Assembly: GCA_903846015.1 (NCBI GenBank) | Contig: CAIMZS010000639.1 | Location: 1 to 40,069 of the forward strand | DNA from: an uncultured Anaerolineae bacterium | GTDB lineage: Bacteria > Chloroflexota > Anaerolineae > Anaerolineales > Villigracilaceae | Length of the DNA stretch: 40,069 nt | Reading direction: 5' to 3' | Shown: one piece after another, positions 1-40,069 of the stretch | Position numbering within the stretch: position 1 is the first letter of the stretch | Layout: every line of letters begins with the position of its first letter | Notes under the pieces: generated by a model | The model's database searches: none | What the model was told of the DNA's origin: nothing | What the model saw: the letters and a program-made list of their open reading frames with translations, nothing else | Position numbers and translations under genes: made by a program

Positions 1-1505
1 GGGTGCGACTGGTTAGCGAGTAGCTCGGTGCGCAGTGCGATCAGTTGGGTTTTCTGCTCAGCGCTCAGGCTTTGGCCCACTTTGGAGAAGTTGACTGCCA
101 TGTTGTAGATGATTTCGCCGTCATACGCACCGTATTTATCCGAAAGGCTCAGGATGGTGGCTTTGTCGGCGACGCCGCCTGTCAGGAACTTGCGCAGTTC
201 GGTGGAGATTTGTGTGCGGGTATCCACAAGCCCGAGCAAGGGGGGCTTGCTGGTAGTCACCAGGCTGGTGATGAGCTGCGCCTGGTCGGGAGTCAGCTTG
301 TCGAGCATGGTTTGGCCCAGGTCGCCGGTCAGGTTGGTGGGAATGGAGTAGGTCGGGTCACTCATCGCTTTGATGTCCTTCAGGTAGAACGAGCCGAAGT
401 AGGTGCCGTGCCGTTCCGGGCAGAAGTAGACATCGGCTTCTACAGAACCGGCGTACCAGGAGTACATGTCGGCGGCGTAGGTCATCACAGCCACTTTCAC
501 ATTCCGGTCGAGGCCCTGAATATCCCCGGGTTCGGTCACGGTCGGCCAGGTTTTCATGCCCTTGCCCTTCATCGCGTCGAAATAAGCCTTCTGATCAGTG
601 CTAAAGGAGCTAACCAGCCTGCCATATAACTCGGCGCGGGCGAAACTGATTTCACCATCCAGATGGTAGAGTTCGGCGGAATAAGCTTTGACCGCATCTT
701 CGCTCAAGCCAGTCGTCCCGGAGGGCAGGTCGCCGTCCAGCAGGCGGGTGAATGCCTTGATCAGGACAAAACGTTTGTATCCATATTCGCTGATGGCAGC
801 CGTCTGGCTTTTGGCGAGCATCACCAATTCGACGCGTTGTTCTGCGGTCAGATTGTTGAGTGTGTTCATCGCGGCGCTGGTCAGGAAGTCACCGGCGTGA
901 CCCATCTGGCTCGGGTCGTTGTCGCGCAAGTACTGGAAACCCCAGAAGTCGGCCACTTTTCCGGGCGGAAAAAAGGAGTCTGCACCCAGGTCGCCGGTCA
1001 TGAAGGCCAGTGCGTCATAGGAAATCGTCATGCCCTGGGCTTTGTCTGAGATGGCTTGTTCGATGTTGTAGGCCGAGCCGTTGGCATCCAGGGGCTGATC
1101 GCCCGGCTGGTTACCATTTTGCCCGGGTTGTGTACCACCGGTCTGATTTTCGTTCTGACCGCCGGCCTGCGGGCCATGCGGAGCAACACAGGCTAACTGG
1201 TTCTGGATGGTTTCGCATGTGCCGCTTTCCGCGCCTTTGGCAGCTGTGAAGGTACAGGCGTCTTTCACAACCTTAGCGCTGCAGGCATCGTAGGCTTCCT
1301 TCGGAGGCAGTGGCTGATTGCCGGATTGTGCTTGGCCCTGAGTGTTGCCACTTTGAACGGTATTTTGATCTTGGGTCACAGCCGTCGCAACGGTTGTGTT
1401 GGTGGAGGCTGTGGTATTGGTTTGTGATGTGGCTGTTCTGGCCATGGAGCAGGCTGAGAGCAGCATGGCGAGGATAACGAGCAGGTATAACAGTTTTGTT
1501 TTCAT
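1..1505 (-). CDS. Lipoprotein of unknown function, truncated by the window edge
   Basis: Reading the minus strand from the ATG at 1505-1503 gives an open frame of 501 codons that runs off base 1 without a stop, so the C-terminus lies outside the window. The start is preceded by AAAGGAG. The first 19 residues form a signal peptide with a lipobox (LSAC, Cys19), so the protein is predicted to be a membrane-anchored lipoprotein. Residues about 20-110 are a low-complexity Thr/Asn/Gln/Gly linker. The rest is acidic and alpha-helical in character, with Trp/Tyr-rich stretches, and I do not recognise a family. It is the last gene of a three-gene minus-strand group and has its own PhoB-box-like promoter at 1529-1583. 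No enzymatic motif is visible and no function is assigned. Confidence 0.8.
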   Translation of the reverse strand, partial: MKTKLLYLLVILAMLLSACSMARTATSQTNTTASTNTTVATAVTQDQNTVQSGNTQGQAQSGNQPLPPKEAYDACSAKVVKDACTFTAAKGAESGTCETIQNQLACVAPHGPQAGGQNENQTGGTQPGQNGNQPGDQPLDANGSAYNIEQAISDKAQGMTISYDALAFMTGDLGADSFFPPGKVADFWGFQYLRDNDPSQMGHAGDFLTSAAMNTLNNLTAEQRVELVMLAKSQTAAISEYGYKRFVLIKAFTRLLDGDLPSGTTGLSEDAVKAYSAELYHLDGEISFARAELYGRLVSSFSTDQKAYFDAMKGKGMKTWPTVTEPGDIQGLDRNVKVAVMTYAADMYSWYAGSVEADVYFCPERHGTYFGSFYLKDIKAMSDPTYSIPTNLTGDLGQTMLDKLTPDQAQLITSLVTTSKPPLLGLVDTRTQISTELRKFLTGGVADKATILSLSDKYGAYDGEIIYNMAVNFSKVGQSLSAEQKTQLIALRTELLANQSH

Positions 1506-1528
1506 TTTTCTCCTTTTGTTATGTTCTG

Positions 1529-1583
1529 ATCTTACAAAAGAGATGTTCAGAACCTGTTTAGAAGTGATTGGGTTTCTGTTCAA
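1529..1583 (-). promoter_or_regulatory. PhoB-box-like operator/promoter of the truncated lipoprotein gene
   Basis: On the minus strand, CTAAACA and CTGAACA (1561-1544) form a 7-bp direct repeat with 4-bp spacing. A third half-site, TTGAACA (1583-1577), lies exactly 22 bp upstream. A -10-like TAAGAT (1534-1529) follows nine bases after the last heptamer. The spacing matches boxes at two other genes (3094-3126 and 5077-5131). The geometry fits OmpR/PhoB-family regulators; which regulator binds is inference. GTTCTGA/TCAGAAC arms at 1523-1553 could alternatively fold as a hairpin. Confidence 0.5.
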
Positions 1584-1598
1584 ACTTTCGTTTTATTC

Positions 1599-3068
1599 TT
1601 ATGGTCTGGCGTAGACAACATGCAATTCAGCGCTGGCGATGGTGATGTCTTTGATGGCGGTCAACATCACTTCGCGGGTAGCCTGGGCGGCAGGGATAGA
1701 GACCTGCGGCACGGAGAGCGCATATACGCTATAAATGTATTCCTTGTCGCCAGGGCCTTTGGAGCAAGGCGGTGCATAGGCCAGGTCTTTGTTGACGCTA
1801 TTGGTTCCGATTGTGCCAATGCCGCTGACGTTTTTCGCGAGGCTGATGACACCTGTCGGGATGTTATACACAACCCAATACCAGTGAATAGCATTATCCG
1901 GCGCGGCATGGTGCATGATGACCACGAAAGACTTTGTCCCGGCGGGCGCAGCGCTCCACGAAAGCGCCAGGGTGGAGGCTGCTCCATCACAGGTGTATTC
2001 GACGGGCAGTCGCCCATCAGCCGGCAGGTCGGGGCTGGTCAGGGTGAACGTGGATGTGTTGGTCTCCACCGCTGTGCTGCTCATGGACATTTTGACAGTG
2101 TAGACCGCCGTTCGGGCAGTGATGAATAAGGTCAAGCCATCTTTCCCGGCGATAGTGCCCGTTCTAGCAGGGCCGAAGGCCACATTGGTCGGGTTTTCCG
2201 TTGTTGGGATATCGCGCAGGTGTTTTCCTGTGGTATCGAAAACTTGCACCTTGTTCGGCGTGGTCAGGTACAGATTGCCAGCGGCATCCAAATCCATGCC
2301 ATCCGATCCAACCGCAACGAACAGTTTTTTATTGCTCAGGGTTCCTTCCCTATTGATGGCGTAGGCATACGTCTGATTGGCGCCGTAATCTGCCACATAA
2401 AGCGTTTTGCCATCCGCCGTACCGGCAATGCCGTTGGGCTGCTGCAGGTCGTTGATAACGCGCGTCACCTGGCTGTGATCCGGCGTCAAATAGTAGACGT
2501 GCTGTCCATCCTGCACCACCGGGGCCTGGTAGGCCGGATCTGTGAAGTAAATCCCGCCCTGTGAGTCAATCCACAGGTCATTCGGCTCGTTGAAGCGAGT
2601 GCCGTTATAGGTTTCGACCAGAGCTGTTACCTGTCCCTGAGCATTGATCGAAATTAACCGGCCTTTGCCGCCCTCGCAGGCGATCAGGTTGCCGCTTTTA
2701 TCGAACATCAAGCCATTGGGACCGCTCAGCCCCTGGACAAAGACGCTGACGCTTCCATCCGCTGTCCATTTGTAGATTTTCCCGGCGTTGATGTCTGAGA
2801 AGTAGACATTCCCGTTACCATCTGCTGCCGGGCCTTCGGTGAAAAGATAGGTACCGGAAACCGGCTGGATTTCAGCACTGAAAGTGATCGCGTTCACAGT
2901 GGGTTGCTGCTGCGGAGCGGGCTGTTGTGTGGGCTGCGCAGCGGGAACCTGGGCCAGCGTGGCGGGCGGTTCGGCCGGATTCGCCGGGGCGACGATACTT
3001 TTGCAGGCACTGGCGGTTATCGCCAGCAAAACAAAGATTGAAATAAGGATCTGTTTTTGGTTTTTCAT
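1599..3068 (-). CDS. Lipoprotein fusing an SMP-30/gluconolactonase-like propeller to a PEBP (YbhB/YbcL) domain
   Basis: The ATG at 3068 is chosen because AAAGG lies seven bases upstream; a GTG at 3083 is also in frame. A signal peptide ends in a lipobox (ASAC, Cys22), followed by a Pro/Gln/Ala-rich linker to about residue 60. Residues about 65-320 carry the repeating blades of an SMP-30/gluconolactonase propeller (EGPAADGNGNVYFSD, FNEPNDLWIDSQGGIYFTDP, LQQPNGIAGTADGKTLYVAD). Residues about 330-489 match the phosphatidylethanolamine-binding family, with the phrases PVEYTCDGA, SFVVIMHH, HWYWVVYNIP and YAPPCSKGPGDKEYIYSVYAL. Both halves would sit outside the cytoplasmic membrane. A dispersed-repeat core encodes residues near 298-306 (GPARTGTIAG) in the last blade. 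An enzymatic lactonase role is possible, but ligand binding is equally likely. Confidence 0.88.
   Translation of the reverse strand: MKNQKQILISIFVLLAITASACKSIVAPANPAEPPATLAQVPAAQPTQQPAPQQQPTVNAITFSAEIQPVSGTYLFTEGPAADGNGNVYFSDINAGKIYKWTADGSVSVFVQGLSGPNGLMFDKSGNLIACEGGKGRLISINAQGQVTALVETYNGTRFNEPNDLWIDSQGGIYFTDPAYQAPVVQDGQHVYYLTPDHSQVTRVINDLQQPNGIAGTADGKTLYVADYGANQTYAYAINREGTLSNKKLFVAVGSDGMDLDAAGNLYLTTPNKVQVFDTTGKHLRDIPTTENPTNVAFGPARTGTIAGKDGLTLFITARTAVYTVKMSMSSTAVETNTSTFTLTSPDLPADGRLPVEYTCDGAASTLALSWSAAPAGTKSFVVIMHHAAPDNAIHWYWVVYNIPTGVISLAKNVSGIGTIGTNSVNKDLAYAPPCSKGPGDKEYIYSVYALSVPQVSIPAAQATREVMLTAIKDITIASAELHVVYARP
2150..2174 (-). repeat. Family A dispersed repeat core inside the SMP-30/PEBP gene
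   Basis: The sequence reads on the gene's sense strand as GGCCCTGCTAGAACGGGCAC followed by TATC, and is translated GPARTGTIAG. It is the same repeat, in the same frame, as the one at the N-terminus of the NTF2-like gene at 8482. Confidence 0.8.
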
Positions 3069-3093
3069 TGGGTAGCCTTTCACTGTTGTTCTG

Positions 3094-3126
3094 ATCTTAC
3101 AAAAGAGTTGTTCAGAACCTGTTCAG
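3094..3126 (-). promoter_or_regulatory. PhoB-box-like operator/promoter of the SMP-30/PEBP gene
   Basis: The minus strand shows CTGAACA, GGTT, CTGAACA (3126-3109), then nine bases, then TAAGAT (3099-3094). The block CCCAATCACTT that lies upstream of the box in the two sister promoters is missing. It is replaced directly by a dispersed repeat that begins at 3128, so the third half-site is also lost. Confidence 0.5.
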
Positions 3127-3127
3127 A

Positions 3128-3160
3128 CGATAGTGCCGGTTCTAGCACGGCCATGGGCAC
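3128..3160 (-). repeat. Family A dispersed repeat abutting an operator
   Basis: It reads CGATAGTGCCGGTTCTAGCA and continues CGGCCATGGGCAC on the plus strand. It lies one base from the heptamer repeats of the downstream promoter. Confidence 0.8.
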
Positions 3161-3170
3161 AGAGTTCCGT

Positions 3171-5045
3171 TTAACCGCCGCAAGCGTACAAGGCTGTAAA
3201 CTGCTGGTTGCGCGGCCCGCCAGATGCCAGGCTGACTCTCTGCGTAGAAACTGCCGCGCCTGGCACCTTCACCACGGTGCAACTGGTCTGCACCCAGGCA
3301 GAAATTTCGGCTTTCTGTGAAAGGTTGCCGTTATCGACGATGTAGCGCAGTTTTCCATCTGCCACCATCGTCTGCAACTGAGCTAACGTAATCACGTCAT
3401 CATTGCCAATGTAGCCTCCAAATGTCAACACCGCGCGCCCGGTTGCCAAAATAAAAGGCGCAGCGCCGTGCGAATCGAGTGTGGCAGCCAGATAAGTTTC
3501 CGGGCTGGTATGCCCTACCAGGTAATCCAACACCACTTGTTGCGTAGGGCTGATTTCCGTTCCCAACCGGCCATAACCGGGGCGGCCGGGCAGTGGCCCG
3601 GCAACCGGTAAATCGACTTCTGGCTGCGGGTTGAAGGTTGTCAGCCCCGACCAGAGCAACGGCCCGACCAGCAGGCTAAACAGTACCAAGCCAATTACCC
3701 AGGTCTGTGGACGTACTGCCAGCAGCGCCATCCCGGTTAGCCAGAGTACAACTATCAGTGCAGATATTGCCACGAGAAAGGTGGGATAGGCCGATAGGAT
3801 GGAAAGCTCGAATCCGAGAGTGATCCCGCTCAACAAAGCAACCAGGCCCCACCCGAATCGGTTTTGCCGCGCGAACAACTGCTCAAAAGCCCAGACCGTT
3901 GCGCCTACCAGCGCTGCCAGCGCAGGGCCAAGCATAATCAGGTAATAGGTGTGCCACAGCCCGGCTGTAAAGCTGAAATACAGCGCCAGTGGAAATAACC
4001 AGCCCGCCCACAGGATAAGCGCCAGGTGTTTGTCGGTTAGCGCACGGGGACGGCCAAGCATCACCAGTATGAGGACGCAGCCTGGCAACGTGAGCGGCAG
4101 CAACCAGGAAGCTTGCGTCGCCAGCGGCTCGGTGAATAGGCGCAGCACCCCGGCGGTGCCAACTTCGTTCGGATTACCAAAACTGCTGGTCGTTGTTCCC
4201 TGAAGAGCTGCATAGCTGGAGCCGCTCAGCAGGCGTCTTAGCCCGTTGTGGCCGACAATCAACTCGGTGACAGTGTTATCGGTGCTGGAACCGATAAACG
4301 GGCGGTTTGCCGCCGGGACGGCATCCACAATCAGCGCCCAGGAGAGTGAAACCGCCAGCAGCAAGCCGGTCGCCAGTCCCAGGTGGGTCAGGCGTTTTAT
4401 CCAGCCGTGTTGGGCGCCGAAGAAATAAAGGGTGTACACCGCTGGCAGGATCATGTAGGCCTGCAACATTTTGATGTTGAAACCTAACCCGATGAGCAGC
4501 GCACTCAGGAGCAAAAAACGGAATTGGCCGCTTTCGACCGACTTCCAGACCGCCCAGACTGCCATCAGCAGAACAAAGACCAGCATCCCATCCATGGTGT
4601 TGTTCCGCTCGGTGGCGATAGTGATCGGGGTGATAGCCAGCACCAGCGCCGCAGTCAGCCCGGCCAGGGTGCCAAATTGTTTTTTGACCAGTGCATTAAG
4701 CAGCGGAATGGATAAAACCCCTGCCAGCGCATTGGGGAAAGCGAGTGCGAACCCGTTCAACCCGAGGAAATAGGCCGAAACCGCCTCCAGCCATAGCCCC
4801 AGCGGCGGCTTATCAACCGAGATTGACCCACCTGGCTCGAAGGCCGCAAAAAAGAAATTCTGCCACGAGGTCAGCATGTATTTGACGGCGGCGGCATAAT
4901 ATTCATTCCCAATGCTGGTTGCGCCGAGGTTGTAAAAGCGTAGGAAGGTCCCTAGCAAGATAATGGCGGTCAACCCGAGCGCAGTAAAGGTTTTCACGCG
5001 TGAGGTTGACCACATATTTTCAAAGGTTTGATTTTCTGTGAACAT
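3171..5045 (-). CDS. Polytopic GT39/GT83-type (PMT/ArnT/YkcB-like) membrane glycosyltransferase
   Basis: The ATG at 5045 has GGAG six bases upstream; the in-frame ATG at 5057 has no ribosome site. The product (about 624 residues) has an N-terminal transmembrane helix followed by the hallmark first periplasmic loop: Glu48 in SIGNEYYA and the DKPPLGLWLE motif at 78-87. This loop is typical of the dolichyl-phosphate-mannose/ArnT superfamily, which transfers sugars from a polyprenyl phosphate to an acceptor outside the membrane. About ten further hydrophobic segments follow to about residue 470. The C-terminal soluble domain of about 150 residues (TYLAATLDSHGAAPFILATG) is characteristic of YkcA/YkcB-like members. 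Two exported lipoproteins lie downstream on the same strand, so cell-envelope modification is a reasonable inference. The acceptor is unknown. Confidence 0.88.
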   Translation of the reverse strand: MFTENQTFENMWSTSRVKTFTALGLTAIILLGTFLRFYNLGATSIGNEYYAAAVKYMLTSWQNFFFAAFEPGGSISVDKPPLGLWLEAVSAYFLGLNGFALAFPNALAGVLSIPLLNALVKKQFGTLAGLTAALVLAITPITIATERNNTMDGMLVFVLLMAVWAVWKSVESGQFRFLLLSALLIGLGFNIKMLQAYMILPAVYTLYFFGAQHGWIKRLTHLGLATGLLLAVSLSWALIVDAVPAANRPFIGSSTDNTVTELIVGHNGLRRLLSGSSYAALQGTTTSSFGNPNEVGTAGVLRLFTEPLATQASWLLPLTLPGCVLILVMLGRPRALTDKHLALILWAGWLFPLALYFSFTAGLWHTYYLIMLGPALAALVGATVWAFEQLFARQNRFGWGLVALLSGITLGFELSILSAYPTFLVAISALIVVLWLTGMALLAVRPQTWVIGLVLFSLLVGPLLWSGLTTFNPQPEVDLPVAGPLPGRPGYGRLGTEISPTQQVVLDYLVGHTSPETYLAATLDSHGAAPFILATGRAVLTFGGYIGNDDVITLAQLQTMVADGKLRYIVDNGNLSQKAEISAWVQTSCTVVKVPGAAVSTQRVSLASGGPRNQQFTALYACGG

Positions 5046-5076
5046 GGTTTTCTCCATTTAATGAACGACTGTCCAT

Positions 5077-5131
5077 AGAATAGCAAAGTGATGTTCAGAA
5101 ATTGTTTAGAAGTGATTGGGAATCTGTTCGA
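5077..5131 (-). promoter_or_regulatory. PhoB-box-like operator/promoter of the glycosyltransferase gene
   Basis: The minus strand shows CTAAACA, ATTT, CTGAACA (5109-5092), nine bases, then TATTCT (5082-5077). A third half-site TCGAACA (5131-5125) lies 22 bp upstream of the first heptamer. About 45 of 60 bases match the promoter at 1529-1583, including the CCCAATCACTT block between half-sites. Confidence 0.55.
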
Positions 5132-5783
5132 GTTTACGAATACTTCTTTCCAGCACAAAACCCGTGCTGAACACATATCAAGCAGAGTTTTGGTACCCCC
5201 TGAATTTCGGTCAGATCGTCGTCAGAGTTTATATTGACGGTTTTGGCAGCTCCAATATGCTCAGCATACTCCGCAGATAGTCGCAAAACCCCAGCAGGTT
5301 AGTCAGCAAGATGAGCGGCACCGCCAGCGACATGTCAAGTGGGTGGCCAGCGCAGTGGAGCATGAGTGCGGGTGCCCTCCATCCGAAGCAGCAAAGATAA
5401 CTGTTCACGATGTATAACCACGATAAGCCCATATACTCTATATCTGGCCTGGGTCGGTTTTTCTCCGGGCCTTCCGTCTCAAAATCCATTAAGAAGCTGG
5501 GAGCTTTTACCTTTTTATAAAGAAAGGTAATCAGCCATTCCGATGCATGACCATTGGCTTCGGAATGGTTGATTCTTGGATGCGAACCATTTTGTTGGCG
5601 GGGAAATCTTAAAAAGTGTCATCTTATACAGAGAACCAATGATTCCGTTTAGCTTTCTGACAACAAAAACTTTGTGCAAATTTTTGCTATCAGAAACTTT
5701 AATGATATGTTAATTTTAAAAAAACCTATATTGTGATATATTATATCCAATTAGTGGAATTTAAATTGTAAGGTCTTAATTCA
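5132..5783. other. Intergenic region between divergent gene groups, no convincing gene
   Basis: This stretch of about 650 bases separates the minus-strand group from the long plus-strand run. The only sizeable frame (5229-5489, minus, 86 codons) lacks a ribosome-binding site and resembles nothing I know. The final 180 bases are very AT-rich (5690-5775) and must hold the promoter of the plus-strand run, but no -35/-10 pair is clear enough to call. The GGAGG at 5786-5790 is the ribosome site of the next gene. Confidence 0.6.
5507..5574. other. Two adjacent intergenic stem-loops
   Basis: TTACCTTT (5507-5514) pairs perfectly with AAAGGTAA (5523-5530). Immediately next, AATCAGCCATTCCGA (5529-5543) pairs with TCGGAATGGTTGATT (5560-5574), a 15-bp stem with one G-T wobble and a 16-base loop. 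No T-run follows on either strand. A regulatory RNA, a protein site or a decayed repeat are all possible. Confidence 0.55.
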
Positions 5784-5796
5784 TTGGAGGTAGTAA

Positions 5797-6621
5797 ATGG
5801 GTAAGAAAGTTTTGGTTTGTATTTCTGAATATGGTTATTGGGGCGAAGAATTGGTTGGCCCGCTGGATGTTCTTGATGCCAAAGGTTACCAAACGGTTTT
5901 CATGACATCCAAAGGCAACCGCGCCCATGCCCTTCCGCCCAGCGCCGAAGCGGGCTATTTTGATCCGCCGCTCCACAAAGTCGTCACCGATGAATATTAT
6001 GCCGCGAAGACACGTGAAATTGATGGCTCCACTCGCCTTGATAATCCCATCAATCTTTCCACGTGGTTCCCGGTGCGGCCATTTTTCAACTCGCCAAATT
6101 TCGGGCCAGCCCTTGAAGCCTATTACACCAAGCGCGATGAGTGTTGGAAGCAATTGGCGGAGTATGATGCCCTTCTGCTGCCTGGTGGCAGCGGCCCCAT
6201 GATCGATATGGTCAATAATCAGCAGCTTCATGATGTGATTCTGGGATTTGTAGCCCAGAATAAGTTGGTTGCAGCCGAATGTTACTGCGTTACCTGCCTG
6301 GCTTTTGCGCGCGATTGGACTGACCGAAAAAGCATCATCCTGGGTAAACACGTCACCGGTCATGCCCTCGAATACGATTACAAAGATGGTACCGGTGTTC
6401 TCGGAATTGATGCAAACTTCGGACCCCCTTTCTACCCATTGGAGTTGATATTGCGCGATGCTGTTGGTCCAAATGGGCAATATCACGGTGGGGTTGGTCG
6501 CACGATTTCCACCATACTTGATTACCCCTTCCTCACGGGTCGTTCAACCCAGGATTCCAGATTGGTTGGCGAACTGATGGTTGAATCACTCGAAAAAGGC
6601 CTGAAGCGTTACGGCTGGTAA
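5797..6621 (+). CDS. DJ-1/PfpI-superfamily protein (class I glutamine-amidotransferase-like)
   Basis: The ATG has an excellent GGAGG six bases upstream. The fold is recognisable from KKVLVCISEYGYWGEELVGP at the start (Glu17/Glu18 are candidate acid residues), DALLLPGGSGP at about 124-134, and the nucleophile-elbow region LVAAECYCVTCL (158-168). The nucleophile would be Cys162, aligned with the AAICHG motif of Hsp31/PfpI proteins, but the following His-Gly is replaced by Tyr-Cys. At 274 residues it is long like the Hsp31 type rather than the 165-residue PfpI type. Family members include glyoxalase III-like enzymes, chaperones and isonitrile hydratases. It heads the plus-strand run, and a second member lies at 16950. 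The substrate is unknown. Confidence 0.85.
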   Translation: MGKKVLVCISEYGYWGEELVGPLDVLDAKGYQTVFMTSKGNRAHALPPSAEAGYFDPPLHKVVTDEYYAAKTREIDGSTRLDNPINLSTWFPVRPFFNSPNFGPALEAYYTKRDECWKQLAEYDALLLPGGSGPMIDMVNNQQLHDVILGFVAQNKLVAAECYCVTCLAFARDWTDRKSIILGKHVTGHALEYDYKDGTGVLGIDANFGPPFYPLELILRDAVGPNGQYHGGVGRTISTILDYPFLTGRSTQDSRLVGELMVESLEKGLKRYGW

Positions 6622-6665
6622 AAAAACGAGACAGGGAAGTGTGTGCGAAATGGTACCCGGTTTTT

Positions 6666-6737
6666 CGATAGTGCCGGTTCTAGCACGGCCACGGGCACGG
6701 GCAAAGATTTCGCCTCGCGCTGGAACCGGGACTATCG
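6666..6737. repeat. Inverted pair of family A repeats (MITE-like unit)
   Basis: The left arm 6666-6684 (CGATAGTGCCGGTTCTAGC) and right arm 6719-6737 (GCTGGAACCGGGACTATCG) are inverted copies matching at 17 of 19 positions. The 34-base centre carries a GGGCAC hexamer repeat. It fills most of the gap between the DJ-1 and ThDP genes. Confidence 0.75.
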
Positions 6738-6770
6738 CCATATTTCCCCGAAAGATCAAGGAACTCATTC

Positions 6771-8477
6771 ATGACTCAGAAAACTGGCCGATATTCAATC
6801 ATTGAACAGTGCTTGGCCGATGGCATGACGCATATGTTTGGCAATCCCGGAACCGTGGAACAGGGCTTCCTGGATGCGCTGTCAAGTTATCCGCAAATGA
6901 AATACATCCTCACTTTGCAGGAAACGGTGGCGGTCATGGCTGCGGACGGTTATGCGCGAGCGACCAAGAAACCTACCCTGGTCCAGTTGCATTCCTCGCC
7001 CGGCATTGGCAACGCAGTGGGATCTTTGTATCAGGCCAAGCGAGGTCATTCGCCGCTGGTGGTGATTGGCGGCGATTCTGGGGTCAAGTATATGAACATG
7101 GATGCCCAAATGGCGGGCGATTTGGTCGCGATGATGGAGCCAGTCACCAAATACGCCACCACAGTCCTGCATCCCGCTTCGCTGTTGCGGACTTTGCGCC
7201 GGGCGATCAAAATTGCTGCGACCCCGCCCCTGGGGCCAGTTTACATCTGCCTGCCCCAGGATATCCTGGATGCAGTTGTCTCTGAAGAAGTTTTCCCAAC
7301 CCTGATTCCCTCAACCCGGGTTGTGCCCGAGACTGCCACCATCCGCCGGATGGCTGAAGGTCTGGCCGCGGCCAAAAAACCGGTCATTTTTATCGGCGAT
7401 GGCGTTGCCTATTCAGGCGCTTCCGCTGAACTGACGAGAGTGGCTGAGCTGTTGGGCGCAGAGGTCTGGGAAGCCGATTCGGGTGAATTGAACATGTCTT
7501 ACGCTCATCCGTTGTATATGGGCATGACTGGGCACATGTTTGGCAAGAACAGCCTGCCTCTGTTGCAAAAGGCGGATGCCAACCTGATCGTTGGAACCTA
7601 TATCTTGCCTGAAGTCTTCCCGGAATTGGGCGAAGTCTTTGCCAAAAATGCTCAGGTTTATCACATCGATCTGAATGCCTACGAAATTGGCAAGAATCAC
7701 CGCGTGGATCTTGGCGTGGTTGCTGATCCCAAGCTGACGCTGGCGCTTCTGGCCCAGGCGCTGGAAGAAATGCTGACCAAAGAGCAAAAAAGCTCCGCTA
7801 AAGCCCGCACCAAGGAAATTGGCTCAGCCAAAGCTGACAAGCGATCTGCTGCCCTTGAAGCTGATCGTGCCAACCGTGAGTCCGTGCCACTCAAGATGAC
7901 ACGCTTTATGGAAGAGCTGGCTCCCCAACTGCCTACGGATGCGATCATCTTCGATGAAGCCCTGACCAGTTCACCGGCAGTTGTGCGTTATTTCCCCCCT
8001 ACCGAAAGCGGCCAATATTTCCTGACCCGCGGCGGTTCATTAGGCGTGGGTATTCCTGGCGCGATTGGTGCAAAGCTTGCTAATCCGGATAAGACGGTAA
8101 TTGGTTTTACCGGCGACGGTGGCAGCATGTACACCATCCAGGCTCTGTGGACTGCGGCGCGTCATAATGTCAATGCCAAATTTGTGATTTGCAACAATGC
8201 TTCGTATCGTCTTTTGCAGCTCAATATCGATGAATACTGGAAAGAGCAAAATATTCCCAAACACGATTTTCCCATGAGCTTCGATCTTTCTTATCCGCAG
8301 CTGCATTTTGCTGAAATCGCAAAAGGAATGGGCGTCACAGGTTTGCGAGTTGAGAAACCCTGGGAAATCGCCCCGGCTGTCCAGCAGATGCTGGCTGCAC
8401 CAGGTCCGTTTCTGATTGACCTGGTACTCGAATCCGATACTCATCCCGAACGGGTGGGCAACACCTGTGGACAATAA
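6771..8477 (+). CDS. ThDP-dependent enzyme of the benzoylformate decarboxylase type
   Basis: The 568-residue protein shows the full three-domain layout of ThDP decarboxylases. The N-terminal Pyr domain has HMFGNPGTVE (21-30), the cofactor-activating Glu51 in LQETVAVMAADGYAR, and His74 in QLHSSPGIGNAVG, which aligns with His70 of Pseudomonas benzoylformate decarboxylase. The middle domain is NAD/FAD-like without clear cofactor contacts. The C-terminal PP domain has GDG (448-450) and the paired Asn475-Asn476 that define the ThDP/Mg site. The second active-site His of benzoylformate decarboxylase (His281) appears absent; the equivalent stretch reads GTYILPEVFPE. A Lys/Ala/Arg-rich insert at about 338-365 is unusual. 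Decarboxylation or carboligation of a 2-oxo acid is likely, substrate unknown. Its stop lies five bases before the next start. Confidence 0.88.
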   Translation: MTQKTGRYSIIEQCLADGMTHMFGNPGTVEQGFLDALSSYPQMKYILTLQETVAVMAADGYARATKKPTLVQLHSSPGIGNAVGSLYQAKRGHSPLVVIGGDSGVKYMNMDAQMAGDLVAMMEPVTKYATTVLHPASLLRTLRRAIKIAATPPLGPVYICLPQDILDAVVSEEVFPTLIPSTRVVPETATIRRMAEGLAAAKKPVIFIGDGVAYSGASAELTRVAELLGAEVWEADSGELNMSYAHPLYMGMTGHMFGKNSLPLLQKADANLIVGTYILPEVFPELGEVFAKNAQVYHIDLNAYEIGKNHRVDLGVVADPKLTLALLAQALEEMLTKEQKSSAKARTKEIGSAKADKRSAALEADRANRESVPLKMTRFMEELAPQLPTDAIIFDEALTSSPAVVRYFPPTESGQYFLTRGGSLGVGIPGAIGAKLANPDKTVIGFTGDGGSMYTIQALWTAARHNVNAKFVICNNASYRLLQLNIDEYWKEQNIPKHDFPMSFDLSYPQLHFAEIAKGMGVTGLRVEKPWEIAPAVQQMLAAPGPFLIDLVLESDTHPERVGNTCGQ

Positions 8478-8481
8478 AAAT

Positions 8482-8895
8482 ATGGACAATAGTACCCCCG
8501 GCCATGCTAGAACCGGCACTATCGACCGTGCTGGAACCGGTACTATCGGAAAAACTTTTTACAACCGCCAGGTAGCTTTCCTTGAAGCCCATGATGTCGA
8601 GGGTCTGATTGCATCGCAATATGCCCCTGATGCGGAACTGGTTGGCTACGATCTGCATGTGCAAGGTACACAGGCCCTGATCAAACACTTTACTGGCTAT
8701 CTAGGACAGTTGGGCAGTCTCAAGTTGATTTCGACCGATAAGTTTATGGAAATCGAAAATGCCATTATGTTCGAAGCCAGCATTCAGGTGGCGGCAGGTG
8801 TGGCGCGTGTTTATGACACCTTTGTGCTGAAGGATGGGAAAGCCATCTACCACTTTACCGGCATGCTCGGTTTTTCGCCCAATCCCGTGCAGTAA
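8482..8895 (+). CDS. NTF2-fold (SnoaL-like) protein with a repeat-encoded N-terminus
   Basis: The small alpha+beta protein begins at ATG 8482, five bases after the ThDP gene; an in-frame GTG at 8467 would overlap that gene and has a GGTGGG upstream, so the start is uncertain. Residues about 7-23 (PGHARTGTID then RAGTGTIG) are the translation of two tandem copies of the dispersed repeat. The domain proper begins at about FYNRQVAFLEAHDVEGLIASQY, a typical NTF2/SnoaL first helix, and continues to GKAIYHFTGMLGF. Either the repeat was inserted into the N-terminus, or it displaced the original start and translation now begins within or before it. It is the first of twelve NTF2-fold domains in a row; the fold covers cyclases, isomerases and binding proteins. 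Confidence 0.72.
   Translation: MDNSTPGHARTGTIDRAGTGTIGKTFYNRQVAFLEAHDVEGLIASQYAPDAELVGYDLHVQGTQALIKHFTGYLGQLGSLKLISTDKFMEIENAIMFEASIQVAAGVARVYDTFVLKDGKAIYHFTGMLGFSPNPVQ
8500..8549 (+). repeat. Tandem pair of family A repeats, translated
   Basis: Two direct copies (8500-8524 and 8525-8549) differ at a few positions (CTAG versus CTGG, GGCAC versus GGTAC). Both are read in the ARTGTI frame. Confidence 0.82.
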
Positions 8896-8932
8896 TCGGG
8901 ACTAATTTAAAAGACATAAGAGGAGTGGCAAG

Positions 8933-9376
8933 ATGAGCAAGATTACAGATCAGCAAATTCAAGATTTTGTCGCCGCCTGGTATCAGGCGCTGGACTTTCA
9001 TATTCCGATCGAGCAGGTTTATCCTTTGTTGGCTCAGGAAGGTCTGGTGATGTCGTTCCCGGATGGCGATATTAAGGATAAGGCCTCGTTCAAGGTTTGG
9101 TACGACCGTGTTACTAACATCTTCTTCGATGAAAACCACTTTGTGAATGAAGTCAAAATTACCCCCCAGGGCAGTGAATTTGTCCTGGATATTATCGTTG
9201 GTTGGCAGGCTTCGTGGTGGATTGCCCCGCAGCCCAAGAGCAAACGAGTTTCGATGGATGCAACCCAGCGTTGGGTTGTTCGTGCCAGCAGCCAGAATGC
9301 ATTTGGATTGGAAATTGTTTCCTACAACGCCACGGTTGAACCTTTCAAATACTCCCCAGGTTTTGCAAGGCTTTAA
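8933..9376 (+). CDS. NTF2-fold (SnoaL-like) small protein
   Basis: The start has GAGGAG upstream. At 147 residues it has the length of a single NTF2-fold domain. An N-terminal amphipathic helix (ITDQQIQDFVAAWYQALDFH) leads into YPLLAQEGLVMSFPDG, which corresponds to the helix-strand junction where SnoaL-like proteins place the ligand pocket. The later strand VLDIIVGWQASWWI is rich in aromatic residues that would line such a pocket. I cannot name the ligand or reaction. It lies 37 bases after the previous NTF2 gene on the same strand. It belongs to a divergent subgroup that lacks the GTHxG motif of the ester-cyclase-like members further on. Confidence 0.72.
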   Translation: MSKITDQQIQDFVAAWYQALDFHIPIEQVYPLLAQEGLVMSFPDGDIKDKASFKVWYDRVTNIFFDENHFVNEVKITPQGSEFVLDIIVGWQASWWIAPQPKSKRVSMDATQRWVVRASSQNAFGLEIVSYNATVEPFKYSPGFARL

Positions 9377-9449
9377 TTTTTGCAAGGCTTTAACCCTTTG
9401 ACCTCATAAGGGTGTTTGTTCAAAAGACATAACTATTTATAAGGCTCTG

Positions 9450-9470
9450 GCACAGCGATTTATCGCCGTG
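9450..9470. repeat. Family B palindrome copy
   Basis: GCACAGCGATTTATCGCCGTG is an imperfect copy of the ACGGCGATTTATCGCCGT palindrome, located 33 bases before the next start. Confidence 0.7.
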
Positions 9471-9502
9471 AAACGAGATTGAACCATTACAAGGAGAAAA
9501 AA

Positions 9503-9925
9503 ATGGATAACACTCAGATCGTTTTTCGTATGTATGAACTGTTCGGCAAGGGTGATATGGCAACCATGAAAAGTGAAGTGATGCATCCCGATGTAAGCTG
9601 GACGATGCCGGGGCATCACCCCATGTCTGGCCGCATGGAAGGCGTGGATTCAGTTTTGGCTTTTCTGGGCGCGCTTTTCAAAGCCGGTATCGTGGTCGAT
9701 CACGTTCACTTTGGCCTCTTGGATGACGGCACCGTGATTGAGAAGCACATGGGACACGGCAGGATCGGGGGCGAACAGTTTGATTTCCCCACCTGCACTT
9801 CCTATGGCATTAAGGATGGCAAGCTTTTTGATGTGCATGTTCACACTGGCGACCAGCACAACGTGGACCGTTATTTTTGGAACGTTTTCAAATTGAAGGG
9901 TATCCCTGCTCGCCTGGCTGACTAA
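9503..9925 (+). CDS. SnoaL-like NTF2-fold protein
   Basis: ATG 9503 is preferred over the in-frame ATG 9479 because AAGGAG lies just before it. The sequence MDNTQIVFRMYELFGKGDMATM followed by HPDVSWTMPGHHPMSG is classic for SnoaL-like proteins (a helix with a small-loop-GD pattern, then the strand and PG motif). MEGVDSVLAFLGAL matches the usual G-xx-v-xxFl helix. FPTCTSYGIKDGKLFDVHVHTGD forms the last strands, with His residues that could act in the pocket. The product is 140 residues, a complete single domain. Such proteins include polyketide cyclases, limonene-epoxide-hydrolase-like and ketosteroid-isomerase-like enzymes; which applies here is not decidable. Confidence 0.82.
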   Translation: MDNTQIVFRMYELFGKGDMATMKSEVMHPDVSWTMPGHHPMSGRMEGVDSVLAFLGALFKAGIVVDHVHFGLLDDGTVIEKHMGHGRIGGEQFDFPTCTSYGIKDGKLFDVHVHTGDQHNVDRYFWNVFKLKGIPARLAD

Positions 9926-9935
9926 GCTGGCGAAT

Positions 9936-10024
9936 GGCCGTGATAGAACCGGCACTTTCGTCTCGTGCAGGAACCGGGACTATCGTGATATGGTACCCGG
10001 TTCTGCACAGGCACAGGCACAGGC
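9936..10024 (+). repeat. Composite dispersed repeat with a hexanucleotide run
   Basis: Two family A copies (9936-9960 and 9961-9985) are followed by an inverted variant at 9986-10005 (GGTACCCGGTTCTGCAC) and a GCACAG hexamer run to 10024. It fills the whole gap between two NTF2 genes and ends at the next ribosome-binding site. Confidence 0.78.
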
Positions 10025-10036
10025 AAAGGAGATAGG

Positions 10037-10489
10037 ATGGCTACAGTTAAAGCAGTTATTACCCCTGAACATGTAAAAGAAGCTTATGCCGCTTTGGCCT
10101 CTGGCGATACACAGAAGGTGAGGCAGTATTGGGCAGATGAAATGGTCTGGCAGGTGCCGGGACATAACCTGCTCTCAGGTTGGTATTTTGGCCTGGACGA
10201 ATTCCTGGGATTTATGGGCACCGTTGGTCAGCTTTCCGGGAACAGCTTTCAGATGGAAAACATCGCCGGGCAGGTGATCGTGACGGGCGAGTATTCGGCA
10301 GACTTGACCCGCAACCGCGGCAATCGCGCAAACTTGCCTGATAAGCAAATGGATATTGAAGTGGTGCATGTTTTGCGCTGGAAAGATGGAAAAGTGATCG
10401 CTGGCAAGGGTGCTATCTTTGGCGATGGCGCTACAGAGTATGACCAGTTTTGGTCGAATTCACCGGCTGTGACCCCGCCGACCCATTGA
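10037..10489 (+). CDS. SnoaL-like NTF2-fold protein, close paralogue of the C-terminal domain at 11450-12757
   Basis: The start has AAAGGAG at 10024-10030. The 150-residue product is a single domain with ITPEHVKEAYAALASGD, EMVWQVPGHNLLSGWY, the FMG helix, and HVLRWKDGKVIAGKGAIFGD as the last strands. About three quarters of the residues, by eye, are identical to residues about 287-435 of the FHA-containing protein encoded 1 kb downstream, including the C-terminal tail TEYDQFWS-SP-VTPP-H. That similarity points to a recent local duplication. The repeat element at 9936-10024 ends immediately before its ribosome site. Reaction and ligand are unknown. Confidence 0.85.
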   Translation: MATVKAVITPEHVKEAYAALASGDTQKVRQYWADEMVWQVPGHNLLSGWYFGLDEFLGFMGTVGQLSGNSFQMENIAGQVIVTGEYSADLTRNRGNRANLPDKQMDIEVVHVLRWKDGKVIAGKGAIFGDGATEYDQFWSNSPAVTPPTH

Positions 10490-10491
10490 TA

Positions 10492-10950
10492 ATGATAATC
10501 CATAACGCGGATTCCTTTAAGTCTATCGGCGGAAACAAGGCTGTACTGGCCCGTCATTTTACGGAAGTGTTGAACCAGGGCCATTTGGATGTCATCGACG
10601 AAATCTACACCAGCGACTACGTCCTGGACGCGCCCGTGCAGTCAGACGGCAGCTCCCAGGCCCGTGGATTGACACACGGCCGCGAACAATTGAAACAAAG
10701 AGTGACCTTGTTCCGCACAGCCTTTCCAGATATCCAGTTTACACAGGATGAGGTTGTCGGTGAAGATGATACCGTCGTGGTGCGCTACACCTACCGCGGC
10801 ACCCACCAGGGCGTTTTTGCCGGGGTGCAACCCAGCGGTCACTCAATCGCTATCCCAGGTATCCTGGTCGCTCACCTGACAAATGGAAAAATTTGGCAGG
10901 CGATCAGCGCCTTTGATAGCGCGGAATTAATGAAACAACTTGGTAATTAA
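10492..10950 (+). CDS. SnoaL-like ester-cyclase-type protein
   Basis: The ATG at 10492 follows the previous TGA by two bases, suggesting translational coupling; an in-frame TTG at 10486 is an alternative and neither has its own ribosome site. The 152-residue protein has the consensus of the PF07366 SnoaL/ester cyclase family: a first helix (VLARHFTEVLNQGHLDVIDEIY), RTAFPDIQFTQDEVVGEDDTVVVRYTYRGTH, then GVFAGVQPSGHSIAIPGI and a final strand LTNGKIWQAISAFD. In SnoaL itself this fold catalyses ring closure by an aldol step in nogalamycin synthesis. No polyketide synthase is present here, so a different substrate is likely. Confidence 0.86.
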   Translation: MIIHNADSFKSIGGNKAVLARHFTEVLNQGHLDVIDEIYTSDYVLDAPVQSDGSSQARGLTHGREQLKQRVTLFRTAFPDIQFTQDEVVGEDDTVVVRYTYRGTHQGVFAGVQPSGHSIAIPGILVAHLTNGKIWQAISAFDSAELMKQLGN

Positions 10951-10966
10951 TCAATCGCCCCCAGAT

Positions 10967-11046
10967 AGCACGGTGATTTATCGCCGCCCCCTGGCGCCTA
11001 TGTAAATTCGCCCTACAAGCCGGACACAGCAGTGCTGTGTCCCTAC
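10967..11046. repeat. Family B palindrome copy plus a perfect 21-base palindrome
   Basis: AGCACGGTGATTTATCGCCG (10967-10986) is a family B copy. GGACACAGCA and TGCTGTGTCC (11022-11042) are perfect 10-base inverted arms around one G. Together they occupy the gap before the tautomerase gene. The hairpin is not followed by a T-run, so it is unlikely to be a classical terminator. Confidence 0.7.
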
Positions 11047-11062
11047 CTAATTAGGAGAAAAA

Positions 11063-11410
11063 ATGCCAATTATCACAATTCAGGTTATTGAGGGCGTGGT
11101 GCTGACCAGCCCTGAGCAGAAGCGCGACCTGCTCAAAAAAATGACCGATACCTTTATCAGCGTGGTCGGCGATGTTGCCCGCCCATATACCTATTGCATC
11201 ATCCAGGAAACCCCGCCGATGGAATGGTCGATAGCAGGCGCACCCCTGCCCGACCTGCCCTTCTTGTATGGCCCTGATTATGCCGAAATGCATAAAAAGT
11301 CCAACGAGATCATGCGCAATTTCATCGAACACCAAACTAATAAAGGCGTAGCTCCCAGCGATCACAGTCACAGTTGGGATCACGCGCAAAATGTATGGGA
11401 AGGCAAGTAA
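11063..11410 (+). CDS. 4-oxalocrotonate tautomerase-family protein
   Basis: AGGAG precedes the start. After removal of Met the N-terminus is Pro (PIITIQVIEGVVLTSPEQKR), the catalytic base that defines the 4-oxalocrotonate tautomerase/MIF superfamily. The beta-alpha-beta unit (strand PIITIQVIEG, helix SPEQKRDLLKKMTDTFISVVG, strand YTYCIIQETPPMEWSIAG) is complete. The C-terminal half (LPDLPFLYGPDYAEMHKKSNEIMRN) is an extension beyond the usual 62-residue monomer, giving 115 residues. It would catalyse keto-enol tautomerisation or a related proton transfer. Its place amid SnoaL-like genes and a ThDP decarboxylase supports a small-molecule pathway using enolisable keto compounds, which is inference. 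Confidence 0.85.
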   Translation: MPIITIQVIEGVVLTSPEQKRDLLKKMTDTFISVVGDVARPYTYCIIQETPPMEWSIAGAPLPDLPFLYGPDYAEMHKKSNEIMRNFIEHQTNKGVAPSDHSHSWDHAQNVWEGK

Positions 11411-11449
11411 TGGTCTCGGTACCTGTTTGCCATCCTGAGGAGATATAAA

Positions 11450-12757
11450 GTGGCCGATACATTCCAAATCATTATTAAGAAGGGTCCTACCCCGGGACGT
11501 GTGTTTGAATTGACCCAGAGCGAAGTCAGCATGGGCCGCGAAGCGTCCAATATGCTTCATATCGAGGATCGGGCCTTATCACGTTCACACGCCCGTTTTA
11601 TTCGGAGCGCTTCCGGTTATTCCATCCAGGATCTGGGCTCCACCAATGGAACGTTTGTCAATGGAAACGTTACCAGCGGTGTGTATGTCTTGCAGAATGG
11701 CGACATTATCACGATGAGCGACGCCGTTGAGCTGGAATTCCGCAAAATTTCGACCGGCAGTGATCCCAATGCTACTTTTGTGATGCCGGTTCAGAAGAAA
11801 AACGATGCAACCGAGGTACTGCCTTCGCGCGCCGCTCTTCAGGCAGAGCTTTCCAGGGTCAAAACCGCAGGCCATGCCGAGGAACACCGGGTACTTTTCA
11901 GCCGCTGGTTTGAAGAGCTGTGGAACAAAAAGAATTATGAGATCACCAGGGAATTGGTAGCCTCCGAATTTACTGCGCATGGCGCTGGCGGGCAGGATAT
12001 AAAGCAAGGTCCCGATGGTGTTGCCGGCATGGTGAAGATCTGGCACGAGGCATTCCCGGATGGTCACATGACCATGGATGACATCGTTACAGAAGGGGAA
12101 ATGTCTTCCATCCGCATGACTTTCCGCGGTACGCATACCGGTGAGTTTTACGGCATCCCCGCCAGCAACAAATCTGTGGAAGTCACCTCCATCGGTATCG
12201 ACCGCGTCGTTGCTGGAAAGATCACCGAGGGCTGGGGCGAATTGAATATGCTTGGCATGATGCAGCAGATGGGCGCCAACCCAGGCCCGGATCAGGGTCC
12301 GAAGGAATTTGATATTGAAACATCGATCACTCCGGAGCACGTTGGCGAAGCTTATGCTGCCCTGAGCTCTGGCGATATGAATCAGATCAAGCAGTTCTGG
12401 GCCGAAGAAATGGTCTGGCAAGTGCCAGGTCACAATCAGCTTTCCGGCTGGTACTTAAATCGGGATGAATTCCTAGCCTTTATGGGTCAGGTCGGGGAGA
12501 TGTCGGATCACAGCTTCCACATGGATATGATCGCCGGGCGTGTCCTGGTAACCGGTGATTATTCGGTCGACTTGACCCGCAACCGCGGTCATAAAAAGGG
12601 CGAGCCGGATAAGACCATGGATATTGAAGTGGCGCATGTTTTACGTTGGCGTGATGGCAAGGTAATTGCTGGTAAGGGTGCCATTTTTGGCGACGGCGCA
12701 ACGGAATATGACCAGTTCTGGTCTCGTTCGCCGGTTGTTACTCCACCCAGCCATTAA
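11450..12757 (+). CDS. FHA domain fused to two SnoaL-like NTF2-fold domains
   Basis: Translation starts at GTG 11450, with GAGGAG seven bases upstream. Residues 5-100 are a complete FHA domain, with GR (29-30), SRSHAR (44-49) and the STNGTFVNG signature (64-72). Its fold binds phosphothreonine peptides. Residues about 140-270 are an ester-cyclase-type SnoaL domain (FRGTHTGEFYGIPASNKSVEVT). Residues about 287-435 are a second NTF2 domain nearly identical to the free-standing protein at 10037. I know of FHA fused to many domains but do not recall FHA joined to tandem SnoaL domains. The fusion suggests that phosphorylation, perhaps by a Ser/Thr kinase encoded elsewhere, localises or controls one enzyme of the array. 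No kinase is in the window. Confidence 0.9.
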   Translation: MADTFQIIIKKGPTPGRVFELTQSEVSMGREASNMLHIEDRALSRSHARFIRSASGYSIQDLGSTNGTFVNGNVTSGVYVLQNGDIITMSDAVELEFRKISTGSDPNATFVMPVQKKNDATEVLPSRAALQAELSRVKTAGHAEEHRVLFSRWFEELWNKKNYEITRELVASEFTAHGAGGQDIKQGPDGVAGMVKIWHEAFPDGHMTMDDIVTEGEMSSIRMTFRGTHTGEFYGIPASNKSVEVTSIGIDRVVAGKITEGWGELNMLGMMQQMGANPGPDQGPKEFDIETSITPEHVGEAYAALSSGDMNQIKQFWAEEMVWQVPGHNQLSGWYLNRDEFLAFMGQVGEMSDHSFHMDMIAGRVLVTGDYSVDLTRNRGHKKGEPDKTMDIEVAHVLRWRDGKVIAGKGAIFGDGATEYDQFWSRSPVVTPPSH

Positions 12758-12768
12758 GGAGAATTCGA

Positions 12769-13182
12769 ATGTCTATCGAACAAAATAAATTAATCATGCG
12801 CCGCATGATCGAAGAAGTCTGGAACCAGGGAAATATGGCGACTGCCGAAGAGTTGTTCGCCCCAGATCACACCAGTCCCAGCGCGCCGCAGTTACCTCCT
12901 GGCTCGGATGGCGTCAAGATGCTTGTCCAAATGTTCCGCGCAGCCATGCCCGATTATCAAATGAGCATTGATTTACTGGTTGCGGATGAAAACCAGGTGG
13001 TTGGACGCTTTACCCAAAGCGGCACCCACAGTGGTGGTGACTTGATGGGCATGAAGCCATCAGGTCGCAAGGCTACCTGGACCGAAATTGGCGTTCTCAG
13101 GATTGTGGACGGCAAGATCGCCGAGAGCTGGTACGAAGTTGACATGTTGAGCATGATGCAGCAATTAAACGGCTCCAAGTAA
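12769..13182 (+). CDS. SnoaL-like ester-cyclase-type protein
   Basis: AAGGAG precedes the ATG, 11 bases after the FHA gene, so the two are surely co-transcribed. The 137-residue protein is a compact family member: IMRRMIEEVWNQGNMATAEELFAPDH, FRAAMPDYQMSIDLLVADENQVVGRFTQSGTH, MGMKPSGRKATWTEIGVLRIVDGKIAESWYEVD and the C-terminal SMMQQL helix. The same SMMQQL/GMMQQM tail is found in the domains at 11450, 13308 and 14398, so these domains form one paralogous subgroup. The stop lies one base before a dispersed repeat. Confidence 0.86.
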   Translation: MSIEQNKLIMRRMIEEVWNQGNMATAEELFAPDHTSPSAPQLPPGSDGVKMLVQMFRAAMPDYQMSIDLLVADENQVVGRFTQSGTHSGGDLMGMKPSGRKATWTEIGVLRIVDGKIAESWYEVDMLSMMQQLNGSK

Positions 13183-13183
13183 C

Positions 13184-13280
13184 TGGCCGTGTCTGAACCG
13201 GCCCTGGCCCTGCTAGAATGGATACTATCGCAGATTAGTGCAAGTGCAAGTGTCAATGCTCGTGCAGAACCGGGTACCAT
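13184..13280 (+). repeat. Composite dispersed repeat (families A and C)
   Basis: It starts one base after a stop codon with TGGCCGTGTCTGAACCGG, continues with a family A core, then CGCAGATTAG, a GCAAGT hexamer run, and a GCAGAACCGGGTACCATT variant. It fills the gap between two SnoaL genes. Confidence 0.8.
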
Positions 13281-13307
13281 TATCAATCTTCAATTTTTGG
13301 AGCGTGA

Positions 13308-14345
13308 ATGAGCCCAGCACCCAAAAGAATTAACTATGTTGCCGAAATGATCTGGAATGGCACGGCAAAGCCGGGTATCACCTATACCGGCACTGGCCGG
13401 CCGCTGACCGTCAACGAAATGAAGGATGCCATGGTGCGCCTTTATGATGAGTCAAATAACGCCAATTTTAATGTCTTTGACGAGATGCTTTCCCCGGATT
13501 TTGTCAGTTACGGTGGGGCGGGTTTCCAGGATCTGGTTGGCGCCCAGGCGTTTCGGGATCTGTACACCCAATTTCTCACCAGCCTGCCCGACCTGCACTT
13601 CCGGGTTGATCAGGTGGTTGCCGAGGGCAACATGTGTGGCGTTCGTGGCCGGTTGAGCGGTACGCATAAGGGTAATTTCATGGGGTTTGCCCCTCCGACC
13701 GGAAGGTTTATCTCCTGGACGGGGACGGCGATCTTTCGCTTCGATCAAAACGGTTTCATGGATGCTCGTTGGCAGGAGTGGGATGGCTTGAGTGTCATGC
13801 AGCAAATGGGTGTGATCCCAGCCCCGGCATTACCGCAAGGTACCAACTTTGCCCCACAGCCCGAGCCAATTCCACCGGCCCTGCTAGAACGGGCACTATC
13901 GCATGCAGTCGGTTATTCATCGCCGGTTCATCACAAACGGGCCATGCGCCGCCTTATCGAAGAAGTTTTTAACGGCGGCAACCTCTCGATCGCTAACGAT
14001 ATCTATCACCCAGAAGCGACTTACCCTTCTCAACCTGATATTCCAGTCGGGAGCGAAGGCATCCGAACAATTTTGAACATGTACCAACGCGCTATGCCCG
14101 ATTTCCATGTTGATGTGAAAAGCATGATTACTGATGGTGATATGGTGCTGACATGGTTGGCGCAAAGCGGCACTCACAAGGGTGAACTCATGGGCGTGCA
14201 GCCTTCGGGTAAGAAGGTTAACTGGGGCCAGATTATTATCGCCCGCTTTGAAGGTGGAAAAATTGTTGAAAGCTGGAGTAATGAAGACATCCTGGGGCTG
14301 ATGCAGCAACTTGGCGTGGGCGGAGATGCTTCATCAGGTGCTTAA
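13308..14345 (+). CDS. Two tandem SnoaL-like domains joined by a repeat-encoded linker
   Basis: The start has GGAG upstream. Residues about 30-170 form one SnoaL-like domain (MKDAMVRLYDESNNANFNVFDEML, LSGTHKGNFMGFAPPTG, DGLSVMQQMG). Residues about 205-338 form a second (MRRLIEEVFNGGNLSIANDIY, AQSGTHKGELMGVQPSGKKV, DILGLMQQLG) that closely resembles the free-standing protein at 12769. The linker between them contains a family A repeat core read in a frame that gives PALLERALS. The intergenic spacer just upstream of this gene carries the same repeat. This makes it likely that two adjacent genes were fused through a repeat lying between them, or that the repeat inserted in the linker afterwards. 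Function beyond the fold is unknown. Confidence 0.88.
   Translation: MSPAPKRINYVAEMIWNGTAKPGITYTGTGRPLTVNEMKDAMVRLYDESNNANFNVFDEMLSPDFVSYGGAGFQDLVGAQAFRDLYTQFLTSLPDLHFRVDQVVAEGNMCGVRGRLSGTHKGNFMGFAPPTGRFISWTGTAIFRFDQNGFMDARWQEWDGLSVMQQMGVIPAPALPQGTNFAPQPEPIPPALLERALSHAVGYSSPVHHKRAMRRLIEEVFNGGNLSIANDIYHPEATYPSQPDIPVGSEGIRTILNMYQRAMPDFHVDVKSMITDGDMVLTWLAQSGTHKGELMGVQPSGKKVNWGQIIIARFEGGKIVESWSNEDILGLMQQLGVGGDASSGA
13875..13902 (+). repeat. Family A repeat inside the two-domain SnoaL gene
   Basis: The core GGCCCTGCTAGAACGGGCAC (13878-13897) is translated in the fourth open frame (ALLERALS), different from the frames used at 2150, 8500 and 25666. Confidence 0.82.
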
Positions 14346-14352
14346 TTTTAAT

Positions 14353-14377
14353 GTCTGATCTCCCAAAGAGGTCAGAC
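14353..14377 (+). other. Intergenic hairpin between SnoaL genes
   Basis: GTCTGATCTC pairs with GAGGTCAGAC around the loop CCAAA, a 10-bp stem with one wobble. It has no T-run and sits 20 bases before the next start. It resembles the CTGATCTTACAAAAGAG segments at 1526 and 3091. Confidence 0.55.
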
Positions 14378-14397
14378 CAACAAAGGAATAAACTATT

Positions 14398-15282
14398 ATG
14401 ACTTCCAAAGAAAAAATGCGAGAAGCGGAAGCGATCTGGTCCAGCAGCACCACCACGCTTTCGCAGACTGAGGCACATATTAATACTGTGGCGCGCATCT
14501 GGAATGACGTCTGGAATAAAGGCGAAATGCAGGCTTCACACGAGATTTTCAGCAAGGATTACACCGGTCACCTGCCCCTGGTCACGATCCATGGGCCGGA
14601 TGAGTTCAATGGGCTGGTGGGGGTTTACCGTGCTGCTTTCCCGGATGTGCACCTGTCGGTCTATGATACCTTTGCCATTGGGGATCGTGTATCGGTGCGC
14701 TGGGTTTCACGTGGCACCCACTTAGCCGATATGATGGGCGTTCCGCCCAGTTTCAACAAGATCGAGGTCACAGGTCTATCCATCTTCCGCATGGAAAATG
14801 GCCTGGTGGCCGAGGAGTGGGAAAACTTCGATGCTCTGGGAATGATGCAGACCATTGGTGCCATCCCTGTCTCCGGTGTGCGCACCAGCCTGGCTGATAA
14901 CGGTGAGACCATCCGTAAATATTATGAATATGCCAATGACGGCAAATGGGATGCCTGGTGTGACCTGTTCACCGATGATATGGAGATGGATGAACAACTA
15001 GCTGGCAAGATAAACGGTCTTGCCACTTTGCGCCCAATGATGGCCGGAATGGGGCAGGCTTATGCCAGGTTCAGGAATGAGCTGCGCAGCATGCTGGTGG
15101 ATGGCGACAGTGGCGCGGTAGTTTCCCATATTTCAGCCGCGGCAGCCAGGTACCCCACTGAAGCGATTGAAGCCGATGTGATGAATTATTTCCGTTTTCG
15201 GAATGGCAAGATTTCTTACATGCGCAATGTGCATGATTCAAAGCCTTTTACTCCATTTTTGCGCCAGCTTGCGGGAGGTTAA
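14398..15282 (+). CDS. Two tandem SnoaL-like domains of different subtypes
   Basis: AAAGGA lies upstream of the ATG. Residues about 25-160 form an ester-cyclase-type domain (RIWNDVWNKGEMQASHEIFSKDY, YRAAFPDVHLSVYDTFAIGD, RGTHLADMMGVPPSF, DALGMMQTIG). Residues about 170-290 form a more divergent SnoaL-like domain (IRKYYEYANDGKWDAWCDLFTDDMEMDEQ, MNYFRFRNGKISYMRNVHD). The hydrophobic and acidic pocket residues differ between halves, so the two domains probably do not have the same ligand. The gene is followed two bases after its stop by the start of the GMC oxidoreductase, so tight co-translation is expected. This is the last of the twelve NTF2-fold domains. Confidence 0.86.
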   Translation: MTSKEKMREAEAIWSSSTTTLSQTEAHINTVARIWNDVWNKGEMQASHEIFSKDYTGHLPLVTIHGPDEFNGLVGVYRAAFPDVHLSVYDTFAIGDRVSVRWVSRGTHLADMMGVPPSFNKIEVTGLSIFRMENGLVAEEWENFDALGMMQTIGAIPVSGVRTSLADNGETIRKYYEYANDGKWDAWCDLFTDDMEMDEQLAGKINGLATLRPMMAGMGQAYARFRNELRSMLVDGDSGAVVSHISAAAARYPTEAIEADVMNYFRFRNGKISYMRNVHDSKPFTPFLRQLAGG

Positions 15283-15284
15283 CC

Positions 15285-16817
15285 ATGAGCGATTATGATT
15301 TTATTGTGGTTGGTGGAGGCTCAGCCGGTTCAGCAGTTGCTGCCAGGTTGAGCGAAAATATCAAATCCAGAGTACTTGTGCTGGAGGCTGGTGGAACCCA
15401 GATCGGTGCGAATGTTGAAAATCCGTCCATGTGGTTTACCCTGCTCGGGTCGGATATCGACTGGGGATATACGACCATCCCTCAGCCGGGGTTAAACAAC
15501 CGGGTGGTGTACGAACCACGCGGCAAGATTATCGGCGGTACCAGCCAGCTTTATCTGATGATGCACATTCGTGGTCATGCCTCGGATTATGACAATTGGG
15601 CCAGCATGGGCAATACCGGCTGGGGTTACAACGATGTGCTGCCGTATTTCAAGAAATTGGAAGACCAGGAAGATCGCACCAGCGACCTGGTGGGTCAGGG
15701 TGGCCCGCTGCATATCATTAACCCGAAGAATCACCAGCACCACCCGCTTTCCCCGGTTTTTCTGGATGCGTGCGCCGAATTGGGTTTCAGGCCGACTGAG
15801 GATTTCAACGGCCCGCAGATGGAAGGTTACGGCTGGCACCATGTCAATATCGGCAAGGATGGCAAGCGTAACAGCGATGCCGTGGCTTACTTGATCCCTG
15901 CCATGACCCGCGCCAACCTGACTGTATTTACCCACTGCCAGGCTACCCGGCTGCTCTTCAAGGGTAGGCGCTGCGTGGGCGTGGAATATGTTCAGAACGG
16001 CCAGCTTAAGAGCGTTTATGCCAATAATGAGGTGATCGTATCGCTGGGCGCGCTCGAATCGCCGCATTTGCTGCTTAATTCGGGTGTCGGTCCGATGGAC
16101 CAGCTCAAGCAGTTTGGCAAGCCGGTGGTGTTGAACATGCCGGGTGTTGGAGAGAATTACCACAATCACGTGTTGACCGGTGCGATCATGGAGACCCGCG
16201 AACCAGTTGCGGCAGGTCACCTGAACACATCCGAAGTCAGCCTGTTCACAAAATCTGACCCAAGTATGACTGTGCCTGATCTGCAGTTCAACTTTGTGCA
16301 TCTGCCCTTTGATGTGATTGTTGGGCAGGATAACCCGAATTCGGTCTCGCTGATTCCGGGTTTGCAGAAGCCGAAGTCGCGCGGCTGGGTGCGTCTGGGG
16401 AGCAGCGACCCGCTGCAGAAACCGCTGCTGAACCCGAACTATTTGGAACACGACGATGATGTGCGGCGTATGGTCATGATGACAGGCATGTGTCGTGAAA
16501 TCTTCAGTACGAAGGCTTTCTCGAAAGTGTTGACTGGCAAGGAATTGCTGCCGGGGCCGGATTATAAAACTGAAGCAGACCTGTACAAGTTTGTGCGCAC
16601 TCGCTGTGATTCATACCACCACCAGGTGGGTTCTTGCAAGATGGGCACTGACATTATGGCTGTAGTTGATCCCCAGCTAAAGGTTCACGGGCTGGAGGGA
16701 GTGCGGGTTATTGATGCGAGCATTATGCCCGAGATCAATACTGGTAATATTCACGCCCCCATTATGATGATCGCCGAAAAAGGCGCTGATATGATCCGCA
16801 AGGAATACGGTTTGTAG
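15285..16817 (+). CDS. GMC-family FAD-dependent oxidoreductase (choline dehydrogenase type)
   Basis: GGGAGG precedes the start, two bases after the previous stop. The 510-residue protein has the FAD-binding Rossmann motif GGGSAG (10-15) with Glu34 at the end of the second strand, and the GMC signature regions around PRGKIIGGTSQLY and GALESPHLLLNSGVG. The C-terminal active site carries the catalytic His446 in HQVGSCKMG. The second catalytic position, usually Asn in the TSGNTNAP motif, is His490 here (NTGNIHAP), a substitution known in some GMC branches. The usual Asn of the GGSSxxN motif is replaced by LY. It would oxidise an alcohol or a related CH-OH group with FAD. It probably acts on the pathway served by the neighbouring ThDP and SnoaL-like enzymes, which is inference. 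Confidence 0.92.
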   Translation: MSDYDFIVVGGGSAGSAVAARLSENIKSRVLVLEAGGTQIGANVENPSMWFTLLGSDIDWGYTTIPQPGLNNRVVYEPRGKIIGGTSQLYLMMHIRGHASDYDNWASMGNTGWGYNDVLPYFKKLEDQEDRTSDLVGQGGPLHIINPKNHQHHPLSPVFLDACAELGFRPTEDFNGPQMEGYGWHHVNIGKDGKRNSDAVAYLIPAMTRANLTVFTHCQATRLLFKGRRCVGVEYVQNGQLKSVYANNEVIVSLGALESPHLLLNSGVGPMDQLKQFGKPVVLNMPGVGENYHNHVLTGAIMETREPVAAGHLNTSEVSLFTKSDPSMTVPDLQFNFVHLPFDVIVGQDNPNSVSLIPGLQKPKSRGWVRLGSSDPLQKPLLNPNYLEHDDDVRRMVMMTGMCREIFSTKAFSKVLTGKELLPGPDYKTEADLYKFVRTRCDSYHHQVGSCKMGTDIMAVVDPQLKVHGLEGVRVIDASIMPEINTGNIHAPIMMIAEKGADMIRKEYGL

Positions 16818-16821
16818 TCAC

Positions 16822-16926
16822 AGGGCGTGTCTGAACCGGCCCTGCTAGAACGGGCACTATCGCAGTTTTACGCAGATTTCGATGATTACGCAGATTAGAG
16901 CAAGAACAAGAGCAAGGGCAAGAGCC
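16822..16926 (+). repeat. Composite dispersed repeat (A then C then hexamer run)
   Basis: It runs GGGCGTGTCTGAACCGG, then a family A core, then CGCAGATTTCGATGATTACG and an AGAGCA/AGAACA/AGGGCA hexamer run up to the next ribosome site. It is one of the clearest full-length units. Confidence 0.82.
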
Positions 16927-16949
16927 TACCCAATTTTGGAGTTTAGACG

Positions 16950-17567
16950 ATGACGTTACAGGGCAAGAAGATTGGCATTTTGATTGAAGGCGATTATTAC
17001 GAGCCGGAGATTTGGTATTACAAACATCGCTTTGCGGAAGAGGAAATCGACCTGCACTTTTTGTCGCGCATGTGGGGCCAGACTTCTGCGGTGATGGCGG
17101 CCGGGTTCAAGGGTCATGAATATAAGATTCCCTTCGATGGCTATGTAGAAAGTTTTGAGGGAATGGATGATGCTGCGCTCAGGAGCTTTTCCGCCATCAT
17201 TGTTCCCGCCGGGATGGTGGCCGACCGGTTGCGCTATACCGAGGATGTCACCAAGCTGCCTCCCGCTACTGAGTTCCTGAAACGGGCGTTCGCCGAAAAG
17301 AGCATCTTGAAAGGCATTATTTGCCATGGGATGTGGTTGGCTGCGCCCGCTCCGGAATTGGTGCGCGGCCGCAAGGTGGTTGTGCATAATAATCTGATCG
17401 GTGATGCTCGTAATATGGGTGCTATTTATACCAACCAGGATGTTGTTGTGGATGGTGATCTTGTGACCGGGCGCACGGGTGGTCACTGTCACCAGTTTGC
17501 CCGCACCATTATCGATATGTTGGCAGGCGCGGGAAAAGCCGGCATTGGCATGCCAGGGCGTGTCTGA
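16950..17567 (+). CDS. DJ-1/PfpI-family protein
   Basis: GGAG lies upstream of the ATG. The 205-residue protein has the typical layout: KKIGILIEGDYYEPEIWYY at the N-terminus with Glu18/Glu20 near the active site, SAIIVPAGMVADRLR (81-95), and the nucleophile elbow KGIICHGMWLAAP with Cys125-His126-Gly127. The C-terminal third ends with DGDLVTGRTGGHCHQFARTII, as in PfpI-type enzymes. The final residues GRV and the TGA stop come from the start of a dispersed repeat, so the original C-terminus may have been altered by the insertion. It differs from the first DJ-1 gene (5797) in length and in keeping the His-Gly after the Cys. Proteolytic, glyoxalase and hydratase activities occur in this family. 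Confidence 0.86.
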   Translation: MTLQGKKIGILIEGDYYEPEIWYYKHRFAEEEIDLHFLSRMWGQTSAVMAAGFKGHEYKIPFDGYVESFEGMDDAALRSFSAIIVPAGMVADRLRYTEDVTKLPPATEFLKRAFAEKSILKGIICHGMWLAAPAPELVRGRKVVVHNNLIGDARNMGAIYTNQDVVVDGDLVTGRTGGHCHQFARTIIDMLAGAGKAGIGMPGRV

Positions 17568-17676
17568 ACCGGCCCGTGTCTGAACCGCAGATTTACGCAG
17601 ATTAGAGCAAGTGCAAGTGTCTGAAGCGGCCCTGGCTCTGCTAGAACGGGCACTATCGCAGATTAGAGCAAGAGCC
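17554..17676 (+). repeat. Composite dispersed repeat supplying a stop codon
   Basis: Two nested A/C units (GGGCGTGTCTGAACCGG, CGCAGATTTACGCAGATTAG, GCAAGT run, second family A core, CGCAGATTAG, AGAGCA run). The TGA within its first 14 bases ends the DJ-1 gene. Confidence 0.82.
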
Positions 17677-17710
17677 TTTTTGGGAAATATTGATAAGGAT
17701 TTAAGCAGAG

Positions 17711-18169
17711 ATGATTCCATTTTTTGAACCTGCAAAACAACGTGTTCCGACCTTTTTTTCTCATATCGGTATGACCTGCAAGGATCCGGCCAGCCAGGAA
17801 CGGTTTTATGCAAAGTACTTTGGCTTCCGGCGCGCGCGCGTCATTCCGTTGGGCGATGACCAGATCATCTTCATTAAGTCTGGAAATTTTTATATTGAGC
17901 TGTTCAAAGCCAGGGAGCAGTCGCCGATCGCCGACCCGAAGGATGACGGCTATCCGTGGTCCGGTCTGCGCCACCTGGCTTTTGAAGTTGAAAGCGTGGA
18001 TGCCAAGCTGGTTGAACTGGGCAGTTCTGTCAAGCTGATGTTGGGCCCGGCTGATTTTGGCGATTTTATCCCTGGTTGGAAGGGCGCCTGGGTTGCCGAT
18101 CCAGAAGGCAATATTATCGAATTAAATCAGGGCTATGTCGATCAGGCCCTGCCGCCCGCGCTGGCTTAG
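17711..18169 (+). CDS. VOC-superfamily (glyoxalase/bleomycin-resistance/dioxygenase fold) protein
   Basis: The 152-residue protein has the paired beta-alpha-beta-beta-beta units of the vicinal-oxygen-chelate fold. Candidate metal ligands are His18 (FFSHIGMTCKD), Glu63 (YIELFKA), His88 (GLRHLAFEVE) and Glu137 (PEGNIIELNQ), the standard spacing for glyoxalase I and related lyases or dioxygenases. The start at 17711 follows a repeat and has only a weak AAGGA ribosome site about 12 bases upstream. Its function could be isomerisation, epimerisation or resistance-type binding; the context of small-molecule enzymes favours an enzyme. It is followed 17 bases later by a membrane protein gene. Confidence 0.85.
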   Translation: MIPFFEPAKQRVPTFFSHIGMTCKDPASQERFYAKYFGFRRARVIPLGDDQIIFIKSGNFYIELFKAREQSPIADPKDDGYPWSGLRHLAFEVESVDAKLVELGSSVKLMLGPADFGDFIPGWKGAWVADPEGNIIELNQGYVDQALPPALA

Positions 18170-18185
18170 CTGGGAATTAGCGTTC

Positions 18186-18911
18186 ATGACCGTTGAAAAG
18201 ATACGCAAGCGCGCCACGTCTGCGGCTGTTCCCCGAAAGGGCCTTTCCGGGATGCTGCAATCGGTGACTTTTAACGTTTTTAGAGCCCAGGGCGCCGCTG
18301 ATAACGTGCGCCTGAACGCCATGAGTGATGGCGTTTTTGCCATCGTCATCACTTTGATGGTATTTTCGATCAAAATACCGGAAATCCCTGCCGGGCAGGC
18401 CGTCGCTGTGTTGCCATCAGCTTTACTGAAAATGCTGCCGGATTTTGGTATTTTGCTGCTCAGCTTTGTCGTGCTGGGAATTTATTGGATAGGCCATAAT
18501 AATGTTTTTTTGCACGTGCTTCGGCATGATCGCTTGATGCTGTGGATGAACATTTTTTTCCTCCTGATCGTGGCATTGATCCCTTTTCCTGCCGCGCTGC
18601 TTGTCCGTTATGGTGATGCGCAAATCTCGGTTGTTTTATATGCCCTGAATCTGCTGGTGGGAGGCGTACTCCTGGATCTGATCTGGGCTTATGCCACCTA
18701 CAATCGTCATCTGATGTGTGACAGTGTGCAGCCAAGATTGATCAATTCTTTCCATGTGCGCATTTTGACGGGTCCGGCTATTTATGCCGTTGCGATTGGT
18801 GTTTCTTTTATTAGCCTTTTGGCTGCCAAAATTTTGTTTGCTTTAGCAATTCTTTATTATCTGGTACCCACGGTGCAGGATTTACTGCATCACGAGCAGC
18901 TTAGTAATTAG
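18186..18911 (+). CDS. TMEM175-family (DUF1211) potassium-channel-like membrane protein
   Basis: ATG 18186 is chosen over the upstream in-frame ATG 18135, which would overlap the VOC gene. After an N-terminal tail of about 40 residues comes the family signature RLNAMSDGVFAIVITLMV (42-59), where the usual RxxxFSDGVFAI has Met for Phe. This motif lines the pore in bacterial TMEM175 K+ channels. Five further hydrophobic segments follow (LPDFGILLLSFVVLGIYWIG, LMLWMNIFFLLIVALIPFPA, VVLYALNLLVGGVLLDLIWA, AIYAVAIGVSFISLLA, LFALAILYYLV), giving the expected six-helix repeat. Homotetramer or dimer formation is known for the family. The link to the surrounding enzymes is unclear. Confidence 0.85.
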   Translation: MTVEKIRKRATSAAVPRKGLSGMLQSVTFNVFRAQGAADNVRLNAMSDGVFAIVITLMVFSIKIPEIPAGQAVAVLPSALLKMLPDFGILLLSFVVLGIYWIGHNNVFLHVLRHDRLMLWMNIFFLLIVALIPFPAALLVRYGDAQISVVLYALNLLVGGVLLDLIWAYATYNRHLMCDSVQPRLINSFHVRILTGPAIYAVAIGVSFISLLAAKILFALAILYYLVPTVQDLLHHEQLSN

Positions 18912-18932
18912 TTATGATCAGGAGAAAATCAA

Positions 18933-20786
18933 ATGAATAATATTAATTTTACATTTTCAGATACTCTGGCTGGTTATGTGCAGAGCTTTGACAAGGATAA
19001 GGATCAACTTGTGATCAAGGCCCCGGATGGGCGGGATTTTTCGGTCAAGTTAAAATCCAACACCTACGGCTGGATCGCCAACAACCTGGAGGAACCCCGG
19101 CAATGGACCAGTTCCGACCAGATCCGCGCCATGCTGGCAGCGGGACGCTTTCTTTATCTTTATGGTATTTTTTACCCCGAGGGCGGCGACTTTGCCTTCG
19201 AAGCGCAGTATGTCATCTTCATGGGCGCAAAAGAAAACTCATTCGGCTTTGAACGCCCTGATTGGTGGGTTAAGCAGATCATTTCATTGGGTGATTTCTA
19301 CATTCGCGCCGAGTTTGGTGGGCCGGATACCATCAACTTCCGCGATTATCGCACCATCATTAACCTTGCTGGCCGGAAAGAGGCCGATAATTACCGTCAG
19401 GAAACGGACACCATCTCGCGCCTGGTCTACGGCATGGCATCTTGTTATATGCTGACGGGCGAAGATCGCTTCCTTGAGGCGGCTGAAAAGGGTACGCAAT
19501 ACCTGCGCGATCACATGCGGTTTTATGACCCGGATGAGAAGGTCGTTTATTGGTATCACGGCATCGATGTGCACGGCACGCGCGAAGATAAAATTTTCGC
19601 TTCCGAGTTTGGAGATGATTATGACGCCATCCCAGCTTACGAACAGATCTATGCACTGGCAGGACCGATCCAGAACTACCGTATCACCGGCGACCCGCGT
19701 ATTCTGAAGGATGCCGAAATGACGGTTGATCTGTTTGAGCGTTTCTACCTGGATAAATCCAACGGTGGTTACTTCTCGCATCTGGACCCGATCAGCCTTG
19801 ACCCGCGCAGCGATTCCTTGGGTGCGAACAAAGGCAAGAAAAATTGGAATTCAGTCGGAGATCATGCCCCGGCTTATTTGATTAACCTTTTCCTGGCGAC
19901 CGGGGAAAAGCGCTATGCCGATTTCCTGGAATATACCTTTGATACGATCGAGGCTCACTTCCCGGATTATGAGAACAGCCCCTTTGTTCAAGAAAAGTTT
20001 TTTGAAGACTGGTCCAAGGATCAGCAGCACATGTGGCAGCAGAATCGCGGCGTGGTCGGTCATAACTTGAAGATTGCCTGGAATATGATGCGCATGAACA
20101 GCCTGAAGTCCAAGCCCGCTTACGTTAAGCTTGCCCGGCGAATTGCCGAAGAGATGCCCATGGTGGGCATGGATGGTCAGCGCACCGGCTGGTATGACGT
20201 GATGGAACGCGTTAAATACGGTGAGCAGGGCTGGAATCGCTTTGCCTTCCACGATCGCAAAGCCTGGTGGCAGCAGGAGCAAGGCATCCTGGCATACCTG
20301 ATCCTGTCCGGCACCGAGGGAGACAGCAATTATCTCAAGGTCGGGCGCGAGTCGCAGGCTTTCTACAATGCCTTCCATCTTGATCATGATGACGGCGGCG
20401 TGTATTTTAATGTGTTGGCAAATGGTCTGCCCTATTTGTTGGGGACTGAACGCTTCAAGGGCAGCCACTCCATGAGCTTTTACCACGCTTCAGAATTATG
20501 CTACCTTTCTGCCGTCTATAACAACCTGCTGATCTTTAAACAGCCCATGGATTTCTATTTCAAGCCGCTGCCGGGCGCTTTCCCTCGTAATATTTTGCGC
20601 GTTTCGCCGGATATCCTGCCCGAAGGCAGTATCCGCATCGGCGAAGTATGGGTTAATGATGAGCCGTACAGCAACTTCGAAGCCGATAAGTTGACCGTAA
20701 AACTTCCCGATAGCAAGGAACAAATTCGCGTTAAGGTTCGTATTGTGCCAACTGGCAAGGTTATCGATCATCATGGGAGATCATGA
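18933..20786 (+). CDS. N-acylglucosamine 2-epimerase (AGE) family protein with an N-terminal extension
   Basis: AGGAG precedes the start. Residues about 115-520 form the (alpha/alpha)6 barrel of the AGE/cellobiose 2-epimerase/mannose isomerase family. Diagnostic stretches are LVYGMASCYMLTGEDRFLEAAEKG, the barrel phrase RKAWWQQEQGILAYLIL and SMSFYHASELCYLSAVYNNLLI. Family members epimerise or isomerise sugars through His general bases. The first 110 residues (DTLAGYVQSFDKDKDQLVIK and on) look like a small beta domain not found in standard 400-residue AGE enzymes, and the C-terminal 90 residues also form a beta-rich extension, giving 617 residues in all. It sits immediately upstream of a STAS gene with a one-base overlap and is followed by two glucan-debranching genes, so a sugar or glucan substrate is likely. 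Confidence 0.85.
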   Translation: MNNINFTFSDTLAGYVQSFDKDKDQLVIKAPDGRDFSVKLKSNTYGWIANNLEEPRQWTSSDQIRAMLAAGRFLYLYGIFYPEGGDFAFEAQYVIFMGAKENSFGFERPDWWVKQIISLGDFYIRAEFGGPDTINFRDYRTIINLAGRKEADNYRQETDTISRLVYGMASCYMLTGEDRFLEAAEKGTQYLRDHMRFYDPDEKVVYWYHGIDVHGTREDKIFASEFGDDYDAIPAYEQIYALAGPIQNYRITGDPRILKDAEMTVDLFERFYLDKSNGGYFSHLDPISLDPRSDSLGANKGKKNWNSVGDHAPAYLINLFLATGEKRYADFLEYTFDTIEAHFPDYENSPFVQEKFFEDWSKDQQHMWQQNRGVVGHNLKIAWNMMRMNSLKSKPAYVKLARRIAEEMPMVGMDGQRTGWYDVMERVKYGEQGWNRFAFHDRKAWWQQEQGILAYLILSGTEGDSNYLKVGRESQAFYNAFHLDHDDGGVYFNVLANGLPYLLGTERFKGSHSMSFYHASELCYLSAVYNNLLIFKQPMDFYFKPLPGAFPRNILRVSPDILPEGSIRIGEVWVNDEPYSNFEADKLTVKLPDSKEQIRVKVRIVPTGKVIDHHGRS

Positions 20787-20795
20787 TGATCGATA
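20762..20795 (+). promoter_or_regulatory. Perfect 14-bp hairpin presenting the ribosome-binding site of the STAS gene
   Basis: TATCGATCATCATG (20762-20775) pairs perfectly with CATGATGATCGATA (20782-20795) around the six-base loop GGAGAT. The loop is the Shine-Dalgarno sequence, the stem's 3' arm contains both candidate ATG codons, and the upstream gene's TGA lies within it. Translation of the STAS protein would depend on ribosomes reading through the upstream gene or on melting of the stem. Confidence 0.7.
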
Positions 20796-21121
20796 TCGAC
20801 GTGGAAAAACATCAGGATGTGAGCGTGGTGAAGCTGGTTGGTGAAATTGATGCGGGTTCGGCCGCTTTAGTTCAGCAAAAAGTTCTGCCGCTTTCTCTCC
20901 CTGGTTGTAAGGTTATCCTTGACCTTTCAAAAGTGGCGTACATGTCAAGCGCTGGGCTGCGCATGCTTCTCTCAGTCTACCGCCAGATTTCAGGGAACCA
21001 GGGGAAAATTGTCCTGGTTGGGCTGTCCGAGGAGTTAACCGATACCATGTCGATGACCGGTTTCCTAGGATTTTTTACGGTGCAAGACACCCTGGATATG
21101 GGTCTCCAACTCTTTAATTAG
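20786..21121 (+). CDS. STAS-domain anti-sigma factor antagonist (SpoIIAA/RsbV-like)
   Basis: The ATG at 20786 gives a proper spacing of six bases to GGGAG and shares one base with the upstream TGA; the ATG at 20783 is too close. The product (111 residues) has the SpoIIAA fold: SVVKLVGEIDAGSA, CKVILDLSKVAYMSSAGLRMLLSVYRQI and IVLVGLSEELTDTMSMTGF. The phosphorylatable Ser aligned with SpoIIAA Ser58 is Ser55 in MSSAGL, and it would be the target of the RsbW-like kinase encoded at 23793. Dephosphorylation would fall to the SpoIIE phosphatase at 24285. The gene starts inside a hairpin that may couple its translation to the epimerase. Confidence 0.9.
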   Translation: MIDIDVEKHQDVSVVKLVGEIDAGSAALVQQKVLPLSLPGCKVILDLSKVAYMSSAGLRMLLSVYRQISGNQGKIVLVGLSEELTDTMSMTGFLGFFTVQDTLDMGLQLFN

Positions 21122-21160
21122 TAGAAAGGGTAAAGCCTGGAAGATCATCCGGGTGAAAAA

Positions 21161-23341
21161 ATGGACAGGATCGATACCTACCCAACGCATATTTTCAAGG
21201 AATACAACCTGAGACCCGGGCGGCCTTATCCTTTTGGGGCCACTCCTGTGCCGGGCGGCATCAATTTCTCGGTCTTTTCTCGCAATGCGGATTACTGCGT
21301 GTTGGTACTTTTCAAACAAGGTGAATCTAAACCTTTCGCCGAGATTCCTTTCAGGGGTATGTTCACCAGGCCGATGTCTGGTGAACCCTTCTGGGGTGAT
21401 TTTCGCATCGGAAACGTATTTTCTATGGTTGTATTCAATCTCAATTATGAAGAAATTGAATACGGTTTCCGAATGGGCGCGCCTTTCCATAAGGTGGAAC
21501 GCGGCAAGCCTGGTTTTCACCGGTTTGACGCTAATCAAATTCTGTTGGACCCGTATGCGCGTTCGATTGGCGGGCGCGATGTGTGGGGGAAAACCCCGGA
21601 TTGGGATAATATTTTCCCCCATCGTGGGCGCATCGTGTTTGATGATTTTGACTGGGAGTCGGATCGACCACTGGAGATACCCACTGAAAACCTGACGATC
21701 TACGAGATGCATGTGCGCGGCTTTACCCGCCACCCGGATTCGGAAACCAAGCACCGCGGCACCTTTGCCGGGTTGAGGGATAAGATTCCCTATCTCAAGC
21801 AGTTAGGCGTTAACTGTATCGAGCTGATGCCCATTTATGAGTTCGATGAATTCGAAGGCAGCCACAAGCACCCTGAAACCGGAGAGATGCTGGTGAACTA
21901 TTGGGGTTACAGCACGGTTGGCTTCTTCTCCCCCAAGGCTGGTTATGCGGCAACTGGCAAAACCAAAGATGGGACCATGGTGGCGGATGAACTCAGAACA
22001 TTGGTGAAGGATCTGCACCAGAACGGCATCGAAGTGATGCTGGATGTGGTCTTCAATCATACTGCCGAAGGAAATGAATACGGCCCAACCATTTCATTCC
22101 GAGGCATCGATAATATTACCTATTACATGCTCACACCTGAAGGTTACTACTTCAACTTCAGCGGCACAGGCAACACGCTTAATTGTAACAATCCAGTCGT
22201 GCGCGGCATGGTGCTGGACTGCCTGCGTTATTGGGCATCTGAATTTCATATCGACGGCTTCCGCTTTGATCTGGCGGCTATTCTGGGGCGCGATGAATCG
22301 GGAGCGCCCATGTTGAACCCGCCGTTATTGGAAGCGCTGGCCCATGATCCTGTGCTGGCAAAATGCAAGTTGATTGCCGAAGCCTGGGATGCTGGCGGTC
22401 TCTATCAGGTGGGTTCTTTCCCTGCTTTTGGGCGTTGGGCAGAGTGGAACGGCAAGTACCGCGATACCCTGCGCCGCTGGATCAAGGGCGATGGCGGGCT
22501 GGTTTCTGACCTTGCACTGCGCTTGCAGGGTTCGCCTGACCTGTATATCACCCGCGGTCCAACCGCATCCATTAATTTCATTACCTGTCATGACGGCTTT
22601 ACCTTGATGGATATGGTGTCGTATGACAACAAGCACAATGAAGATAATGGAGAAAATAATAACGACGGCGCCAACGACAATAACAGTTGGAACAGCGGCT
22701 GGGAGGGCAGGACGGATGATCCCGAGATCAACAACCTGCGCTTCCGGCAAATAAAAAATGCTTTTGCCCTGTTGATGGTCAGCCAGGGAGTGCCCATGAT
22801 GTTGATGGGCGACGAGTTTGGTCAGACTCAAAATGGCAACAATAATATGTACTGCCACGATTCCGAGCTGAGCTGGTTGGACTGGAGCTTGTTAAAAAAG
22901 AATCCGGATCTCTTCCGCTTCTTCAAGAATTGCATCGCTTTCCGCCAGGCGCACCCGGTCTTCCATAATCGTTGGCATTTACGCGGCCAGGATTATGTGG
23001 GCAGCGGCTACCCTGATATTTCATGGCATGGCGAGCGTGCCTGGAATGCGGATTGGTCCGAATCTAGCCGGCTGCTGGCCTTTATGTTGGATGGAAAGCA
23101 CGCCAAAGGCGGCACGGCAGAAGATAACAGTATTTATGCGCTCACCAATACCCATTGGGAAGCCCATTCGGTGGAGCTGCCGGGGCTGCCAGACGGAAAA
23201 AAGTGGCATGTTTTTGCCAACACAGGCGTGACATCTCCGCAAGATACCTGGGAACCTGGCAGTGAACCGGTCTTAAGCGATCAGCAGAATATTTTTGTTG
23301 GGCCTCGTTCTGTTGTCATCCTGGTCTCAAGGGCTGTCTGA
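21161..23341 (+). CDS. glgX: Glycogen debranching enzyme GlgX (GH13 isoamylase type)
   Basis: The 726-residue protein is a full GH13_11 enzyme. The N-terminal CBM48-like domain (PGRPYPFGATPVPGGINFSV, residues 18-37) is followed by the barrel. Catalytic regions are VVFNHT (region I), FRFDLA (nucleophile Asp, region II), IAEAWDAGG (acid Glu, region III) and TCHDG (region IV). It hydrolyses alpha-1,6 branch points of glycogen or limit dextrin in the cytoplasm. The last codons (RAV, then TGA) lie in the beginning of a dispersed repeat, so the natural C-terminus may have been replaced. It sits between two STAS genes, which is unusual for glycogen genes, and the same run holds a second, unrelated debranching enzyme at 25623. 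Confidence 0.93.
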   Translation: MDRIDTYPTHIFKEYNLRPGRPYPFGATPVPGGINFSVFSRNADYCVLVLFKQGESKPFAEIPFRGMFTRPMSGEPFWGDFRIGNVFSMVVFNLNYEEIEYGFRMGAPFHKVERGKPGFHRFDANQILLDPYARSIGGRDVWGKTPDWDNIFPHRGRIVFDDFDWESDRPLEIPTENLTIYEMHVRGFTRHPDSETKHRGTFAGLRDKIPYLKQLGVNCIELMPIYEFDEFEGSHKHPETGEMLVNYWGYSTVGFFSPKAGYAATGKTKDGTMVADELRTLVKDLHQNGIEVMLDVVFNHTAEGNEYGPTISFRGIDNITYYMLTPEGYYFNFSGTGNTLNCNNPVVRGMVLDCLRYWASEFHIDGFRFDLAAILGRDESGAPMLNPPLLEALAHDPVLAKCKLIAEAWDAGGLYQVGSFPAFGRWAEWNGKYRDTLRRWIKGDGGLVSDLALRLQGSPDLYITRGPTASINFITCHDGFTLMDMVSYDNKHNEDNGENNNDGANDNNSWNSGWEGRTDDPEINNLRFRQIKNAFALLMVSQGVPMMLMGDEFGQTQNGNNNMYCHDSELSWLDWSLLKKNPDLFRFFKNCIAFRQAHPVFHNRWHLRGQDYVGSGYPDISWHGERAWNADWSESSRLLAFMLDGKHAKGGTAEDNSIYALTNTHWEAHSVELPGLPDGKKWHVFANTGVTSPQDTWEPGSEPVLSDQQNIFVGPRSVVILVSRAV

Positions 23342-23392
23342 ACCGGCCCTGCTAGAACAGGCACTATCGCAGATTAGAGCAAGAACAAGAAC
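23330..23392 (+). repeat. Composite dispersed repeat supplying the glgX stop codon
   Basis: It reads GGGCTGTCTGAACCGG, a family A core with one change (AACAGGCAC), CGCAGATTAG and an AGAGCA/AGAACA run. The TGA at 23339-23341 ends glgX within the element. Confidence 0.8.
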
Positions 23393-23427
23393 AATATTAG
23401 GTACCATTTTTTATAAGGAGAATTAAT

Positions 23428-23766
23428 ATGGCATTTAAATCCGTTTTTGAAATTGTAAATGGTGTTGCAAAGATCACACTTTCCGGCGAATTGGACGCTG
23501 CTGTGGCCCCGGCCTTTCGCATCGACATTGAAAAAGCTGCGGCGGCCAAAGTAAAGGCAGTTGCCCTGGTGATGAAGGATCTGGAATATATGGCCAGCGC
23601 TGGTTTGCGGGCACTTGTTTTTGCCAAGCAAAAAATGGGCACACAAGTCGAGATCTACATGATCGGCCTGCAGGAAACCGTGATGGAAACGATCACGATG
23701 ACTGGCTTCCAGAATAGCGTCACATTTCTGGATGAATATGAGGCGGCCAGGATCGAGGGCGCTTAG
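23428..23766 (+). CDS. STAS-domain anti-sigma factor antagonist, second copy
   Basis: AAGGAG precedes the ATG. The 112-residue protein has the same fold as the STAS protein at 20786 (VAKITLSGELDAAVAPAF, VKAVALVMKDLEYMASAGLRALV, EIYMIGLQETVMETITMTGF). The acceptor Ser is Ser57 in MASAGL, aligned with SpoIIAA Ser58, with Ala in place of the usual preceding Asp. It lies 26 bases ahead of the anti-sigma kinase gene, so it is the likeliest cognate partner of that kinase. Why the run keeps two antagonists is unknown; they may serve different kinases or give graded responses. Confidence 0.9.
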   Translation: MAFKSVFEIVNGVAKITLSGELDAAVAPAFRIDIEKAAAAKVKAVALVMKDLEYMASAGLRALVFAKQKMGTQVEIYMIGLQETVMETITMTGFQNSVTFLDEYEAARIEGA

Positions 23767-23792
23767 CTCGCGGATTCACAGGCCCAACATCG

Positions 23793-24215
23793 ATGCAATC
23801 ATTAATCGTGCCCGGGATTTTGGATTCATTAAGCGAAATTGGACAATTTGTAAACGCAGCAGCCTCAGCGGCTGGCCTGGAAAAGAAGGTTGCCTACCGC
23901 CTGCGGCTGGCTGTGGATGAAATTGCCACAAACATTATCATTCACGGATATGAAGATGCGGGTTTGAGTGGTGATGTGGGTGTATTGGTGGAGATGGATG
24001 CTGTCGCTCTGACGATAACGTTGGAAGACAGCTCCGGCCCATTTGATCCGCGCGCTTTTGCAGACCCAGATCATATTTACAAGCCCATCGAGGAACGCCC
24101 GATTGGTGGGTTGGGTGTATTCCTGAGTAAAAATAACGTGGATCGTTTTGACTACGAATATGTGAACGGTCACAACCGTAACATTTTTGTTATTAATCGC
24201 CCAAAACCGTCGTAG
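23793..24215 (+). CDS. RsbW/SpoIIAB-like anti-sigma regulatory kinase (HATPase_c_2)
   Basis: The ATG at 23793 lacks a good ribosome-binding site, suggesting coupling to the STAS gene. The 140-residue protein is a GHKL ATPase. The N box is LAVDEIATNIIIHGY, with Glu43 and the Mg-binding Asn47, the G1-like region is ITLEDSSGPFDP, and the G2-like region is PIGGLGVFLSKNNVDRFDYE. RsbW-type kinases bind either a sigma factor or another partner and phosphorylate the STAS antagonist on Ser. No sigma factor gene lies in the window, so the target must be encoded elsewhere or be a non-sigma partner. Confidence 0.9.
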   Translation: MQSLIVPGILDSLSEIGQFVNAAASAAGLEKKVAYRLRLAVDEIATNIIIHGYEDAGLSGDVGVLVEMDAVALTITLEDSSGPFDPRAFADPDHIYKPIEERPIGGLGVFLSKNNVDRFDYEYVNGHNRNIFVINRPKPS

Positions 24216-24216
24216 C

Positions 24217-24251
24217 CGGGGCCGTGGCCGTGCTAGAACCGGCACTATCGC
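24217..24251 (+). repeat. Family A dispersed repeat, near-consensus copy
   Basis: CGGGGCCGTGGCC then GTGCTAGAACCGGCACTATC, starting one base after the kinase gene's TAG. It is the best match to the core consensus and lies just ahead of the ribosome site of the next gene. Confidence 0.85.
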
Positions 24252-24284
24252 TAAAATCAACACTCAGTCGTTGGAGACATCGAA

Positions 24285-25547
24285 TTGGCAGACCAAAAAG
24301 AGAAATTGCTGATCATTTGCGGAAATGATAATGACCGGGCCTTCCTGACCCGTTCCCTGGAAGAAGCTGGTTTTGCGGTGGCCGTTGCTGTGGACGGCAG
24401 CCAGGGTTTTGATATGCTGCAAACCGAAAAGCCCGAGGTTGTGCTGCTCGATCTGCATATCACTGGCCTGAGCGCTGCGGAGATCGTGGAAAAAATTTCC
24501 GCGGATGATGTCCTAAAAATCATCCCCGTCATCATTCTGGCGCTGCCAAGTGATATGGATGAAGTGCAAAAATGTATTACCGGCGGGGCAGATGACTACC
24601 TGGTAAGGCCCTATTCGCCCACCCTGGTCAAAGCTCAGGTGCGCGAGTTTCAAAATATCCGCCGTCACCGCCTGGAAGAACGCGAGCTGTCAAAATTGAG
24701 GCTTCGCGAGAAGATCGAGCACGATGTCGAGATCGCCCGGGATATCCAGCTCAGTTTCCTGCCGCGAGAACTGCCAAAGCTGGATCACTGGGAGCTGGCT
24801 GCCTACTTTGCCCCGGCGCGCGAAGTTGCCGGAGATTTTTACGATGCTTTCACGATGGCCCAGGGTCGCCGGGTTGGTTTTGTGATTGCGGATGTTTGCG
24901 ATAAAGGGGTGGGCGCGGCGCTGTTTATGGCCCTAACCCGCAGTCTGACGCGCGCCTTTGCTCAACAGAACTACAACCTGAATCTAATGGATGGGATCGG
25001 CGATGTGCTGGGACCAGGCGAAGGACGCCGCCGCAAACTGCCCTCGATTGGCAGCATGGCTCTGCAAAACGCGGTTGCTTTAACAAATACGTATATCACC
25101 ACCAACCACTATGAACTTAACTACTTTGCTACCCTGTTTTTTGGCATGATCGATCCACTTACCGGCTCGCTTTCGTATATCAACGGTGGTCACTGCCCGC
25201 CCATCATTGTTGGCAGCGATGGAATGGTAAAAACCACCCTCAAGGCAACTGGTACCCCGGTGGGCATGATGCCTGATGCCACCTACACCATCGGCGAGGC
25301 TCAGCTTGAACCGGGCGATATCTTGTTCGGTTATTCGGACGGAGTCACAGACGCCCGCAACCCGGCGGGAAAAATGTTCACTGAGAAGCAAATGCTGGCG
25401 CTGCTGCAGAAAAACCCCGCTAAAACCGCTGATGAGCTGTTGATGCGTTTTAAAACAGCGCTGACCGATCACATTGATGTTGCCGATCAGTATGACGATA
25501 TCACCATGATTGCAGTACACCGGCTGCCTGTCCAAACAACCGGGTAA
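24285..25547 (+). CDS. Response regulator with a PP2C-type (SpoIIE/RsbU) phosphatase domain
   Basis: The start is TTG at 24285, with GGAGA eight bases upstream. Residues 5-125 form a receiver domain: acidic pocket Asp15/Asp17, phospho-acceptor Asp56 (EVVLLDLHIT), and ADDYLVRPYSP, where the usually invariant Lys is Arg. A short helical linker (LEERELSKLRLREKIEHDVEIA) leads to a SpoIIE/RsbU phosphatase domain at about 150-415. It has the motifs AREVAGDFYDAF, IADVCDKGVGAALFMA, INGGHCPPI and FGYSDGVTDARN, whose Asp residues coordinate the metals. It would dephosphorylate one or both STAS proteins when its receiver is phosphorylated by an unidentified kinase. This completes the partner switch. Confidence 0.93.
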   Translation: MADQKEKLLIICGNDNDRAFLTRSLEEAGFAVAVAVDGSQGFDMLQTEKPEVVLLDLHITGLSAAEIVEKISADDVLKIIPVIILALPSDMDEVQKCITGGADDYLVRPYSPTLVKAQVREFQNIRRHRLEERELSKLRLREKIEHDVEIARDIQLSFLPRELPKLDHWELAAYFAPAREVAGDFYDAFTMAQGRRVGFVIADVCDKGVGAALFMALTRSLTRAFAQQNYNLNLMDGIGDVLGPGEGRRRKLPSIGSMALQNAVALTNTYITTNHYELNYFATLFFGMIDPLTGSLSYINGGHCPPIIVGSDGMVKTTLKATGTPVGMMPDATYTIGEAQLEPGDILFGYSDGVTDARNPAGKMFTEKQMLALLQKNPAKTADELLMRFKTALTDHIDVADQYDDITMIAVHRLPVQTTG

Positions 25548-25622
25548 GGCTGGTTGGTTTTCGATTGACGATTTTGGTGCCCCATAAATGCTGGGGTCTA
25601 CCTCGAGAAGGCACGCGCTATA

Positions 25623-27689
25623 ATGTCGAAAGTTAAGCCAGCTCTCAAGAATGGAAACCATTCCAGCGATAGTGCCCGTTCTAGTACGGCTACGGCGTCT
25701 TTGAGTTTTAGTAGCTCTGTTTTCGGACAACTGCCCAACTCGGAGGTAATGGAATGGCTGGTTACCAATGGGATTGGCGGGTATGCCTCCGGCACCGTTG
25801 CCAACCTTTTAACGCGCCGCTATCACGGCTTATTGATTGCTGCCATCAAAATACCGCTCGGACGCACTTTACTCGCTTCCAAGCTGGATGAAACCATCGA
25901 ATATGAGGGCCAGGTAAAGCGTATTTTTACCAATCGCTGGGGGAACATCTTGGTTGAACCACTTGGATACCGTCACATCGAGCATTTCCACCTCGAAGGC
26001 GCTGTTCCAGTTTGGACCTATTCAATCGGTGCAGCGCGCCTTGAAAAGCGCATCTGGATGCAGGTCGGCGAAAACACCACTTATATTTATTACACCCTGC
26101 GCCAGGCCTCGACTTCGTTGTCATTATCGGCGAGACCGTTGGTTAATTACCGGGATTTTGATAAGGAAACACATGCCAATGGCTGGCAGATGCGTGTTAA
26201 AAGGGTTGAACACGGCTTAACCGTCCAGGCTTTTGAAGGCGCGGTGCCCTATTATGTATTAAGCGACCGTGCTGTGGCAAACCAGGAAAACAACTGGTAT
26301 CGGAATTTTTCCCTTAGTCTCGAGCAAAATAATAATTACGTCATGATGGAAGATCACCTCAATATCGGAGAATTCCGCGCCAGTCTGGCACCGGATGAAA
26401 CCGTGACTTTTGTTTTTAGCACCGAAGCCAACCCAAACCTGGATGGGGCCTCGGCTTTGGCTGAGAGGCACGCCTACGAAGCCGGGCTGATTGCCCTGGC
26501 GCCGGACCTGCCAGCCAAGCTTGTCCTGGCGGCAGACCAGTTTATTGTCAAACGCGCGGAGCCAGGTCTGCCGGAAGGATATTCCATCATCGCGGGTTAC
26601 CCTGGCTTGAGAGATTGGGCGCGCGATACCCTCATCAGCCTGCCTGGATTGACGCTGGCAACCGGGCGGCTTGCCCAGGCCAGGAGCCTGCTGCTGACTT
26701 TTTCACATTACTTCGATAAGGGCTTACTGCCCAGCTGCCTGCCTGAGCCAGGCGAACTTCCGGAATACAAGACCGCCGATGTGACCTTGTGGTTTTTTGA
26801 AGCGCTGCGGGCCTATTTCCAGGAAACAGGTGACAGTCTCCTTTTATCGGAGTTGTTCCCCATCCTGAAGGAAATTGTGAAATGGCATATACGCGGAACC
26901 CGTCATGATATCCATGCCGATCCGCTCGACGGGCTTTTGTATGCCGGAGAGCCGGGTTTGCCGTTGACCTGGATGGATTCCCGCTCGGGTGATTGGGTGG
27001 TGACACCTCGTATCGGCAAGCCGGTGGAGATCAATGCACTGTGGTACAACGCCTTATGCAGCATGGTTGAGTTTGCGCACAACCTGGGCGAAAAGGCTAA
27101 ACTGTACGAAAAGCTTGCCAAGGCGGTGAAGGGCAGTTTTTCTCGCTATTGGAATGATGAGCAGGGATTTTGTTACGATGTGCTGGATGGCCCGTTGGGG
27201 GCTGTTGCCACCTTGCGCCCCAACCAACTGTTGGCAGTCTCGCTGCATTACAGCCCGCTCAGCCGGAAGCGGCAAAAGGCGGTCGTCGATATATGCGCAA
27301 AAAAACTGTTGACGCCCGTGGGGCTGCGCAGCATGGCGCAGCGCGAACCTGGTTACATTGGTCATGCTGGCGGGAGTGTCCAACAGCAAGATCGGGCCTA
27401 TCACCAGGGCAGTGTTTGGGGCTGGCTGATCGGGCCGTTTGTCAGCGCGCATTACCGGGTTTACAAGAATTCCAAGAGCGCCCGCGCTTTCATGCAACCT
27501 TTCCTGGAGCATTTAACCTTGCATGGAATCGGAAGTGTGAGCGAGCTTTTTGACGGCGACTCGCCTCACAGCCCGCACGGCAGCATTGCCCAGGCTTGGA
27601 GCGTGGCTGAGCTGCTGCGTGCCTGGAAGGAAACCGGCCCCGCGCCAGCCAGCGAGAAAATCAAAAATGCCAATTTGCCGGGGGATTGA
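25623..27689 (+). CDS. GH133 amylo-alpha-1,6-glucosidase (glycogen debranching enzyme)
   Basis: The 688-residue protein begins at ATG 25623 without a strong ribosome site. The family normally starts close to its FG...EWLVTNGIGGYASGT motif, which here begins at about residue 33. The extra N-terminal residues include SDSARSSTATAS, translated from a dispersed repeat. The N-terminal domain has VANLLTRRYHGLLIAA. The (alpha/alpha)6 barrel carries PGLRDWARDTLISLPGL, AYHQGSVWGWLIGPF and SELFDGDSPHSPHGSIAQAWSVAELLRAW, the usual active-site segments of bacterial GDE. It removes the alpha-1,6-linked glucose left after transferase or phosphorylase action. Together with glgX it gives the run two debranching enzymes from unrelated families. 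Confidence 0.92.
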   Translation: MSKVKPALKNGNHSSDSARSSTATASLSFSSSVFGQLPNSEVMEWLVTNGIGGYASGTVANLLTRRYHGLLIAAIKIPLGRTLLASKLDETIEYEGQVKRIFTNRWGNILVEPLGYRHIEHFHLEGAVPVWTYSIGAARLEKRIWMQVGENTTYIYYTLRQASTSLSLSARPLVNYRDFDKETHANGWQMRVKRVEHGLTVQAFEGAVPYYVLSDRAVANQENNWYRNFSLSLEQNNNYVMMEDHLNIGEFRASLAPDETVTFVFSTEANPNLDGASALAERHAYEAGLIALAPDLPAKLVLAADQFIVKRAEPGLPEGYSIIAGYPGLRDWARDTLISLPGLTLATGRLAQARSLLLTFSHYFDKGLLPSCLPEPGELPEYKTADVTLWFFEALRAYFQETGDSLLLSELFPILKEIVKWHIRGTRHDIHADPLDGLLYAGEPGLPLTWMDSRSGDWVVTPRIGKPVEINALWYNALCSMVEFAHNLGEKAKLYEKLAKAVKGSFSRYWNDEQGFCYDVLDGPLGAVATLRPNQLLAVSLHYSPLSRKRQKAVVDICAKKLLTPVGLRSMAQREPGYIGHAGGSVQQQDRAYHQGSVWGWLIGPFVSAHYRVYKNSKSARAFMQPFLEHLTLHGIGSVSELFDGDSPHSPHGSIAQAWSVAELLRAWKETGPAPASEKIKNANLPGD
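25666..25696 (-). repeat. Family A repeat inside the GH133 gene
   Basis: GCGATAGTGCCCGTTCTAGT followed by ACGGCTACGGC lies in antisense orientation to the core and is translated SDSARSSTATA. The same reading occurs in the MFS-HEAT-cNMP protein (SDSAGSSTVTA and SDNAGSSTATA). Confidence 0.82.
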
Positions 27690-27730
27690 ATCACAATAAC
27701 TAATACTTGTTTGGATCTCATCAGATTTGT

Positions 27731-27772
27731 GAGAAAATTAGCACGGCGATTTATCGCCGTGCTAATTTTCTC
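27731..27772. repeat. Perfect 42-base palindrome (full-length family B element)
   Basis: GAGAAAATTAGCACGGCGAT and its exact complement ATCGCCGTGCTAATTTTCTC are separated by TT. This is the longest and only perfect copy of the family B palindrome. Its 3' edge touches the AAGGA ribosome site (27773-27777) of the metallophosphoesterase gene. In RNA it would form a 20-bp hairpin. Confidence 0.9.
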
Positions 27773-27785
27773 AAGGATAGCGCTC

Positions 27786-28736
27786 ATGGATCAACACTCT
27801 TTCAATGATTTGCGCCAACGCCTGGGCGATGAACACATCGGAAAACGCTTACGTGCCCAGGTGGATCACATCGTCAACGTGACCGGTCGAGGCCTCGGGG
27901 CATTCCATTACGAAAACCTGCCCCCTTTTCTCCAGTTGCTGGATTTATTCCTCAAGGTCAGCGGGTTAAAAAAAATCGGCCAGCGTAACGCGCTGCAATT
28001 CGCAGTGCGGGAAAATCATGTTCTTTTTCCTGGTCTGCCGGAACCATTCAGGGGGCTGCGTATCCTCCAATTAACCGATCTGCACCTGGATGGTTATCCA
28101 GGATTGGGCAGCCTTATTGCCAGGGCGGTCGCGGGTTTAGATTTTGACCTGTGTGTTCTTACTGGAGATTTTCGCTTTTCCGATACCGGCATCTACCGCC
28201 ATCTAACAGAGGAAATTAATGCGCTGGTTCCGTCACTACAGTGCCGGTTGGGCGTTTTTGGAATACTCGGCAACCATGATTTTATTGAAATGGTTCCATT
28301 GATCGAGGCGGCGGGTGTCAGACTGCTTATCAATGAAAGCGTGGCTTTGAATGTACACGGCGAGAATTTGTGGGTAACCGGTCTGGACGATGCCCATTTT
28401 TATGGTTTGCACGATTTCGACAAGGCGTTGCAGGATGTGCCAGATGAAACCGCCAGGATTTTGTTGGTGCACTCTCCCGAGGTGATTCCAGAAGCTGCGG
28501 AGCGAGGCTTCGGTTTATACCTGGCCGGACATACCCATGCCGGCCAGATTTGCCTGCCTGGGGGTATTCCGATATTATTAAACGCCAACTGCAAGCGCCA
28601 GTACACATCCGGGCGGTGGGGATTCAATGGCATGAGCGGTTATACCTCAGCCGGTGTTGGCTCTTCAGGAATTTTTGCGCGTTTCTTTTGCCCACCAGAA
28701 ATTGTGATCCACGTGCTGCAAAGTGCTGCTCTCTAA
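27786..28736 (+). CDS. Calcineurin-like metallophosphoesterase
   Basis: ATG 27786 with AAGGA eight bases upstream is preferred; the longer frame from 27711 would translate through the palindrome. The 316-residue product has an N-terminal helical region of about 95 residues and then the complete dimetal phosphoesterase set: LQLTDLHLDG, VLTGDFRFSD, GILGNHDFIE, LLVHSPEV and LAGHTHAGQICLPGG. The order D-x-H, GD, GNHD, H, GHTH identifies the class III/YkuE-like subfamily, whose members act on phosphoesters such as UDP-diacylglucosamine or cyclic nucleotides. No signal peptide is obvious, though LQLLDLFLKVSGL could be a weak membrane-associating helix. It closes the plus-strand run. Confidence 0.9.
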   Translation: MDQHSFNDLRQRLGDEHIGKRLRAQVDHIVNVTGRGLGAFHYENLPPFLQLLDLFLKVSGLKKIGQRNALQFAVRENHVLFPGLPEPFRGLRILQLTDLHLDGYPGLGSLIARAVAGLDFDLCVLTGDFRFSDTGIYRHLTEEINALVPSLQCRLGVFGILGNHDFIEMVPLIEAAGVRLLINESVALNVHGENLWVTGLDDAHFYGLHDFDKALQDVPDETARILLVHSPEVIPEAAERGFGLYLAGHTHAGQICLPGGIPILLNANCKRQYTSGRWGFNGMSGYTSAGVGSSGIFARFFCPPEIVIHVLQSAAL

Positions 28737-28742
28737 ATCTTT

Positions 28743-28773
28743 CCCATCGTCCGGCAAACTGCCGGACGATGGG
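28743..28773. terminator. Hairpin between convergent gene runs, candidate bidirectional terminator
   Basis: CCCATCGTCCGGCA pairs perfectly with TGCCGGACGATGGG around AAC, six bases after the metallophosphoesterase stop and 15 bases beyond the stop of the oppositely oriented oxidoreductase. Neither side has a long T-run, so intrinsic termination is plausible but unproven. Confidence 0.65.
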
Positions 28774-28788
28774 GTATTAAATCCCTGT

Positions 28789-29928
28789 CTACAGCGCTAT
28801 TTCCGTTTCTTCAATGAACTCAAAAGCTTTTTGCCCGGAATAGCCGCGCGGGATCGGGGGCGTCTTTGCAAAGGTGGACTGCATCACCTGGTTTGATTTG
28901 GTCTTGCTGCTGCGGACGATGCCGTGCAACACCTCCAGGGCGTGGTAAGCCATCTCTTTGTTGGCGCGATTTTTTCTGCCCATGCGCATCGACCAGGCCA
29001 TTTCAGCTACTCCCAGCCCGCGGCATTCATCGCTAAAGGCATGACTTTGCTGCATGGTAAAGGGTTCATTGTTGCCTTTCAGCAGCACTCGCACATCGCC
29101 CCCAAAATTATTCGGATCAGCCATATACAGGATACCCAGGGAGCCAAACAAAACCAGGCTGGGCTTCTCCGGTAAAATAAAGACCGAGTTTGAATCAAAC
29201 AGGATGTTGCCCACCATGCCGCTCTCGAATTGCAGAATTCCCGCCATGAGATTCTCGCACTCCACCTGGAAAGGTTCACCAAAATGTTCAAGCGAGTAAT
29301 CTGGTTTTTCCGGTTTCCTGGTTTGAACCACCCCCGACACTTCTTTGACGGGTCCCAGGATGCTCAACAGCGCGGTGATCGAGTAGATCCCCACGTCAAA
29401 CCCGATGCCTCCGCCGGGCTTGGCAGTGAAAGGGTAAGCCCGGTTGAGAATTTCGCTGTCCCTGGTGAAGGAACAGTAACACGAAGTGACATCGCCGATC
29501 ATGCCGCTGTCGACGACATACCGTGCGGTTTGGATCGCTGAACCTAAAAATGTGTCCGGCGCCGCTCCAAGGTACAGGCCTTTTTGGTCTGCAATTGTCA
29601 CCAGCTCGGCAGCATGTTCCAGCTCGACCGACAGAACCTTCTCGGTATAGACATGCTTGCCGGCCTCGAGCAGTTGTTTGATGACCGCATAATGCGCCAC
29701 CGGTGTGGTGAGATTGACGACAATTTCGATGGAATCATCCGCCAAAATTTCATCGATGGTAAGGACTTTGAGCCCATATTTTTGCGCCGTCGTTTGCGCT
29801 CTCTCCGAATTCAGGTCGCAGCAGCCTACCACGTCAAGGATCTTAAATTTATTGATCATCGTGCTGAGATAGGCGTCGCTGATCATGCCGCATCCGACGA
29901 TCGCTGTTTTCACGGGTTTAATTTTCAT
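28789..29928 (-). CDS. Gfo/Idh/MocA-family NAD(P)-dependent oxidoreductase
   Basis: AAGGAAAA lies upstream of the start. The 379-residue protein has the N-terminal dinucleotide fold VKTAIVGCGMISDAYLSTMI, the second strand VVGCCDLN, and HVYTEKVLSVELEHAAEL, where the conserved EKP motif is EKV with the catalytic Lys kept. The C-terminal alpha/beta domain has GGGIGFDVGIYSITALLSILG, the usual D/H-containing substrate segment. Such enzymes oxidise or reduce sugar and inositol derivatives. It is the last gene of the minus-strand group and lies 53 bases downstream of a TolB-like protein gene, so joint transcription with it is likely. Confidence 0.9.
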   Translation of the reverse strand: MKIKPVKTAIVGCGMISDAYLSTMINKFKILDVVGCCDLNSERAQTTAQKYGLKVLTIDEILADDSIEIVVNLTTPVAHYAVIKQLLEAGKHVYTEKVLSVELEHAAELVTIADQKGLYLGAAPDTFLGSAIQTARYVVDSGMIGDVTSCYCSFTRDSEILNRAYPFTAKPGGGIGFDVGIYSITALLSILGPVKEVSGVVQTRKPEKPDYSLEHFGEPFQVECENLMAGILQFESGMVGNILFDSNSVFILPEKPSLVLFGSLGILYMADPNNFGGDVRVLLKGNNEPFTMQQSHAFSDECRGLGVAEMAWSMRMGRKNRANKEMAYHALEVLHGIVRSSKTKSNQVMQSTFAKTPPIPRGYSGQKAFEFIEETEIAL

Positions 29929-29981
29929 CGTTATTTTTTTCCTTGTATTTTTTTGTGAGCCAGGTATTAACTTCGGCCGGT

Positions 29982-30863
29982 TCAGGGTTTGAGTCGATAG
30001 GAGACGAATGCAATGGTGCGATTATCCGGTGACCAGGAGTTGACATTGATCGTGCCCTGTCCTCCGAATAACTTGACGATGGTTTTTGATTCTCCGCCCT
30101 CGGATGGGACCAGCCGCAGTTCAACGTTCTTGTTAGCGGGGTGATCGCCGGCTGCTACATCGTTTTTGCCGTAGGCGATGTAGACCACCCATTTTCCGTC
30201 CGGGGAACCATGCGGGAACCAGCAGTTGGCATCTTCTTTAACCATGTGAGTTGGGTTTGAGCCATCCGCAGCCATGCGCCAGACTTGCATCAAGCCGGTG
30301 CGGGTGGAGTTGAACCAGATATATTTGCCGTCCGGAGAATATTCTGGGCCGTCATCCAGTCCGGGCAAATTGGTCAGCTGGGTCTCAGGGCCGCCGTTGA
30401 TTGAAATGGAGTAAACATCATACTGGCCGCCGCGTTCTGCGCAGTATGCCAGGCGTTTGCCGTCCGGCGACCAGCCATGCAAATAGCTGGGGGCTTTTTC
30501 GGTCACCAGAACCGGGCTGCCGCCAGGTAACGGCAGGATATAGATCCGTGAGACTGCGTCCTCAACTGTAAAATGGCTGACGGCAAGTTGGGTATTATCC
30601 GGCGAGAGCACATGGTCGTTGTTGCAATCGATGGCGAACCCGGTGTTAATTTCCCTGCTTTCACCATTTGCCAGTTCGTAGGTAAACATGCGTCCCCGGC
30701 TGTTATACACCAGGTACCTGCCATCCTGTGTCCAGTTGGGGGCTTCGATAACGTAATCGAACTCCTGAAGGACCGATCGGGTTCCGGTGTGCACATCGAC
30801 CGTTTCCAAAATACTGATCGAATCGCGCTGAGCAATAAACTGCCTGAGTGTGTTGATATCCAT
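29982..30863 (-). CDS. TolB/WD40-like (PD40) beta-propeller protein
   Basis: AAGGTGA precedes the ATG. The 293-residue protein is built of repeated propeller blades with the PD40 signature: [40 protein letters not shown] and [10 protein letters not shown]. No signal peptide or catalytic domain is seen, so unlike periplasmic TolB it looks cytoplasmic. Similar proteins are often annotated as the propeller part of prolyl oligopeptidases or as sugar-related binding proteins. The pairing with a Gfo/Idh oxidoreductase suggests a role in handling a carbohydrate, but this is inference. Confidence 0.86.
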
Positions 30864-30906
30864 TTGTTTTCACCTTATTTAAGTTTTACTGGGCTCTCTG
30901 GTGTAT

Positions 30907-31012
30907 CGTGTCTAAAACGCAGATTAACGCTGATTTCGATGATTACGCAGGTTAGTGCAAGAGCAAGGTCAAAGACTGTCTCGTGGCTGTGCTATAGAAC
31001 CGGCATTATCGT
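30907..31012 (+). repeat. Composite dispersed repeat (C then A)
   Basis: It holds a CGCAGATTAACGC block, TTTCGATGATTACGCAGG, a GCAAGAGCAAGG run, the AAAGACTGTC module, then a family A core with one inserted base (CTATAGAACC). It makes up half of the 214-base gap between the DUF1905 and propeller genes. Confidence 0.8.
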
Positions 31013-31077
31013 TGGAAGAACCATTCGTGGATAGATTATTTTTCAAGGAAGGATCGCACGATTCCCCGTTTCGTCTG

Positions 31078-31362
31078 TTAACCAACTTCGAGAAAGACTG
31101 TCACTTCGTCGCCTACATCCAGATCTTCCGCTTTTCGGATACTCATTTTAAGGGGAACAATGTAGCGGCCATCTTTGGCAAACAGGGCCGTTTTCCATTG
31201 GCTGCTGCCAATTCGGACATGGGCCGGGATCATGCCCCAGCCGTAGCTTACCAATTCGGATATGACCTTCAGGTCGCTGCTCTGCTCCGCTGGAACGGTG
31301 ACGAAGTAAAACGGGGCGGGCCCATGCCAGAACCAAATTTTGTCCTTGAATTCGATATCCAT
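31078..31362 (-). CDS. DUF1905-domain protein
   Basis: The 94-residue protein matches the small DUF1905 family: DIEFKDKIWFWHGPAPFYFVTVP at the N-terminus, GWGMIPAHVRIGSSQWKTALF and KDGRYIVPLKMSIRKAEDLDVGDEVTV at the C-terminus. The domain is a small beta barrel that is usually cytoplasmic, and its molecular function is not established. A GAGGG element lies about 12 bases before the ATG, so initiation may be modest. It is flanked on both sides by composite repeats and is not clearly in an operon with its neighbours. Confidence 0.85.
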   Translation of the reverse strand: MDIEFKDKIWFWHGPAPFYFVTVPAEQSSDLKVISELVSYGWGMIPAHVRIGSSQWKTALFAKDGRYIVPLKMSIRKAEDLDVGDEVTVFLEVG

Positions 31363-31392
31363 GGGTACAGTATATCCCTCTTCTTGTGCTGC

Positions 31393-31500
31393 CTCGTGTC
31401 TGAACCGCTGATATCGATGATTACGCAGATTAGAGCAAGAGCAAGGTCAAAGACTGTCGTCGTGCTGGAACGGGTACACGGCGATTTATTGCCGTGCTAA
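31393..31500 (+). repeat. Composite dispersed repeat (C, A and B joined)
   Basis: It runs CTCGTGTCTGAACCGC, the CGATGATTACGCAGATTAG block, a GCAAGAGCAAGG run, the AAAGACTGTC module and a truncated family A core (GTGCTGGAACGGGTAC). It then goes without a break into a family B palindrome (31477-31496). The TAG stop of the MinD-like gene (31499-31497) lies in its last bases. Confidence 0.8.
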
Positions 31501-32249
31501 AGCTGGCTTGCCAGTTGTTTTATGCGTGTCGAGATGAGATGGTGCGGATACTCCAGCACAAAGGGCTGGGTGCTGCCCATTGCCAGCAGTTCTTCCGAAT
31601 GTTCCAGGATGGTCACTTTTCCGCACTGGTAAGTTTGCTCGAGTTGCAGGACCACTTCTTCATTGTTAATGACTTCAGACGTGTCATTCAATACAACCTG
31701 GATGGCAGGGGTATTTAGCTTGCGCGCCACATCCACGATCACTGCCGTGCCCTGGAAATCCTGTTGGTCCGGTCGCAGCACCAGTACCAGCGTGTTTGAA
31801 ACCGCGATCGCCATCAGCGTGTTTTCGTTCAGACCGGCGGGGGTATCCACCAGCAGGATATCCAGATCAAGTGTTTTTTCCAGTTTTTCCAACCCGGTAG
31901 TATAACGCTCGAGATCCATGTTCACGCGCAACATCTGCAGGATGTCGCTGATCTGGGTGCTTGCTGGAACCAGGAAGAGCCCGCCGCTGCCGGTTGCGCC
32001 AATCTGTGAACTGAGATCGCGTACGGTCTGGAGAATATCGCACTTTTTCAACATGTAATCGTTGAAAGTGTGGGCAATATCAGCCTCGTTTACGCCAAAG
32101 AACAGGTGCGCGCTGGCTCCCTGGAAATCGGTATCCACCAGCCCCACCCGGCGTCCTTCCAGGGCCAACAGGCCGGCGAGATTGGCTGCCAGGCTGGATT
32201 TCCCAACGCTGCGTCTGAATGAATGGATTGTGACGATATTTTTAAGCAT
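31497..32249 (-). CDS. MinD/ParA-like P-loop ATPase, first paralogue
   Basis: AGGA lies seven bases before the ATG. The 250-residue protein has an altered deviant Walker A motif, SFRRSVGKSSLAANLAGLLA (10-29). The signature Lys of the KGGxGK loop is Arg and the glycine pair is Arg-Ser, while the ATP-binding Lys17 is kept. GLVDTDFQG (switch) and LDILLVDTPAGLNENTL (Walker B-like) follow, and the C-terminus lacks the amphipathic membrane-targeting helix of MinD. It is a close paralogue of the gene at 39003 (both have LVLVLRPDQQDFQGT-like and LVDTPAGLNE-like stretches). Gene order suggests that it works with the MFS-HEAT-cNMP protein encoded just upstream. Confidence 0.87.
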   Translation of the reverse strand: MLKNIVTIHSFRRSVGKSSLAANLAGLLALEGRRVGLVDTDFQGASAHLFFGVNEADIAHTFNDYMLKKCDILQTVRDLSSQIGATGSGGLFLVPASTQISDILQMLRVNMDLERYTTGLEKLEKTLDLDILLVDTPAGLNENTLMAIAVSNTLVLVLRPDQQDFQGTAVIVDVARKLNTPAIQVVLNDTSEVINNEEVVLQLEQTYQCGKVTILEHSEELLAMGSTQPFVLEYPHHLISTRIKQLASQL

Positions 32250-32262
32250 AATATTTTCCTGA

Positions 32263-32308
32263 GCACGGTGATTTATCGCCGTGGCCGTACTAGAACCTGC
32301 ACTGTCGC
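32263..32308 (+). repeat. Family B palindrome joined to a family A copy
   Basis: GCACGGTGATTTATCGCCGT (32263-32282) runs straight into GGCCGTACTAGAACCTGCAC and TGTCGC. It fills most of the 63-base gap between the two genes. Confidence 0.78.
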
Positions 32309-32312
32309 TATC

Positions 32313-35300
32313 TCATCCCAGGTCTTCAAGCTGGTCATACACCTGCCGTAGTTTGCGCGGCATGGATCGGGTAAGGTGGGCGATCTGATCATTTGCCTCA
32401 CGCATACGCTGGCTCAGAATTTTGATCAATTCCAGTGAGAGATCCGGGTATTGACGGATCAGTGCGATGAGATGCTCCACCCTCAGAGTCAACAGGGTGC
32501 TATCTTCCAGGCTGAGGGCGCTGGAGTTGCGTGGGCTGTCGTCGAATAGACTCATTTCTCCAAAAGAAGAACGCGCTTCGATCGTCGAAAGCCGTATCAC
32601 AGAATCCTTGCGATCACCTTCGCGTTCGATAGCCACACGTCCTTTCACAACCATAAAAACTTCGCCGCCCGGTTCGCCTTCCTGGAATATCCGGGTGTTT
32701 GCAGGCACGGATTGCTCTTCACAGATGCTTGCCAGCACTTTAAGTTGTTCAATGCTCATGTTTTGAAAAAAGGTCACCTGTTTGAGGAAGATGATCCGTT
32801 CGATGATCGAGAGATTGGTTGTCATGTGTTCACCTTTCAATGCAATTTCTATGCTGGTCATGCGCGCTGCAGTCCGCGCTGCTGCGCGTACTTCCCGGGC
32901 CGTGGCCGTACTAGAACCGGCATTATCGCTGGAATCCTTGTCCGCTGATAGGATCAGTTCCTGGGGCCGTGGCCGTGCTAGAAACGGCACTATCGGAGCG
33001 GGCTGCTGCTTGGTGGCAGCGTTGATTTCGCCCAGTGAATAAATGGCGCCTGCTCTCAGCCATTCGTTTTGTGGGTCTGCCAGCAGCCGGCGCAAGGCAA
33101 GCTCTGCACCAAGAGGTTTGATGTCCCAGGTTTCAGCCCCGATCTCTGCCAGGTCGGCAGCGGAAGGGTGGTGTTCCAAGACTGGATGGATCAATTTTCG
33201 CAGCGATGAATCGATCACAGCATCCAATGCTTCGCTTGCGTTGGCCCGCATGGCGCTGATGCTGCTGGCGAAAGATTGGCTGATCCTATTGACGGACTTC
33301 GCGCCATAGCGGGCAGCAAGCAGTTCGAAGACAACCTGCAGATTATCCTGGTTGAGTTCAGCGAGTAGGCTGCGCAGAAAGGACAGCCCGGGCTGGGCCG
33401 GAAGATCGCGCAGGTCATTAAGCAAGGAGTGACGCTCGTAAATAGCTTTCATTTCTGTCATGATCTGCTCATCCACCAACACGCCATACTTGCGCACGTC
33501 GATGCGGCACAGCGCGGCTTTCAGAACGGCGCCTTGATCCGGGTTTTGCGTCAGCGCAAGTTCGAGACCCGGCGCAGCGCGGGTTCCGAACTTAACCAGG
33601 ATTTCGGCGGCGTTATTGCGCACCGCCCGGGCCGTATCAAACAAAGCGAGTAGGATGAGATCGATGGAGCGCTTGGTGTGGACTTGTTCGAGCATCACCA
33701 GCGTTGCAAGGCGCACCCGTTCGAGTGGGTCATGCAGTAAAGCCTCGCCCGCTGCAAGGATGGCGGCTTCGATTGATGGTTCAAGGACACGGTGATAAAT
33801 CGCCGTGCTAGCCAGGGTGGCGCGCAGGCGCACCTCGCCATCGCCATCTTGTAAAAAGGTCAAGAGAGTTGGTAGAAAGCGCGGCAGGCCGCTCTTGCCC
33901 AGCGCATCTATGGCGCTGGCGCGGGCTTGCGCATCGGAGTTCTTGAGCAGCTCCTGCAGTGCTGCCTCAGCTTGGCTGATGGCCGTGACCGTGCTAGAAC
34001 CGGCACTATCGGATTGGTTCGACTGGAACAACGCGACCAACGCCTCGGCGCGCAGTTTGGGGCTGGCATCGCTGAGCAGCCCGGCGGCCAGGTCCAGGAA
34101 GGAACTGTTTGATTCCGGGTTTTGCTGCAGCCCAAGAAAAGCTGCCAGCCGCACTTGCGGATCTGGATCGCCCAGATATTTCTCATAAAATTGCTGCAAA
34201 GATTTTTCAGTCCCATCGGCATCGGCTAGGACGCCGATGATGCCAGCGCGCAGCGCCGCATTGCTCTCCCTGGTTTTTGTTTCCAGGATAGGAAGCGCCG
34301 CTTTGATATCTGCCTCCACCGTGACCCTGGCGAGCAGCAGAGTGATGGCGTCATCATGGCTCTCAGCCAATATCTTCAATAGGGTATGTATTGTGGCAGG
34401 GTCTGTCGCCCGCATCAGTTCGCCATCCGTGGGAGCTGATGGCAGCAGGGAGACATAATCTTCTTGTTCCAACAGGGTGATCATCGCCTGGGAATATTTC
34501 CGGCGTATTATCAGGCTGCAAAGCAGAAATGCCAGCGCCGGCAGCCCGAGCAGGATAGGTAGAAACAGGTTTGCTGGCAGCAGCTTGCCAAATTCAAGCA
34601 CGGCGCTGCTGACAAGCAGCGCTACCGGCAAAATTAGCCCATCCACAAACGAACGGGAGCGTCCCTTGACGTGGGCAGGTACAGCGTTGTACAACAGGTT
34701 GTTACTGGTTTCCTGGGTGGAATAGCGGAATGTGTTGCGGTCAAAATGCGCGAAGGCAGCGCTGGCGAGTGAAAGCGGCGCAAAGATCACGCCGCTTGAG
34801 ATCAATAATGTGCCCAGTGGAAAAAAAACGTTGGCATTGCCTACGCCGATCCGGGCGACAATGCGGCTGAACATGAACAACTGCACCGGCAGCATGACCA
34901 GGCTTGTCAAGCCATTCAATGTGCCGATAAAGTTGGTGATCTCGGCGCGCGAGCCAAAGCTTTCCTTGATAATCAGGCCGCCCTGGTAATTCAGGATGGC
35001 AAAAATGATGACCATTAAAAAGGTGGAGAGCGAAACCCAGCGTAAATAACTGGATGATGAGACATATTTAAACCCTTCTTTGATATTGCCCAGGGTTGTG
35101 GTGTGTGCGGTTTTTGCGTCGGTCTGAACCGGCCTTGGCCCTGCTAGAACGGGCACTGTCTGAACCGCAGATTTACGCAGATTTAGACGATTTCGCAGAT
35201 TAGAGCAAGTGCGAGTGTCGCTAGAACCGGTACTATCACTATTCATCAGCCAGGAAAGCGAGGCTATTGCCAGCAGGGTTACCACCCACAGCAGGATGAT

Positions 35301-35813
35301 GGTGGTTGTGGTGAACAACAAGTTGAGCAGCGGGATGGTCAATCCCGCCAGGATGATGGCAATCCGCGAGCCGGCGTTGATGACCGGAATGATCCGCTTG
35401 GCGGCGCGCGAATCGTAGTAATCTCCGGCGTAATTCCACCAGTGGATCACAAAGGATGTGCGCACTGCGCGCACCAGCACATATAAGATGGTGTACGCCA
35501 GGATCTGGTTGATCTTCAGCAGCAGCAAAGCCCCGCAAATTGCCAGCCCGGCAATAGCGCACACAGCGGCTAATAGTCTCTGGTTGGAACCTCGATCAGC
35601 AAAGGCGCTGTATAGCAGTGTGAAAACCAGGGAAACGATGGCGTGCAGTGTAAAAACCTGGGAAAGGTGGCTGACACCTGCAAGATAATAATACGATGAC
35701 TCTACGATGGTCTCAGCCCAGGTCGTGCCGATGATGAATAAGAAAAACATCATCGTCAGCATGATTACTTTGGGGCCCTCGCTGGGGCGGAGGTTGAGCA
35801 TGCGGCTGAGCAA
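32313..35813 (-). CDS. MFS (nucleotide-transporter-like) protein fused to HEAT repeats and a cyclic-nucleotide-binding domain
   Basis: The likely start is TTG 35813, with AGGGG about six bases upstream; an ATG at 35801 is an alternative. Residues 1-430 form about twelve transmembrane helices resembling the NTT/ADP-ATP translocase branch of MFS (TTWAETIVESSYYYLAGVSH, YTILYVLVRAVRTSFVIHWW). Residues about 470-940 are HEAT-like helical repeats (DPDPQVRLAAFLGLQQ, EVRLRATLA, ARAVRNNAAEILVKFG). Residues about 1000-1150 are a cNMP domain with GEPGGEVFMVVKGRVAIE and SFGEMSLFD. Five dispersed-repeat copies are translated within it: the TM6-TM7 loop (191-230), two HEAT loops (600-610 and 668-675) and the HEAT-cNMP linker (938-950 and 961-972). 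The architecture suggests a transporter or sensor whose cytoplasmic part responds to a cyclic nucleotide. The transported substrate is unknown. Confidence 0.87.
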   Translation of the reverse strand: MLSRMLNLRPSEGPKVIMLTMMFFLFIIGTTWAETIVESSYYYLAGVSHLSQVFTLHAIVSLVFTLLYSAFADRGSNQRLLAAVCAIAGLAICGALLLLKINQILAYTILYVLVRAVRTSFVIHWWNYAGDYYDSRAAKRIIPVINAGSRIAIILAGLTIPLLNLLFTTTTIILLWVVTLLAIASLSWLMNSDSTGSSDTRTCSNLRNRLNLRKSAVQTVPVLAGPRPVQTDAKTAHTTTLGNIKEGFKYVSSSSYLRWVSLSTFLMVIIFAILNYQGGLIIKESFGSRAEITNFIGTLNGLTSLVMLPVQLFMFSRIVARIGVGNANVFFPLGTLLISSGVIFAPLSLASAAFAHFDRNTFRYSTQETSNNLLYNAVPAHVKGRSRSFVDGLILPVALLVSSAVLEFGKLLPANLFLPILLGLPALAFLLCSLIIRRKYSQAMITLLEQEDYVSLLPSAPTDGELMRATDPATIHTLLKILAESHDDAITLLLARVTVEADIKAALPILETKTRESNAALRAGIIGVLADADGTEKSLQQFYEKYLGDPDPQVRLAAFLGLQQNPESNSSFLDLAAGLLSDASPKLRAEALVALFQSNQSDSAGSSTVTAISQAEAALQELLKNSDAQARASAIDALGKSGLPRFLPTLLTFLQDGDGEVRLRATLASTAIYHRVLEPSIEAAILAAGEALLHDPLERVRLATLVMLEQVHTKRSIDLILLALFDTARAVRNNAAEILVKFGTRAAPGLELALTQNPDQGAVLKAALCRIDVRKYGVLVDEQIMTEMKAIYERHSLLNDLRDLPAQPGLSFLRSLLAELNQDNLQVVFELLAARYGAKSVNRISQSFASSISAMRANASEALDAVIDSSLRKLIHPVLEHHPSAADLAEIGAETWDIKPLGAELALRRLLADPQNEWLRAGAIYSLGEINAATKQQPAPIVPFLARPRPQELILSADKDSSDNAGSSTATAREVRAAARTAARMTSIEIALKGEHMTTNLSIIERIIFLKQVTFFQNMSIEQLKVLASICEEQSVPANTRIFQEGEPGGEVFMVVKGRVAIEREGDRKDSVIRLSTIEARSSFGEMSLFDDSPRNSSALSLEDSTLLTLRVEHLIALIRQYPDLSLELIKILSQRMREANDQIAHLTRSMPRKLRQVYDQLEDLG
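32898..32930 (+). repeat. Family A repeat inside the MFS-HEAT-cNMP gene (HEAT-cNMP linker)
   Basis: The core CGTACTAGAACCGGCATTAT is antisense to the gene and is translated SDNAGSSTATA. Confidence 0.8.
32963..32997 (+). repeat. Family A repeat inside the MFS-HEAT-cNMP gene, different frame
   Basis: GTGCTAGAAACGGCACTATC is antisense to the gene and is translated APIVPFLARPRPQ, a frame different from the copy 32 bases away. Confidence 0.8.
33788..33807. repeat. Family B palindrome inside a HEAT repeat
   Basis: CACGGTGATAAATCGCCGTG is translated within the gene as part of LASTAIYHRVLEP. It is the only family B copy found inside a reading frame. Confidence 0.7.
33981..34012 (+). repeat. Family A repeat inside the HEAT region
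   Basis: It contains GTGCTAGAACCGGCACTATC exactly, antisense to the gene, translated SDSAGSSTVTA. Confidence 0.82.
35121..35238 (+). repeat. Full composite repeat translated in the MFS central loop
   Basis: It comprises GTCTGAACCGGCC, a family A core, TCTGAACCGCAGATTTACGC, CGCAGATTAG, a GCAAGT run and a second family A copy (CTAGAACCGGTACTATC). The whole 118 bases are open in the gene's frame and add about 40 residues (191-230) between transmembrane helices 6 and 7. Confidence 0.85.
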
Positions 35814-35830
35814 ACGAATCCCCTGGGTCG

Positions 35831-37768
35831 TTAACCGTTTTCAGGCTTACCGGGCTGTGTGTGCCGTTTTTGGCGGATCAGTGCGGCTTTGGAAGTTAAC
35901 TCCTGGAAAAAGTCACTTTCGACTATTTCTTCAACGGATTTCTGCTTGCGGCTTTCATCGATCACGATCTGTAATTCATCGATCTGTTTGCGCAGGTCGC
36001 TCTCGCGAGCTTCAACATCCAGCGCGTTACGCACCGCGACTGCCAGCTGCCCGGCGATCAATTCCAGGACTCGGGAATGGTCCGCGTTAAATCTTTCCAC
36101 ATCTTCGCTGGTGAGTTCGATTACGCCTACCATCTCATCCTTGTAAAGCAGGGGCATCCCCAAATAGGATCTGGGCGTGAATTCACCCCATTCGCGTCGG
36201 TAATTCAGGGTCACACCCGCCAAAAGGTTCAAGTCCGGGATCAGCAGGCTGACATTTTCATTCTGGCGACCGCGTTTTACAGAATATTGGGCAAGAAAGC
36301 CATCATTTCGCAGGTGGGTGGCGGGGCGATCATCTTCATTCCAAACCCTGTTCAGATAAAATCCGCGCCCATCCCCAGTTGCGCGGGTGTAGAACTGAGT
36401 CTTGATCGGATCATAGAGCAGCACCACGGCACGGTCGTAGGGGACAACATTACGCACAGCATTCAAAACGATGGTGAGTGTATTGCCGATGTTGTAGCTG
36501 GAAGATATTTTGCGGGTGACCATGTTAATGGTGTGAAGCTCGGTGACGCGCGTGTTGAGAGCGGTGACCATCTTGCTAAACACCGTCGCCAGGCGGCCTA
36601 CCTCATCACCCTGCCCGATGATGGATGCCATGATTTTCGGTTCCGGGGTGTCGCCTTGCTCGACAGCCTGGGCTGCCAGGGTCAGTTTTTCCAAGGGCTG
36701 GGTGATCAGGCGTGCAAGCAGGATGCCGGCGATGATTGCTAGCGTGCCGATCACCACAACACTGATGAGGGACTGGCTCGCAAGCGCGGCTAATGGGGTG
36801 GTGAAATCGCTCTTGGTTTCATCGACGATCACCGACCAGTTCAACTGTTGGGTGGTGGCAACGCCCACGATCCGTTCTGTTTTGTCCAATGGCGAGATGT
36901 AGGTGGCGTTGCGGGGGACCGAAATATCGCCTGTTACCACATGCGCCAGGCTGGGCAGGTTGATATTTCTTACTTTGCAGTCTGCTAAATTCTTGGGGTC
37001 TTCACATCCGCTCAGAACAAAGCGCTGCCCCACCTTCAACTCTTCAGCGCGTGAAAGTGGCGCGAAGCTGGTATAAAGCCATTTTGGGTCGGGGTAGGAG
37101 ACAATGACGCCGTCATGATCCACCAGGAAGGCGTAACCGGTCTTGCCAGCTTTGAATTGGTTGATGATATTGGTGATGGCATCACCTTTTAACTTGATGA
37201 TGGCGATTCCCACCGGTTTTCCAATTGCGCCATTGACAGGGGCTGCAAAGTAAAACCCTAATTTTTTACTGGTGCGTCCAACCAGCACATCGATGTAACC
37301 ATTGCCCTTGATCGCTTCCAGGTAATAGGCGCGATTGCTAAAATTCTGTCCTTCGACGGAAGGCGCGCCTTCGATTTGTTTCGACAGGATTGCCTGGCCG
37401 TCTTTATCCAGCAGGTAGACATACTCATATTGGGGGTTGGATTTCAGAATGCGATCAAGCGACCCAGCTACCGAGGCGCGCACACTGTCTGGGGCGTTTT
37501 GAGGGTCTGAAAGCAGGTTGATGACTTCGCTCAGGCTGCTGACTTGCGTGGCGGCGATGGCATTATCGGCCATCAATTGATCGAGGCGTTCTGCGGTTGC
37601 GACAGCGAGCAGTTGAAGGTTGCGGTATTCGCCTTTTTCAACCGTGTCCCAACTGCCATTCAAGTTATAGTAAGCAATAAAAATCGCCGGGATGAGCGAG
37701 ACGCTTAAAAGCGCTAGCGAGATCTTGAGCGTGATGGGCCAGTTTTTGGGATTCAAATAAAAACTCAT
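35831..37768 (-). CDS. Cache-HAMP-GAF membrane sensor without an output domain
   Basis: GGAG lies five bases before the ATG. A transmembrane helix (ITLKISLALLSVSLIPAIFIAY) is followed by a large extracytoplasmic double-cache domain (about 35-335), with YEYVYLLDKDGQAILS and FKAGKTGYAFLVDHDGVIVSYPD typical of the fold. A second helix (LISVVVIGTLAIIAGILLARL), a HAMP domain (LEKLTLAAQAVEQGDTPE) and a GAF domain (about 430-590, IGNTLTIVLNAVRNVVPYDRAVVLLYD to LELIAGQLAVAVRNAL) follow. A helical tail ends the 645-residue protein. No kinase, cyclase, GGDEF or methyl-accepting domain is present, so the signal must be passed by protein contact. The stop is 17 bases before the MFS-HEAT-cNMP gene; the two are almost certainly co-transcribed. 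Confidence 0.9.
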   Translation of the reverse strand: MSFYLNPKNWPITLKISLALLSVSLIPAIFIAYYNLNGSWDTVEKGEYRNLQLLAVATAERLDQLMADNAIAATQVSSLSEVINLLSDPQNAPDSVRASVAGSLDRILKSNPQYEYVYLLDKDGQAILSKQIEGAPSVEGQNFSNRAYYLEAIKGNGYIDVLVGRTSKKLGFYFAAPVNGAIGKPVGIAIIKLKGDAITNIINQFKAGKTGYAFLVDHDGVIVSYPDPKWLYTSFAPLSRAEELKVGQRFVLSGCEDPKNLADCKVRNINLPSLAHVVTGDISVPRNATYISPLDKTERIVGVATTQQLNWSVIVDETKSDFTTPLAALASQSLISVVVIGTLAIIAGILLARLITQPLEKLTLAAQAVEQGDTPEPKIMASIIGQGDEVGRLATVFSKMVTALNTRVTELHTINMVTRKISSSYNIGNTLTIVLNAVRNVVPYDRAVVLLYDPIKTQFYTRATGDGRGFYLNRVWNEDDRPATHLRNDGFLAQYSVKRGRQNENVSLLIPDLNLLAGVTLNYRREWGEFTPRSYLGMPLLYKDEMVGVIELTSEDVERFNADHSRVLELIAGQLAVAVRNALDVEARESDLRKQIDELQIVIDESRKQKSVEEIVESDFFQELTSKAALIRQKRHTQPGKPENG

Positions 37769-37786
37769 GACTGCTCCAACTAATAA

Positions 37787-37932
37787 TGTCTGAATCGGCC
37801 CGTGTCTGAACCGCAGATTTACGCAGATTTCGATGATTACGGCCCTGCTAGAACGGGCACTATCGCAGATTAGAGCAAGAGCAAGGTCAAAGACTATCGC
37901 CTCGTGGCCGTGCTAGAGCCGGGACTATCGTC
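37787..37932 (+). repeat. Longest intergenic composite repeat (C, A, C, A)
   Basis: In order: GTCTGAATCGGCCC, TCTGAACCGCAGATTTACGC, CGATGATTACG, a family A core, CGCAGATTAG, GCAAGAGCAAGG, the AAAGACTATC module and a second family A copy. It ends two bases before the methyltransferase stop and fills 146 of 166 intergenic bases. Confidence 0.82.
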
Positions 37933-37934
37933 GT

Positions 37935-38642
37935 TTAAATCAGACGGCGTGAAAACCATAGCCCATCGCGAAAAGGAAGCAGCAAGCTCTCGAGCTGTGT
38001 GTGTCTGGCGATGGTTTGGTTATAGGTTTGGATGCCTTTGACCTGGTTGTATTCAGAGGGCTCAAGCACCCTGCCCTGGCAAAAGGCGTTATCGGTAAAC
38101 AGTAAACCATCCAATGCGAGGTGGCTTACACACAAATCGAGCAGTTCTATTGCCAGCTGCGGATCCCTGGCAAAATAAACATGCTTCATGCAATCTTGAA
38201 AAATGACATCGAAATTCTTGTTCTGGCGGGGAAGAATTTCAAAAACGTCCCCCACGATGACCTCAACCTGGTGGTCAACTCCGGCGCGCCGGATAAATTC
38301 CTGCGCGCGGGCGGCTCGTTTTTGATCCAGTTCAATCGATGTGATGTGGGCATCTTTCCCCAAAACGCTTGCCATCCAGATGGCTGAGTAGCCAATGGCA
38401 GTGCCGATATCCAACACCTGCCGGATGGGCGGGTGGCGCATGGCGATCAACCCCGCCAGGATGCTGCCCTCCAGCGCTCCGACGATCGGGATTGATTCAG
38501 TTTCGGCGATTTCTTCCATCTCTCGCAGCACACGCTGTAGCGGGGTATCACTTTGCCCCAATTTAAGCATTTGCAAAGAGTATTGTTCAAGCAAATCATC
38601 CGAAACTTGCGGGATGATCGGTAACGCAATCTGGTTCATCAT
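37935..38642 (-). CDS. Class I SAM-dependent O-methyltransferase (PF01596 type)
   Basis: The start is one of two adjacent ATGs (38642 or 38639), with GAGG about nine bases upstream. The 235-residue protein has the order of catechol/caffeoyl-CoA-type O-methyltransferases: an N-terminal helical part (LQRVLREMEEIAETESIPIVG), motif I VLDIGTAIGYSAIWMA, ITSIELDQKRAARAQEFIRRAG, VIVGDVFEILP, then FDVIFQDCMKHVYF, where a conserved Asp would bind the metal. The C-terminal part has LLDLCVSHLALDGLLFTDN. It would methylate a hydroxyl group on a small molecule using S-adenosylmethionine, substrate unknown. It shares no clear operon with the sensor gene because of the 166-base repeat between them. Confidence 0.9.
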   Translation of the reverse strand: MMNQIALPIIPQVSDDLLEQYSLQMLKLGQSDTPLQRVLREMEEIAETESIPIVGALEGSILAGLIAMRHPPIRQVLDIGTAIGYSAIWMASVLGKDAHITSIELDQKRAARAQEFIRRAGVDHQVEVIVGDVFEILPRQNKNFDVIFQDCMKHVYFARDPQLAIELLDLCVSHLALDGLLFTDNAFCQGRVLEPSEYNQVKGIQTYNQTIARHTQLESLLLPFRDGLWFSRRLI

Positions 38643-39002
38643 AAATACATGCCTCGTATCTCTAGTGTCTTGTCAATGGTATTCTTGCACGAAAAGCAAG
38701 AAATTATCCACCGCAAGGAGCTATGTTCGCTAAGTTTTTAGCATAGTGCTTCGCAAAAATAGAAGTGAGATTGTCTTTCCAGTGCATCTTGCGGGAATCG
38801 GAATCATCCTATAAAGGGAGACAATTCACAGGAAGAACTTATTGCTTTTTCCTAACTAAGACAAGTAGGAAGAGCTTAACTACAAATCTGAACCGCAAAA
38901 AACACCAAAAGTTAGGAACCGCCAAGACGCAAAGGCCGCCAAGAAAAAAATGCGTTTCCCTTAAAAGCCCTTGCTGGCTTTAGAAAACCAGGATGGGTCT
39001 GG
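38643..39002. other. Intergenic region with a hairpin and a CGCCAAGA-type repeat
   Basis: This 360-base gap has no convincing gene. TTCTTGC (38682-38688) and GCAAGAA (38696-38702) form a 7-bp inverted repeat 40 bases upstream of the methyltransferase start, a possible operator. A different dispersed-type repeat lies at 38889-38951. Confidence 0.55.
38889..38951. repeat. CGCCAAGACGCAAAGG-type dispersed repeat (family D)
   Basis: CTGAACCGCAAAAAACACC, then GAACCGCCAAGACGCAAAGG and CCGCCAAGAAAAAA. Sequences of this kind occur as dispersed repeats in many bacterial genomes. It is unlike families A-C apart from the CTGAACCGC start it shares with family C. Confidence 0.5.
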
Positions 39003-39755
39003 TCAGGCGCTGATACGGTCCGCCAGTTGCTTGTACAGCTTTGTGAGGGGATGGTCTGGATAGCGCATGGCGAATATCCCGGCGCTGGCAAGGTTCATGA
39101 GTTCGTCGGTATGCGGAATAACCACGGCAACTTCGGCGTTGTACAATTTTTCGATGCGTTGTTTAACTTCGTTTAACAGCATGACCGGAACCTTGTTGAC
39201 CATCAGGAGCATTTGCGGCACGCCTAATTTGCGGGCGACTTCGACGGTGACACTGGTGCCCTGATAGTCTTGTTGGTCGGGGCGCAGGATTAATACGAGG
39301 GTGTCAGAAATGGCGATCGAAAGCAGGGTTTCCTCGTTCAGCCCGGGGTGTGTATCAATGATGAGCAAATCCAGGTTGAGGTTTTTAATCAGCGATTCAA
39401 AACCCTCGTTGAGCAGCCCGACATCGTAACCTTCGCGCAGGACGCGGGCAATTTCACCCGCCTTGATGCTGGAAGGAATCAAGAAAACCTTGCCTTTTAC
39501 CTGTGCGCCCAGACTGGCAGTGACGTCATGAGCGGTTTCTTCGATGGTGCATTTACCCCACAGATAATCGTTCAAAGAGCGTCCCATATCCTGGTCATCC
39601 AGCCCGAAAAGAACGTGGATACCCGGGGACTGTATATCGGTATCCACCACACCCACCCTCAGCCCTTTTACCGCGCAAAGATAGGTCAGGTTGGCGCTGG
39701 TGTTGGATTTGCCTGTGCCGCCACGAAATGAATGAACGGATATGATCTTGGACAT
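39003..39755 (-). CDS. MinD/ParA-like P-loop ATPase, second paralogue
   Basis: ATG 39755 with GGAG seven bases upstream is preferred to a TTG at 39770. The 250-residue protein has the P-loop SFRGGTGKSNTSANLTYL (9-26), with Arg11 in place of the signature Lys of deviant Walker motifs but an intact GGTGKS. VGVVDTDIQSPGIHVLFG and LDLLIIDTHPGLNEETLLSIAISDTLVLILRPDQQDYQGT follow. It is about half identical, by eye, to the paralogue at 31497, which has the more degenerate loop. The two enclose the transporter/sensor genes. They may act as spatial regulators or as ATP-dependent switches for membrane partners; cell-division positioning is unlikely without minC or minE. Confidence 0.88.
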   Translation of the reverse strand: MSKIISVHSFRGGTGKSNTSANLTYLCAVKGLRVGVVDTDIQSPGIHVLFGLDDQDMGRSLNDYLWGKCTIEETAHDVTASLGAQVKGKVFLIPSSIKAGEIARVLREGYDVGLLNEGFESLIKNLNLDLLIIDTHPGLNEETLLSIAISDTLVLILRPDQQDYQGTSVTVEVARKLGVPQMLLMVNKVPVMLLNEVKQRIEKLYNAEVAVVIPHTDELMNLASAGIFAMRYPDHPLTKLYKQLADRISA

Positions 39756-40069
39756 AGTGATCTCCTTCAAAAAGCAAAAACTTCATTTTAAAAAATAGCA
39801 TACAATTTATACCATATTAGTGCGATTATTTTACCACTATTGTGTACAGTTATGATGACTTTTACTTATATTGAACTTATGCGTGTATGGAAAAATAGCA
39901 CTTGCTCACGGGCTTCGGTTTAGCAATTTGCAGATATGACTATTTTCAGGCCTCCCCAGGTTACCCATGGGTTCGAAATAATTGTCCACCGGGCAAGCCT
40001 GGGATGGAGTGCCCATGTTCCCATTTTACGGACGATTCCACTGCCAAAACCATCCTTACCAAGAAAGAC
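39756..40069. other. AT-rich upstream region at the window end
   Basis: The 314 bases upstream of the second MinD-like gene contain no convincing reading frame. The part from 39775 to 39860 is very AT-rich and probably holds the promoter (TATAAA on the minus strand near 39810 is a candidate -10), but no -35 is clear. No repeat of families A-C is seen here. Confidence 0.5.

Follow-up and report, generated by a model that had tools for sequence, protein, structure and literature searches.

The analysed stretch of 40,069 nucleotides from an uncultured Anaerolineae bacterium (termed the window) encodes twelve NTF2-fold domains (S1 to S12) in nine genes, all on the + strand, as revealed by an open reading frame (ORF) check, Pfam and structure prediction. 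Five single-domain genes are followed by a gene that fuses an FHA domain to two NTF2-fold domains, and then by genes of one, two and two domains. A tautomerase gene (PF01361, 30 bits) is the sole interruption, sitting between S5 and FHA-S6-S7. The array is flanked by genes for a ThDP-dependent enzyme and a GMC oxidoreductase. A first-pass annotation of the sequence had described the nine genes and twelve domains at the same coordinates, the tautomerase break and the two flanks; ORFs, Pfam and AlphaFold2 (AF2) models agree on the array, and Pfam confirms both flanks. The genes of the locus are:

5797..6621, + strand: DJ1a, a ThiJ_like/DJ-1/PfpI protein (PF17124, 78.6 bits; synteny)
6771..8477, + strand: ThDP-dependent enzyme, benzoylformate decarboxylase-like (Pfam TPP_enzyme N/M/C; BFD structures)
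8482..8895, + strand: S1, NTF2-fold, core family, KSI/TerC/LEH-like fold (AF2, Foldseek, orthologues)
8933..9376, + strand: S2, NTF2-fold, core family without Pfam match (AF2, Foldseek, orthologues, co-occurrence)
9503..9925, + strand: S3, NTF2-fold SnoaL_2, PGHH motif, conserved H/D/C residues (Pfam, 40.4 bits)
10037..10489, + strand: S4, NTF2-fold, VWQVPGHN type, homologue of the pericyclases NgnD/StmD (phmmer)
10492..10950, + strand: S5, SnoaL PF07366 type (Pfam)
11063..11410, + strand: tautomerase-family protein with N-terminal Pro (Pfam; 91-92% identical in sister species)
11450..12757, + strand: FHA-S6-S7, comprising FHA, SnoaL PF07366-type S6 and S7, a paralogue of S4 (Pfam; D1/D4 repeats S4/S7)
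12769..13182, + strand: S8, SnoaL PF07366 type (Pfam)
13308..14345, + strand: S9-S10, two PF07366-type domains, the least conserved gene of the array (Pfam; codon comparison)
14398..15282, + strand: S11-S12, PF07366-type S11 and core-family S12 (Pfam; alignment)
15285..16817, + strand: GMC oxidoreductase, choline oxidase/alcohol oxidase-like
16950..17567, + strand: DJ1b, a DJ-1/PfpI protein
17711..18169, + strand: VOC/glyoxalase-type protein
18135..18911, + strand: TMEM175-type potassium channel homologue, kept in both sister species
18933..20786, + strand: AGE-type (N-acylglucosamine 2-epimerase-like) protein, where the icfG-type backbone begins
20783..21121, + strand: STAS protein, anti-sigma antagonist type
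21161..23341, + strand: GlgX/isoamylase-type glycogen debranching enzyme
23428..23766, + strand: STAS protein, second copy
23793..24215, + strand: RsbW/SpoIIAB-type HATPase_c_2 kinase
24285..25547, + strand: response regulator-SpoIIE (RR-SpoIIE), an IcfG-type PP2C phosphatase
25623..27689, + strand: amylo-alpha-1,6-glucosidase (GDE)

Pfam SnoaL-type models support ten of the twelve domains; S1 scores under the cut-off, and no Pfam model matches S2. Both were modelled by AF2 from only 7-8 input rows, with a pLDDT of 88 for S1 and 87 for S2, and the two models display the NTF2 order α-α-β-β-α-β-β-β-β. Foldseek matched S1 to TerC, ketosteroid isomerase (KSI) and limonene epoxide hydrolase (LEH), its nearest solved folds, at ~13-23% identity, a level from which the reaction is not inferable. 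The S2 model matched CaMKII-hub, AclR and LinA structures, the non-catalytic CaMKII hub being the best. Thus, all twelve domains belong to the NTF2-like superfamily, S1 and S2 representing families that the Pfam models miss.

Six domains (S5, S6 and S8 to S11) pass the cut-off of the SnoaL/SnoL/AclR family PF07366, and most retain its TH, W and D residues, whereas every window member departs from the EHWD stretch of SnoL/AclR at its second and fourth residues. The usual His is changed to Gln in S5 and S6 of one sister species (G010) and in S10 of both (G001 and G010), and S5 of the window lacks the usual Trp, so not every copy need be catalytic. Loss of the usual His or Trp touches a few PF07366-type copies, and the combination of absent synteny with degenerate pockets in most copies, which would have counted against the first-pass annotation, was not observed. 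Invariant polar residues are present among orthologues of S2, S3, S4 and S12, those of S12 being DEQLAG, N and HD. Compared to the known SnoaL/SnoL/AclR systems, the window has no polyketide synthase (PKS), and the arrays reach up to twelve NTF2 domains.

S4 and S7 are similar in sequence and length to the bispericyclases StmD and NgnD of streptoseomycin and nargenicin, S4 matching 6a5f with a phmmer E-value of 5e-26 over 134 residues. The key residues of NgnD are Y13, Y55, W67 and M69 (PMC11643694). Y13, P37 and M69 are kept in S4, whereas Y55 and W67 are both replaced by F, N87 by T and I89 by N; moreover, the macrolide PKS of the StmD/NgnD systems has no counterpart here. S4 and S7 are hence homologous to StmD-type pericyclases, yet with two of the four key residues changed we rejected that identity for them. 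The FHA domain at the N-terminus of the S6-S7 gene, overlooked previously, has the GR, SRxH and NG residues, and in its context the Thr motifs ATFVMP/ATEVLP are conserved across three species.

The ThDP-dependent enzyme shares the three TPP domains of benzoylformate decarboxylase (BFD, MdlC) and matches BFD structures with an E-value of 2e-62. Among S26, E47, H70 and H281, which we take to be the BFD catalytic residues in this numbering, E47 and H70 are kept, whereas S26 is replaced by T and H281 by V. Its score of 310 bits is below the NCBIfam BFD cut-off of 493 bits. In the clusters examined, the DJ1a gene lies directly upstream of the ThDP gene.

The block from DJ1a to RR-SpoIIE is syntenic in the sister species G001 and G010 (proteins 55-92% identical in amino acids, individual genes having been gained or lost), the piece of G010 examined stopping inside RR-SpoIIE. 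In G414, from a distant Chloroflexota family, the order S1-S2-S3-S4-TAUT-S6-S8 is kept, and a second contig carries S9-S10-type genes-S12-GMC-DJ1b-VOC. The conserved synteny sought for the array thus exists in other genomes. Codon analysis of the window against its sister species, leaving out two artefactual comparisons, S12 of G001 and the G010 GMC gene (which looks frameshifted in that metagenome-assembled genome), revealed little amino-acid change at near-saturated synonymous change; the array genes are under purifying selection, S9-S10 evolving fast (56-59% identity). In the 6.5 Mb genome, seven of ten PF07366 matches fall inside one 4.7 kb part of the window. This clustering, together with the gene order and the substitution pattern kept in two other species, shows that the array is not a product of chance.

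Phylogenetic analysis, in which the domain tree has few columns and many unresolved deep forks but starred support for most family clades, separated the array domains into at least six NTF2 families, most domain types forming their own clade. The first-pass annotation was thus right about several subtypes, but its minimum of three was too low. Only S4/S7 and S8/S10 are duplicate pairs; the proposed expansion of one ligand-binding family by duplication holds for these pairs alone, the rest being separate families, and simple tandem expansion is contradicted. With at least six old families in an order kept across species, the array is old and not recently expanded.

S1, S2 and S12 families also occur in Deinococcus or Nostoc clusters; these three domains form a core, with S3 to S11 as putative optional members. 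Core families are mostly single-copy per cluster. Of 400 Chloroflexota genomes, 10 encode the ThDP enzyme, and the 7 that have S2 all belong to these 10 (hypergeometric 4e-13); strong S12 matches fall in exactly the same seven. Likewise, the ThDP gene is carried by 14 of 72,556 plasmids searched, and S2 by five of these 14 and no other plasmid; S4 had no match in the plasmid search, nor DJ1a in the phage search. Runella rosea possesses an independent ten-domain NTF2 array in the corresponding cluster, between GMC and DJ1b-VOC-AGE. In Gemmobacter and Streptomyces, the ThDP/DJ-1/AGE backbone stands without an adjoining NTF2 gene, indicating that the backbone can exist independently of the NTF2 set; Streptomyces S2 homologues and the ThDP gene are ~35-40 kb apart, the former among unrelated genes, and are therefore not tightly linked there. 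Overall, the module is sporadic among bacteria and has probably spread horizontally.

Downstream of the array the cluster runs on into AGE, STAS, GlgX, STAS, RsbW and SpoIIE genes, a continuation missing from the first-pass annotation. The same block is present in G312, G275, G319 and G361. This is the gene content of the icfG operon of Synechocystis (PMC12329169, PMC8670252). By protein families and published descriptions, rather than alignment of Synechocystis proteins, the window resembles the icfG cluster of Synechocystis PCC 6803 (slr1852-slr1862), both carrying these genes in one co-directional block. The window differs in that RsbW precedes the phosphatase, the phosphatase has a receiver domain and a GDE gene follows; in addition, the window has a ThDP enzyme, an NTF2 array and a GMC gene, none of which figures in the published descriptions of the Synechocystis cluster that were consulted. 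With the adjoining icfG-type operon taken into account, the array reads less as polyketide-like and more as part of carbon- or stress-linked metabolism. The Mycobacterium SigF regulon, considered as a parallel, was judged not relevant.

As part of a conserved mobile cluster joining carbonyl-chemistry and sugar-store genes, the array, at one end of this travelling cluster, probably belongs to a real metabolic pathway and is unlikely to be an accidental accumulation of duplicated genes. We propose, with a probability of roughly 0.55, that a mobile carbonyl-chemistry module (the ThDP enzyme, both DJ-1 proteins, VOC, the GMC oxidoreductase and the NTF2-fold proteins) is joined to the icfG-type genes for partner switching and glycogen, and that the NTF2 proteins act as functionally different small enzymes within a single pathway. 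The initial suggestion, a single-pathway set of isomerases or putative cyclases, is favoured because the families are distinct and ancient, their order is fixed, and S2 and S12 strictly co-occur with the ThDP enzyme in Chloroflexota. The ThDP enzyme would make or join reactive carbonyl intermediates via 2-oxo acid decarboxylation or carboligation; the NTF2 proteins would most likely catalyze isomerisation, dehydration, hydrolysis or ring closure on them; and the GMC flavoenzyme would oxidise intermediates, one lineage adding a molybdenum hydroxylase. Further carbonyl-type enzymes found in this block elsewhere, a molybdenum hydroxylase (L053, L054) and a metallo-beta-lactamase fold protein (L045), agree with such chemistry. 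Such a pathway would need no PKS, and may be active during stored glucan mobilisation under control of SpoIIE/RsbW/STAS, with FHA-S6-S7 as a possible phospho-threonine-regulated member. A bolder version, which we regard as speculative, is a PKS-independent biosynthesis spread over Chloroflexota, Bacteroidota, Deinococcota and Cyanobacteria: as many as twelve NTF2 enzymes would act serially on a ThDP-derived carbonyl scaffold from glucan, switched by SpoIIE/RsbW/STAS and a phospho-threonine-binding FHA-NTF2 protein, to yield a metabolite.

A serious though rather improbable alternative is a detoxification or stress module, in which dicarbonyls and aldehydes formed as glycogen is consumed would be removed by DJ-1, VOC and tautomerase, while various toxic intermediates would be hydrolysed, isomerised or sequestered by the NTF2 proteins, with no single product being assembled. 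The two DJ-1/PfpI proteins and VOC recur across clusters, some lineages add a metallo-beta-lactamase fold gene (L045) or a molybdenum hydroxylase (L053, L054) within the corresponding block, the partner-switching genes adjoin, and slr1854 of the Synechocystis cluster was termed a general stress protein (PMC3726282). However, the fixed order and mostly single-copy core families resemble an ordered pathway. ThDP enzymes are more likely to produce aldehydes than to remove them. It is unlikely that the NTF2 proteins are largely non-catalytic binding or assembly modules of a ligand-binding or regulatory family, with FHA-S6-S7 as a phospho-dependent hub: the FHA fusion with its conserved residues and Thr motifs, the CaMKII-hub match of S2, the variation of some catalytic-type residues and several two-domain fusions fit this reading, but at least six separate families instead of one expansion, strongly conserved polar residues, and enzymes as the nearest relatives of S1, S4, S8 and S10 argue against it. 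Polyketide tailoring by cyclases acting in trans with a PKS from another locus is very improbable, and we rejected the polyketide-cyclase reading: although PF07366 and StmD-like relatives work in polyketide pathways and some type I PKS markers occur in G000, G312, G361 and G233, no PKS gene is present in the window (as first noted) or any cluster examined, type I markers are missing from G001, G010 and G414, which carry the array, type III markers are missing from six of seven genomes, all array genomes included, and Y55 and W67 of NgnD are replaced in S4.

The array is the largest co-linear NTF2-fold set found in this analysis. The individual parts are familiar, but no description of the ThDP/NTF2/GMC/icfG-type combination was found in the literature searched. 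Cultured carriers of the cluster include Runella rosea and Nostoc sp. C052. The proposed module would give the icfG-type carbon-control operon, which is still poorly understood, a defined metabolic output.

The window, one entire contig (C639) of a Chloroflexota MAG, contains the following features:

5797-27689, co-directional gene run
8482-15282, NTF2-fold array of nine genes and twelve domains (S1-S12)
directly after S5 within the array, a single tautomerase gene
3' of the array module, genes for AGE (N-acylglucosamine 2-epimerase-like), STAS, GlgX, STAS, RsbW-type kinase, receiver-SpoIIE phosphatase and glycogen debranching enzyme

ORF coordinates, Pfam and structure models bear out the twelve NTF2-fold domains in nine consecutive genes, interrupted by the tautomerase, that the first-pass annotation had described; it had overlooked an FHA domain, which forms the N-terminal part of the sixth array gene (FHA-S6-S7). 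S1 and S2 gave no Pfam call at the Pfam cut-off. Their AlphaFold2 models, computed from the window sequence and genome orthologues, have pLDDT values of 88 and 87, respectively, and both display the NTF2 element order. Foldseek searches placed the S1 model near TerC, ketosteroid isomerase and limonene epoxide hydrolase and the S2 model near the CaMKII hub, AclR and LinA; both are thus predicted NTF2-fold domains. In 11450-11870, downstream of the FHA domain, three species share identical or almost identical copies of two threonine motifs, ATFVMP and ATEVLP, which suggests a putative phospho-threonine switch.

The block DJ1a-ThDP-S1...S12-GMC-DJ1b-VOC-TMEM175-AGE-GlgX is present in two sister species at 55-92% amino-acid identity, with single changes such as a missing S5 or S11. 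Codon comparison with these species revealed near-saturated synonymous change versus low amino-acid change, pointing to purifying selection on nearly all block genes; S9-S10 is the loosest. The gene order recurs in a member of another Chloroflexota family (G414), split across two contigs. The TMEM175-type potassium channel homologue (18135-18911) is retained as a cluster member in the genus, with relatives near the G361 and G081 clusters. In a domain tree built on few columns, with deep forks unresolved, S1, S2, S3, S4/S7, S5, S6, S8/S10, S9 and S12 each form one cross-genome clade. The proposed expansion by duplication therefore appears to hold only for S7 (from S4) and S10 (from S8-like), and the unit of the array is the domain family, not the single gene. 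Sister species G010 has two extra partial copies with fused S4-S5 genes (L024, L025), one retaining DJ1a and an S3 remnant without ThDP, S1 and S2 ahead of S4. A short interspersed repeat with the core CTAGAACNGGCACTATCG, in places arranged as 24-bp tandem units, matches the genome at 378 sites with <=1 mismatch (control, 0), including 6666, 6720, 8507, 8531, 9943, 13884, 16845, 17641, 23352, 24233, 25667 and others in the window. It occupies operon spacers, occurs in frame within the N-terminus of S1 and the linker joining S9 to S10, and is absent from the sister-species loci examined.

The cluster is widespread and sporadic. Of 400 sampled Chloroflexota genomes, 10 carry its ThDP enzyme, as do 14 plasmids (Nostoc, Runella, Gemmobacter, Deinococcus, Streptomyces); S2 and strong S12 matches occur in the same seven of the 400, all among those ten. 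These occurrences amount to the synteny of SnoaL-like genes with BFD-like and GMC genes that the first-pass annotation had suggested looking for. The number of NTF2 domains beside the ThDP gene ranges from 12 in the window through about 10-11 in the sister species and 10 in Runella rosea to 4 in Nostoc C052 and 2-3 in other Chloroflexota and Deinococcus; the Gemmobacter and Streptomyces clusters examined have none there. G233 has a second S2-family gene (L072, G233:C183), and the 1.5 kb to either side of it showed no further recognisable cluster gene. The Deinococcus sp. KNUC1210 plasmid bears a separate second array of three two-domain SnoaL genes (L064 10617-13689), flanked by hisD and sugar ABC transporter genes and some 50 kb away from its ThDP cluster. 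In Nostoc ATCC 53789, two Nif11-like leader peptide precursor genes lie within the cluster, between EthD and GMC genes (L026 16543-17203).

Carbonyl handling is common in the GMC, DJ-1, VOC and tautomerase families. We infer a carbonyl pathway in which the ThDP enzyme, BFD-like yet lacking two of four BFD active-site residues, would make or couple an aldehyde-like unit for oxidation by flavin or molybdenum enzymes, and NTF2 proteins would catalyse isomerisation, dehydration, hydrolysis or cyclisation. Family f36 has an MBL-fold enzyme within the corresponding block; in family f41, S1 and S2 are separated by a complete molybdenum hydroxylase of the xanthine dehydrogenase/aldehyde oxidase type (L053 2361-6251; L054 12822-16761). 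Many invariant polar residues are kept in S2, S3, S4 and S12; His or Trp is sometimes lost among PF07366-type copies, which argues against catalysis by every NTF2 copy. Less probably, the module may serve detoxification, or the NTF2 proteins may act in ligand binding. S4/S7 are genuinely homologous in sequence to the NgnD/StmD pericyclases, yet differ from them at two of the four key positions (PMC11643694), the EHWD stretch of SnoL/AclR is missing from the window's PF07366 members, and a marker search found no PKS markers in three array-bearing genomes; we therefore do not claim functional polyketide-cyclase membership.

The Synechocystis icfG cluster, which has been linked to the regulation of carbon and glucose metabolism, includes an epimerase (slr1855), anti-sigma antagonists (slr1856, slr1859), isoamylase/GlgX (slr1857), the phosphatase IcfG (slr1860) and a kinase (slr1861) (PMC12329169; PMC8670252). 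Judged by protein families and published descriptions, the window shares the epimerase, two STAS/antagonists, GlgX, phosphatase and kinase, and this agreement indicates that an icfG-type backbone is joined to an enzymatic module. The component parts are of known kinds, and no description of their combination was found in the searchable literature; the array is real, conserved and more informative than the first-pass annotation had recognised.
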